Below are positions 1-64,000 of a DNA stretch of 64,000 nucleotides, in pieces. Below the pieces are notes generated by a model. It saw nothing but the letters and a program-made list of their open reading frames with translations, ran no database searches and had not been told where the DNA came from. Position numbers and translations under genes: made by a program. Source of the DNA: Eucalyptus grandis (taxonomy: Eukaryota; Streptophyta; Magnoliopsida; Myrtales; Myrtaceae); contig NC_052618.1 in the NCBI RefSeq assembly GCF_016545825.1, positions 38,138,196 through 38,202,195 of the forward strand, in the 5' to 3' direction. How positions within the stretch are numbered: position 1 is the first letter of the stretch; each line of letters opens with the position of its first letter.

Positions 1-608
1 TTAGTTTTTGCATCTGTACTAGATCCCAATCAGATCCCACAGAATCTCATTTAAGTGTTGCAAAACGCATCATCAAATACGTTGCAACTACTCCAAAGCT
101 AGGTCTATGGTATCCCAAAGAATAAAACTTTACTCTTCTTGGATATTTAGAAGCAGACTTAGCAGGTTGCAAAGTCGATAGAAAGAGTACTTTAGGTACT
201 TGTCAACTTCTGGGCAGCATGTTGATGTCTTGGTTCTCAAGGAAGCAGAGTACTGTAACTCTATCAACAGCAAAAGCAGAGTATGTGGCTCTTGAGAGTT
301 GTTGTTCCTAAATTTTGTGAATAAGACAACAGCTAAGAGATTTTGGAATTGAAGAATCATCCTTCAAGATCAAATGCGATAATACTGCCATTAGTTTCAC
401 GAAGAACCCAATTCTTCATTCACAAGCAAAACATATAGAGATTCGACACCATTTCATAGGAGATCATGTTCAAAATGGAGAAATTATGATTCAGTTCATT
501 GACTCGAAGAATCAGTTGACAGACATATTTATAAAACTACTGGAGAAAAATCTATTTGAGTCTATTCGCACCAAACTGAATATTATATCTTCTACCATTA
601 AAGTTTGA
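1..608 (+). mobile_element. Ty1/copia RNase H region, decayed 3' end of pol
   Basis: Conceptual translation on this strand gives the familiar C-terminal part of a Copia polyprotein. A block ending LGLWYP leads into DRKSTLGTCQLLG, then STAKAEYVALESCC, a CDNTAI motif, and AKHIEIRHHFI followed by a QLTDIF-type ending. This order (connection, RNase H, terminal block) is diagnostic of Ty1/copia. A stop and at least one indel interrupt the frame, for example at the end of the ALESCC block, so it is not functional. The 5' part of the element lies outside the window. It appears to belong to the same element as the downstream ORF and the LTR at 3606-4332. Confidence 0.85.
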
Positions 609-983
609 AGTTGGTCGACTCGAATATCCAGAAATTACTTTAGTAAGTTAATATCTCTTCAATATAGGTAATTTAATTTTAGTATGAAGAATTCGAAAAG
701 GTATGTTGATATTTGAATCATTGCTTGCCTATTTTATTTTTAAATCATCTTTTTCGAATTTTTGAATTTTTGGTAGTTTTTATTTTTTTGAAAAAGGCAA
801 TTTCCATTTTCCTTATGACGGTTCGTTTACCCCATTTTACTTTCTTTAAATACCGTCGAGTTTTTCTTCTTCATTTACAAATTCTCAAACCCTAGAATAC
901 AAAATTTCTACTCTCTCATTTCTACTCTCAAGTTTTCATCTTTTCACTCAAACGTATTCGAGAAATCCTCCTCGACTGTGAAG

Positions 984-3205
984 ATGTCTTTCCAAAGGAA
1001 GTTGTCTTGGATCTCAAACAGGGGACTACAGAATATGCTTGAGGGTCCTACACATTTTGACTTGACCGAGGAAGAAGATTCTCCACAACAACATTCTCCA
1101 CGGCGTGCCCCTCAAAATCCTCCGCGCTAGCCAGTAGAAGAGGAAATTGTGGAAGATGTTGAACCTGTAAGGACGTTAAAACCCCAGTTTCTTTTTAAAC
1201 TCTACAATTAGTTGAAGCAGGGTGGTACTGCTATGACCTTTATTGATGAATTTTTGAAAGAAAGAGGATACAAAAATGAAACTCTACTCTTACGATCAAT
1301 GGAAATGTTAGGCATACCTCCTAAAGGAACGGCATACAAGACGTTTGCCAACTTTCTAGTTCGTCCCCGTTTTAGTTCTTTTAATCAGTCAGAGGTCAAG
1401 GAAAATGATGAAAGAATGTACACGAATTTTCAGCCTAGAATGGGTGTTGCTGCTGAAGTGCGTGGTGATGGAACGAGTTTGTTTCGTTCTAAGAATCACA
1501 AGAAGACTTACTCGAAATTGCTGAAAAGAGGGGTGATGAACCCTCAAACGGTCGACTTTGATTTCTTGGATTCAATATAGGTGAACCTAAGGGAGAAACT
1601 GACTCTCCTTCAACTTGAAAATTTTTGCTCTGAGACTTTTGTTGCTTACCTTGAGTTAACTGCATATTTCTATTACGAACTTGTCTTTTATTGACGCTAA
1701 TAGATTTCATTTTACTGTGAGGGAGAAAGAGTATGCGGTGGATATAGACACATTGACTAATGTTATTGGTGTGCAAAGAGGTGGTTTCCAACCAATAAAC
1801 GTGTCGGTTGGTCATTCAACAAGTTTTCTTGTTAAGGACAAACTTTCTGAAGGCATCATTACCTATTCCAGAATGTCTACCTAAAAAATTTTGTTGCATA
1901 AAATCGTGATCAATTGCATTTGACCAAAGTTAACCTCAAAATAGATGTCTCTCGTCAAGCTAAACTGTTGTATTCTATCAGTAATGGAATGAAGTTCTCT
2001 CTGCCACACACAATTCTGATGCACATGTACAGGACTGTTGTGAAAGATAAGGGACAACTCCCTTACTCAATGCTGGTCACTCAATTGTTCAGACACTTTA
2101 ATATTTAGCTTCCGGCCTCTTTGTGTGTTAGAACTATTGCTCCTATGGTTATAGGATTGAAGATGATGTCCAAGATGAGGTTAAAGGAACTGAACAAGGC
2201 CTTGAGCGCTTGAAGGAAAAGTCCCCCAGCAAAACCAAACAATACTCTACTGCAAAGAAAAGGAAAAGCAAGGAACCTATGCTTGAACTTACAAAGAAGA
2301 GAAGATCTCTTATCCTGTAGGACGAAGAGGATGAGGATGATCTTACTCTCTCTACGTTTGCCTTAAAAAATCTTCGGAGTTTTGTCAGTTTTGAGCAGGA
2401 ACAAGACAAAAAAGAAAGAAAAATAGGAGAAACAGAGTAGGAAAAAGAATGAAGAACAAAGGAAAGAGAAAGAGAAAGAAGAGAAGTAAGAGAAGAAGCA
2501 AGCAAAGAAGCTAGAGAAGAAGGAAGAACAGCTAAAGATGAGGAGGGACAGGATGACTCCGTTGAACCAACATTTGCAATCTCCTTATCTGAAGATTCAA
2601 AGAAGACTAGGAGTGGAACTGTAGGAGATGAAAGAGAAAAAGAACATCACTTGAAAAATGAAATTGAGAAGGAACAAGAAGAAGAATTCCTTTCTCCACC
2701 TATAGCCACAGAAATAGGGGGAGCTCGTGAGAAAATAGGTACTTATTCTTCTCCTATTTTTACTAGTGATGATGTTAGTAGATCTCCTGTCGATCCAGAG
2801 GATGTCTATGCCTCTCATTTTCCTAAAGCTGATATTGAGACATCATCTCCAAGTCTTGATGTTCGACAAGCTGAAGTTCCCTCATCTATCAACACTCCAC
2901 AAACTGAACGCGTTGAGGCTAGTGCTCAAACAACAACTTATGCAGACTTTCAAAGGCTGCTAGAGCTCCTTCTGGAGATAAAAGCACAGCAATATGGCAT
3001 GGAGTGTGAAATTCAGAACCTCCAATCTACATTGAAATCTACTTCAATTTCTCTTCACAAGCAGGTACAAGACCTTAAGCTTCAAGTTCAAAAGACTGCC
3101 AAGGGTGAAGAAATTGAGAAGCGGAAGGAGTCAATGAGAAAGCTGGAGGCGACAGTTCAGTTTATGGGGGATTTCCAGCTCGTTCGCGTTCCCAAACACT
3201 CTTGA
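984..3205 (+). pseudogene. Sirevirus-type extra ORF downstream of pol (plant transposon protein domain plus coiled coil), broken
   Basis: A reading frame starting with ATG at 984 runs to 1580 with in-frame stops at 1128 and 1209. It then continues in shifted frames at 1681-1884, 1914-2108 and 2651-3205. The middle part resembles the 'putative plant transposon protein' domain seen in the third ORF of some Copia elements (blocks MTFIDEFLKERGY and DIDTLTNVIGVQRGG). The central part is rich in K, E and R, and the last 184 residues form a likely coiled coil (LLELLLEIKAQQYGMECEI and following heptads). Its place between the RNase H end and the 3' LTR matches the extra, sometimes called envelope-like, ORF of Sireviruses. 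Several stops and frameshifts make it non-functional. Assignment to the Sirevirus lineage is inference from position and coiled coil. Confidence 0.65.
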
Positions 3206-3605
3206 TTTTTTTGAACATTTTATCTTTCTCCATTTTTTGCTGCTGTTAAAAATGGGGAGAATGTGCAGATTTAACTTTTGTTTGACTTATCTTTTGACTT
3301 ATCATTTGAACTTTTATGCTGAACTTTGTTGAACTATTATTCTGATTGACTCTATTTGACATTAACGCTTGCAACAACTTACTTTTGTGGTAATGATGTG
3401 GTGATTGTGGATGGATAGTTCTTTAAGTCTTGATATTTCTCTTATCTTTTCAAGATTAACATGTTTTCTATGGTTGCAGAATCGATACTATATAGATCCT
3501 AATCAATTTTTTATATAAGACATCATGTATTGCTTAAAAGTTGTTTTGCAGGTCAAAAGTTCTTAAATCTACAAGAAGTTTTGTCACCATAAAAAATGGA
3601 GAGAT
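3206..3605 (+). other. Copia 3' spacer before the LTR
   Basis: A 400 bp AT-rich non-coding stretch between the last Copia ORF and the polypurine tract. No gene is visible. Confidence 0.6.
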
Positions 3606-4332
3606 TGTTGGAGAAAATTCCTTTATTGTTTTGAAGTTGACAAAACATTTCCAAAGTCTAGTCCGAAGACTTTGTTAAAGTCCGAAGACCACCAAACTTT
3701 AGGTTCAAAGTCTGCCCACACTAACAAATTCCAGACTAAACGCTATTAAATAATGAAGACTTATCCAAATGCAAGATTATTTTAATTTCTTCAAGGATTC
3801 GATTTGTATGGCGTATGGATGACCTTCTAGTTGGATACAATACCTACATGATTGATTATCCTTATTGGAATCATTTTTTATATTCAAATCTTTTAGAAAG
3901 CAAGCAAACTTGGAAGGTTCTACTTATGGAAACCAAGATCCTAATTGTATGAGTGAACATGATTGACAAGCTTTCATCACAAATCATCAAACAACTCAAG
4001 ATCCCTTTGATTGATTTTGTCCAACGGGTAGATTAGAAGAATTTCTTTGGAAAGTGCCAACAGTCAAGAAGGCATGAAGGAGTGTTTAAGGTGGACTCTC
4101 CTGTTGTTCAATAGTGTGCGTGAAAGAAAATTTTCAAAGTCTGAAACTTTCTAATTCCTTGTTATTTCATTCACTGAACTCCTTTATTATGTTCATAGTT
4201 TTATCTAGATGCTATAATAGGAATTTGTTCATAATTTGTCATTTTCTAAAAGCAAATTGTTTCTACTATTCGTTGCGAAAAATTGTCTTCACACCTATTC
4301 ATCCCCTCTAGGTGTTCATACTAGCTCTTTCA
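3606..4332 (+). mobile_element. 3' LTR of the Sirevirus-like Copia element
   Basis: The LTR begins TGTTGG directly after a purine-rich tract (aaaaaatggagagat) that serves as the polypurine tract. It ends after a cccctctaggtgttcat block with CTTTCA, giving TG...CA ends and about 727 bp. Similar ends are typical of Copia LTRs in plants. The 5' LTR and its target duplication lie outside the window, so the boundaries cannot be confirmed by comparing the two LTRs. Confidence 0.65.
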
Positions 4333-4388
4333 ATATCAAGATACAAAATTATTTTTCTAGCTATCCTAGCCTATAATTATATGTTATG

Positions 4389-4840
4389 TTCTTCTTCTTC
4401 TTCTTCTTCTTTTGGTAAATAAATATATACTGAGCTATAACCAAAATTGTACAAAGCAGATCTGCACAAAAAACTTACACTCATAAGACAACCTAGTCCA
4501 CACGAGTGGAAGGGTGCCGAGAAAAAACTACAAGCTGTCCAGCAAGGGAAGCACAAGGCCAACAAGGCATCGAAGCCTAAACAACTGCTACAAAAGAACC
4601 AAAACAAGATCGGCCAAAACAACAGCAAATACACAGAGACGGAGGCAACTAGCAGCTAGAGAGCGTCCCCAAAAACGTATTCATGAGCAGAGAAGGAAAG
4701 GCAACCAGCAACCCAAGTACTGAAAAATCAGCCACACACCACCCTAGAGCAAAAGACTCGCCAACCCCAGTCGAAAATCAGGGCCCAAAGGACATCAAAC
4801 AACCACCTCCTCTTACAGAGCAATGTCAGCCAACATAGGG
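4389..4840 (-). mobile_element. Possible L1-type LINE 3' end
   Basis: Read on the minus strand the stretch is T/G-rich and non-coding. It ends in an ATATATTTATTTACC block followed by a (AAG)n tail, seen as (ttc)n at 4389-4411 on the plus strand. Plant L1 3' untranslated regions commonly look like this. It sits inside Copia sequence and could be a 5'-truncated insertion. No reverse transcriptase part is present, so the call rests on the tail and general composition only. Confidence 0.4.
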
Positions 4841-5139
4841 AGAAGATAGATGAGTAATTCCTCAGCTGCGTTGCATCCTATTATGTTCTTTGTAATAACA
4901 TAAGCAACAAAAACAAAAGAAATCATTTTTCTTCTTTGAAATCCACTCAACCATTAAAGGAGAAGTAAATATCAAAGCCAAGTTCATACAATTGACCCAC
5001 ATAGTCAGGCTTAAGGAGAATTTGGGAACCATCAAAGTGTTAGGTAATGACTATGTAGACATTTAAATGTTTGCTATGTGACTAATTGACATCTCTGACT
5101 TATCAGTTGTATGAAGATTAAGTGTTTGTGAAAGTAAAT
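4841..5139 (-). mobile_element. Copia gag-pre-integrase/protease fragment, left piece
   Basis: The reverse strand translates to VGQLYELGFDIYFSFNG, the conserved block just before the integrase zinc finger in Copia polyproteins. Upstream of it is a LPNTLMVPKFSLSL-type block. Stops follow the FNG motif. It continues the Copia fragment found at 8668-9583 on the far side of the inserted LTR: read on the minus strand, the NTNLFKSKY block lies right of the LTR and the expected next block lies left of it. Confidence 0.7.
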
Positions 5140-8100
5140 TGTCACGCCCCGAACCTTGAGCGCGCGCGCATCCCTCTACGGTCGATAACAATTTTGGGAC
5201 TTCCCAGGACGAGTCACCGACCCTTTCATTTTAAGCACATGCAAAAACAAAACAAAAACCCTTGACAACAAACAGCATGTGATAAGAAAGCAAGGCAACA
5301 TTTCACAAATGCACACTCTTATAAACGGCAAGGTTTAGGTACAAAATGAGTCTGATCAAAAGCCTACAAAAGACCGGCTCTAAAAAAGGAACTGTCCTAT
5401 GACATACTAGTTGGACACATACGTTGATCCTTCAAACTCCACCTCCACAGACTCCGAGGCTTCGGTCTTCCATGCCCACCATTTAAGGACCTGAAAATGG
5501 TTATACAATAACCAGTGAAATAATGTCTCAGCAAGTCCACCCCCTAAACCCTTATTAGGAAGAAAATACACCCAAATGGCTACCTAAGCTTACTCATGAG
5601 ACAGAGGACTTACCTTGGTCTTAGTTCATTCCTGTAAATCAATTCAATAAAAAATCATCAAATCACATCATCACATCAATCATGAATTCAAATCGAATCA
5701 TCGATCAATTGACTCAGTCAATTATATGTCAACGAGACCATTCCTCGTTCATCTCAATTACTCAATCCCAACGCTGAATTACGGCTCAGCAAGCACGGCC
5801 TACACGGTTATCTCAAATACTCAATCCTAACGCTGAATTACGGCTCAGCGAGCATGGCCTACTAAAACTTTGGTGGTAATGCTAAATTACGGCTCAGCGA
5901 GCACAACCTAGATTAGGTGGCTTTCTTGACCTAACTCACAACAACATGTCCAACAACTCTCAATAGTCAACTTATCGCAACTATAAATCCTTACACGATT
6001 AATTACCTACGTTAACAATTTTTGAAATAAAAACCCACCATCACCAATCACACTCAAATTGCACAATCTAACAATCAATTGCATAAACTAATTACGCCAC
6101 GACAATCAGTACGGAATTCCGGTCACCTACTGTCCCAGTTAATTCCTGGAAATAATAAATAATTAAATAAATTAAAAAATAATTAAATAAATTGCAATTA
6201 AATAAAGAAATAAATTGCAGTTAATTAAACTGAACTATTAAATTAACCAAACTATGCATGCACCAAATTAATCAAGTCAACATTTTGCAATAATACTAAA
6301 CAACAAACATAGAGCAATCCCTCTTATGACCTCACACATAAGTTATCAGCATGCCCCAAGTCCACCACATCACTAAATACACCTTATTTAGTAAGCACAA
6401 CATCAAGAACAACCACAAAACCATAACCGGTCTTAATTGGAAGAAACCGGGACATTCGCACGTCTCCAAGTTTAAATCCAGAAACCTAATCCAACGACTT
6501 TGGAAAAATTCCAAATTTTAATATATTGTAAGGGACACATAAACGTACATTTTTTTATGAAGACAACTTAATCCATATCCTTCTAGATTCGGCCCAATAA
6601 ATCGCTCAATCCAGCACAAAAAACTGGTTCCGTTTCTAGAAAATATGTCTTCCGAAATCAGTTTGGTTTGAGGTCCAAAACATGTTAGTTTGATTTGAAA
6701 TTTGAGTATGTTAAAATAAATGATGTGATAAACAACTTTTGTGAAAAAAAATTATTTTGAGATTCGAACCCTAAAAGTTTATAAAAACCCATAGAATCCT
6801 AAAATGTCACAAATTCCAACATAGTCTAAAACTCTATTTGTAAATGATGGAGCTGATATCTCCTTATTTTAAATCCCTAAAAATATTGAGAAAAATATAT
6901 GTTGTAGCTGAAGATGTCTAAAACATTTCTTAAGAAGGAATTGACCTCAAATTCGCAACTCATTTCGATCCACAAAAATGACAAATGGCAAGGGTCTAGA
7001 GATCCGAACTACAGACAGTCCACTGGATTCAACTAAACCAACTTCAATGGTGCTAATCTCACTAATTAGATTAATACTAAACCATTCTAAGGTTAATCTA
7101 ACAATTCTAGATTATCACTAATCCATTCTTAAGCTAATATAAACAACCCTTAAGCATAATTAACTTCATAAACAAGGTTTAGTGAGTAAACTCATAAGTT
7201 TTGCAATCCGATGAGTTCATAGCAACGGCAACAGCGAGGCAGGCGATAAACATCCAAGCGATGACACCAACCAAGGCTGGGAAGGGGCCGGAAATGGGAC
7301 TTGAAGCTTCAAAGCTTCTGCTGGTTTAGTTTCTGCTCAAAACCGAAGAACTTGGAACCTACGACTGAAACAGCCAAGGAGGAACGGCGGAGGCTAGGCG
7401 GGTGGTTGCGGTGGCTTGGCTGGCTTCAACGATGGCTCACGGCTGCTGAATGACCAAGGACGGTGACTAGGGAGGTTTGGGATGCGGCTGAACTCACGAA
7501 ACAGCAGTTGGCTCCCCGGAATGTGCGACGGCAAATGCGGGCCGGCTTCCACGGTGAGCGACGCTTGGACGGAAGAGAGTGAGCTTTGGCTGGCTGGCTT
7601 GCTGCTAGCTTCTCTATTTTTGCCGAGCTTCTCTTCTTCAACCACAATGGAGAAAGCCCCAAATTGAGGGAGAACGTCTGCTAAAGAGGGGGCTCCCCAA
7701 AGGCTCTCTAGCCTTCAAACACTTGTTCAACTGTCCTTGCTTTGCCCCCCACCATGACAGCCCATGACCTCAGCCATTCTCTCTCCTCAAATCTTCCTTA
7801 GCAAGATTTCAATGGGTCCAAAATGTTCTATACCCCATGGCATACGAATTTTGTGCAAATGTTCATCAATTCCATTCAATCATCTTCCAATTAAATCCAA
7901 TTGAGCTCAAATCAAAGTCTATAATTTTATCCAAGGTGTCCTCACTTAAATCCACATTTTTCCATGCTAATAAATCCATCTTGGATGTCAAAAGTGCGCT
8001 CAAGAATGATCTTCCAACTTTCCTGATCCAATTCCGTCAATTCTTGATTTTTTGCCGAAAAACTTGGTTTGAAGAAAAATCTTCGAAAGATGAGTCGACG

Positions 8101-8667
8101 TTCCTAAAATGATTTGTGACATGACGGAACTTCCAATTTTCGAAATCGGGTTCAATTTCTCGATTAATTCCAATCTTGCGCGATTTTAGCGCGTCCTAAT
8201 CTACCTGGTAGCTTTTAGGAACTTTTCGTGCAATTGACCCATGGTCAATTGTTTTCGAGCCACAAAGTGCATCTTCAACACATTGGCGACTCTCGGTTGT
8301 TGTATAAATCTCAAGATTTCAAATACGAACACAGGGTACTAAAATGACAGAGAAATCGGTCTAGTGCTGATCAACAACATTTGTGCGATCAGGTGGAATC
8401 ACTCACACTTAATCATATGCCTTTGTCGAGTCGACTTATCTCTGGTCTCTAATCGGTCTATGCCATAGTGACCCTTGCAGATTAGTACGGTCGAACAAAT
8501 GTTTCCTGTTTGAATTCTCAAGTCTATTGTGTTAAAATCCTTAACGGCTTCACCTAATAGACTAGTTATCTCGTGAGTGGCCAACTAAAAAAAGAGAGCT
8601 ATAGGTGCGAAGATGAAATGCTCGACTCATTCAATTGAAAACAGAATTGGAAAATCAGGATGTCACC
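5140..8667 (-). mobile_element. Solo LTR, Ty3/gypsy-type family A, copy 1
   Basis: The plus strand begins TGTCACGCCCCGAACC at 5140 and ends ...GGATGTCACC at 8667. The inverted copy of this family at 44929-57192 begins TGTGACATCCCGA and ends CGGGGCGTGACA, so this copy lies in minus orientation. Flanks are taaat (5135-5139) and caaat (8668-8672), a 5 bp target duplication with one mismatch. It contains a GC-richer segment (about 7200-7740), an AT-rich middle, and a degenerate tandem repeat at 5760-5930. No gag or pol is present, so it is a solo LTR of about 3.5 kb. Assignment to a chromovirus such as Tekay/Del is inferred from long LTRs and end sequences only. Confidence 0.7.
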
Positions 8668-9583
8668 CAAATACTTCGATTTAAACAAATTGGTGTTCAA
8701 AATAATGTGATTGTAGCAGGCTGAATTAAAGAACCATGGACAAAAAATCCCTAGAATCACGAACAATGTAGAAAAGCTAGGGATTGAAGAGCTAGAGGTA
8801 CTAGATTCTCGAATAATGGAGCAGAGATCCTCTAAAGATAAAGTAATAGATGAGCTATTAGGAGAACCCCTAATGAAAACAACAATGGTGGACAAGCATG
8901 CGAGTGGGTTTCTTTATCGAGACCGGTTGTTTGTCCTTATAGGCTGCCTAGGTTGTCGTTGATAGTCAGTGGATGCAAGATGACTAGTTCGATGACAATA
9001 TGTGCAATATTTGCTATGCAATGAGGAAGAGGCAAGTGTGGCAAGTACAACATCTAAAGGAGTGGATAAGATGGGGCAGTGCACCTTCAAAGTATAAGCT
9101 GAGTCTCTTTAGTCAATAATTTTGATACAATTGTCTAAAGACGAGAAAATGGATCTCAATGTAAAAGTGAAGCTTGTGTAGATTCAAAATCATCATTGAG
9201 TGCCATAAGAAATCGCATAACACACATAGATCACGATATTTAGCGAACTTGCAAGCATCAGCATCAGCTTCTGATTGCGGCTTTTATAAAGCCAATTGAT
9301 CCCAAGCAACATGCATGGAGGGAAAAAAATCGTTAACAGATTGACTAGTCTTCTGATGCATGCGATGCAAAATTCCTAATAGTTGATACTGATGAGCAAT
9401 ATTCAAGGTGGAGAAATGGCCAAGAGGCAGATCCACACTTCGTTTGCTATATTGAGGTGACCAAACTGTAGCTTGATGGAAAGAGCTGAAGTATTTTGAA
9501 ATCATGTTAAAATCTAACTATTCTTGCTATTCCAATCCTCCAAACGTTCAATAAGTTTTTCCCCAATTTTTTTCATCAATCCT
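8668..9583 (-). mobile_element. Copia gag and protease fragment, right piece
   Basis: Reading the minus strand downward from 9505 gives a Gag helix block (NIAHQYQLLGILHRM... VNDFFPSMHVAWDQLAL), a decayed middle with a zinc-knuckle-like remnant, then PWFFNSACYNHIILNTNLF at about 8750. The last corresponds to the Copia protease block (WFFDSACCNHMT-type), with the catalytic Asp changed to Asn. Frameshifts and stops are frequent. The Gypsy LTR at 5140-8667 splits this Copia sequence. A near-identical copy of the region lies at 19517-20905. Confidence 0.75.
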
Positions 9584-10575
9584 TTTTATTCTTTTTATAC
9601 TTTCTTCGTCCGTAAATTACTGGAACGTCTGTCATTGTGATTTGCAGTCCACTACCTATACTTCCCTAATATTTTGGGGCTTGTTTTGTAAACAGTTTCA
9701 AATAGCTTCGCCATGAAGGACAGTTTTCGGGCATTTAGCTGGAACTTCTTCCTGATTTTGATCTTGCCCCTGCTCTCATTCCATCATATTCAGTGATGAC
9801 ATCTGTATCGAGGACTGTCACGCTTGATGCTTACTTGTATGTCTGTCGCCTTCAATGCACGCCGGTATGTCCGTAAGTTTTGCGCATGTCACAGAGATGC
9901 CAGGTGCCTGTTTTATCCTTTGGCGCTTCTGTACCATAGAATTGTAGCTTCCCTTGTTCCAAATGGAAAAAATTGATTCTTCTTTTTTGGGGTTCCATTC
10001 TTAGATGGCTAGAATTATTGTTTGCTAGTTTAGATGGCCTGGAGTTGTGCAATGTTGAAACTCTATTGCACCTTCAAGAATTCGATGTTGTCGCCAATGT
10101 GTCCAGACTTGCGATTTTTTTTCTTTATTCATTTTCTGCAATGGCAACGTATGCGATTTTCCTGTTCAATTTGAATCCCCATTCCAATTGTCCTCTGCGA
10201 TGACTCAAGCACGTCTAACTAGGTTCCAGTGACTACTTGATTTCTTCCTGTGGCTCATACGAGAAGTGTTTGATTATTTCAGTTTCTCCTCTCCATCATA
10301 TGTCTACACCTTTAATTCATGTTACTGTCATGGAAGGATTGTACAACTTAGCGATGAAAACTTGACTGAATCATTTCTCATTGTAGGAGTCGGTTTGAGG
10401 TCGTAGATCAATGGTTGAATCCTCAAATTTAGGGCAAGCTAGAATTTTGTGCTCCAAGAACAATCATAGATTATTTAGTGCAAAATATGACTCCACATCA
10501 GTGAGAGAGGGGGAAGAAAGTTTGCTGAACATGGAATACAAAGGGGAAAAATGATGATACACGCACATTTCATCT
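9584..10575. other. Intergenic, no gene seen
   Basis: About 1 kb of AT-rich sequence between the Copia fragment and the end of the FMO pseudogene. Small open frames at 9973-10203 (+) show no recognisable domain. The part next to 10576 is the likely 3' flank of the FMO gene. Confidence 0.5.
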
Positions 10576-13118
10576 TCATGGAGAGACATAATCTGTTGGG
10601 CCATAAGGCTCAAACAGCTCAGCAAAGAATCCCTTCTTTCTCTTAGGGTTCCATCCCATGTCTCTGCACAGTTGATCATTGTACCAAATGTGAAGTGCAC
10701 CAATGCATGATCTTCTGTAGTATGGACCTGAAGATCGCTTCATGTACTTTTCCCACTCTTCTATATCCTCCTCCATCTCCTTAATGGAAGGTAGCTTGAA
10801 CGTACCTGCAAGAAGCTCGGCTAGCCACCGGCATCGTATCTCCGACGTGTACAAGTTTGCAACACTTTCTGAGAACCCGATCACTGCTAGTTGGGGAATT
10901 CGGGGATGAATGCATTCCCTGATCGGATGTGATCACATAATTGAGTCCGTGACGGTAACCATAGAGAAATAACACAGGCTACTCATCTTTTGGCTGAACT
11001 TTCCAAAGCAAAAAGTGCACATTTCATGCTTAAAAGTTTTCCAGCTATAATTTTTGCAAAGACATTCTCAGAAAAAAGTGTTGAGATGAACAATGAGAAA
11101 CCAAAGACATTCCCGGGAAAGAAAAAAGGATGAATAAGTAGACAAAATTTTCTCTAAATGTGAAGACAAAAAGCATTCCCAAAACCAAATGCACCTAAAT
11201 CTCCATGAGAACCCAGGACACAGGATCAGATTAGCTTATAGCAGGAGGGAATTCTAGGGCAATACCTGTATAGTGGAACTATTGAATTAGGAGATCCAGA
11301 TAAGCAGTCCTGAAACAGTTGTGACTCAAAACAAATCTAGGAGCTTCTTTTCGCCCCTAAACCCAGTCGCGAGGATGACCAAGTCTGAATTCAGAGGCTC
11401 GACCTCTCCATCTATTGAAATCCGTTCTTGCAGAATCCGAATGCTGGGGCCTTCTTCAAGATTATGCTTCCTCTTCCACCCTGTCGTAGAACTTTTCAGG
11501 TACAGTCGAGATCAAGCAGGAGCTGAGTTCTCGAAGGAAACTGTGTTTTGGTACCATCCCGAATTTCTTCAACTGAAGCTTTCGCTTTATGTGGCTTTCA
11601 ACAAACTTGGAAATCACCCATCTCTGTCATTGAAGTGGATTGCATTACATGAACAGCATGTAACAGCTAATGAATTTAATCATATGACGCACTTAATCTG
11701 AATAATTTCGAATTCAAATTTATTACTCCATGTGAATAATTCTGAATCCAAGTTTCTGTGACCAAAATTACTGGCTCGATATTACTAAATGGTGAAAGAT
11801 ATTCCTCTTGCAGCTCTAGTTAAGAAGGCGCCTATATCACTGTAGGCGAACAAATCGACATTTGTTTGGAAAGAACAATCACTGTGAGGAGAAGTTGCAA
11901 GAGATTTATCTCGTCGCGTACCAGGGGTGATAAAAGCGTGGCCAAGAGGCTCAACAACAAGCCCTCTCTGGGCTTATGCACGAGGAGCTCCGAGAAGCGG
12001 GAGAAGTAGAGAAGTGCGAGAGGCACGCCCCATGGTAGATAATCCGGCAGGTTCCAGTGTTCCGTTTTGTACAACACCGTACAAGGTCGCTCCACTCCTG
12101 CAGGGAAAAAAATTCAACCAAAAGGAAGTTGCCACAAATCCACCCTTGTCAAAATGCCGAGCTGGAGGAGCGGCTTGCACACGGTGAAGAAAATGTAATG
12201 CGGCCACGACTAGGCTTCAGTTTAAGGAACGTTGGGATTCAGGAGTTTCGCATTTACCATTAACAGCTGAGCACTCCATGGCAATGTCCAATGCGGATTT
12301 CTGCAGACCGACGACCACCACTCTCTTGCCACTGACGAACTCCTTCGCAGCTTGGTAGTCCATAGCTGCATAGTCCATGGAGTGGATCACCTTGCTATGG
12401 AACGCTTCCGGGCCTCTGTTCGGTGGAAACTCCGGTATGTTCGGAATGCCACTGAATCGACCGGCACAAAGAATCACAAAGTCCACTTCATACGTCTGTT
12501 ATTGTCATTAGATGGTAAGGTATAGAAACTAAGAAATTGCTACCGAGCAATCATTAACACAAAATGGAAATGCAAATTATTACGGATTGCCGGTCTAAAT
12601 AAGTATTGGCATGAGACAGTAACATGAAACTGAAGAGCAACCCCCAAATTATGCAATAACAGGAAGCATACGTCTACCTCAGTTTCAAGGCTCAGACAAT
12701 CCTGCACTCTGATCTTCCACTTCCCACCCGAGCTGAATGGCCTGCCGTCACCGCCCCACAGGCTCCATGACTGCATCGCCTCAACAGGTGGCCCCTCGTA
12801 CCCGATGCTAAGAACCCTGGTGCCGAACTTGATGTGCTTAAGCAGGTCAAAGTGGCGGGCGTACGACTCAATGTACCCGAGCACTTGATGTGCATCGGGG
12901 AAATCCTCGGCTACCGAGTCTGGCCATGGGAAGTCCGAGAACTGGTAGGCTGGTTTTGGGGTCTGGATCTTCGTGGTCTCCACGGTCTTTGTCCAGACCC
13001 CTCCGATGCCGGCTTTGGACTCGAAGACGATGGGGTGGAGGCCCTTTGAGAGGGTGTTTTTGCAGGCTAGGAGGCCGCTGATCCCAGCACCAACTATGGC
13101 TATCTTTTTCGTCTCCAT
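10576..13118 (-). pseudogene. FMO1-like flavin-containing monooxygenase pseudogene, five exons
   Basis: Plant FMOs oxygenate nitrogen or sulfur compounds with FAD and NADPH; the FMO1 branch makes N-hydroxypipecolic acid for systemic immunity. Exons on the minus strand are about 13118-12678, 12495-12258, 12097-11922, 11623-11266 and 10918-10576, all with GT-AG junctions. Exon 1 holds the FAD motif ([14 protein letters not shown]). Exon 2 holds the FMO-type block around [10 protein letters not shown] and the NADP motif [14 protein letters not shown]. Exon 5 is open from [19 protein letters not shown] to the end [10 protein letters not shown]. Exon 4 has three single-base frameshifts: one base missing before IILKKAPAFG, one missing before ISIDGEVEPL, and one extra T before ESQLFQD, which gives an early stop. 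Four exons look functional, so recent inactivation or base-calling error are both possible. The exact FMO subclass cannot be settled by eye. Confidence 0.8.
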
Positions 13119-13154
13119 CTCACTTTGCTCAAGTGGCTTTTCCTGTTCTGGAGA

Positions 13155-13185
13155 GAACTATATGTGTATATATATATAGTTCTCT
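13155..13185 (-). promoter_or_regulatory. TATA-like element upstream of the FMO start
   Basis: A run of alternating T and A (ctatatatatatatac on the minus strand) lies about 45-65 bases upstream of the FMO start codon at 13118. It could serve as a TATA box. The adjacent 13190-13400 region is a strong CT tract on the plus strand (GA on the coding strand). Confidence 0.4.
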
Positions 13186-13189
13186 TTGA

Positions 13190-13830
13190 AACAGTTCTTC
13201 CCCCTTCCCCTTTCTTTCTCTCTCTCTTTCTTTTATAATTCTCTTGAACAGTTCTTCCCCCTTCCCTTTTTTTTTCTCTCTTTCTTTTCTCCCCATTTTC
13301 CTCCGCATGTCACCCTGCCGCCCCCCACTTTTTCTTTTCGTCTCTCTCTCTCTCTTTCCCCCTTCTTCTTCTTCTTCTTCTTTCGTCTTGCTGGCTGCTG
13401 CTTCACCCAAGACACAAAATCTCCTCACAGAAACTGCCATCCCTCCAAAATCCCTTCACAGAAACCGCCATCCCCCAAAGCCCCTCTTCCTCCCCGGTTT
13501 CTCCCCTCGTTTCTTTCCCCCATCACTCACCATTGTTGTCATTTCCTTAAAAATTAAAATAATCCTCTCAACCATCCCTTCGCACCAGATTCCCCATTTT
13601 AATTTTTTTTTTCATCTACTCTTCTTGTTAAAATTAAAACCCTCCTCTTCCTCCTCCTCGCCTGTTTCTCTTCATCTTGATCTCTGCTCTCTCTCGGTCA
13701 CCTCGTCGCAATTGCTTGCCCCCGCGCCTACGGCCCTCCCTCCTTCGCAGCCACAGCCGCAGCCGCAGCCTTCTTTAATAATTTTCTCACCTTCGCACTT
13801 GCAGACCCGCCTTTGAAGCCACCATGCTTC
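13190..13830. repeat. Pyrimidine-rich low-complexity tract
   Basis: Long runs of C and T on the plus strand, with (ttc)n near 13363-13383. Open frames here on both strands are composition artefacts: the predicted proteins are strings of S, P, F and L, or R, E and K on the other strand. Confidence 0.7.
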
Positions 13831-15317
13831 TCACAATTTCTGGACACACGAGTGAAAACGTGTCAGAAAAAATTGACTACGTGTCGGATTTTTCGACACG
13901 CGTTGACCGCTTGTCCAAACGTATTCAAGTGTATCAGACACATGTCGGAATATCCGACACGACACAGAAGCTCATAGAACGTGTCCGTGCATCATAGCCC
14001 ATCTGTCGATTTCTCTTGAAACAGTTCTTCGGGAAAATATGATTTTACGTGTTTCACTTGCCTTTACCAATGCTCGGTCCAGCATTAGCATAGCTTGGGG
14101 AACATTATGTGCCTAAATTCAACGCATATTGGCAACCATCGTTTTTGAACCGACCTCTTGACTAGCATCACTTTTTTACCTTTAGAAAATCATCTTGAAA
14201 CTGTAGAGTACATGGCAAGCTGTCTATTTCTTAATCAATATAGTGTTTACCCGGATTGACTTGAGGACAAAATTAGACTTTCGAATGTATTGCCTAATAA
14301 TCCACGACAGTTTTATTTAAATATTTTAATAAAAACAGTTTATTTGATTTGGAGAAAAATTCATGTAAAAGATTATGCTTTGCGGGAAACCATTTTCTAG
14401 AAAAAAAAAGTGTTTTTTTCTAACTTTATACCCGCATATTTTCTTAATTATAAATGATAACCCATGTGGATTAAGAGGACTGCGTTTTTTATTTTAACGT
14501 GCCGATGCGAACACGCTCAACACCCCCAAGCTTCCCTATATATATATATATGCTGGAGAAACCGCTTTTGTCTTCTATAAAAGGAGGGAATGCCTTTTCA
14601 AGGTTTAAATTTAACCAGGATGAAGCCTTTTAAGGACTTACTTAGGTCCAATATATCATGGATGAGTACTTGCAAGTTATACGTCTTATGTCAATTTGGT
14701 AAAACCCATGTTTACTTTGCTTTTATAATTTACTCAAATAATACTGTTTACGGAGTATTTCCTTTGCTGTGAGAAAAAATTGACTCCGTAAAGTGAAACC
14801 TTGAGCTCAAACTCTTTAACTAGAGAGAGACAATATATTTATAATGTGCAATTGAACTCAATAATCAAGTGATATAAGATCATACTTTAACACCTCATTT
14901 GAAGTGCAAATCAAACTAAAGTCGTATACAAGAAGGCACATGGAATTGAACAAAGGGGAGTCACAAATGCCCAAAAACCCGAGATATAAAGGACTTGAAA
15001 GCCCGACTCTAATACTATGTTAAAAATTTCAACTAAAAGGTTAATATATCATACAACAAGATAACATGTTATAAGAGACAAAAGGAATTTCCTAGATATG
15101 CCAAGTGGTGACGTACTTTAACTGAGCTGTCTCTACGTATCTTTCGTCTTTTTATATTTCAAGGTAAACTTCTTCTCTTTCCAGGTGATCTTCTATGCAC
15201 AAACAAGAACCAGAAAAGAACGAAAAGAGAAAAGAGGAAAGCGCCCATCGACGTCACCACTAGTGGCATCGCCGCCGGTCAAAGCTTATCAATGGAAGAA
15301 TTTATCATTGCAAAGCT
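13831..15317. other. Intergenic; cgtgtcgg-rich block then AT-rich DNA
   Basis: 13840-13990 holds repeated variants of cgtgtcgg/gacacg, a dispersed repeat type often seen in plants. The remainder is AT-rich with a (ta)n stretch near 14536-14552. No supported gene was found. Confidence 0.5.
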
Positions 15318-15842
15318 TGTGGCATCCAAAAATCTCGTGACAACCTCTGGAGCACCATGAACCATGATTAGGTAATTGAAGTGCCATTTGATTTTGTATT
15401 AGCCATTGAATTAATGAATTTCAATTAATTTAAGGCCAAGGATTTTATTTAGGTGCAAATTGATATAGAAATCTTATTCTTGGTGGTGCACTTTATAAGT
15501 AGAATTTTATTGATTTAAATTACAAAGTCTTGTGGATTTATAAGTTGAAATTAGGTGTTTGTTTAAATAAAGATTAAAGGGGATAGGAATAGGAGAGGGT
15601 GGGCTGATCTTTAGGCCCAAAGACCGTCCAACCAGCCCACACCAGCCCCCTATTCATTCGGCCCATGAAGGCCTAAGACCGGCCCAGCCTTGAAGCCCAT
15701 CAACTTTGCATGTGAGCTGCCAAGTGGCATGGAGGAGGAGCCAAGTGTGGCTGCCCCCATTGGCTTCCTTGGGCAGCTTCATGCAATCAAATGATTGCAA
15801 ATGATTGTAGGGAAGAAAGCTAAAGGGAGAGAGGCAGATGGG

Positions 15843-15845
<3 letters not shown>

Positions 15846-15898
<53 letters not shown>
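15846..15898. repeat. (GA)n microsatellite
   Basis: An uninterrupted run of ga dinucleotides inside the family B LTR. It generates false Arg/Glu open frames on the plus strand and Leu/Ser frames on the minus strand. Confidence 0.95.
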
Positions 15899-15901
<3 letters not shown>

Positions 15902-17299
15902 GTCCGAGAGAGAAAGGGAACCAAGAGAGAGGAAGAGAGAAAGAGAGGAAGCGGGCGTGCGAGAGGAAGAAGAAGACCGTCCGTTCGCCACTTTGCCACT
16001 GTTTTTGTTGCTGTTTGTGCTTGAGTTTAAGGCAAGTGAAGTCCTAAACCTACTCCTTGCATTGTTGTGTGTATGTGTAGTAGATGGTAAGTCTTGGTTG
16101 TGGTATATAGGATGAGATTTCGGAGCTTTGAAGAGGGATTCGTTGGTCATGCATGCTGTTTCTGGAAAGACCAGTTCGACCGTCCGTGAGTTTGTGTGTT
16201 GCATGTGACTTTTTAGTTGGAATATTGTTTTGATCTCCCCATGAAAGTTGTAGATAACACCTTGAAGAACAACATACTAAAATTTGAGGCAAAACGAACA
16301 AGTATTGGTTGGTGAAATGATTTTTCTTTGGAGGACTTAGATCTGGAATTCGTTGTGATGACCTTTAGAGATTTCTTGGTCTGTAAAGTAACTTTCTTGT
16401 GAAAATATCACTTTGACTTCTTAATGAAATTTGTGTTATACTTCTTGAGGTAGAACATATCAAAATTTTAGAGAAAATGAACAAATATAGGGCGGTGAAA
16501 TCGTTGTCTTTTGAAGAAACTGGATCTGGGAAAAACGTTACTTCGACCCAGCATGATTCCGTGATTTTTATAAAATTATACAGTTAAAATTTGTTCGTGT
16601 GTCCTTAACTAAAGTTGTAGATAATATACTGAGGAACAACATACTAAAAATTTAGAAGAAATGAAGATATGTAAGTCGATGAAATGAGTTTCTTTTGAAA
16701 GATGATAATCTGGAAAAGATAACACCGAGAACAGGGGAAATAAATCATCTATATCTATTAATCTAGAATGATTTGGGTTTCTATTTCTCATGAGATATTT
16801 ACCTCTACGACTTTTCTATAACATGTCAAAATTTCAGAATTTTTGGAGTTCATTTGGGTATTTAATTTAAATTACTCCTGAAACTGTGCAAGCTGAAATA
16901 TTGAAGTTTTGAATTCTGTGATGCATGGACCATACTGTTTTGTGTGAGATTCTTTTGGCATGGAGTTATTCATGAGATATCTGCCTTTAGGTCTCGTCTA
17001 TAATGTGTCAAGTTTTCAGAATTTATTAATGTCATTTACTAATTTTTCTGGAGTTTTAATTAGAGGAATGCATTCTGATTTATCCGAAACATTGATGTGT
17101 TTTGAAAAATGAATGAAATTATCCATGTGATGTAATACCTTGAGTGGTTGATCTTGCTGCATATGTGATGACATATGACATGTTATATGGCATGAAAAGT
17201 TGGTTGAGATCTTTGATATTATTGCATCGAATATCATGTTGAAAATTGAGATACATGTGTGTGGATATAACTTGAGGAAATAACGAGACTATTGGAGGT

Positions 17300-17540
17300 G
17301 TGAGCCGATAATGCCTCGGGAGTTTCGAGATGCCTGGAATGGGGGGTGCCGGATGCCGGGAGTGTGGGGGTTCTGGATGTCCTCAGGAGTTTCGAGATGC
17401 TCGGAGAGTGGGAGTGTCGGAAGCCTCGGAGGTGTGTGCCGGGGGATACCTCGTGATGCTAGTTGGGATACGAGATGCCCGGAGTGTGGGGGTGCCGGAT
17501 GCTCGGAGGTGTGTGCCAGAGGTTCCTCGTGATGCCAAGT
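17300..17540. repeat. GC-rich degenerate tandem repeat in LTR B
   Basis: Variants of 'cgagatgcccggagtgtgggggtgcc' and 'ggaggtgtgtgcc...cctcgtgatgc' recur several times with spacing of a few tens of bases. They are more GC-rich than the surrounding LTR. Confidence 0.75.
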
Positions 17541-17609
17541 TGGATACAAGCGATAAATTGTGGGATGAAAACACTGGTCCCTAGAATGATAAAAATTGAG
17601 ACTGTATCA

Positions 17610-17810
17610 TATGGCATGGATATATGCATGAATGCTTGATGATGAGTGCATGGTGATATATGCACATATGGCATGGAAATATGCATGAATGCTTGATGAT
17701 GAGTGCATGGTGGTATATGCACATATGGCATGGATATATGCATGAATGCTTGATAATGAGTGCATGGTGGTATATGCACATATGGCATGGTGATATATGC
17801 ATGATTGTAA
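17610..17810. repeat. Tandem repeat of about 63 bp, roughly three copies
   Basis: The unit contains 'atatgcatgaatgcttgat' followed by gatgagtgcatggtg and tatatgcacatatggcatgg. Three near-identical copies follow each other, with a partial fourth. Units abut directly with no unique spacers. Confidence 0.9.
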
Positions 17811-18615
17811 GGTAAGGTATGCTTGAATGCATGAATGATATGTGTTTTATTCTTGATTGTTCTGTTTGACGCATTGAGTAGTGTGGTGGATCTTTACTGC
17901 TGAGTGGTTATACTCACCCTTTTGGAAATTAACATTTCATATTAGAAAGATGCCTTTGCTACCAGTTGCACGCGGTACTTACTATGGCATGCCTACTGAT
18001 GTGGATGTGGAGTGTACTGAGCATGTCTATGTCGGTGCTCCTGGTTTAGTTTTTGTTTGAGTCTAAGTACTGGTGATGTACAATGTGGGTCGAGCTGATG
18101 GCCCGGTCATCCAAGAGTTTTTATCTATTCATGTCCGACATGACGGAGTTATGTTAGGGATGTTACCGCCGCCGCCACCCGATGCACCGGATTGGGTATG
18201 ATGGCGCGTATAGCTGATGAGAGCTGACACTTTTTGGAGATAGCCGACGCTCGTTGATGGAGGGTGCTACATGTTCGATGTAGAATCGAGTCCTTTTTGG
18301 GGTGGTAGCCAAGTATAGTTAAAACCTTGGCCTTTTTGTTGTATCGACCTTGATGTCCATCATGAAAATATAAATAAGAGTGAATTGACATTATCTTTTC
18401 TTATGGTGCGTAGTTGGTGTGTATTGCATTATGGTTATTGGAGGGAGAGGTGGTGAGACTTGTTTATGCTTCCGCTAATAAGTTGTGCTGGGACCGGTTT
18501 CAAAAAAAATAAAATAATCCCTGGTCAAAAGGGTATCGATCGGTGAAGTTATATGAGATCGAGTAATTAGGAAAGATCACCTGTGGCGACCTCAGGCGGA
18601 ATCGGGGGTGCCACA

Positions 18616-18945
18616 GAGCTTGATCCCGTACCGACGTGGGCTCATATGGAAAGAGCAAGATAATGTTTTCTTTTTCATATTTCCATTTGACTTTTGTGTT
18701 CCCAACAAAATCTGACCGACCCATTTCCGAAGATGAGATCCAAATGCTGCTACAGTTTTGAGAACAAGTAAAAGAGAGAGTAGGCTAAAAGGAAGGCAAA
18801 TATCTATATGTTCATGCACCCAGCAGCATTCTTGCTGAAAACCCTTCTGTGACTCGTGAAGCGAAGCCGTCGAGATGCGCGAGAAGACCAGTCCTCACCA
18901 CCCGACTATGAAAACTCTATTAATACGTGACTATCGAGGCGTACT
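18616..18945. other. Intergenic, no gene seen
   Basis: A 330 bp stretch between the family B solo LTR and the Copia LTR. No recognisable coding signal. Confidence 0.5.
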
Positions 18946-19204
18946 TGGTAAAACATAAATTAAGACCAAGAAGGAAGAAAAGAGGAAGTGAAGAACGAGA
19001 CGATGAAGATGTATTTTTGAGGTAAATTCTAATCTTCTTCTTTTCATCCTTGTACATGTATAAATTTATAATATAAAAGATAAGAATAGCAGAAAGGATA
19101 AACAAGATTACCATACGATTATAATTTCCTACTTTATCTCCAAGCATCTTTGATTATATCAATTAAGATCAAGGTCAAGGATAAAATCATATCTATCTCC
19201 AATA
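18946..19204 (-). mobile_element. Copia 3' LTR, short
   Basis: Read on the minus strand the LTR starts TATTGG, apparently mutated from TGTTGG, and ends TTTTACCA. It directly follows a minus-strand purine tract (aagagggag) that comes right after the last Copia codons. Length is about 259 bp. Confidence 0.6.
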
Positions 19205-19516
19205 CTCCCTCTTAAGTTGGTGCATAGATATCTTGGATGCCCAACTTGTCAAGTGAGCTGTAAAAAATCTTATTTGATATAGCCTTCATTAGTATATCTG
19301 CTAGTTGATCTTCTGATTTTACATACAAAAATCAAAGAACCTTGGTATCTGAGTTCTGCTTAATGAACAGGATTATGAGATATACCTCAATGTGTTTTTT
19401 ACGATCATGCTGAATAGGATTATGAGATATACTGATGATGGTTGTGTAGAACAACCTCATCTCGAAGATAGGAGCATAACCAAGTTCCATCATTAATCTC
19501 TTAGGCCATAGAAGTC
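19205..19516 (-). mobile_element. Copia RNase H C-terminal remnant
   Basis: The minus strand reads SHNPIQHDRKKHIEVYL, then YVKSEDQLADILMKA and LDKLGIQDIYAPT followed by a stop and a purine tract. These are the last conserved blocks of a Copia polyprotein. The rest of pol is missing: sequence jumps directly into the duplicated LTR/gag segment at 19517. Confidence 0.8.
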
Positions 19517-20905
19517 CGACGTTCCTAAAATGATTTGTGACATGACAAAACTTCCAATTTCTAAGATCGGATTCAATTTCTCGGTTAATTTCAATCTGAC
19601 GCGATTTTAGCGCATCCTAATCTACCGAATAGCTTTTAGGAACTTTTTGTGCAATGGACCTATGGTCGATTGTTTTCGAGCCACAAAGTGCATTTTCGAC
19701 ACATTGTGCGATCATGTGGAATCACTCACACTTAATCATATGCCTTAGTCGAGTCGACTTATCTCCGGTCTCTAATCGGTCTGTGCCGTAGTGACCCTTA
19801 CAGATTAGTACGGTCAAACAGTCATTTCATGTTTGAATTCTCAAGTCTATTGCGTTAAAATCCCTTAACGGCTTCACCTGATAGACTAGTTATCTCGTAA
19901 GTGGCCAACTTAGAAAAGAGAGCTATATGTGCGAAGATGAAATGCCCGACTCATTCAATTGAAAACAGAATTGGAAAATCATGATGTCACACAAATACTT
20001 TGATTTAAACAAATTGGTGTTCAAAATAATGTGATTGTAGCAGGCTGAATTAAAGAACCATCGATAAAAAATCCCTAGAATCACAAACAATATAGAAAAG
20101 CTAGGGATTGAAGAGCTAGAAGTACTAGATTCTCGAAGGATGGAGTAGAGATCCTCTAAAGATAAAGTAATAGATGAGCTGTTAGGAGAACCCCTAATTG
20201 AAACAACAATGGTAGACAAGCATGCAAGTGGGCCTCTTTATCAAGACTGGTTGTTTGTCCTTATAGGTTGCCTAGGTTGTCGCTGATAGTCAATGGATGC
20301 AAGATGACTAGTTCGATGACAATATGCGCAATATTTGCTATGCAATGAGGAAGAGGCAAGTGTGGCAAGTACAACGTCTAAAGGAGTAGATAAGATGGGG
20401 CAGTGCACCTTCAAAGTATAAGCCGAGTCTCTTTAGTCAATAATTTTGATACAATTGTCTAAAGACGAGAAAACAGATCTCGATGTAAAAGTGAAGTTTG
20501 TGTAGATTCAAAATCATCATTGAGTGCCATAAGAAATTGCATAACATGCATAGATCATGATATTTAGCAAACTTGCAAGCATCAGCATAAACTTCCGATT
20601 GCGGCTTTTATAAAGCCAATTGATCCCAAGCAACATGCATGGAGGGAAAAAAATCGTTAACAGATTGACTAGTCTTCTGATGCATGCAATGCAAAATTCC
20701 TAATAATTGATACTGATGAGCAATATTCAAGGTGGAGAAATGGCCAAGAGGCAATCCACACTTCGTTTGCTATATTGAGGTGACCAAACTGTAGCTTGAT
20801 GGAAGGAGCTGAAGTATTTTGAAATCATGTTAAAATCTAACTATTCTTGCTATTCCAGTCCTCCAAACGTTCAATAAGTTTTTCCCCAATTTTTTCATCA
20901 ATCCT
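19517..20905. repeat. Duplicate of 8093-9583 (LTR A end plus Copia gag/protease)
   Basis: The two stretches run colinearly and are near-identical, from 'gacgttcctaaaatgatttg' to 'ttttcatcaatcctt'. This copy keeps a cleaner LTR terminus (gatgtcaca followed by caaat) at about 19984. It lacks roughly 90 bp present at 8284-8375, with a short match at the break. Both copies contain the same junction of LTR A with Copia sequence, so one segment was duplicated after the LTR inserted. Confidence 0.9.
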
Positions 20906-21067
20906 TGCAGGAGGGCAAATTGCCAAAGTTTGCGTCCTCTAAAAAAAAAAAACTGACATTTCTTGGGTGCATAAAATATAATTCAATCTATTCAATTAGT
21001 TTGAATGAGTATTGACATGTCCATTTTATCCATTGGAAAACACTAATTCATGTAATCACCAAGAAAT

Positions 21068-21308
21068 AAGTACTAGGAGTGCGACCACCCGCTAGGGTGG
21101 CTCTGCTGGGTAGGCGCTCCTTCTCCCGGTGAGAGGTCGAGTGTTCAAAGCCCCTGCGAAGCAGGGAGGCTGGCGGAGCCACTAGGTGACTTACCTGGTG
21201 GCACGTGTGTGGTGGCTAGCACGTGTCGCCCAGGGGGTTTACGACACGCTGTCGGTTGCGCCGGTTCCTCCTGTCCACAAAAAAAAAAAAAAAGTACTAG
21301 GAGTGCGA
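21068..21308 (+). mobile_element. SINE with 17 bp target site duplication
   Basis: A body of about 200 bp begins near 21085. It has a tRNA-like head with an A-box-like stretch (tggctctgctgggtaggcg) and a B-box-like stretch (gaggtcgagtgttcaaagc), and ends in a poly(A) run at about 21278-21293. The 17-base sequence aagtactaggagtgcga flanks it exactly at 21068-21084 and 21292-21308. A Pol III-type head, A tail and long direct repeats together define a tRNA-derived SINE mobilised by LINE machinery. Confidence 0.88.
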
Positions 21309-21959
21309 ATATGGAGAAATAACGCCAAAAATGGATCGGCACGTCGAAATACCTTAGGAATCGATTAGTCAATGGTAAACGATCAATGTTCAACGGTCAG
21401 TAGTGATGTGGAGCTGATGTGTTGAATGACGTGGCAGGTGACAAGCAAATGACGTGGAGGTGACATGGCTTAGAAGCAGCAGCAGATGACATCAAGATGA
21501 TGCAATAGTGATGTCAGCAATCCACAGCCGGCCTTCTAATCGTGTGCGACGCACGTGGGCTTGTGGATCTAATGCGCAAAATCTGTGAGTGCGCGTGAGG
21601 GCGCATGTGACGTCCTTTGGGCGGCGTTTGGCTTGTTGGATTCATTGAGTGACGGAGAACCTGTCTAAAGTCTTTTATGGTAAAATATAACCAGCTTAAT
21701 GCGTCCAAAATCGACTTATCGTTGACGGTTTTGATGAGTCCGACACGGCGGCTGGTGGCAACTCGTGGCAGCGGCGTCCGTTGTCAAGAATATAAGTCTA
21801 GCGATACCGACAAACAAGATGTGGAGGACTCTTTACCAGCAACTGAAGTTGCAGACTTGGTGGAGAAACGAGAGTGACGCGACCTACACGACTAACATCT
21901 TAACGATTACGTGGAGTGAACTTAGCCTATTGCGAAAACTTCTAAGGAAATAGCTTTTC

Positions 21960-22207
21960 AAGAAAGAGGCTCTAATACCAAATTAAGAATACTACGGAAG
22001 AAAGAAATAGAGAATTTTGTGTATATTTCGATGTATTTTGATAAGGAGTATATGAGCTTACTTATAGGCTTTATAAGATGGTTATCTATAGTGACAAAAT
22101 ATTACACAATCAATTACAATCAATTACGAAGATATTCAAAGTAATATAGATATTCAGAATTTCGTGAAGATATTCAGAATATTATAGATAATCTTAATAT
22201 ATATAAC
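21960..22207 (-). mobile_element. Copia 5' LTR and primer binding site remnant
   Basis: On the minus strand an AT-rich segment beginning TGTTATATATATTAAG (near 22207) ends with ctttcttccgtagtattctta. It is followed by ttggtattagagcc, close to the initiator-Met tRNA primer site TGGTATCAGAGC of Copia elements. It does not match the LTR at 18946-19204, so it derives from a different Copia element. Confidence 0.5.
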
Positions 22208-22569
22208 ATCTAAAATACACATGCTGCGGCATTGTCTACTATATGATAGGCATCGGAATTAGCTTGGAATCTCGGCTTCAGACTTGTCATGCTAGAATGA
22301 GACGTGCTGGTTCGATTCATCCTTGTATCATCATATCGAATGATCCGAAAATGCTCGTTGGTAGGGAAATCAGCGATTTCCCTGAAGCATACTTACGAAG
22401 AAGCAACTTTATCTACTTTTGATTTGACTTTTCTCATGTCATGACCTCTTCGTACACAACAAAAAGGAAAAAAGAAAAGTTTAGATGCGCATAAGATCTG
22501 GAACCCGGGGGATCTCGAACCAAGATCGATACTCGATCATGTTTGATGCAATTGCCGCCTAAAGGACTG
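22208..22569. other. 3' flank shared by the two P450 copies
   Basis: No gene. From about 22310 the stretch can be aligned with 29180-29426 (gaagcatactta, acttttctcatgt and tcgatactcgatcat blocks recur in order). The P450 duplication therefore includes downstream flank. Confidence 0.6.
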
Positions 22570-24222
22570 CTAGTTCCATGACTCCGAAAGTTCTACGTTA
22601 ACGCCATCTTTAAAACCAAGTATGGGATTGCGGTAGACATTTCCTATCTTGATTTCCGTCCACCTGTAAATAAGTAGACAGAAAAGATCATGGGACAACT
22701 GCCATGAATTCTCGGCCCCACATTTTCTTGCCAGAGACAACCAGTATATTCGCAGAAGAATTGAGAATTTGTCTACCCAAACTTTGTGACCAACACATGA
22801 AGAAATGCACATAAGAAGGCTCGAGTGTATTATGCTCCAACACATTGTCTCATTCCTCCACCGAAAGGCATAAAGCTCTTCAATACTGTGCCCGAATCAA
22901 GATCCTGATAGGCAATGGACATCAAGTTATGCCAAGAAGACAGGAAAAAATTCAGTCAATGAAGACGTATTGAAAAGAGAGATCAAGAAACATCTGCTAG
23001 TTAAGTTTCAAGGCACGCACCTTCCAGCACCAAGGGTTAAATTCAAGAGGATTCTCAAACACATTGGGATTCGTGTGGAGCAGTAGTGACGACCATGATC
23101 GACCACCCTTTTGGGATCATAAATCCTGCAAATGCATAGTTTGTGACAGTATATTGCTAATTAGAGTTTCAAAAGTGCGAACATTTATCGAGACCACTTA
23201 CCGTTAACTGGGATATCTCGAACTACTCTTCGGAGTAGCCCTGGAGCAGTATTTGCCAGCCTGAGTGTTTCATTTATTACCTGAAGGTTTTTTTTTCATA
23301 GAGTACTCTTTACATGTTGGAACATGATTCTTCTTTGAAGTATAGAAGGCATAGATATAAAAATGCCAATGAAGGGATTCCGCGTCACCTGCATCGTGAA
23401 AGTCATCGACTTGTATTCATCCCAGCAAAGTGCAGTACTTTGGCCCTCTCTCCTTTCAAGGATCAGTTTGTGCTCGGCCTACGATGTAATTGTTGCCATT
23501 ATTGAACAATTTTTTACAATATGGCATAAGAGAATTTTTTAGATATTGTTAGTTCATACGCATTAGGTAAATCCTCTTACCCTTAATTCCTCTAGGATTG
23601 CTGGGGTCTCGGACAGTAGCTTGAGGATCATAGCCAGCATTGACGAAATAGACTCAGAGCTTGCAAAGATGCCTGCAAACATCATCTGAACTATGGAAAT
23701 CCTCTGTTAGGAACTCCTGATCATGCATACTGTCAATTGCCTGATCGAGAAAATCTACATTGCTTGCTTTCCCTGCATTGAGTATCTCCCTCAGGATACC
23801 TTTGAGCATATCTATCAATTTCTTGTGTTCCTGGAGTAAAACGATGAATTGTCAAAAGGATTAAGATTCATGTATTTGGCTCAAAAGTTTCCAAGGTTTT
23901 CCCTAAGCTAAGTTTCTACTTCATAGCCCATGCTTTCCAACTCCCTAACGCCTATTCTGTCAGTCTTCAATGACAAAAAAAAAAAAAAAAAAACTCAGAT
24001 ATACTATATTTTTGTAACAATTTAGCTGGTAAATTGGCACTAAATGCAATTTTTGACTGCAAGGGAAAGTGAAATGGTTATTGAGATTTTCTTCCGACGA
24101 AAAAATCTGAGAAAACATAAGAGGTGTTGCAAGTTTTCAAATACCTTTAGGCACCTATGGTATGTAGTACCTGGGACATTAAGAGGAAAGGCCATGAAAC
24201 ATTTTCTAGTCCACAACTCCAA
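22570..24222 (-). pseudogene. CYP87-type cytochrome P450 pseudogene, copy 1, 5'-truncated
   Basis: CYP87 enzymes are membrane-bound plant monooxygenases, several of them acting on triterpenoids or steroids. The 3' exons are present on the minus strand: the tail of exon 3 (MAFPLNVPGTTYHRCLK), exon 4 (EHKKLIDMLKGILRE, LTEDF block), exon 5 (LCWDEYKSMTFTMQ), exon 6 (VINETLRLANTAPGLLRR), then the heme region FGGGMRQCVGA and the C-terminus ending SESWN. Exons 1, 2 and most of 3 are missing. Damage includes an extra C after LTEDF, a missing base in the MVVTTA...HTNP block, and a GAA-to-TAA stop two residues after the heme Cys-Val-Gly. Clearly non-functional. The upstream side was later invaded by a solo LTR at 24391. 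Confidence 0.85.
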
Positions 24223-24390
24223 AGGAAGTTAATAGAACAACTTTGGTAGAAATATGGTATTGTATGTGAAAGGCCGCTTTCAAAGCGTCACCTCATAGAA
24301 AATTGGGTAAATTGATTATACTAATCATACTTCTCATCATGGCTACAAGGGTACAATTACACCTTTCGAATACACCATTTTTTTCAAGAC

Positions 24391-25954
24391 TGTTGATACC
24401 TAATTTTGGCAACCCTAAATAAATAAAAAATAAAAAACACATTAGAACCAATAAAAAGAAAAAAATGGGGAAACCAATTTAATTGATCGTGCATAGAAGT
24501 TGGGAATTCCGAAGAATATTCAATTTTTGGTAAATGTGAAAGCAAATTCTTGATCAAAGAAATTAGGTGAATAAAAAAGTAAGGAGTTTGATAAAAGGAA
24601 AAGAATAAAACATTTAAGGAAAAATTAAGCCGATTGTAAGATCATGCTCAATTTACAAATCATGAATTAAGGGAAGAAGGCGTGAGAGACAAAAAATAAA
24701 ATAAATAAAATAAAAGGAGAGAGAGAAAAGAAGCCTTCGTCCATTCAATCAGTCAACAAGGGGAGTCTTGCTTACTGAATGAGTGCAGAAAAGGTACAGA
24801 AAGGTACAGTGAGAGAGACGTGAGGGCAGAGAAAGGAAAAATAAAGAAGCACAAAAAGAAAGAAAAAGAAGGAGTCTTCTTCTTCACCAAACCGGGGCTC
24901 GACGTCCACGCCCTGCAGATCGTGCCTCTGCAGCCGTGAGCACCGCGCCTCAGACCGCCCATCGCTCGCCAGCGTCCTCCGCTCCTCCGCAGCTGCCCGC
25001 AGGAGCTGCGGCGTGCCCGACGCCGCAGCAAACAGGCGACCGACGCCCCCTCAGCGCAATCGACGCCTGCACCTCCGCCTCGTCAGCAAACCCGCGTCAC
25101 CGCCGTCGCAGCCCTCCGCCCGGCGCCCATAGCAGCCCGCTCGTTCCCCCGCGAAAAATCTCGACACCTCTGACCCCCGAAGCTCTGTCGCCGTCGCTCT
25201 TGCCCCCGTGAAGCTGCTACTGCCCGACGCCACTGCTCACCACCGCCGCTGCGACCCGCGACCCAGCTGCTGCTCGCCGGTCACCGTCGCCCCGCCAGCG
25301 CCCGACGCCTACTGCGGCTGCGACGACCCAAACGCTCACCACTGCTGCTGTCGCTCTGCACGACGCCTCCGCCGCTGCTGCTTTCCCTTCGCCGACGCTT
25401 CCGCTCGCCGTCTGCGGGACCTCCGCCGCAGCAGTTCGCCTCCGCCGCGCCTCTGCCTGCCTTCCTCCGCTCGGAGCCCGACGCCGCCGCGCCTCTGCAA
25501 CCCGCGACCGCCCCCCTCGCCGAGCCTCTACCGCGTCTCCGCTCACCACCGCGCCTCACCCGCGACCTGCAACTCGCCCCGCTGCAGCCCACTCGCCACC
25601 GTCCTCCTTCCGGCGCACCACCGCCACCCTGCCGGTCCTGCCCGCGACGTGCAGCACCGTCGCCCGCCGCGCCTTCTCCACGAGCCGCTACCTACAACCC
25701 TCTGACGAACGCCTCCGAGCGCCGACGCCACCAGCAGCCCGCAGCAACCAGCCCGTCGCCGCTGCTTCTGTTTTCCGTTCCTCCGCTGGTCGCCGTGCCG
25801 CACCTCCGTGCCAGCCCGCGCCACCGACGCCGCAAACGCCGCTTCGCCCGCTCGCCGAAGCCGTCGCTGGTCCACCTGTCAACGCGTTTGCCGCGCGTCG
25901 TGTTGAGTTCCCCTTAGGTAGTTTATTTTTATTTTTATTTTTCATTTATTTTGC

Positions 25955-26011
<57 letters not shown>

Positions 26012-27264
26012 TAAATTTTAGTTATTTAAATTGAAACATTGGGTCGATGTTCATTTTATGAATATTGTAGACATTTCTGCAGGATTTTGTCCAAAATTAT
26101 TATAATTATTAATTTGATTCGTAAACGTTGAATCATTTTTTAATTATATTAATTTTTTTGGGCATTTTGATAGCATTTTGGTTATTAAATCATTATAATT
26201 ATTAATTTGACCAGCAAGGCTTTGGATCAAATTAATTATTTTGAACTTTCTCAAATTTTTAATTATATTGTGATGTTTAGGTTAAAATAATCGTTAATTT
26301 AATTTGTGAGACCTTTTTCGGTTATTTTAATCCTTCGTTTGATGAATATCTCAATTAGTTTAGATATAATGTTTATATGATAATTGCTTGTCTTGAAAAA
26401 CACTAAAAAAAAAAAAATTCAAAAATCAAATCTTGCTTCAAAACATGTTGGTTTCATAAATTAGAATTGCATTTTTAGATTGCACATTTCTATAATTTTT
26501 TGGAATAGATTAGGCTTGGATTTAATTATTTTTTATAAGGGCTTAGATAATCTTTGTACATTTTTCTTAAGAAAATAGTTTTCTAAGATAGGATAGGGTT
26601 TAAGTCAAATTAATCCCTAAAATAAATTAAAAATTATTCATTTTAGATGGTTTAATTAGGTTTCCTTTATTACAAAATTTAATTAAAAAAAACAAAAATA
26701 TTAGGTGCATGTCAATTAGTTTGCATGTTAGGTTCACTTAATTAGAAATAGCTTGTTAGTAAAATTAGGTCATGTAGTTAAAGTGCATGTTTTAATTCCG
26801 AAATAAAAGAAAATCCAAAAAAATTGTTTGTTTTGTGTGTTTATTTATTTTGATGTAATTTGTTTGATTCATGAAGTGTTTAATAATGATTGAGCACTTG
26901 TGTGATTACCCTTTGCATGATAGTAATTTAAATTAAAATTAAACCAAGCCGCCTACAAAGACATTTTTGAAAATAAAAGAAATGGCACCGAAAAGATATT
27001 AGAAAAATCTAGTGTAACCAAGTCCCGTACCTAAAATCTCTTGTTCGTAGGAGTAAAATAATTCTCCTATTATTTTACTTAAGTGTCTAATCGACTTACA
27101 TAAACTAATTAGTGGCAACTCCTAGATAAAATCCATTTGCATGTTAAAAATTTGAATTTAAGTCACGAATTGGTATGGGTTTAGGAGAACCCGAGCTAAG
27201 TTTAAAACTCAGTAGTCCAATAGCCTAAACCCTAGGTGGTGCACCCGAAATTTAGGTCACGACA
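24391..27264 (+). mobile_element. Solo LTR, Ty3/gypsy-type family C
   Basis: It begins TGTTGATACCTAATTTTGGC at 24391 and ends TTTAGGTCACGACA at 27264. The 5 bp aagac lies on both sides (24386-24390 and 27265-27269), a perfect target duplication. The ends differ from families A and B. It contains a very GC-rich block (24900-25900) with many apparent open frames, a long (att)n microsatellite, and an AT-rich second half. No retroelement genes are visible. Length is 2,874 bp. Confidence 0.8.
25955..26010. repeat. (ATT)n microsatellite
   Basis: An uninterrupted run of att/tat trinucleotides inside the family C LTR. Confidence 0.95.
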
Positions 27265-27544
27265 AAGACTTTTAGGCATAGTCAACTAAGCTACTATCCT
27301 AGGATCCTCCAACTATTTGGCAAATGACCTTTTAAGTTATCCAACATTATCATACTTATCAAAATATTCACCACTACAGTTAGATTTGATTACTTTTAAG
27401 ATTTTTACCAACTATTTCTTGATTTCAATTCGAAAACACTTGAACATGTCAAAAGACTCGGATTTTTTCTTAATCAAGTATAGATAACTATATCGAGATT
27501 AGTTGTTAATGATTGTGATGAAATTAAAATTTTCTACACAAGGT

Positions 27545-28417
27545 TTCTGTTGACATGGAATCGACTGGATCAATTAATCGATGGCTCGATTTGACTTGAT
27601 GTATTTATTTGTTGAAGTGATTCAGTGAATATATGAATTATACTGACTTGCAGGAAAGGACTGAGACAAAAGTAAGTCTTCTATCTCATGCGTAACTAGA
27701 TAGCCTTTAAGCGTATTTCCTTCTTAGTCGGGTCTTAGGGGGTGAACTTGTTGAGATGCCATCGTCTCATCCCGTTGTTGGATAACATTTTCAGGTTCTT
27801 AAATGGCAGCTCTTCCCGAGCATTTTGGCCAATCAAAGAAGGTTACCGAGTAAAGGTGTTATATTCCGCTTCATGGGAACCCAAGGGGATGGGTCTATGA
27901 ACTCGTGAGGTTCGTGGTCTATGTTGATGTGGGTCTACCCTATAAGGTACCTCATCAATACGGATCATGGTATCGTCGTAAGCGAAATGGACAGAATGAA
28001 GGTCCCATACCAGAGTTTGAGGTCCTTATATCGGTGCTGGAGGTTGCTTTTGGAAAAGGCACGGTAGATCCTCCTTGTGGTTCAATGGTAGACTCGGATC
28101 TTTTAGATCCAGGGACCTCGGAGTATTCAGTCGAAGACTCGACTAATTAGAGGATCTGTAGCCCGCCCCCTTTTTGCAGAGCTTGTATATAGTCGGCTAA
28201 TATTGTATATGACATAGCTTGAAATGTATATAAAGGTGTGGGTTGGTTTTAAAAAATTGTGGCCCTACTTTTCTATCACATCTCCATGTTGTCTGGGGAT
28301 TAATTATTCGCTTCCATATGCACATTAAAATGAATGGATCGGTGACGCGTCCTGGAACGTCGCAATTTAATCGACCACCGAGGGATGGGCACATGCTCGG
28401 AGAATCGGAGCGTAACA
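27545..28417 (+). mobile_element. Truncated LTR, family A, 3' part
   Basis: The end agaatcggagcgtaaca at 28417 matches the family A terminus (cggggcgtgaca). Blocks ahead of it align in order with the 3' part of the copy ending at 57192: 'gtaagtc...ctcatgc', 'gggtcttagggggtgaactt', 'ggataacattttcagg' and 'acttttctatcacat'. The 5' two thirds of the LTR are missing. Confidence 0.65.
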
Positions 28418-29426
28418 GATCCAGTCAACGTCAGGTATGGTACAATCAACAAACAACTCGGTCAACTCGGGTCCTGGGTTCGAGCCAGGTCGACCCATTT
28501 CCCAACTTCGTTGACATAAGCCCTAGCGAGAGCCCGCCAAGCACGTGCAACGCACACACTGCTACAATGCGCGCATGGCCATGCATGGAAGCACGTACAA
28601 CGTCCCCTAGTGTCTTGCGACCACTCAAAATGCTTTTCTCAACGAGCTCTTTCCATTTATGTGATCAAATTTGATTTTTACCGCACAAAAAATCATGAAA
28701 AATGCTCGAATCCGTACATTCAAGTTCTAGATTATGGTTGTTCTGATGCCACATGTAAGTTGTGAAAGCGCACTGAAGATCTCCATAATTAGAATTAAGA
28801 ATGCATATAAATAAGTAAAAAGATCTGTGCGCTTGATTTAAAATCCATCATTCTTGATGTGAAACAATAATGATTCAAAGCTCAAGTGTTTCTCCTCTAT
28901 TGTCCTTTGTATCATTGGCTCAATGTGACTACCCTCACCCTTAGTGTTCCATAAATGCTTCTTATATGAGGATATTTGTGTGTTAGGATTAGATGAGAGA
29001 CATGATCATTATTTATAGAATTTTCGGCTAGACCATCTCATCACAGGTTGAGCTCAACTTGGCCCATAATAACCAGTTCAATATTAGACTAATTAATAAT
29101 ATCTCACTTTATTAGATTAATCCTGTAGAATAGTAAATTACAGTATCAATTAATATAGTTCACATCAGAAAAATTCTGACGATTCATCCTTATATTGTTA
29201 TAATAAATGACCCCAAAATGCTTATCCCAAAATGCTTATCGGTAAAAATCATCAATCTTCCTGGAAGCATACTTATAGAGAAGCAATTTTATGTGCTTTT
29301 TATTTAGACTTTTCTCATGTTTTGACCTCTTCGTACGCTGCAAAAAGGCAAAAGGAAAAGTTTAGATGTGCATGATATCTAAAGGATGGGGATCTTTAAT
29401 TCAGATCGATACTCGATCATAATATC
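28418..29426. other. Intergenic between LTR A fragment and P450 copy 2
   Basis: No gene seen. The last 250 bases are the 3' flank shared with P450 copy 1. Confidence 0.55.
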
Positions 29427-30197
29427 CTAGTCCCATGACTCTGAAAGCTTTACGCTAACACCATCTTTAAAACCTAGTACGGGATTGCGGTAGACATCTC
29501 CTATCTTGATTTCCGTCCACCTGTAAATAAGTAGACATAAAAGAAGATCATGAGACAACTGCCACGAGATCTCGGCCACATTTTCTTGCCAGAGACAACC
29601 AATATATTTGGAAAAGGAATGAGAATTTGTCTACCTAAATTTTGTGACCAACACATGAAGAAATGCACATAAGAAGGCTCGAGTGTATTCTGCACCCACA
29701 CATTGTCTCATTCCTCCACCAAAAGGCGTGAAGTTCTGCGATATTGTGCCTGAATCTAGATACTGATATGCAATGGACATCAAGATATGCCAAGAAGACA
29801 GAAAAAATTCAGTCCATGAAGATTTATTGAAGAGAAAGATCAAGAAATATCTGCTAGCTTTTCAAGTGTCGCACCTTCCAGCGCCAAGGGTTAAATTCAA
29901 GAGGATTCTCAAACACATTGTGATTGGTATGAAGAGCGGTCGTGACTACCATGATCGACCACCCTTTGGGATCGTAAATCCTGCAAGTGCATAGTTTGTG
30001 AGAGTATATTGCTAATTAGAGTTTCAAAAGTGCAAACATCCATCGGGACCACTTACCTTTCAGTGGGATATCTTGTAATGCTCTTCGGAGTACCCTTGGA
30101 ACGGTATTTGCCAGCCTGAGTGTTTCATTTATTACCTGAAGTGTTTTTTTTTTCAATGAGTACTTTTACATGTTGGAACATGCTTGCATAGAAGGCG

Positions 30198-30232
<35 letters not shown>

Positions 30233-32277
30233 TTGTGAAGGGATTCTGGTCACCCGCATCGTGAAAGTCATCGACTTGTATTCATCCCAACAAAGTGCAG
30301 TACTTTTGCTCTCTCTTTCAAGGATCAGTTTGTGCTCGCCTACGATGTAATCGTTGCCATTATTGAACAATTTTTCACAATATGGCAAGTTCATACTCGT
30401 TAAGTAAATCTTCTTACCCTTAATTCTGCTAGGACTGTTGGGGTCTCAGACAGTAGCTTGAAGATCATAGCCAGCATTATCAAAATAGACTCAGAACTTG
30501 CGAGGATGCCCGCAAACATCAACTGAACTATGAAATCCTCTGTCAGGAACTCCTGATCGCGCATGCTATCAATTGCTTGATCAAGAAAATCCACATTGCT
30601 TGTTTTCCCTGAATCGAGTCTCTCCTTCAGGATACCTCTGAGCATATCTATCAATTTCCCTGTGTTCCCGGAGTGAAACGATGAATTGTCAAAAGATTAA
30701 GATTCATGTATTTGGTTCCAAACTTTTTTGTTTCCAAGGTTTGCCTTAAACTAATTTTCTACTTCATAAACCATTCTTTCCTACTCCTTTAAGCCTATTC
30801 TGTCAGTCCTCTATGGCTAAAGAAAAAACTCAGATATACTATCTTTTTGAACCATTTAGGTGTTGAAGTTGGCACTACGGGCATTTCCTAACTGCAGGGG
30901 AAAATGAAATGGCGATTGAGATTTTCTTCCGTCGATAAAATTGTAAGAAAACATAAGAGGTGTTGCAATTTTCAAATTACCTTTAGGCACCTACGGTATG
31001 CAGTACCAGGGAAATTCAAGGGAAATGCCATGAAACCTCTCAAGAACCTGTTGAACCTCTCATTGGTAGCGTCTGCTGAAGCCTCATCAGCATCATAACT
31101 AAAAAGTTGCTTCCCCGCGAAATCGAACATCATCTAAAAGATGGTTAGTTCAACAAAATAACTTGTAAGCTCAATGAAAATATTTCAATGCTGTAAATTT
31201 TAAAGGAAACATGCCCCAAACGGACAAACTAGAGTTTTACAGCAGAAGCAGCTTGTTTCACTTCGATGCACGGTTGGCTGGACCACATTCTTAGACATCT
31301 CTCAACCCATTCCTCTATTTTCTGAAGCAGCTTTTCTCTGAGGATGTCGGAGCCAAAGTGATTTAGAAAGATTCTTCTTATGTACTTGTGAACAAGACCG
31401 ACTCTGCTCAAGCGGGATTCGCCCTCCATTGCAAGTATCTTGGCAAAGGTGTCAAAGTACCACATTTCAACGAGCCTCCTTCTTGCTGAAGGATGTGATT
31501 ATTAAATTCTGGGTCTACAGAAAAAATGATTGGCCGACCTGCTAGACTGGTTCGGAATATTGGCCCATACCTGAAAATAGAATACATGATTATCACGTTA
31601 ATTCTTTCAGGAAGCAAGAGAACCAGTTTCCTTTGCGGCAATCTCTATTAAGCAAACATCGTTGAAAGAGTTTAAGAATGGACTCAAGCGCTTTCTCATC
31701 GTTCAAGGTTCTCAAAATCCATTTATTTTTTTTATATTCAACGTTAAAAGAAGTTCGAAAGGTCGTTATGGGTTTGGCCTCGACATAGAAAAATTTCAGT
31801 AGTTCAGAAACCAAAGAATGTTACCAGTAGAAAAACTAAACTCGACCTGACAGATTAAAAACATAGAATACTCGATTTGTAACTATATAGTTGAACAGAT
31901 AATCTTTTAGTGCAACACCATACCATTACAACTTGACGCACACGTGATATTCACAATAAGGTTGAAACCCAAGCCAATCTAATCGGGTTTTCAAGAGTCA
32001 GCCCACACAAGACCAAATTAATATGGACCCTGCAATCTACAAAGCATTGGGTGGAAGGATGTTACCTCTGAACTCTCTTTCTAATGAACGGATGAAGGTC
32101 AAGAGAGTAGCTGGGAATCAAGATCTTAAGAGTCTCCCCAAGGAGAGGCAAACCCATTGAACCTGGAGGCAAAACCCCATTCCATCTGGGTTTTCTCCAC
32201 TCGTAGACCCAACGAACACAGTACAATAAAGTCGCTACCGCAAGGCACAATGAAACGACCCACATTTTTCTCTTCAA
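29427..32277 (-). pseudogene. CYP87-type cytochrome P450 pseudogene, copy 2, nine exons
   Basis: All nine exons are visible: 32277-32066, 31570-31241, 31133-30981, 30667-30418, 30339-30254, 30135-30057, 29980-29875, 29762-29635 and 29520-29427. Exon 1 has a signal anchor (VVSLCLAVATLLYCV) and the proline-rich hinge PPGSMGLPLLGE. The I-helix region is in exon 4, ETLR (ExxR) in exon 6, and the heme-binding loop FGGGMRQCVGAEY in exon 8. Lesions: one base missing after LQQEG in exon 2, loss of the intron 3 acceptor AG (now GG) plus an extra base at the start of exon 4, and one base missing at the start of exon 5, where copy 1 reads AEHKLILE. It is not functional as written. The product resembles CYP87A proteins along its length. 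Both copies lie on the same strand with shared 3' flank, a tandem duplication. Confidence 0.88.
30199..30230. repeat. (TA)n microsatellite in P450 copy 2
   Basis: An alternating ta run within the intron between exons 5 and 6 of P450 copy 2. It is absent at the same place in copy 1. Confidence 0.9.
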
Positions 32278-33390
32278 GTTTGCGATTCTTCCAATCCTGC
32301 AAAGAGACCATATTTATAGATGTCCAACATGTGCATGAACTGTGCCACCCCGAATCCCAGCAGAAAGGGAGGATGACACGACTATTCTTCTACCCAAATG
32401 ATGCAATTTCTAACCATCTGTTCCAACTTCCAAAAGTCTGTTGATATCACTCTCGCTCTAGAGGTCGCTAACCAAGAGACCTGAAAATATTGGGAATGAG
32501 AGGAGTGAGCAATCACAACTCAGTAAATAATACATCTCTTATTAGTAAATCGAGCAACTTATCAAAACTTCATAATCCAAACTCAAAGTATAAGATACAT
32601 GGTGAATCGCATATAAGTTGTTTCATTTCAAAAAAACTTTGTATAAATCAGAAATACTCATTTAAATTCACCATCAAAATTTAGATATCAATGGTCAAAT
32701 CCATTAGTTAATCTCTATAAAAAAAAAAAACAATGTCAATAGTCCATTCTATTGTCTAACTCGTACAACATTACTTCTCAATGTCCTAGAAGTGGCTTCC
32801 ACGAGGCTCACGACATCATATGGTATTTAGCCCTTGAGTAGTACAAGGCCTTGGAGGTGGTTTCCACAAAATTCGTATCACCGTGTAGCACCTAGCCCTT
32901 GATCAACACATATCAATGGTACAAGGCCCGAAGGTAACTCTCACAAAGTTACATGAATTTTGTCCCATAGTCGCATGTGAGTTGCACGTGCTCATAAGCA
33001 TGCGAAGATTTGGCCGGCCAAGAGAGATTGAAGTTATCCATTTCCAGCGGTGACGTAAGACTCCACGCCTAAAGTTTATCTAAGAATGGGTGTACTCTAA
33101 TGACTCTTTTGAGAAAATAGGGCCTATTTGAAAATTTCCCAAACATAGAACACGCGATTCCTATCTTGCTTATGCAGTTGAACAGATTATCTTTTAGTGT
33201 GACTCCATACTATTACAATTTTATACACACATCTGAAACCAAAGCCAAGCTAATTGAGTTTTTCAGTGCCAATTCACTTTGGTTTGCTTTCGTTCCCCAT
33301 ATAAGACCAAATTGATATAGACTATATTTCATCAACTCATGCAATCCCCTCGAACTACAAAAGAAAATTGGAGGAAGAGATGTTACCTCC
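32278..33390. other. 5' flank of P450 copy 2, no gene seen
   Basis: AT-rich non-coding DNA. 31860-32060 and 33150-33390 share diverged blocks (agaacac/gcgattc, gttgaacagat.atcttttagtg, 'agaccaaattgatat'), so the upstream region appears partly duplicated. Confidence 0.5.
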
Positions 33391-33607
33391 ATTTGTTTAG
33401 CAGAAAATGAGTGATTTTGAATATATTTTTCTGAAAATAATCATTTGTGGCACTGACAAAAATAAATAAATGAAAAATATTTTCATTGTGCACGAAAATA
33501 TTTATCTACAACGAAAATATTTTTCATTGATTAAATATTTGAACAATATAAGTTATCATTTTTAAGAAAATGTTTTCCAAATCGTTCATTTTTCGCGAAA
33601 CAAACGG
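33391..33607. mobile_element. MITE-like element with terminal inverted repeats
   Basis: The left end atttgtttagcagaaaatga is an imperfect inverted match of the right end tcatttttcgcgaaacaaacg. The interior is AT-rich, non-coding, and contains gaaaatatttttc-type palindromic pieces. Size, ends and lack of genes fit a miniature inverted-repeat element. No clear target duplication was identified, so the superfamily is not assigned. Confidence 0.6.
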
Positions 33608-33616
33608 ATACTTCAA

Positions 33617-33862
33617 TAGGTTTTGCTTTGGGCCGAGTATGGAATCTAGATGGACGGTATCCCAAAAAACCGAACCAAACTACTCATACTTAAAAATACC
33701 ATTAATCTCAAGCAATTCGCCACTTCTAATAGGCAATTATCTTTTATTTTTGTATTAATATGTCTTTTATTTGGATAGTGAAAAGAATGACATCAATTGA
33801 GTTTCATATTCCCAATTACTTCTTCAGGCCAGCTTTAGCACTTCCTCTCAAAAAGCAAACGG
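33617..33862. repeat. Dispersed direct repeat, copy 1 (pairs with 36838-37078)
   Basis: Both copies begin 'ggttttgctttgggc' and end 'cacttcctctcaaaaagc', with a few substitutions and one-base indels. They are in the same orientation about 3.2 kb apart. No coding content. Confidence 0.9.
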
Positions 33863-33957
33863 GTTAGCAACAACATCATACATCACGTCATACATCCCAA
33901 ACCCACCCGTTGCCCTTTGAACGTATGATAGGACTATTGAAATCCAAAAGACAAATG

Positions 33958-34050
33958 GAAGACTAATGTGGAGAAACGGCATACTGGTTGGGGAGCGTGA
34001 CAAATGGAAGACTAACGTGGAGAAACAGCATACTGGTTGGGGAGCGTTTA
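33958..34050. repeat. Two-copy tandem repeat of about 50 bp
   Basis: 'gacaaatggaagactaa.gtggagaaac.gcatactggttggggagcgt' occurs twice head to tail with only two or three differences. Confidence 0.9.
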
Positions 34051-34479
34051 TCTATGAACCTTAGCTTCTATTACAATTGTTTTTAAAAACATATTGGTCC
34101 AAGAACCAGCGCATCTAATGGTACAATTGTTCAACCGGTCTATAGATAGACCAGGTGAACTGTCCAATTTAAGTTTAGAAATGCATTCTAGAATAAAGGG
34201 CTGATATATAGAAAACAATGCACTTTTTTAATCACAAATCTGCACAAAGCTGCATTGGTTGTGTGCACCTTTTTTTTTATATATATAGGGTTGTTGATTT
34301 GAGTCTCCATCATCACATGACACATGTTGGCCCTAATTTTTATAAGAAGTCATTTAGATGCTTTGCTATTAGAGGACGAAAGAGTTGGTTCTAAAAGCAA
34401 AAAAAAAAAGTATGAGAATTTTCAGAGGCAAGTGATCAAATTCTACCACCACCAAGGAGGATTTTCGTTCTGAGAAATC

Positions 34480-34690
34480 TGCAGATTGGTTCAACCAATG
34501 GAACTGGGTCACCTCCATCCTTTCACTGGTTCCAAGTCCAAACAGCGTAGGGTGCTGAGCCAGACCACAAAGTCACTGCCACAACAAAGAACGAAACAAC
34601 CCTCATATATATATTTCCTTCAAGCTAGAGACTCTTCTCATCTTGCAAGGAGACCATCTTTAGATGGATGCCCAACAAGTGTATGAACGA
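34480..34690 (-). pseudogene. Relic of a third CYP87 exon 1 and leader
   Basis: The minus strand reads MRVVSFFVVAVTL at about 34600-34560, alignable with MWVVSLCLAVATL of P450 copy 2 exon 1. The leader 'cttgcaaggagaccatctttagatg' (plus strand) matches 'cctgcaaagagaccatatttatagatg' upstream of copy 2. The hinge and the remainder are scrambled. It is best read as the 5' end of a decayed third paralogue. Confidence 0.5.
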
Positions 34691-35104
34691 TGAAACAAAC
34701 ACCCACTCGTGAGAGCGTACTTCTGTTTTGACCATTTGAACTACTGCACCCACATCCGAAGTTCCCAATTGAATTTCTCTTGGTTCAGCAAAAGCGATGC
34801 CTTGCACTACTAAACCTCAACTTCTAATTGAGCAATGGACTTTTCTTGTTCCTAATTTTTTTACTAAATAGCAAGCTTTACACCAAAGTAATTTGCAATT
34901 AACATTGCACGTGTTCCAAAATGGTGTTTGCGTGAGCATAAGATTTAGCACTAAGTAGTTGGAATTATAAAATATTGCCTAAAAAGTAAACACAAATGGA
35001 CAATTTTTTGGGATTATTGTCTGTCAAAAATTATTTTGATACAAACTAAATTTGATATATATATATATATATAATTGATTTATATTTATAACCATTCCTC
35101 AATT

Positions 35105-35250
35105 TTTTTTTTTTGAGTAGTCCTATTATATTAACTCGTTCTTCAGAACTATATCGTCTTCACCCTAATGTCCCCACCCCAACCTCATGAGAAAGTGAGG
35201 ATTCAAACCCTCACTTCCCCCTTCCATGTTGGAATGTAGCCACTAAGGCA
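35105..35250 (-). mobile_element. SINE-like element with tRNA-type boxes
   Basis: On the minus strand a head with 'ttagtggctacattccaacatgg' and 'gagggtttgaatcctc', resembling Pol III A and B boxes, is followed by about 90 bp of body and a poly(A) run (poly(T) at 35104-35115 on the plus strand). Flanking direct repeats were not clearly identified, hence moderate confidence. Confidence 0.5.
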
Positions 35251-36837
35251 AAACCAAATGAAGTACCAAATAAAATACCAAATGTAGTTATGGCTGTTTC
35301 CGAAATATCTTGTAGAATTAAAACTTTTTGCATTCCTGGGCCATCTTATATATAATAAAAGATAACAGTCTGGCCCAAAAAACAAACAAGAAAGATTTAA
35401 GTCCTCGTTAATTCGCATTCCAGACCTTCCATGAGCCAAGCCTTATATCAAAATCAGACAAATAATTTTGTTTTTCCCTGTTTCAAAGAGGGAGTTCCTT
35501 TGGCAGCGGCAGCAGCAACAAATAATCAACATCTTTAAAGACAATTTTCCAACTGCGACTATGAAAATTCAAGGTCAGACTCGAAATTCAATGATAAAAT
35601 TGCCCTCGTGAGAAGATTCCAAATTCGAGAATGGCTGACAAGATGCTAGGGTGATAAGAATTACATCCTCAGCACTCTTGTCTGGTTTGAAAGGGAAAAT
35701 TGCATCTTAAACCCATGAAGTTAAACATGTGTTGGTCGAAAGTTAAACATGACTTTTGAAGGCAAAAATTTGCCACATTCAACAGAGGATTAGAGTAGGA
35801 CTGACCAAAAAAAAAAACAGATGATAAAGTTGTAAACCTTCGTAAGGTATCAAAACTGGAGAAACATGTAAAGGCTAACTCACAAACAACGAAAGGTGTT
35901 CGATAAGCGCAAATCACGTGAGTACCTAAGGGACACCAGAATGTCTCTTTTCTCGACAATAAATGCCTGCATATCTAGTAAAACAACCTACACAGAGAAA
36001 AATGATATACAAGTATCTTGAGAAGCACAAGGAGGCAGAACTCTGGGATTGCTCAAGAAGGTATTTTGTAACCACCCACTCTTTCCTGGATGAGTTTCAT
36101 GCAGAAGATACACCGCAAATCTGCTTGTCCAGTTGCCAATCTTTCATCTACATTTTCCGCCTTTGTTTCTGTCGTTGCAGTCATCAGACATCTAAGGTTG
36201 CATCAAGGGAGATCCACCATCAAGATGTTGACACTTTCACTGAGCGACACCTGGAAACATATAGGATACAATGTCTGAGTGAAACTGCAAGGAGAAAAAG
36301 CATTTCGGCTTTCATTTCAGCACGAAGGGACTAATAAGAAAGAAAAATGTTCATTCACAGAACTGATTGAACTAAGATAAACGTTGACCGATCTGTCCTC
36401 AAAATTTAGAGTGGCTGCACAAACCTTTAGGTAAAGAAGGAATTGCAACTGCATTTTAAGTAAACAAATACTGGATCCTTTGTAGCTGAAAACAGGCATA
36501 CATGAACGATATTCCAGCATCTTGTTATAATGATGGCAGTCATCTTAGAATGACACCATCTCCACCCAGAAATTTTCCACTATTTCCAGAACTTACTTTC
36601 ATTGGGAAAACATATGTAAACCAGGTATTTATCAAACAATATCAAGCTCAAAATAAAGAACCAGGCAGCCACTCTCCTTCCCCAGTCTGTCATCTCGCGC
36701 GACACAAATACCCCAAAATCCAGCCTCCCCAATCCTAGGTGCTAAGAATGGAAGCGCATTGAGTTCGGGTTCAAATCCTAGCCAAATCCTCATATGGGAT
36801 TATAATGGCATTTGAAGAGAAAACCCTATGGGGTTTT
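35251..36837. other. No supported gene
   Basis: Open frames exist on both strands (for example 35963-36334 +), but none shows a recognisable domain or clear splice-consistent homology. On the minus strand around 36100-36200 a short conserved-looking stretch begins MTATTETKAENVDERL. It may be an exon of an unidentified gene. Confidence 0.4.
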
Positions 36838-37078
36838 GGGGTTTTGCTTTGGGCTGAGTTTGGAATCTAGATGGACGGTATCCCAAAAACCGAACCAAAC
36901 TATTCATACTTAAAAATATCATTAATCTCAAGCAATTCACCACTTCTATAGGCAATTATCGCTTACTTTTTGTATTAATATGTCTTTTATTTGGATACTT
37001 AAAAGAATCACATCAATTGAGTTTCAGATTCCCAATTACTTCTTCAGGCCGGCTTTAGCACTTCCTCTCAAAAAGCGT
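36838..37078. repeat. Dispersed direct repeat, copy 2 (pairs with 33617-33862)
   Basis: See the partner copy. Directly after this copy comes agcgtagggtgctgag, a 16-base string that also occurs at about 34545 in the P450 exon-1 relic. Confidence 0.9.
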
Positions 37079-40000
37079 AGGGTGCTGAGACATTCTGCGC
37101 GTGCAAAAAAAGATTACGAATCAGATTCGCTCCGTGGCAAACGCCTACCGATGGAAAAGGAGCACAGCTCGGTCGCCGACGTACCTGTTTGCTTCTGGCG
37201 GAGGTTGAGCGCCATGGCTGCCGGAAGCTGCGTTCAGCTCGAGCTTACGAGATGGAGAAGAGAGAGTGGAGATTCGCGCAGGAGATCATTCGCCGCTCCG
37301 GCGGTCGCTTCTCCCGAGCTTTCGGCCTCGATCGCGATCTGGAGACAGTAGCAGCGTCCATGGGAAACGTTGCCGACAAGATGACGAGCCGGATTTGCAG
37401 TCGTGCTTTCGTAATGGGCTCGATCGGTTCGGCCTGATTTGGGCCGAGCGATTTGTCCGGCCCATTTTGCGGCCCAAGTGAGAGATGGCCCGTTGAGCAG
37501 TGATTTCGGTAGACCAGATAAATTCCATCATATCTATGGTTTGGCGACATCTCTAGATGGGACGAACCTGGATAAGGCCGGATGATACTAGAGATAACTT
37601 CACTGGGCCTAAGATATGGGATTGATCCAAATTAGATAAGAGAAAAGAAAATGGTTAAAAATAGAATGGGACTACTATCATAATTACGATGGTCGTTGGC
37701 ATTGGATATGATCTCATCATCGTTATATTCTAAATTTTTCCAAACAAAATATAGGATATGAGCAATTGGAAGTTATCTTACCATATTGAATCATATACGT
37801 TATGACGGTTCAAGTCAAGAACGGAACCAGCACGTTTCTTCCGGAAAAGGTCAATAGGAAAGGGCCGGGAAAACTTTAGGTGTTTCCATAGTAAGACATT
37901 CTCGTCTTTGAAAGCTAATTAGTGGGTATCAAGTGCTACGTACTTTTCTATTTCCCAAAAATATCATACTTGTAATGCGATGACTAATTTGGACATATGA
38001 GATCATTATTTTCGTTAAGCATGGAACAAAAATTACTCTCTGAGGTTTGAATTAGAGGTCCTTAGAACAAACCAAATGTACAAACTAAAATAAATTGATT
38101 TGACCTAATGTATTATCACACTTGACTTGAAGTTGAGGTTTCATTTTGCTAGAGCTTTATTTTTCAACTTTCAGCTTGAGCTTAACTCGTTAAGTATTAT
38201 ATGTCTCAATACCACCCTATCTAGACACGACTCAGTTATTAATTTCTATCATGAAACTTAAGCTCTAGCTCAAATTTCATCATCAAATGAAAACTACAAC
38301 TGATATGATTTTTTTTTTGTCATATGGAAACTCATTCGTGTATTTAACATAGAACACATTTGAATGAATGAAATTAAGCTTTATAAGTTATTAAAAATAA
38401 CTTATTAGGAAGTTTGGGGCCAATTCGGTTTAAATATCAGGGCCAAATTAGGCTAGGGAGCTCTTGAGCAATTCAAGTAAAGCATAATCAATCTCATTTT
38501 GACTCCATCTGATCCTCGAATCACTTGTACTCAGGTCAAACTTAGCAAGAGCTGAAGAATCTCCGTTCATTAATAAGTCGGGACAATAGTCATGATTGGA
38601 CCTTGGATTTCTTTCTAAAGTTTTGGCTCTAGTAACTAATGTTGACACATGAATTTTGTTAATATCTTTATTTGGTGAACCAAAACCAATGATTTTGGTA
38701 GTGACCGAACACTAGGGAAAATAAAAAAGTTTAGAGTAAATGTATCATATATGTACAAGTTATATTTTTTATATCATAAAAAGTTTAGAGTAAATGTGTT
38801 ATAATGAGTATAGAGTTTAGGATAAATGTATCATTGATGCGCATTGTTTAGGATCTTTATGATTTTTTCTCTTCACTTAAGGCTATATTTGTTTCATGGA
38901 ATATTTTCCATAATTTTTTGTGTTTGGGGTGTAAACTTCTTAAAATTGGGAAAATGATGTCCATTTCTGAAAAAAGAAAATCATTTTCTCCCCGCCTCTC
39001 GTCCTCGTCTCCTCCTCCTTCCTCTCGTCCTTTCTTCAGAGCTTCTCCATCTTTCTCCCCTTGAGTCTTTCTCTCGTCCAATTCTCTGGAGCTTCTTCGT
39101 CTCGTCCCTCGTCTCCGGAACTCTCCTCCTGCCGCCACCGCAGCCGCGGTGTGCTTCTCTTCTAGATAGCAGAGTAGAGAGGGCGTTCCCGCCGTTGTTT
39201 AGTCATCCTTCACAGTCCCAAGTCAATCATCGGGCGATTTGCTGAAGTTTCGCGTCCACTGATATCTTGGAAGTCCAAATTGTAGATCCAGGTCGGTTTC
39301 CACCCCTCGTCTCTGAGCAATTCTCCAATGTCGAGTGCAGTTCCGTCTTCATTCACGTCGAATCGGCTGTGTGTTCGTTGTTTATCGCGGTACTTCACTT
39401 GCTCTCTGGTGGGGGTTGAGTTGAACGCATTCAACAAGAAGTAAGTTACAAATGATTCAGAAGTAGTCGCCTGTTGGCATACTTTCTAGGTCGCCACATA
39501 GGGCAATCGCGTGAGCACTCCGGCATTTTCATGATGAGACGAATGATGGACATGCAAATCTTTCTCCACAACTTAAAGCCGGAGTTCACTGCATCTGGCC
39601 TATGGAAGATGATTCATGCAATGATTTTCTCAGATGAAAGTAATATGTCACGGTGATTTCATTTCCTGAGATGGTGCTAATCACCGAGCCACCTATTGAG
39701 TCATTAACTTCAACTCCTCCCCAGGTGTTTTGAATCTTGAGGGAAGAAGGTGAATATGTTCACATTTGACAGAGCCCAGTGCAAGGTTTTCTTTTGAAAA
39801 GAAACGTTCAGCTCTTCTCTGATCAATGGAAACTTAACGCCCGCCGAAGCAATTGAGTAATGGTCCACTTGCACAACGCGGAGTTTTCTAATACCTTTGT
39901 GGTGCAAAGTTTGTTGATTATTATTTTGGTTGGTTGGGTTAATGTTCGCTTTGTTTGCACGTTTATTTATGGTCTAGGGTGGCAGATGGTAATTGAAACT

Positions 40001-41861
40001 TTTTAGCTATGAAAGCTATTGAAAGCATTTGTTCGTCGTACTTATAGGTGTTCACATGATTAAAGGTTGAAGTTTGTTTGTGGGTTGTGTTTGAGTTGAG
40101 TGAGAGGTCAAGAGGGTTTGAAGGCATAGGGAGGGATTGCTAAAGTGGCTGAAACAGAAATGAGGAGCTGCACTTTCCCAGAGCTTAGCTGCATTCACGT
40201 CAAATTCATTGGCACGAATTGGCTCTCTTATAGAGTGCTAGGCATAACCGAGCAGGTAAATTTGGAAAGCAATTTTTGGTAGAAATTGATATTTCTTGGT
40301 CGTTTCTGGCTCTTATTGAAAAGAAGCTACTTTGTATAATCATAAGCAAATATATTTGTAGAAATTGATGTTTGCTGGTTCATAAGTTTAGTTCCACCTT
40401 CGTGTATGCTTTGCTTACATCTTTGAACCTGACCACCCAATTCTTGAGTGCATAATGTTTCTCAATTTGTGAATTGATGATTCGCAAATATTCCCAAATG
40501 CTGCTCTAAATTGATAACTCTTAAACATGGCAACTAGTGTTTGTGAAACAATCTTCTCAGTTTTAAGTATAGTTGTGACTTGGCAATCACGTTTCTATCA
40601 ATGTGTGTTAGAATTTAATAGAACATGGAACTTACAATTCATTGTGCAGATGGATAATGATAAAATCCAAGTGGCAGTAGTGGGTGCCGCTGCAGCAGCA
40701 ATCATGACTGTTATCACACTAGTCATGGATGATTATAATCATTTTGAGATGGTCATAGCTGAGAAAAAACGAAATCTATCAATATGTGACGGTAAGTTTT
40801 TTCATCACTTGTCATGGGCCATGTAAATGCAATTCTTTTGTCTTCTTGTTTTCTTTTTTTTTCTTGTGAAGGCAAAAGATGTCTAGCTCTTTTCCTTTCG
40901 GTTTTAGCTCAAAGTGAGAAGTTCCTGCAATTTTAGTTGAATGCTATGGCACCACGATTGTTACTGCTTGTATCTCTAGTTGGAATAATCCCATAAATAG
41001 TTTCCTCTATTCAATCTGCAGTTTCATAGTATTGTTTGGATGCCTTCTTCTACTGGAAATTTTACTATAAATAAGGTGTGGGGGGTAAAAATCGGATCTT
41101 CACCAGCTAAAGTGCTGGCATCAGCTGGTTTGGTTCGATTCAGACATACCAATACACAGTCTTATATGCTGGCTTGTTATTTCAAATATGCTGCCTACTA
41201 GATTGATCGAAGGAGGAGAATCCTAGGAAGGGAATCCTTTTTTAATGATGTTTGCATTCTCTGTGGATCTTTCAAGTTCGGCCACAGCCGCTTGAGTTTC
41301 GTCAAACTCGCCGATATTAACTCCAACCCCAGCGCCTCTAGGTCTGGGTCTGGACTTTCAACAGCCTTACCGCACCACCTTTTTTTCAACTCCCCTGCCT
41401 TTAGTCTCAGATCTCCCACCACATGGCTAAAAAGCTTCCTCTTCATCATCTTCTCTCGCAGAGGCTGTATATCTGTTATCTCCCGTTTGGCTCATCGGTT
41501 TCAAGCTCAGATGGCTGTGCTGGTAGCCATGATGCAGAAATTGTCTGCACCATCTGAGACGAACGTCTCTAATCAATGCTTCATCATCTCTAGCTTTTCT
41601 GCAGCCTTCATCGCTTTCGTGAGATTATGGTGGGTTTTTTGTTTTTTTCCTGAAATTTTCCCCTTATGATGTTGGTTTTTGTTTTTCCTTCAAAGAACCT
41701 GAGAACACATTGATTGGAGTTGTTCAAAGATAAAGGCAACAAACAAGAGTCACTGTTACGCTTCTGCTTTGATGGCATCTCCAGCGCTAAACTTTGCTGA
41801 CGAAACAATGTTTGGAAGCTCGAGTGTCCATGGCCAAGCCCGACAAAATTCGAGCAGTCAC
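37079..41861. other. Mostly non-coding; possible gene or transposase remnants at 37.1-37.4, 39.2-39.5, 40.6-40.8 and 41.2-41.6 kb
   Basis: 37130-37440 is locally GC-rich and open in several frames but unrecognised. 38880-39160 begins with 'tatatttgtttcatggaatattttcc', similar to MITE ends, and continues as a CT-rich tract. 40653-40790 (+) encodes an alanine-rich segment (VAVVGAAAAAIMTVITLV) followed by a GT donor. It could be the start of a HARBI1-like nuclease, but that is only a guess. 41198-41449 (-) is an unidentified open frame. None is supported well enough to call separately. Confidence 0.4.
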
Positions 41862-43212
41862 TTGGATTTCTCCATACTGTCCTTCCTTTAATTATGGTAC
41901 CCTTGAGATGTGGATCACAAAACATAAAATACAAGTAGTACATCCCCGTCTTATCGATCTCAACAGTCATGCTATCCATCTTTATTTCTTGATTTCTCCC
42001 AGCAAAGGAAGTTGTTATGCGTCTAGGCCATTCGGGGTTATCTGGGATTCTCCGAATAATAACTGACCTAATTTGCAGGCTTTCTCATCAGCCAACTGCG
42101 GAGTACAACATATCATATCAGATTTCAAATAAGAACTTCCGATCTTTTATACCAAGTATGATAGCCTCCACTGAGCCACTATTCTCTTGCATTCCATTTT
42201 GTGCATCAGCGGACTCCTTTCTCCTTATGAAGGCGACATCATCAGGCCTAAGTTGGGGAATCAAGATGAAGAAATCGAATCAATATCAATAATCGTAGGG
42301 AAAACCTTCAAACCGAGATTGATGAGGGTTTGCACGAAAGAGATAGACTATAAGATCGTCTGTCTCCAATCCAGTAACAATATGCACAAAGTTCAAGCAA
42401 TTGTGCAAACACATGCGTTCGTGTCTATAGAACAGGTAGCTGGCACATCAAAAAAAAAAGAAAAAGAAAAGAAGGGAAAGTAGGCACACCAAGAGGTCCA
42501 AATATGATGCTTACATTACATGAACCATCAAATAGAAAGAACATCAGCATAATTTAGAGGCAGCAAAGCACTTAAAATCACTCATGTAACGAACACAATC
42601 TAGCCCCGCACTTTGACTACAAAAAGCAATCGAGTCCTAGAATTCCCAATTAATCCCTAAAACTCAAATCAAAACGTAGGAAATCCTCTAGCGAACCCGC
42701 GGCCGACTCCAGACGATTCATCCAAGGACTTCGATCGTGTTCTCCTGTGGATATACGTACAAACTGCATAGAATCTAAGCAAGTTCAAACACTCGCACGG
42801 CTGCAGCACAACGTTCCGGAAACCAAAACGAAGACGGAGCATCCATTTCGGACGCCGGCAAACCACCGAAATGAAGGAATCCGCACCTGATGAAGGACTT
42901 CCCCTTGGGGCCGGTCGTGATGTTGGGAGACAACGTCGTGGAGGAGGAAGGCGGGATCACAGAGCGGGGGCCGCGGAGGCCCTTGCTGCCGCCGTGGAAG
43001 AAGAAGGCGTTGGAGCGGGAGGTGATGGCCTCGTTGAAGTAGTCGTGGACGGAAGCGTTGACAGCGGCGATCGAAACCAAAGCCGCGACGACGAAGAAGG
43101 AGGAGAAGAACCTAACCGACGGTGAGCTCTGCGCGATTCTCTCACTTCCATCTCCTTCCTCCTTCACCCTCTCTCTCTTCCTGAGTTGAATGAGCTTTGA
43201 CAAGGGAACCAA
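41862..43212 (-). pseudogene. TMEM87/lung-seven-transmembrane receptor family gene, first two exons, broken
   Basis: These are Golgi/endomembrane proteins with a luminal N-terminal domain followed by seven membrane helices. Exon 1 (43212-42888) has a hydrophobic signal segment (FFSSFFVVAALVSIAAV), then ASVHDYFNEAITSRSNAFFF and GKSFIR before a GT donor. Exon 2 (about 42280-41862) carries SVEAIIL, an ICCTPQLAD block and KTGMYYLYFMFCDPHLKGT, ending near WRNP. Two one-base frameshifts break exon 2: near SYLKSDMICC, and a G missing before VIIRR. The membrane helices that should follow are absent downstream, so the gene is 3'-truncated as well. The order of motifs matches plant homologues such as Arabidopsis At1g72480-type proteins. 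Confidence 0.75.
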
Positions 43213-44928
43213 CCTCGGAGCTGAACTGAGATGCTTTCCATCTTCCTTATTTTAATTTCTTAAAAATCCCTACTTTCCCAATAAGTAAATTTGGATTATT
43301 TGGATTAAAAATGATTAAACTTCCAATTCCCATTTTCTTATTTTAACTAAAGTTAGGATGAGTAAAGAATATTTCACTACTGATAGCATAAAAGATTTTT
43401 TTATCAACTTGGGTTGGTTCTTAATTTTCGTGGAAAATTATGAGACATATGATCGAAAGAACTTATGACCATCAAAAGGAAAATTATGCCCATATTAAAT
43501 AAAAATTATGACCCATTATGTAATTTTTTAATAATAGAAAAAGTGATGTACTATGAACTTAGGCAGCTTGCTATTTTTTTGTGGACAAATAGAAATCATG
43601 GGATCTATATTACTTGCGACAACAAAATGGAAATTATGTTCTGTAAAGAAGGTTACAAAAATGATATGTGATGGATAAGTTGTTATTATTGGCAAAAATT
43701 GTGAATTTCAAAGGAAGAGTGCTATCAATTAGCCAATATCCGTTCTTGTTTTTTTTTTTTTTTTTTGTGTGTAAATCATCATACTAGATGATCTTGAAAA
43801 GATTCTTTTGTAGTTCACATCAAAATTGAAAATAATTAAGTTATTTATCCAAATGATACTGATCTTTTTTGGTACGTTTACGAAAGTAGATATAAACAAA
43901 ACCCTAATTTCAATATGATATGAATCTAAAAAAACACCTTTGGTTATTGTAATTTTTGGAGATGATGATCTGGCATGGGTTTACAATCTTAATTTGATAC
44001 ATGCGAGTAAATTCTAACCCTTGTTAATATAATGCATTCGGAGATTTTAATATTCATGATATGTCGAAATTTGTTATCAAACTAATGGGGAATACATGGA
44101 ATATAAATATACTTTTTTATTGGTTTAAAAATTGCTTAACTGGGATTTCTGCACATTGACATTGACACTCTCCTAATCTTGTTCTCAATTTGTGTTGAAT
44201 GAAAGTCCGCAAGCTGAGTTATGATGGACTTTGACTAGAGATAACTTAGCCCTTGTTGGATTTTTAACTTCTAATTTTGGTATTTTGGTCATAACAAGTC
44301 AACGACTACTTAGCTTTCACTAACCTTGCACATTCTTTCAATTTAATGTTTGCAAGGCCAGAACTAGTGCACCAATATAAATAGGAGAAAAATTATCAAA
44401 ACAATTCTATTTTTTTTCCGTCATAGATATTTTACAATTGTGTCAATTCAATTCATCCAATCAATTTTGTGCGGCGAGCACTAATGTGAAGGCCATCCAA
44501 TGCCAGCCATCTTGCCGATGCTAATGTAAATAATTTTAAAAATATTTTATTATTTTATTAAATTTTCCTTTTTTTTTATTTCTCTTTTTTTTCTTTATCA
44601 GACTAAATTAGCACAAATGCAAAGGTTTTAGAATTGAATTAACAAAAAATAAGGTTTTAGGACTGAATAGGAAAAATTGTAATAGATTTAGGATGTTTTT
44701 GGTAATTTTCCTTATGAATCGGTTAGATGCTTAAAGAGCACTTTCAATACATTATTTTAACTTGTGGGCATAAAATATCAAAATTGTATGATTCTATCAT
44801 GTTCGATTTAGTCGAATCTAAATCGGTAACATTCATTAGCCTCTATATTTGTATGAGGTCGGTGAATTTATTTTTTTTTCATTTATTTGGTGAATACAAA
44901 GTCAACCTACCTAGTTTGAAATATTGGA
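43213..44928. other. AT-rich intergenic, no gene seen
   Basis: Long AT-rich stretch with homopolymer runs (poly(T) at 43748-43766). Open frames are short and unrecognised. Confidence 0.55.
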
Positions 44929-45483
44929 TGTGACATCCCGAAATTCGACCCCGTTTCGATCAAATGAAATGTGCATATTGTCGGCGCGCCTATGGTCTTT
45001 TTTCTCTAAGCTGATCACTCACGAGTTAATTAACCTTTTGGGTGAAGCCGTTAAGAGATATATCCGCGGAAAACTCCCTAAAAGCTACCTAATGATTGGA
45101 TTGGACTAAAATCGCGTCCTGGCCGATTTTAACTATGAAATTTAATTCGGTTTCGGGAATCGAATATTCGGCGTGTCACGATTCATTTTTAGGATCTTGT
45201 CTCATCGTTCGTAGAATTATCGACGAGTCCGAAATTTCGGAAAAGAAATTATTTGAGGAAAAATTGAAGACAGAAAGAAAATAGAAAGAGAAAAGAAAAG
45301 AAAAAAAAAAGAATAATGGTATTATTTTATTTTATTTCTCTCTCTCCCTCTCTCTTCTTTTCTCTCTCTCTCTTTCTTCCTCTTTTTCCCTCGTGTGATT
45401 CCCCCTCCACCGAATTGTGGGCTGGCTTCCACCTTACTTTTCCTTTTTTCTTCTTTTTGACTTTTCAACTCTCTCTCTTAACC

Positions 45484-45492
45484 CTCCCTCAC
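45484..45492. repeat. 9 bp target site duplication, left
   Basis: ctccctcac, identical to 54775-54783, directly outside the inverted repeat. Confidence 0.85.
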
Positions 45493-46640
45493 GAGAAAAT
45501 ATTCAGTGGTTAGCAATCGCCACGTCATCGTCCTACGTGGTGCGCACTTACCACTCGGAGATCGACACGCGTCCTGTGGGACCCGCTGGAAAATGGAGGG
45601 GCGGGCTCGGCTTGGCTCGGCTCGCTGAAGAAGAAAAGACAGGTCAAGACTCCTGCCCAAAAGATTTCTCTCTCCTGCATTGAATTTTCTGCAATTTTCT
45701 CTCTCTCTCTCACTTTCTCTCCTCCTCCCTCTCGCGACGTCCGCTCTGCTCTCTCTCTCCCCCCTCCGCGAAGTCGTCCGACGCCGACGCCGACGCAGCC
45801 TTCGCTTCCTCCCCTGAACTCGACTCTGACGCCGACGCAGCCTCCGCTTCCTCCCCTGAACCCAACTCTGACGCCGACGCCCCTCCGCCTCCCTCTCGCG
45901 ACCTCTAGTCCGCTCTCTCTCTCTCGTCCTCGAAGTCGCGCCTCTCTTCCAGCAAACCCCGACGCCGACGCCCCTCCACCGGTTGCCTCCGTCGGCGTCG
46001 GAGTCCGTCGCCCCCGTCTCCTCCGCCTCCGCCTACGCGCCCGACGCCAACGCGTCGAACCACGATGGCGAAAATGGAGGAGAGAAAAACGACGAAGCAG
46101 AAGACGGAGACGAAGAAGCAGAAGCGCGCGCGCTCGGGGTTCTGGACATGGGTCGTCGCGTCGGTCGCGTTCCGGCTCGCCCTCGTCTTCCTCCCTAGGA
46201 ACCTCGGCCTATCCACCCGCCCCGAGGTCACCAGCTCTCTCACCAGCATTCGCCGCCGTAACGCCGCCTCTCTTCGCTTCGTCGATCGATTCCCGATCCC
46301 CGATCCCCCCTCCTCCCTTGAAATCTTGGAGGTCCATTTTCTGATACGATTTCTGGTTTTTCTTGTTTGTGCCGCCTGCAGTTGGCGAAGGCTACTGGTT
46401 GAAGCAGTCGGTGATGTCTCCCTACGCTCCTTTGCTGTTGCTTGTTCTCGGACCTCTCGCTGTCAAAAGGTAACTACCGGAGTATAATCGCCGATGCATT
46501 TTGAAGGCTAGGTTGATTGTGAGCTTTGCTGGTTATCTGCTAGAACTGAACTAGATTTATCTGGCGCTATCTAAGCGGAGGCTGTGGCTTGTGCGAAAAG
46601 TTGTTTTCGATTCCAGAAATTGAATTTCTTTTTAGGGGAG
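45493..46640 (+). repeat. Left terminal inverted repeat, 1.15 kb
   Basis: The reverse complement of 53525-54774 matches this segment end to end, from gagaaaatattcag to the last common string tttttaggggag. Differences are scattered substitutions and short indels. The main difference is a deletion of about 128 bp here, which removes PIG-U intron 2 and adjoining exon bases. Outer parts are CT/CG-rich leader with gacgccgacgc iterations; inner parts carry PIG-U exons. Confidence 0.9.
46065..46469 (+). pseudogene. PIGU: PIG-U (GPI transamidase subunit) 5' fragment in left inverted repeat
   Basis: PIG-U is a membrane subunit of the ER complex that attaches GPI anchors to proteins. Exon 1 (46065-46257) is open: a lysine-rich start (MAKMEERKTT), the first membrane segment FWTWVVASVAFRLALVFLPR, then STRPEVTSSLTSIRR. 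After a GT-AG intron, the next exon (46382-46469) reads GEGYWLKQSVMSPYA joined to LLLLVLGPLAVKR and a GT donor. The expected GSMYHGSP stretch and intron 2 are deleted, though the frame is kept. Only about the first 90 residues of a roughly 400-residue protein are present. It is transcribed inward, toward the RING exons on the same strand. The upstream CT-rich leader may be the original promoter and 5' untranslated region. Confidence 0.8.
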
Positions 46641-47608
46641 ACTTGGAAGATGTTCTCCGGAGCAGTTCTGCATATAGGAACTGCATTTGCTTTAATTGCG
46701 TGGTTGATAATTTTTTTTACGTGGTATGTTGCACCTCGCACTTACTCTTTTAATGCCTTAACAGTGAGCATTTCTTTGGATGATGAGCTCCACAAAAGTC
46801 AGTGATAAAATTGGTTTTCAATTGTTGCTGATTAATCACCCAGATAAAGCCTGTTACTGAGAACTGAAAATATACATGTTCAGTTAAAAATATTCCTGCT
46901 TTCATGCCCTTGCTTTTATGTTGCCTTGATAAGTGCACCTCTGCAATTGGAGATTGACCAGGGCAAATTTTTGTTCCCATGGAATTAGCAGTTCATTGTT
47001 TTCTGTCACATTAGTCAGATTGGAAAGCATGGTTCAAATGACAACAAGGGGAGAAAAAGTGACATCGAAAAAGAACTTGGATTCTCTGTCATTGCCCGTG
47101 GGCATTATATGGCTTTCTAATGTCTACTTAGTCTAATATTCAACATTTACTGTACTGGGAATAAGCATGTAATAACGAGATACTTGAAATGCTCAAGGTA
47201 TATGGTTAAGAGCACTTTATTGCTGCCTGCTACCAGACACATGGCGAGCGTGAGAGAGCAAGAACAAGCATACGACCAGTTGGAGGACAAGATGAGAAGA
47301 GAATGTGAGAAACGAGAAAAACAATTAATGGGTCAATGTAACCCTGAAAAAAGTTATTTAGTTACTGTAGAGCAATATTGCTCTATGGTCAATCCCGCCT
47401 TTTGGTAGACGGTATTCTTGAGATTTATGTTTAGCTAGGTCTACTTATCTGATAGAGTTGTGCATACTTGAGCTTCGAGCCCACGTCTTGTGCTGAGCCT
47501 TCATGAGATCATCAATTAGTAATAAAAATAATTACCTTGAAGAGGATATTTTAACTGAGCTCAGCATTTTGATAATCTATTTCGACTCTCTCTTGTCATG
47601 ATGTGCAG
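46641..47608. other. Pack-MULE interior between PIG-U fragment and RING exons
   Basis: No recognised exon. 46584-46805 (+) has a hydrophobic frame (ALIAWLIIFFTWYV) and 47184-47408 (+) a charged frame. Neither matches the missing first exon of the RING protein, which normally starts with a Cys-rich MGAVCCCF-type motif. Confidence 0.5.
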
Positions 47609-49474
47609 TACAACACAGTGTTATTTCGGAGAGAGATTCATGCCGTCCCTTCTTCCATTCAGGAAGCATCCACAATGACTTCTACAGCGTCACCTGACAA
47701 TTATTTTTCTGACATGTACCACTCTCCTCCAAGGCCTTTGCCCTATGACGTAGAGCCAAGGCGTTTGTGCATGCAGAGGGATGGACTGGTTCCAAGGCAT
47801 GAGAAGGGTTCAAGTCATGCCAATGAGGAATCAGAACCTCTTAGGAGTGACAAGAATGGGGAATCGGATAATATTTGCTCAGAAGGCAAATGGACTAACT
47901 ATGCACATGAAAAAGGTTTTAAAGAGCAACCATATAAGACCTCACTTAAACTATCCTTGGCAAAAGCGAATGCTGATATTGGGCATATTTATACGACATC
48001 AGAAGAGGAAGATGTTTGTCCGACGTGTCTTGAAGGTAAAAGTTTTTGTATTAGAAGATTGGTTGCTTGTTGCTTTCTTATTGAGCTGACAATTATCAGC
48101 GGGCTAAGCTAATTCTGAATAACGTGAAGTGCTGAATAAGTTTTAGAAAAGGGATGAGACATAATCTTAGGCTAGTTCAACTTGTTCACTTTCATGCCTA
48201 GATGTAGTTGAGTTTTCAGCTTGTAAACTATTTAGAGATCCAATCTACTGGTGAACTTGATTTTTTTCTGAAAGAAATTACCTTACCATTGTATGCTTTT
48301 GTGCTTTCCTTTTTTTCCTGGGAATATGCTGGCACAGATGCAGATTCTTTAGAGAAAATTTTGAAGAGAACTTTCATCTGAAAAAAGAATAAAAATTGAC
48401 AATAAGCTTATGTGGAAACTAGGGAAGTACTTCCATGAACTTGGAATTTGGGTCTGATTATTGCCTCAGACAGTGGCAGCAGAAGTATTGTGTGCAAGTT
48501 GGCTTGTTCAGTATTGGTTTATAGTTTTGTAACATGTCACTGCAATGTTGTGATTAATTAAATTGTTGATGTTCTTGATGAATTCTATCAATTTTTACTG
48601 CTTACTAAATGCAGAATATACGCCTGAGAATCCAAGAATAATGACAAAATGCTCTCACCATTTCCATCTTGGTTGCATATATGAGTGGAAGGAGAGAAGT
48701 GACATCTGCCCTGTATGTGGCAAGGTAATTCTTTTCCTAGATCCCAACAGCAAACATGCATACATACATGCATACATGTGATTACTGTGCTCCAATGATT
48801 GCTTCACCGTGGCACAGACCACGATTCTTAGTTGTTGTCTGACCTCACAGAGTGACCTTTCTCAGGGAAACTCTGTTTTTGGGGTAGGAATTGGGATTGT
48901 TTCTCCCTCTGCTTTATGCACGTTGGGTTGCAATCATTTTAAGGACACGTTAAGAGCTTTTTAAAAGATGATATGCTATTTGGTTTTCAACTGGGATCGG
49001 TAACTTTTGAATGGTTATAACCTCCATACTAATCCCTGTACAAGTCCTACTGACACCCAGGATAAGCTGTTATGCTTGCAGCTTATTGCTTTATAATTGG
49101 AGGCTTTCCTTTTCTTGGGGATTTTGCCAGGCTGGGTAGTTGTCATAAAAAGAAAGATCATCGAACAATTACCTAAAACAATGGCAGAAAATAGTAGTAC
49201 ATTTCTAGCCTCATGAGCTTCTATGGGTTGAGCATGCTGCCAACATTTCGGCAGCCTCTCATCGACTGATAGTTGTGGCTTCCTATGATTTTGCGGCTTC
49301 ACAAGTTATGGGATTGCTATATGTCTTCTATATTGATTTAGAGGTGGTGCCATTTTGTGTGGGCAGTTGAGAAAAATCAAGATGTTCTGGTATTTCAACT
49401 GTTTTCTTCTCCTAGTTGTGTGCTTAATTGGACCTTTTTCTGTTTGACAGGTGATGGTGTTCGATGAGACTTGA
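47609..49474 (+). pseudogene. RING-H2 E3 ubiquitin ligase fragment (At3g02290-like), exon 1 missing
   Basis: Three exons with GT-AG borders: 47609-48035, 48615-48724 and 49451-49474. They read through without a stop from YNTVLFRREIHAVPSS to the end VMVFDET. The RING-H2 domain is complete: CPTC, then CSHHFHLGC, then CPVC, giving C3H2C3 zinc ligands. The preceding serine-rich region (RPLPYDVEPRR, EKGSSHANEESEPLRSD) matches the plant RING family typified by Arabidopsis At3g02290. The usual first exon with an N-terminal Cys-rich motif is absent, so this is a 5'-truncated copy inside the Mutator-like element. Direct splicing from the PIG-U donor at 46469 would be out of frame and stop after about 22 codons. 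Without a native start it is listed as a fragment, although the RING part could still be translated. Confidence 0.8.
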
Positions 49475-50429
49475 TCTTAGGTGAATGCTCATGTTGACGA
49501 TACTGTCAGCACTGGGAAGAGAAAAAGAATCCTGTTAATATACTTGATGAAATGTAAAGAAGTCTCTGTGCATATTCCAATTTCTCAGACTCTCTCTCCA
49601 AAGACCCATTATACATTCCTTCTAAATTATCTTTTACTTTGTTTAGACTTGGTTATGCTGCTTGAAACTGCAATTGTAAATACGAGCAATATCTCAAGTG
49701 CATATTGGTAAATGTAATTGTCTGGTCGTTGCCTTTCCATTTTTGGGTTTGGTTTAGTTATAGAAACTACATATGAAAGAAAGTGCATAAGTGGCCAACC
49801 AAACGACACGCTGTCTTGCTTTCGCGTTAAGGTGCTGTCAGGTTCTCTTCTCTGAGTTTGCTGATGCTCGGGCTTTGCCCTTGGTAGAGCGACGTGTAAG
49901 ACTCTGCGACTTGTTACTTCGGTGCTTGCTGGGCTTCTGGGGTTAGATTTACAATGAAATGCTTAATGTCGGTCCCAGTGCATGACTTCGCATCTGTAGT
50001 TAAGTCACAAGTTTAGCAAACGGCAGCTTGATTTACCTATGGATTCTCAAGCAAAATGCCGTAGTTTTTCAGACTCCGGCCAAGTGAAGCTGGCAACACT
50101 TTCTGTTCACTCAGAAAAAGAGAGTACGAGAGCAAAAGATCGGATGTTCATTTCTTTGCCAGGCTTTGGGTAATTGAAACGAGTAAATCAATCGTCAGGT
50201 ATGTGAGAAAAGCGATTTCGCATAACCATAAAGCACATCACAAGTGGACGTTTATCTGTTGAAACAAGGTGTTGGCATGCTATGGCAAAAACAGAGCCAG
50301 CAAAATCTCCAAGAACCGTAAGAATTTATTCACTCATTTTTCCTATATGGTATTTATAGTAAAACAGATAACACAACCTGCTTTTATTTATTTATAAGTA
50401 AACGCACAAGGATGACATTTTCATTTCAT
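49475..50429. other. Pack-MULE interior between the two captured genes
   Basis: The 3' flanks of the converging RING (+) and DsbA-like (-) genes. No other gene is recognised. Confidence 0.5.
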
Positions 50430-52499
50430 CTACTTTCCACTAGCGATAATCTCAAAGGCTCGCAGGAACACCTCGGGGGGCTGGCCACCACTCAATCTGT
50501 GCTTCCCATTTATCTGTTGAAAATAATGATCTCAGAAAAGGTATCTCTATGTCATCCAAAAAATTAAGGCAAAATATGAGAGAGAGACAGAGACAGAGAG
50601 CCAGGGGGGGAGAGAGAGAGAACATCATTTACCACGAAATGCGGAACCCCAGAAATGTTCGATGAGTACTGTTCGAGCTCCTCATTTACCTTGATGGAGC
50701 AAAAGAAAATTATGAAAAGGTTCGTGAGATTCTTAGAATCAGCGGCAAACATCTGGAAGCTGCCAAAACTAAAGAGATTAACTGCAGTAGATTTCAACAG
50801 GATCATTGAAAAATTCATGGAAAAAGGAGATAACACTTTCCTGAGTCAGCTTAGAGAAATGAAATCTTTTAACTCCGAAAAGCTCCTTCTAGATATTCTA
50901 CATAATTAGTCACGCATTCTCTCCTGATCTCTAGGTTCGAATGTGAAGCAATGTGTCTGTGTGTGTGAGAGAGAGAGAGAGAGCCTCTTGCAGTCCATTA
51001 TTTGGATTATCCAGAAACTCGGCTGCCCCGTCTACTCCAGCCTTGGCAGCAGCTTCCACAAGGAATTCTCTGAATCCACGTTATACAAAGTGTTAAGTTC
51101 GAGTGTGCACTAAAAATTAAAATGAAGACGAGCGAGCTTCATCAAAAGAATGTTGGAAAAAGCTTCATTTCTAGCTTCGTGTTAAGTATAGCTTAACCAA
51201 ATTTCCCTGGGGATAGAGTAAAGTCTGGCAAAATGGTCTCTTTATGATTCAAATGAAAAATTAAGGACATACGATGAAATTGGTCAGCCTCTTTTTTTTT
51301 TTTTTTTTTGACATTTTCTCAGAATATGAGGATGTAACGCTAAAAATTAGAGAAGAATGGCCCCTCTCTCCCAGCTTAGTAACCTTTATTTAGGATAACC
51401 AGCACACCCAACAATGATTTCCCTGTGTCTTACTCTCACATTCAAACACTATTAAGAACAACCGTAATGGTTCGGAGAGATCTTACGTTTATCTTCCAGA
51501 CAAATTGGGCAGCAGAATCAGCTAAACCAAACTTTTTCTATCTTGGGAAGAGGCTTAAACTATTCAGACCTAGGTTAAGCCAAAGGTCATGATGCATGTT
51601 TGACAATATGGCTGTAGAGGATATTAGATTCACAAAGACTATTCCCAATGGAATAAAGCCAATTCTTAAGAAAAAATTACAGGGGAAGAAGATGCATCTT
51701 AAGAGATGATGCAGTGATAAGGGATTTTCCAAAGCTCAGCAATCCACTTCGATGCATGTGTGGACACATACAACCACATGTAGCTCAATGCATGTACAGG
51801 AAGTGAATCTACTTGTCACCAATATATCTTCCCTGGGTGAAGTAGCCAATAAATAGCTCCTCCACAAGTTTTTGTTGCTTCTCGAGCCTTCATGTCCCAG
51901 CATAGTATATAAGCCTGTGGCTATCCACAGTATTTCCCCTGCTCATATATTATATATGTTACCAATCTTCTCAGCACAACCTCTTGCTTTGGGAATTTAA
52001 ACATCCAATGTACACATGATATCATAAGCATCTTACGTGAGACCAGACATGTTGTATTCCAATCCAATACCTCTAAAAACCTGCAAAACGTGCAGGATAT
52101 AAAATCAATAGTTGCATAAGTAACAAATTTATGGTGTTCAAAAGGAGAAAGGGAAAACCTCGCGGATACAAGCTTCCATGCTCTCTGATCGAGATCCAAA
52201 CTTTTTCAGGTAATACTCTTTCTTGTTGACACCTTCTTTTGGGGCAGATGGATTCAGAAAAAAAGGATGCCATTTGATCTGCAAGCCCGATGAGACATCA
52301 GTGAGAATGGAAAAGGCACACGTGCATGAATGAGAGAGAGATAGAGAGAGAGAGCTTCAAAATCAAACTGATCCTTTGCAGTGGCTATAGCCTTGTCTAA
52401 ATTCTTTTTGCCTACACAGCACCACGGGCAAACAGTATCCGAACTAATGTCAATTCAAATGAGCTTCTTCCCAGCATTGTTATCAGCTGACTCGGCCAT
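50430..52499 (-). pseudogene. DsbA/FrnE-like thioredoxin-fold oxidoreductase pseudogene, seven exons
   Basis: These are DSBA-domain proteins of the FrnE type (plant example At5g38900), predicted thiol oxidoreductases or isomerases. Exons are 52499-52356, 52278-52159, 52080-52037, 51938-51813, 51069-50985, 50689-50633 and 50513-50430. Exon 1 starts MAESADNNAGKKLI and holds the active-site CPWC. Later blocks are WHPFFLNPSAPKEGV, LFIGYFTQGRYIGDK, GVDGAAEFLDNPNNGLQE and SGVPHFV, ending INGKHRLSGGQPPEVF. Lesions: codon 15 is TGA (CGA expected), and exon 4 has a +1/-1 indel pair that creates a TGA after YYAGT. Introns 1 and 5 start GC instead of GT, each followed by a CT repeat. The whole coding region with introns is present, so the locus was copied as genomic DNA, not from mRNA. 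Confidence 0.85.
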
Positions 52500-53524
52500 A
52501 ATCTTCACTGATCGGCAGATATTCTGGATAACATAGATGAGTCAGATTCCTATCTGTCCAGGATAGCATCAGTACTAGACTCTTTATTGTGAGACAACCG
52601 CTTCAAAGTTATCAAGCAGATGAAAACACGATAATTCCTAGGCATGGAGTTTACATCTAATCAGTAATCGGGGTACCACTCAATTTCTCTCCAGTCACGA
52701 AGAAGTTGTTTCTACTCCTGCTCGTATATTGGCAGTGGTTCCAGCTAAATATTCTAGCCATCGCAAGTAGGCATTTGAAGGACAGAGGAAAAATATTGAG
52801 TTCCTTAGTTAATCCGCCAATTATACCATGAACTAGAACTACCAAGACTGGGCTACAAAATTGATTTACTAAGTAATGCGGCGGAGACTCCTTTAGGCAT
52901 TTGAAGACGACTCGCCAGCTTGAACGTCAGGTCAGTCACAGTTTTCCGACATCACTCAGCTAACTAATTTCGCAAACTATCGTAGTATCCCTGGCATCGC
53001 TGTTTTCCTGATGCATGGGGCTACATCTATCTTAGAAATCAGTTACCCCACTGAGAAAAATGAACGATGATTATCTAACCTGCAAAAAACACTACTTTGG
53101 TACACATTATCCGCCCAATCAGTGTGGACTCGAAATGGGGTAGAAGAAAAAAGGGTCGGCCAAAGGAGAATCCACATTTCAGAGGCGGACTCCCTTTTCC
53201 CAGCAGAAATCAACCCAATAGTTGACTTCCCAAAATGTTCGACTCAGAGAATCAAAGATAGGACCAGAAGCATTGTAATCTGTACTTAGGTTAGATCCTT
53301 CCAGGTATTTGACAACACTGAATTACTCATGCTTTGAACAAGAGACGAGTACAATAAAGATCACCACACATCACATTGCATGAAAATAGTAAATCGCGAA
53401 CTACCTACGAGACACGAGAGAAGTAGATACCTGCATAGTAGAAGATGCTCTGGTTGCCCTTCAATTCTGCATAGCGAGAAAGCTACAGAACATAATTAAC
53501 TTCACAACACGCAAGAAACTAAGA
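52500..53524. other. Pack-MULE interior upstream of the DsbA-like gene
   Basis: About 1 kb with no recognised exon. It may be the native 5' flank of the DsbA-like gene captured together with it. Confidence 0.45.
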
Positions 53525-54774
53525 CTCCCCTAAAAAGAAATTCAATTTCTGGAATCGAAAACAACTTTTCGCACAAGCCACAGCCTCCGCTTAGATAGCG
53601 CCAGATAAATCTAGTTCAATTCTAGCAGATAACCAGCAAAGCTCACAATCAACCTAGCCTTCAAAATGCATCGGCGATTATACTCCGGTAGTTACCTTTT
53701 GACAGCGAGAGGTCCGAGAACAAGCAACAGCAAAGGAGAACCGTGATACATGGAACCTGTGGAAGGGATCAAAGCATCAAACAGCGACACACCAGTAGGC
53801 AAACAAGCAGCTTCCTTCCTACAGAGATCGAACAGAGCCGAACCTGCGTAGGGAGACATCACCGACTGCTTCAACCGGTAGCCTTCGCCAACTGCAGGCG
53901 GCACAAACAAGAATAACCAGAAATCGTATCAGAAAATGGACCTCCAAGATTTCAAGGGAGGAGGGGGGATCGGGGATCGGGAATCGATCGACGGAGCGAA
54001 GAGAGGCGGCGTTACGGCGGCGAATGCTGGTGAGAGAGCTGGCGACCTCGGGGCGGGTGGATAGGCCGAGGTTCCCTGGGGAGGAAGACGAGGGCGAGCC
54101 GGAACGAGACCGACGCGACGACCCATGTCCCGAGAACCCCGAGCGCGCGCTTGTTTCTTCGTCTCCGTCTTCGCTTCGTCATTTCTCTCTCCTCCATTTT
54201 CGCCGTCGTGGTTCGACGCGTTGGCGTCGGGCGCGTAGGCGGAGGCGGAGGAGACGGGGGCGACGGACTCCGACGCCGACGGAGGCAACCGGCGGAGGGG
54301 CGTCGGCGTCGGGGTTTGCTGGAAGAGAGGCGCGACTTCGAGGACGAGAGAGAGAGCGGACTAGAGGTCGCGAGAGGAAGGCGGAGGGGCGTCGGCGTCG
54401 AGTCGGGTTCCGGGAGGAAGCGGAGGCTGCGTCGGCGTCGAGTCGGGTTCGGGGAGGAAGCGAAGGCTGCGTCGACATCGGCGTCGGCGTCGGACGACTT
54501 CGCGGAGGGGGAGAGAGAGAGCGGAGCGGACGTCGCGAGAGGGAGGAGGAGAGAAAGTAAGAGAGAGAGAAAATTGCAGAAAATTCAATGCAGGAGAGAG
54601 AAATCTTTTGGGCGGGAGTCTTGACCTGTCTTTTCTTCTTCAGCGAGCCGAGCCAAGCCGAGCCCGCCCCTCCATTTTCAGCGGGTCCCACAGGACGCGT
54701 GTCGATCTCCGAGTGGTAAGTGCGCACCACGTAGGACGATGACGTGGCAATTGCTAACCACTGAATATTTTCTC
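53525..54774 (-). repeat. Right terminal inverted repeat, 1.25 kb
   Basis: The partner of 45493-46640 in opposite orientation. It retains the PIG-U intron 2 lost in the left copy. Homology stops at 53525: beyond it the two sides of the interior are unrelated. Confidence 0.9.
53696..54227 (-). pseudogene. PIGU: PIG-U 5' fragment in right inverted repeat
   Basis: Same gene start as in the left repeat, on the opposite strand. It keeps three exons: exon 1, exon 2 (GEGYRLKQSVMSPYAG, Trp changed to Arg) and exon 3 (53756-53696, SMYHGSPLLLLVLGPLAVKR) with GT-AG introns. The first ATG is ACG here; the next in-frame ATG follows three codons later. Exon 1 has frame-changing indels in the lysine-rich region and after VFLPR. 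It points inward toward the DsbA-like gene on the same strand. Comparing the two repeats shows independent decay after capture. Confidence 0.8.
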
Positions 54775-54783
54775 CTCCCTCAC
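54775..54783. repeat. 9 bp target site duplication, right
   Basis: ctccctcac, identical to 45484-45492. The interrupted LTR sequence resumes after it. Confidence 0.85.
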
Positions 54784-56039
54784 ACTCTCTCTCGCTCGAC
54801 ACTCTCTTCCTCCCCCTCTCTGTTCGTGTGAAGCCAGCAGACAGAAGCAGAAATGGAAGCAGCAGCTCGCCTGGGATAGGAGCAGCCCGCTGTCGCCGCC
54901 CACGCTCCTCCGTTCGCCGGTCGTCCTTCCTCGCGCGCGCACGCGTGCAGCCGCACGATCGCCTGCCCTCTCCACCGTCCGGGCGTCCCCACCGTGCGAC
55001 CCCAGCCCCTGTTCCGCCCCTGTCCAGCCACCTCCGGCAGCCGCCCAGCTCCGTCCGGCCACCGTCCGCCCTCCCCGGAGCTCCGCTTGCTCTCCCGACC
55101 CCTTGCCGTCCCCAACCATCTCCTTTTCCCCTCTGTTTTGCAGCAACTCAGCAAGTTGCCGAGTGGGTTTCCAGCAGCTTCGGGCTCGCTTTTGATCTTT
55201 TCGGGCCCCGAACTCGAGCCGTGCTTTGGGGTTTATTGTTCCTCGTGTCGCTCCCATCGGATTGATCCGATTTGCGCGCGATTCCAGTGAGTAATCTCAC
55301 TAATCCTTGCTTAGTGGATTAATTATTTAGTTTTAATTAATTAGGTTTAGGTGGTTAGATTACTGTTTATTAGTCAATTGTGATGCGAATTAGGTAATTT
55401 GATGATGCAATTAGCACGTAGATGTGGTCTATTATTTATTAAAGGTAGCTCGGGATTTTCCCGACCCTTATCGGGCTTCAATTTGGCAATCGGGCCTAAG
55501 TGGAATTTTTAGTAATTAAATATTATTTTTCGAAATTAATTTAATTAAATATTTATTTTTCAGAAATTCAACCTGGGTGGCCAGTGATCGGAATTTTATG
55601 TTGATGATCGTGGTGCAGCCCGTTTATTTAATTGGGCTTTATTTTGAGCTAAATTGAATTTTTAATATTTATTATTAATTTTCGAAATTAATTAATTATT
55701 TATTTATTTATTTTTTGGAAATTAAGGCTGAGATAGCCGGCGACCGAAATTTCATGCTGATTGTCATGGTACAGTCCATTTATTTAATTGAGCTTGATTT
55801 TGTGCTAAATTGATTTATGAGTGATTTTAGGATTTATTCCTAAATTATTTGATTTTGGTTATTAATTGGAAAATAACCAGGTGTCGGTTGACAGCACAAA
55901 AAGTGTTTTAGTGGGCTATAGAGAATGGTGGGAATTATGAAAGAGGAAATTATAGTATTTTGGCTAAGACCGATCGTATACCCACACAACTATTTTATCG
56001 GGTATGATAAAAATAATAGAAATATTGGACGATGGAGAT

Positions 56040-56420
56040 GGTATATTATATCGACCTACGGGCGATATGTCAGCTTTGGGTGAGTAGTATACCTTATTAT
56101 TAGCTTTGGGTGAGCATATGGTATACTATATCGGCCTTCGGGTAATATGTCAGCTTTGGGTGAGCAGTATACCGGTATACTATATCGACCTACGGACCTA
56201 CGGGCGATATGTTAGCTTTAGGTGAGCAGTATACCTTATTATCAACTTTGAGCGAGCAATATATTATCAGCTTTGGGTGAGCATATATAGTATACTAAAT
56301 TGGCCTAAGGGCCCTACTTTATCAGCTTTGGGCGAGTATATGCATAGTATACTATATTATCAGCTTTGGGCGAGCTATACTATCTATTTGTCAGCTTTGG
56401 GTGGGCAGTCCTGATTTGAT
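56040..56420. repeat. Degenerate tandem repeat in LTR A copy 3
   Basis: 'tcagctttgggtgagca' alternates with 'tatactatatcgacctacgggcgatatg' about six to eight times with variable spacing. A different repeat (acgctgaattacggctcagc) occupies the corresponding part of copy 1 at 5770-5910. Confidence 0.8.
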
Positions 56421-57229
56421 AGGACTTTATAGATAGTATTGAATGTGCCGACCAAGCATGGGTCGTGATGACATGTAATCGATTAAGTCGATTGATCATT
56501 GTTTTGATATGATGTTGTGAATTGATTGATTGAATGGAAATGACCGTGAGTGGTCCTGTTGATATGTAATCGACTAGGTCGATTTGATTGATGCTTCGAT
56601 CTCTGATGTGATTGCTTGGGTGTCTATTTGATCTGTGCTAACATGCAGGTGGGATCTGAGGCCAAGGTAAGTCCTCTGACTCGTGCTATGCTTAGGCAAC
56701 CATGTGGTGTATTGGTTCCCTAATTGAGTCTTAGTGGGGTAGAACTCGCTGAGACGTGATCTCATTGGTTATTGAATAACCATTTCAGGACCCTGAGGAG
56801 GAGCCGAGGAGGAGGAACCTGAGGAGGAGAAAGATTTTTGAAGAAGAAGAAGATGATCTAGAGAGGGATCTTGAGTACAACCCAGATGTGGATTGAGATC
56901 CCATCCCTTTTATGAACCCTGTCTTAGTGTAGATAGGTGTGAGACAAGTATGCTATGAATAGTATTGTAAATATTCTATGAGTTGTGCTGTTAATAAAAG
57001 TGTGGTTGTGAATTTCAATATGAAAAATATGGCCAGCTTTTCTATCACATTGTTTTATTGTTTGAGAATTTATAGTTGCTTCCGCATGCGTAATAAACAG
57101 AAAGGGTCGGCGATACTTAGTCCTGGGATATCGCACTTTAAAATCGACCAAAGGTAAGGGATGTGTGCGTGCCTAAGGATCGGGGCGTGACATTGGAGAC
57201 GGGTCAAACATGTGATGGGTCAAGCATTG

Positions 57230-57880
57230 AGATTCTAGGTATTTTTCGTCAAATAAGGACTGGAGCTAACATTGTTAGAAGCAGAGGGAAGGATAAATTG
57301 CTTCGGAGTAGGTTGTTCATTTCCCGGCTTGCTATTTTGTGATGATCATAGCGAATCCAGACCTCACTTATTCTTCGAGTGCAAGTATTCTCATCGAATT
57401 TGGCTTCACATTTTGCAGACGTGTTTCATTCATCGAAGCATTGGCAATTGCAATGTTGGACTATCTTGATTGAAGAAAGACCCACTAAAAGAAGTAAATT
57501 TCGCGATTTGTTGCATTCATCAATGGAGAGCTAGGAACTCCAAGTTGCATTCAATCTTTTCCTCTACCTCTTGTTGATGCTGTGATTCAAACTGTTGAGA
57601 TTCACAATCAAACATAGGGACTCTCGAGGTTACAATCACCTTTGAGCTACATTTGAGATTACGTACTGTGGAGGAGAGCTCCCTCATTTATGGACCTCTA
57701 GAGCAGTTGCATCCATTATGTAGCAGCTATCGTCGATGGTTTAGATTTTAGAAGATTGTGGTGTATATGTTGAATAATATAATGGTTTTGGTAGATCATA
57801 GAATTTGAAGCTTTTAGTTTCTTGGCCCTTGATGGAATCGATTCCTGTTAATTAATATAAAGTTAGGGAAAAGAAAACAT
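57230..57880 (+). mobile_element. L1-type LINE C-terminal remnant (zf-RVT domain)
   Basis: The plus strand encodes LLFCDDHSESRPHLFFECKYSHRIW, the zinc-binding block (C..H..H..C-type, HLFFEC) at the end of plant LINE reverse transcriptases; it lies at about 57318-57393. A frameshift precedes it: KDKLLRSRLF is in another frame. Decayed sequence and an AT-rich 3' end follow. No upstream reverse transcriptase remains. It starts right after the target duplication of LTR A copy 3, so that LTR may have inserted into this LINE. Confidence 0.75.
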
Positions 57881-58910
57881 ACAATGGATACTTCTCTAAA
57901 AAATGAGAAGGATCCCTCTCGTGATGCTGACTAATGAGGGCTGCTCCATCTTTGGTGTACTAAGTGACAAATTCATTTCGTCTCGTTTCGTTTTTTTTTT
58001 TTTTTTTTTTTCTGTACTGTAGATTCATCCTCTTGCTCTTTTGTTAATCAGAGAGGTCTGTAATTTTGGAGTTTTTGCCTGAGTAAATGGTGTACTCATT
58101 ATGGTGATCTTTATGGAATTATGTCCTTGTCCATATGACTAGGAGAGTGTAGTGTAAGCCCACCGCGTCGTCTTCCTTTTGACAAGCAAAGCATGGTTCA
58201 AACCTCACAAGATTGCTGCACATTGAAATCTTATGTGAATTCAAACCTCACAAGATTTGGAAGGTTCAATTCTCTCCAGCCACATTCAAACAAAAATCTG
58301 CAACAACCAATAAGCCGTTGCTCTTTGGTAATTAATGTGTAACATACTATGATTTAAGAATTAAGAGAGAGTATCTTTTGCAACTCCTCACTTGTTTTCT
58401 GCACAAAGTTTATGATTTCCTAGGGGCAAACAAATATCCACGACCTGGATTTAGGCCTGGCTATTATCCGATCACATAGTATAGTTAAGAACAACTCTCA
58501 TCCCCAAATGGCTATGATCTTCATTTCCTTGTCTATGAAGTTTAAACATATCGAGCTCAAACCTAATTAATTCCAGCTCCCACCACCCCAATTGACATTC
58601 ACAAAGCATTCAATGAAGCCAAAGTGAAATTGAATACATTCATCGCCGGAGACTTCTGACGAAACTTGCAAAGGTCAAACACATGCAGGGAAGATCAGGT
58701 GACTCGTATTCTTGTGCTGAGTTGTCGTGTTGATCGCTTGCTGGTGGGCACAGAAACCATCAGCACCATAGAGCTTTAATCTTTCCTATATGGATCAAAG
58801 GAAATTAACAAAGATGTTTCAAGGATATGGGTAAAAGATGAACAAAATAAAGCCACACTAGCAGCAGACATAGAGTCACGAAGCTTTGCATAAAGATGCA
58901 CTACTACTCA
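57881..58910. other. No supported gene
   Basis: AT-rich, with poly(T) at 57990-58010 that could mark the tail of a retroposed sequence on the minus strand. A box-B-like string (ggttcaaacctc) occurs at 58195. No clear SINE boundaries. Confidence 0.45.
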
Positions 58911-60195
58911 CCAGCAGCGGACATAGACTTCTCAAGTGCAGTGATATTCAACAATGAGGAAGACAAATTCTCATTGGTCTTTGCCAAAAATGACATGTTT
59001 TTGCTACATGATTCCTGACATAAAGCAAAAGAATCATATACTTAATTAAGTCCTCCTACTTCAAGGAGAAAAGTCTTTTCTTCATACATCAGACCAAATA
59101 ATGGATTGCCTCTACTGAGAAGAAAGGGGATCTGATTTAACATTATTGGAAGAAAAGGGAACAAAACAGAACACATTACCTCCAGCCTCCTAGCATAATC
59201 GCTCAAAACCTTCATAGCAAGCTCGGCTCGCTGTAGAAGCGACATAAAATCCAACCCCTGCCTAGCAACCATTGCCCCTCCTCAGGAGGGCCAATTGCCC
59301 CAATGCTTGGTGCAGGACCATATCCCACTGCAGGAGATGTATATGCAAACTTTTGTGGCTAGTGCACATTAAGCAGGAATAGTACTGTTGTTATCGGTAA
59401 TAGATACTTCCCTCGTAGTTCCATCATCTAGTCTCTTCCCTAATCCATTCCTAAACGGCTTCTCCTCTCTTATCTCGTCTTCATCGTCCTCAAGCTCAGT
59501 CTCTTTTCTCAATAGCACATCCACTGCCCTATCGTCAAAACTCTTGAAAACAACTTTCTTTCCACCCTCAATCTTCTCTCCAAACATGGCGATTCGCCTC
59601 TGAAACTACGGCTCCTCATCGCTCAAGCCCTCAGCTGTGCCGTGATTACACCCTCCATCCAACAAATTATAGTCCGGTGCAGCTCCCCGTGATTGCCTCA
59701 GCTGTTCTCTCTATGCTGTTATTGCATTTGTCGTTGCCTGATCGGGAAACAACAACGTGGACAAATCCCGCCCCTTCGCAATTCCAATTGTAGCCAACCG
59801 TCTCTTTGCATCATCTCTATACGAACCTTCCCTCTTCTCCCCAAAACGCCTTTCCTTTTCACCCTCTTCCTCATCAATTTATCCACTTGCCTCAATGTTT
59901 GTTCGACCATGGCATTGCGTTTCACAAGACCCTTCAAAAAAATGAAGAATTCGGGTTTAGAGTCGGGCTTGGACTTCGATCCCCCAGCATAGTGAGAGTT
60001 GCTTGATGAAGCAAGGGTCCTCGTGTCTTTTTTGGAGCTTGCGCAGGGCTTCTTTGGTGTAAGTGCCCGCTTGAGGAAGGACATTCAAAGGCAAAGTACT
60101 GGGGGACAAATAATAGTAATCCTCTATTAAACCAGGAAAGGAGATATCACCATCATGGTTCGGCTTTTGGGGAATGTCTTTGGCAAAATGCAAAT
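58911..60195 (-). pseudogene. ILP1: ILP1 / GCFC-family pseudogene, 5'- and 3'-truncated
   Basis: ILP1 is the plant GC-rich-sequence DNA-binding-factor homologue, linked to spliceosome function and endoreduplication control. Blocks recognised on the minus strand, in order: LPQAGTYTKEALRKLQK, EQLRQSRGAAPDYNLLDGG, GTAEGLSDEEP, RIAMFGEKIEGGKKVVFKSF, GLGKRLDDGTTREVS, VGYGPAPSIGAIGPP, RQGLDFMSLLQRAELAMKVL, then NMSFLAKTNENLSSSLLNIT and ALEKSMSAAG at a GT donor. Lesions include a GAG-to-TAG stop in DEEPEFQ, a base missing before MVARQG, and several shifts in the first 500 bases. The acidic N-terminus and the long C-terminal GCFC domain are absent. Two introns (about 59328-59360 boundary, and 59017-59180) are retained, so it is a genomic copy. 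Confidence 0.8.
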
Positions 60196-60204
60196 ATCTT
60201 TAGG

Positions 60205-61098
60205 ATAAAGGGGTTTTCGGGAATGCTTGGCCATTTGGCAAATTACGCATTGAAAAGTTGCTTGTGCGAAAATACCGTTTGGCAAAATTTATTCCAAATG
60301 GGCTTTTGCTTTTAATTTTCTTTTTAAAAAATCTGAAAATGAAATCCAGCGGCCGGCGATCTTTGGACGGCCGGATCTGGCCGTCCCAGCCGCCTCAGTC
60401 GCGACCTCGGGCAACGCCGTCGCCGCGACCTCGGGCGCTGGAGGCGCAGAGGCGGATTTGGCCGTCCGGCGGCCGATCTAGCCTCCGGACCGCCAGATTC
60501 GGCGGCCCGAGGTCGCGCGGACCCGGGCGGCGCGCGCGCGACCTCGGGCGGCGTCGTTGCCGCCCGGAGGCGCAACCTTAGGCGACGTCGTCATCGCCTA
60601 GAGCGCGACCTCGGCGCGCCCGAGGTCGTAGAGGCCGGTCCGGCCTCCGGACCGCCCAGATCTGGCGGCCGAGGTCCGCGCAACCTCGGGCGACCTCGGG
60701 CGACGCGGACCTCGGGCGGCGTCGTCCGGTTCGCTCGTAACCCGCCGACGTCGCCGAGGTCCGTGCCGCCTAGGTCGTGTCGCGCACCCCCGAGAAGGTG
60801 GTCACCGTGTGACGCGCGAACCTCGGGCGGCGGTGGCGGTGGGTCGCGAGAAGCTCGGTGGCCTAAAGAAGAAGAAGAAGACGAGAAGAAGAAGAAGACG
60901 ACGGGAAAGAAAAATAGGCGTGGCATTTCCCAAATGCCAAATGCTCAATGCTGCCCCTCCCCAACATTGAGCATTGAGCATTCCGAATGCTCATATTTGG
61001 GCAAAGGAGCTTCCAAAAATTTGCCAAACACTAAAATTTTCCCCATGGGCTTTGGGGGTCCAAGGGGCTTTGGGAATGCCCAACTAAACACCCCCTAA
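60205..61098. mobile_element. Possible non-autonomous element with GC-rich core
   Basis: The left edge has 'ggggttttcgggaatgcttggccatttggcaaa' in pieces. The right edge, reversed, reads 'ggggtgtttagttgggcattccc' and also carries tttgccaaacac. Edges are AT-moderate and share ggcaaa/tttgcc and gggaatgc/gcattccc inverted strings. The core (60345-60860) is extremely GC-rich. The imperfect inverted edges and the 'ccccctaagt' end suggest a hAT- or MITE-like unit inserted next to the ILP1 relic, but no target duplication was confirmed. Confidence 0.4.
60345..60860. repeat. GC-rich block with iterated cgacctcgggcg motif
   Basis: 'gacctcgggcg' or close variants (and reverse forms such as cgcccgaggtcg) recur about ten or more times among gccg/cggc-rich spacers. 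Open frames on both strands here are compositional and have no domain. Confidence 0.8.
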
Positions 61099-61557
61099 GT
61101 ATCACTCATGTTGAAAACTTATTTCAGCTTTCAGTTTTATAAAAAAGACAAATCACTCATAAAACTACTCGATCTCAAAATGGAAAGAAAATTTAAGAAT
61201 GAGCTTAAAATGTTATATAAACTATTAGAGAAATGTAGGTACAAATAGCAATCAATACAATTCTCTCCATATCCTCGGTGTGAATCACTTGGGAGGGGTT
61301 AAAACTGGAGGTGCACAATGACGATGCAAATAGAATAAGGCGTGACATTCTCTCTCGATTACTCAATTGCTTGGGCTCTCTCTCTCTCTTTACTACTCAA
61401 TTGCTTGGGTGGGGGGAATGGGATTCTCTTCTTCTTTCCCCATTTTCTCAGGAAATACACCTTGAAAACAATACATTATAGATATCAAATCCCCATCGCC
61501 ATCGCCATCACCATCACCATTCATAGAACATGACATACACATACGTATATCAATTCG

Positions 61558-61558
<1 letters not shown>
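61099..61558. other. 3' flank of the GRAS gene, no gene seen
   Basis: AT-rich with (tc)n near 61378-61391 and a (cat/cac) tract at 61494-61520. It includes the probable 3' untranslated region of the minus-strand GRAS gene. Confidence 0.5.
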
Positions 61559-61588
<30 letters not shown>

Positions 61589-63058
61589 TCGGCCGCCCCA
61601 GCTGAAGCAAACCCCACCATTCTCCTCTTTCACCGTGTGGCTCGGTTGTCTCGAGCCGCACCAGCCGAACCACACCTTCATCAACTCGTCCACGTGTGGA
61701 CCCAGTGGCTTCAACTTGAACCCAGCCATCCCCATGCGGGCCCTCCACTTCCCGAACACCTCACATCTTTCAACCCGGTCCCTACCTTCGCAAGCAACCA
61801 AGTTCACCAATTTCCGACTCAGCCCCTCCTCCGCCCTCGTCGCTCGCTCCGAGTTGTACCTAAAAAAATTAGAGTCGAACGTCTCGAGCAGCGCCTCGTA
61901 GTACGCCAGCGCCTCCCCCACGCGCATCGGGAATGGCGCCATGTTCCCGTTCATCTCCTGCTCCACCAGCGTCACCACCCGCGGCGCCAGACCCTTCACG
62001 CGCCGGAGGAGCTCGTTGCGTGGATTCTCCACAGACACGCTCTCGTCCGGCATTCTGTACAGCTTGAACGCCAAGTTCACCGCCAGCATCTCGTCTGGCT
62101 CGCAACCTAGCGAGTCGCGGCTCAACTCGCTCAGCTTCTGCCTCACAATGTTAAATACTAACCTAAATCCGCTACGGGCCGCGAGATCGCTCAGTCCATC
62201 CCCAAACATCCTGAGTCTCTTCTCAGGGTAGAGGCTGTCTGCGAGCGCCGTGATCTTGAGGGTGAATTGATTGCCCGCCTGACGCAAGGACAGCGCGTAA
62301 AGGAGATCTATGTACTGTCGTTCCCAACCAATATCGAAATCAATGACATGGAGCTTGTTAGTGGAGGGTTGCTCCGATGCAGCCTCCAAAATCGCGATAT
62401 TGGCAGCGATGCAACCGCCCCTGAAAGAAGGAGACAGATCGTAAAGTGACCGAACCGACGACACATGTTCCTCGGTGAACAACTCCGTCACGGGAGGGGG
62501 GTAATCGACTGGGCTCACGCGCGATTCAAGCGCAGAAATCATGTATCCTATCAATTTCTGCTTTGAAGTTCTCATGGGGTTCGGCACGGCAGACAAGCGT
62601 CTCAGGATCTCCGAAGCCACGTCTACTCTGCCCTCGTATATCGCCGTCGCAGCCTTTACTAGCGACTGTTCCGACTTGATGGAAAATGACCCCCGGATGG
62701 GGGGCTTGACGCTCTCTATCGGAGACCTCCGGACGGGGACAGGGGTCTTGACGCTCTCTAACGGAGACATGATGCTCTCACTTCCCTCGGAGACCTCGGA
62801 ACTGACAAAGGCGTTGCTCGGGACCTGGAAGCCCTCATAGGACTCAGCCCCGCTCGATAGGGATTGGGTGTTGCTGCTGAACGACCCGAGGACGCTGACG
62901 ATCAGATCTCCCGCAAACAAGGGCTGCCGTGGGTCATCGCCAGTTTGAGACTGAGCGTCGAAGGCATCTCTGAGCTTCTTGGGATTTTGGCCACAGAGCT
63001 CTTGGATCGCGCGCTTGCGGCTGGAGGAGAGGTTCTTAGGCCAAGCGGAACGCTCCAT
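61559..63058 (-). CDS. SCL8: GRAS-family transcription regulator, SCARECROW-LIKE 8-like
   Basis: GRAS proteins are plant nuclear regulators. SCL8-type members have a variant VHIID motif and are less studied than SCARECROW. This intronless frame of 499 codons has a disordered Ser/Pro-rich N-terminus (1-125, with SPLESVK/SPIESVK repeats). A GRAS domain follows at about 130-499: leucine-rich region 1 (VKAATAIYEGRVDVASEILR), the VHIID equivalent LHVIDFDIG at 236-244, the second leucine-rich region, PFYRE-type blocks around 325-400, and the SAW region ending ASAWR. No stops or frameshifts. The start ATG is followed by MERSAWPKNL; a longer N-terminus in some relatives suggests either a shorter paralogue or an upstream start, but none was found in frame nearby. 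The best candidate for a working gene in the window. Confidence 0.85.
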
Positions 63059-63240
63059 TGATGAGAGAGGTCTTGTGCTTTGCTTTGTGATGAGGGAGGA
63101 AAGTGAAGAAAGAGAGTGAGAGAGAGTGGCTTTTTGACAAAGACAAAAGAGCTCATGGCCATATGCGAAAGAGGCAAGGCAGATGAGTTGGAGGTGGGGC
63201 GAAATTTCTACGTCTCGCGGGATTCAGCCATGCCCACGCG
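63059..63240 (-). promoter_or_regulatory. Probable 5' leader/promoter of the GRAS gene
   Basis: On the minus strand the ATG is preceded by a pyrimidine-rich stretch (ctctctctcactctctttcttc) within about 70 bases, typical of plant 5' leaders. No clear TATA box was identified. Confidence 0.35.
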
Positions 63241-64000
63241 CGGGGCGTAGGAGTTACTGTTGATATCATGATACATAGCAAATTATTTTCCAGAAAAAAA
63301 AAAAACGATATCTTATGTTATTAGTATTACTATTGTTATACTTGTTATCATATATCTATGGGAGTGATAATTAAATTCTAATGTTATATTCATGAAGCCT
63401 AAGGAGATCATTATTTCATATTTGTTATTCTGTTTATTAATATTGTTAGAAACAACTGAAAGATAATTAAGCAATTTCCTATAACTTTCATGATTTCTCG
63501 TATTTCTTAAAATTGTACATTATATCCATTTGATGATGCATATTTTTTATTTATCTTGATTGATTGTAATTGGTGCTACAATATCATTTACCTTAAATAG
63601 TCATCTTGTAAAGATTATAAATAGGCTAATGTAGTTTTCGTTATTAAATATAGAGAAATTATACCATTCTCTCTTCCGCATATCTTATCTTGGTGCCGAA
63701 CCATAAAATGAGCCCAACTACATATTCTCATTTGAGGGTTTATGGTAATCTCACCCATACCAGCCCCTTTCCTTGAAACATTAGCTAAGCAGCTCGACTG
63801 AACTACTTCTCCGACAAACTCCCTTCAGTCAAAACCATCTCAACCTTCCTCATCATCAACTCGCGCCAAGCCAAATGATTCCCTAGAAGATCGTCCACCA
63901 GAGATGCTTGGGTTTGTTAAGAGAACTTCTGCAGCCATCGTGTAATGAGAAAAAAGAAATGGACTAGCAGAGAATCAACTGGGAAATATTGTCGGACGGT
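63241..64000. other. AT-rich tail, possible Copia LTR remnant
   Basis: From 63443 (tgttagaaacaactg) to about 63700 the sequence looks like a short Copia LTR. There is a TATA-type box (tataaatag at 63617), a ttctctcttcc stretch, and then 'cttggtgccgaacc' as a possible primer-site-like string. No partner LTR or target duplication was seen, so this is tentative. Confidence 0.35.

Follow-up and report, generated by a model that had tools for sequence, protein, structure and literature searches.

A 9.3-kb Pack-MULE of Eucalyptus grandis with PIG-U exons in its terminal inverted repeats and a contiguous two-gene block from C9

Positions 45493–54774 of the window (the whole 64,000-nucleotide stretch of Eucalyptus grandis DNA analysed here) are confirmed as a non-autonomous Mutator-like element (MULE), a Pack-MULE of 9,282 bp at C7:38183688-38192969, with cargo from two loci, a block of C9 and the gene PIG-U. 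The termini, GAGAAAATATTCAG from 45493 and CTGAATATTTTCTC up to 54774, and the perfect 9-bp target duplication CTCCCTCAC on both flanks were read in the window exactly as originally predicted, and the duplication has the length of about 9 bp by which MULEs are recognised. The element further has long terminal inverted repeats (TIRs, or arms), whose predicted sizes of 1.15 and 1.25 kb agree with our measurements, host gene fragments with identifiable donors (the C9 block; PIG-U on C5) and a second copy at C2:55248578-55258963, so that it moves as a unit. No transposase was found inside, as had been claimed: none of the 150 PF10551 matches scored, out of 767 candidates, falls in C7:38183688-38192969, and the scanned subset of window open reading frames (ORFs) contained no transposase. 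The features are as follows.

44929–57192, forward strand: solo LTR hosting the element, TGTGACATCC...GGGGCGTGACA, 2,973 bp without the insert
45484–45492, forward strand: left target site duplication, CTCCCTCAC, exact, one copy at the empty site
45493–46640, forward strand: left arm (TIR), 1,148 bp, from the arm alignment
46059–46640, forward strand: PIG-U segment of the left arm, exons 1–3 and part of the next intron, native C5:7079016-7079762
46637–46640, forward strand: 4-bp microhomology GGAG, left PIG-U/C9 joint
46637–53239, reverse strand: captured block, contiguous, collinear with C9:33622481-33628970 (RING, DsbA and the intervening sequence)
46643–49474, forward strand: RING-H2 gene copy, exons 46643–46723 (partial), 47609–48034 and 48614–48724, last coding part about 49451–49474
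49760–49934, forward strand: 175-bp extra stretch, in both element copies and not at the C9 donor
50430–52526, reverse strand: DsbA/FrnE-like gene copy, seven exons, the donor's upstream (first) exon absent
51890–51892, reverse strand: in-frame TGA in the DsbA copy, donor codon glutamine
52455–52457, reverse strand: in-frame TGA in the DsbA copy, donor codon arginine
53235–53239, forward strand: 5-bp microhomology ATGTT, right C9/PIG-U joint
53235–54212, reverse strand: PIG-U segment of the right side, exons 1–4, native C5:7079016-7080058
53525–54774, reverse strand: right arm (TIR), 1,250 bp, from the arm alignment
54775–54783, forward strand: right target site duplication, CTCCCTCAC, exact, one copy at the empty site

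The element lies in an LTR, as predicted, and that LTR is real; we assign it as a solo LTR because TTGGA stands on both sides (44924–44928 and 57193–57197) and 2,973 bp remain once the element is removed. Related LTR stretches occur in reverse orientation at 8640–5140 of the window. Agreement of a 9-mer at one fixed pair of positions has a chance between 3.8e-6, under uniform composition, and 1.3e-5, under local composition. A 9-mer is shared by the CT-rich flanks at 6 of 38,592 position pairs, the true pair counted; the doubt that this raises is removed by an empty site with a single CTCCCTCAC at C3:32068309-32068562. This uninterrupted LTR, of the kind the original prediction had proposed looking for, is a paralogous one in the same genome, not the orthologous site, and matches the joined flanks at 93%.

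The second copy, on C2, also answers the proposed search for further copies in this genome. Its interior is 98.3% identical to that of the window element over 7,158 columns, and the C9-derived blocks differ by 38 substitutions in 6,596 sites; 17 differences are window-specific and 18 C2-specific, and 266 are common to both copies relative to the donor. The C2 copy adjoins a GT microsatellite, and no target duplication was recognisable there. Between its arm and interior it has 969 bp that look like a nested insert; a PIG-U intron was rejected, as the native gene lacks this sequence at that point.

The RING-H2 and DsbA copies are not separate acquisitions. Intact donors were located, as had been suggested, at C9 for RING and DsbA (the DsbA donor via the RING match) and at C5:7079031-7085082 in the same genome for PIG-U, and the captured block of about 6.5 kb aligns with C9 at 95.8% over 3,135 columns and 92.8% over 3,372. 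On C9, RING-H2 and DsbA stand side by side in convergent orientation, and their locus tags are consecutive in 6 of the 12 species with numbered tags in a hand-made table. The three gene identities originally given (PIG-U, a RING-H2 gene of the At3g02290 type and DsbA/FrnE) therefore hold, but three unrelated sources do not, since RING and DsbA are native C9 neighbours; three separate captures are rejected by the collinearity of both genes with C9 as one block. Both joints between PIG-U and C9 sequence have microhomology, with simulated chances of 0.018 (4 bp) and 0.0056 (5 bp), which points to template switching in gap repair. The 175-bp stretch may be either an insertion in the element or a loss on the donor side.

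Both captured C9 genes are incomplete. The DsbA copy has the seven predicted exons, but its coding region is not complete, as the upstream exon present on C9 is absent and two in-frame TGA codons interrupt it. The RING copy lacks its first codons; the 204 codons compared with the donor are stop-free, with a dN/dS of 0.56 (13 nonsynonymous, 6 synonymous differences), a value that pools donor and copy branches and so is no evidence that the copy is constrained. In the C2 copy the RING frame is interrupted (the exon matches in two frames). A PIG-U/RING fusion protein was rejected, as a transcript in which PIG-U is spliced to exon 2 of RING would shift frame and reach a stop after 113 residues. 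A Pfam scan of single short exons yielded little. We infer that the captured genes are passengers lacking function, with DsbA broken and RING without a start. Over 77% of the query, the element's RING shares 99% identity with ACJRO7_031416, a protein of E. globulus, so that this species probably has a copy.

Coding exons of PIG-U form part of the arms, a feature that the original prediction missed. The arms align with each other at 95.6% over 944 columns and at 99.1% over 218 more, and between these stretches 108 bp are missing from the left arm (at 46427). PIG-U sequence matches the native gene at 884/938 aligned bases on the right and 515/551 on the left. The left-arm spliced ORF is open; on the right, exon 1 is frameshifted and the segment extends past the arm. 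An 87-bp stretch of the right arm, considered as a foreign insert, is instead an intron, because the native gene has a 98-bp counterpart with GT...AG ends; the left arm lost this intron together with 21 coding bases. The native PIG-U locus, covered from 1.2 kb upstream of its ATG, has no counterpart of positions 1–566 of the left arm and matches the arm only from 15 bp ahead of the start codon, so we rejected the idea of a PIG-U promoter within the arms.

The arms belong to a family. PIG-U exon 1 matches 53 places in the genome, in 43 clusters (native gene included in both counts), and TIRs were checked in part of these clusters. A PIG-U-bearing TIR is present at 16 of the 19 other TIR loci fetched, 12 of the 16 being joined to ARPC5, and there are nine more inward-facing exon-1 pairs spaced within 15 kb; the original prediction had not noted this recurrence. 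Interiors vary among the TIR loci with PIG-U exons, and the cargo is sucrose synthase in a relative that has just the outer TIR in common with the family. Two terminus types occur, GAGAAAATATTCAG and GAGAAAATATTGGG. In the relative at C8:7057292-7064847, with a TIR of about 130 bp and a perfect 9-bp duplication, PIG-U and ARPC5 are on one side only, while a C6 relative with a perfect duplication has PIG-U in both arms and an ARPC5 exon as the only recognised part of its interior. Among the five relatives with both ends in hand, two duplications are perfect, one matches at 8/9 and one at 7/9, and that of C2 fails. A right terminus was looked for and not found for the relative at C1:26608797, and support in the tree of the arms is weak, with stars on 2 of 12 inner branches. 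The suggested search for an autonomous element with the same ends gave no intact member; at two decayed loci, C8:28433586/28439425 and C9:6504931/6509064, a family TIR lies 4–6 kb from a MULE transposase domain (PF10551) of matching orientation, and no second terminus was seen within the fetched stretches.

We consider it very probable that the element is a Pack-MULE from an E. grandis family in which host DNA lengthened the TIRs, and that its interior was filled from C9 before the whole moved together. A MULE-type end would have gained about 1 kb of PIG-U, from 15 bp before the ATG into an intron; this end would then have come to stand on both sides in several lineages, including that of the window element, producing kilobase arms, an order of one-sided then two-sided ends that rests on few loci. 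The interior would next have been filled with one contiguous C9 stretch bearing the convergent RING-H2 and DsbA genes, joined through 4–5 bp of shared sequence, and such joints would fit a break repaired by copying an ectopic template. The composite would finally have transposed as a whole, reaching at least the solo LTR on C7 and a site on C2, a step that would need transposase supplied in trans.

Large inverted repeats are an assembly hazard, and on that general ground one might suspect that the region is misassembled, or that it is a segmental duplication whose inverted repeat arose by chance, with no transposon involved; the target duplication with a paralogous empty site holding one 9-mer, the second copy on a different chromosome and the perfect 9-bp duplications at two relatives make this very improbable. 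Captured host sequences are also carried by Helitrons (excerpt of PMC13317346), yet a Helitron or other non-TIR gene-capturing element has negligible probability here. The window element has TIRs and a target duplication, and Helitrons are not known to have either.

That the element persists through a working new gene, either a PIG-U/RING chimera or the RING ORF, is quite unlikely: the open, spliceable left-arm PIG-U exons, the stop-free RING codons with their dN/dS and an annotated in-frame PIG-U–ARPC5 fusion in a relative (EUGRSUZ_H02816) speak for it, but the chimera shifts frame, RING lacks its first codons and is interrupted on C2, DsbA has two stops, and the dN/dS mixes both branches. 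The inverted PIG-U arms could also be a source of RNA hairpins that tune native PIG-U, or they could protect the family against silencing, since silencing would strike an essential gene. The close match of both PIG-U segments to the native gene, the nine further inward-facing pairs and the statement, in an excerpt of a review, that a transposable element may be camouflaged by the important genes it has captured (PMC13317346) favour this reading, but family abundance can be hitch-hiking, and we regard it as doubtful. The fuller version, in which PIG-U exons shield the family from small-RNA silencing while the arms serve as a reusable chassis loaded with cargo (ARPC5, HD-Zip, RING-DsbA) by template switching, is unlikely; it proposes that silencing of the arms would hit PIG-U, presumably an essential GPI-transamidase gene.

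Multi-gene cargo, thought unusual in the original prediction, is not unusual as such, because 5–10% of MULE-derived putative genes in rice relatives have two or more parents according to passages of PMC4858842. With Pack-MULEs as described in parts of PMC4858842 and PMC9168764, the window element shares a 9-bp duplication, long TIRs, intron-bearing host fragments, more than one source locus and the lack of a detected transposase, but it measures 9.3 kb against the usual 2–3 kb (excerpt of PMC9168764), and its 6.5-kb block contains nearly all of two neighbouring genes plus intergenic DNA. Host coding DNA within TIRs also characterises MULEs with acquired sequence in extended TIRs (excerpt of PMC3310237), whereas in the present family the PIG-U exons reappear at 16 of the 19 other TIR loci fetched while interiors change. 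Short microhomology at element/filler joints recalls the gap-filling and FoSTeST models for Pack-TIRs (parts of PMC8277862), which come from animal work; here, in a plant, both joints are readable against both same-genome donors. EUGRSUZ_H02816, whose best-fitting locus is C8:38408547 onward with the same TIR, has the same PIG-U exons but an ARPC5 cargo in an annotated in-frame fusion. None of the matches listed among open-licence PMC papers concerned Eucalyptus Pack-MULEs or PIG-U in MULEs.

Host sequence in extended MULE TIRs is thus already on record; the window element is unusually large and well documented, and the family carries more weight than the single copy. To judge from passages of PMC3310237 and PMC8277862, there is no settled account of how host genes enter MULEs. 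In the present case a single genome supplies both donors, a sibling copy and a paralogous empty site, and the element can be compared with each of them at the level of single bases. It shows that a chromosome stretch with two genes can travel in a MULE, and that coding sequence, once captured, can become part of the TIR and reappear with different cargo. Two questions thereby become testable, one being whether genes are captured through template switching during gap repair, the other whether TIR exons from an essential gene aid escape from silencing.

Re-inspection of the window sequence bore out the termini, arms and 9 bp target duplication of the original prediction. The Pack-MULE is 9,282 bp long (window 45493-54774), and its arms, the terminal inverted repeats (TIRs), end at 46640 and 53525, where PIG-U gives way to C9-derived sequence on one side. 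It is housed in a solo LTR (44929-57192) with TTGGA at either flank. When joined, the flanks (260 bases with a single CTCCCTCAC) aligned full length and at 93% identity to C3:32068309-32068562 in a search of the 616.5 Mb, 36-contig assembly, in which the window occupies C7:38138196-38202195; the C3 stretch has one CTCCCTCAC and lacks the element. The anticipated uninterrupted LTR with a single 9-mer was thus recovered as a paralogous LTR copy, not as the orthologous site. Elsewhere in the window, two pairs of direct repeats (8377-9584 and 19701-20906, 94.5% identity; 22343-24200 and 29224-31036, 83% identity) are possibly LTR pairs of older retroelements, and parts of them are akin to the solo LTR. 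A GRAS-domain gene, intact and with its 499 codons in a single exon (61559-63058, minus strand; PF03514, E = 6.5e-89), lies ~6.8 kb from the element.

The search for intact donor genes located all three:

C9:33626873-33629000, minus strand, RING gene donor
C9:33622068-33625322, plus strand, DsbA gene donor
C5:7079031-7085082, PIG-U, a separate locus

RING and DsbA are convergent neighbours on C9. The stretch C9:33622481-33628970 runs collinear with window 46637-53239 in two aligned segments (95.8% over 3,135 columns and 92.8% over 3,372 columns), whose sole interruption is a 175 bp sequence that the element has and C9 does not. Because the captured block has its edges within RING exon 1 and the first DsbA intron, the copies are without the initial RING codons and the upstream DsbA exon. 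In a species table made by eye from the best 120 clusters for each gene, and perhaps incomplete, the two genes lie on equal-length contigs in 17 of 24 species among the matches listed, with consecutive locus tags in six of the 12 species that have numbered tags; because each listing comprises the best 120 clusters, the misses may be paralogs. The PIG-U portion matches C5:7079016-7080058, which begins 15 bp ahead of the ATG and reaches into an intron; 884 of 938 aligned bases are identical on the right side of the element and 515 of 551 on its left.

Both capture joints show short overlaps. At the left joint, C9 similarity already sets in at 46637 while PIG-U similarity extends to 46640, so that GGAG is common to both; at the right joint, the overlap is ATGTT (53235-53239). 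Among 200,000 simulated joints, overlaps of at least 4 bp arose in 1.8% and of at least 5 bp in 0.56%. Such microhomology fits gap repair by template switching, and 67.6% of animal Pack-TIRs are described as having microhomology at one or more joints (PMC8277862).

A second copy, as sought by the original prediction, was located at C2:55248578-55258963 (10,386 bp), with both arms and the entire interior in opposite orientation and 98.3% identity to the window interior over 7,158 columns. Within the C9-derived block, the copies differ at 38 of 6,596 sites (0.58%; 17 changes window-specific, 18 C2-specific), against 266 sites that set both apart from the donor; the element last moved, therefore, long after the capture. 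One arm of the C2 copy has, at its inner edge, a nested insert of ~969 bp (approximately C2:55249827-55250795), with ends GGGCCCGTTTGTTT and AAACAAACACACCC and GC-rich, repetitive contents. The flanks of the C2 copy, a GT microsatellite, revealed no clear target duplication. In a tree of PIG-U-bearing arm stretches, with strong support at only two of 12 inner branches, the four arms of both copies cluster (89/88), as do the two window arms (84/84).

The DsbA copy is interrupted by two in-frame TGA codons (52457-52455 and 51892-51890), neither shared by the donor; the annotated E. grandis protein EUGRSUZ_L00721 (P0009, 'partial') begins past the first and skips the second, and, judged by this avoidance, is most likely a copy of the element. 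RING shows no stops in 204 codons compared with its donor and a dN/dS of 0.56, and DsbA, stops excluded, 0.18; these ratios are no evidence of function because they mix donor and copy branches. The left-arm PIG-U stretch has an open spliced reading frame; splicing it onto RING exon 2 breaks the frame, and a stop follows after 113 residues. Right-side PIG-U exon 1 is frameshifted.

Searched with the first 400 arm bases, the genome gave at least 57 matches, including the window's own (40 of 399 candidates scored). Among 19 further TIR loci, a non-random sample of mostly top matches, 16 carry PIG-U exons and 12 ARPC5 exons; PIG-U is absent from C3:40.48 Mb, C8:28.10 Mb and C8:28.44 Mb. PIG-U occupies both arms at three of the four inward-facing loci fetched first (C2, C6:3.23 Mb and C1:26.6 Mb), and the C1 locus also has ARPC5 and HD-Zip exons; the fourth is the C3:40.48 Mb locus. 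Three relatives are:

C3:40483695-40491190, 7,496 bp, sucrose synthase exons as cargo, only ~230 bp of TIR in common with the element, 1.26 kb arms of other content
C8:7057292-7064847, one-sided, TIR ~130 bp, PIG-U and ARPC5 confined to one side, perfect duplication CATAAAGAG
C6:3232362-3241768, two-armed, PIG-U in both arms, perfect duplication AGGACTTCG

Both ends were located in five relatives; the target duplication is perfect in two, 8/9 in one, 7/9 in one and not recognisable in C2. At most remaining sampled loci, the fetched stretch showed no second terminus. A second terminus type, GAGAAAATATTGGGTACCC or near it (C1:26608797, C6:3232362, C3:17907828, C8:19610866), shares its PIG-U stretch with the GAGAAAATATTCAGTGG type, as if TIR lineages had swapped arm contents.

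With 86 of 122 candidates scored, PIG-U exon 1 itself has at least 53 genomic matches, counting the native gene and the window left arm, in at least 43 clusters on nine chromosomes; apart from the window, at least nine pairs face inward. The check for TIRs covered the fetched loci. At C6:8.85 Mb and C6:33.21 Mb further PIG-U exons adjoin exon 1, and these may be other kinds of duplicate. Two short inward-facing exon-1 pairs with members ~2 kb apart (C5:48820059-48822253 and C5:48976771-48978963) are possibly compact elements of little besides two arms, and candidate hairpin RNA sources. At C8:38408976-38414368, a family TIR has PIG-U exons fused to ARPC5 exons; this is the best-fitting locus for the annotated chimeric protein EUGRSUZ_H02816 and a candidate young chimeric gene.

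The element contains none of the 150 PF10551 matches scored (of 767 candidates). Two of them share the orientation of a family TIR and stand 4-6 kb behind it:

C8:28433586, PF10551 match; family TIR at 28439425
C9:6509064, PF10551 match; family TIR at 6504931

Neither locus is an intact autonomous element of the suggested kind: the transposase reading frame is decayed at each, and the stretches fetched there showed no second terminus. These matches would tie the family to MULE transposases, with no working source named.

Pack-MULEs are usually 2-3 kb (PMC9168764). MULE TIRs typically span 100-500 bp, target duplications measure 9-11 bp, and extended TIRs can take in acquired sequence (PMC3310237); cargo from at least two genes has also been described (PMC4858842). 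This kind of element is thus known. Ours differs from known Pack-MULEs in its size and contiguous two-gene block, and the family differs from known MULEs with extended TIRs in reusing the same host exons in its arms. According to a review, important genes, once captured, may act as camouflage (PMC13317346).
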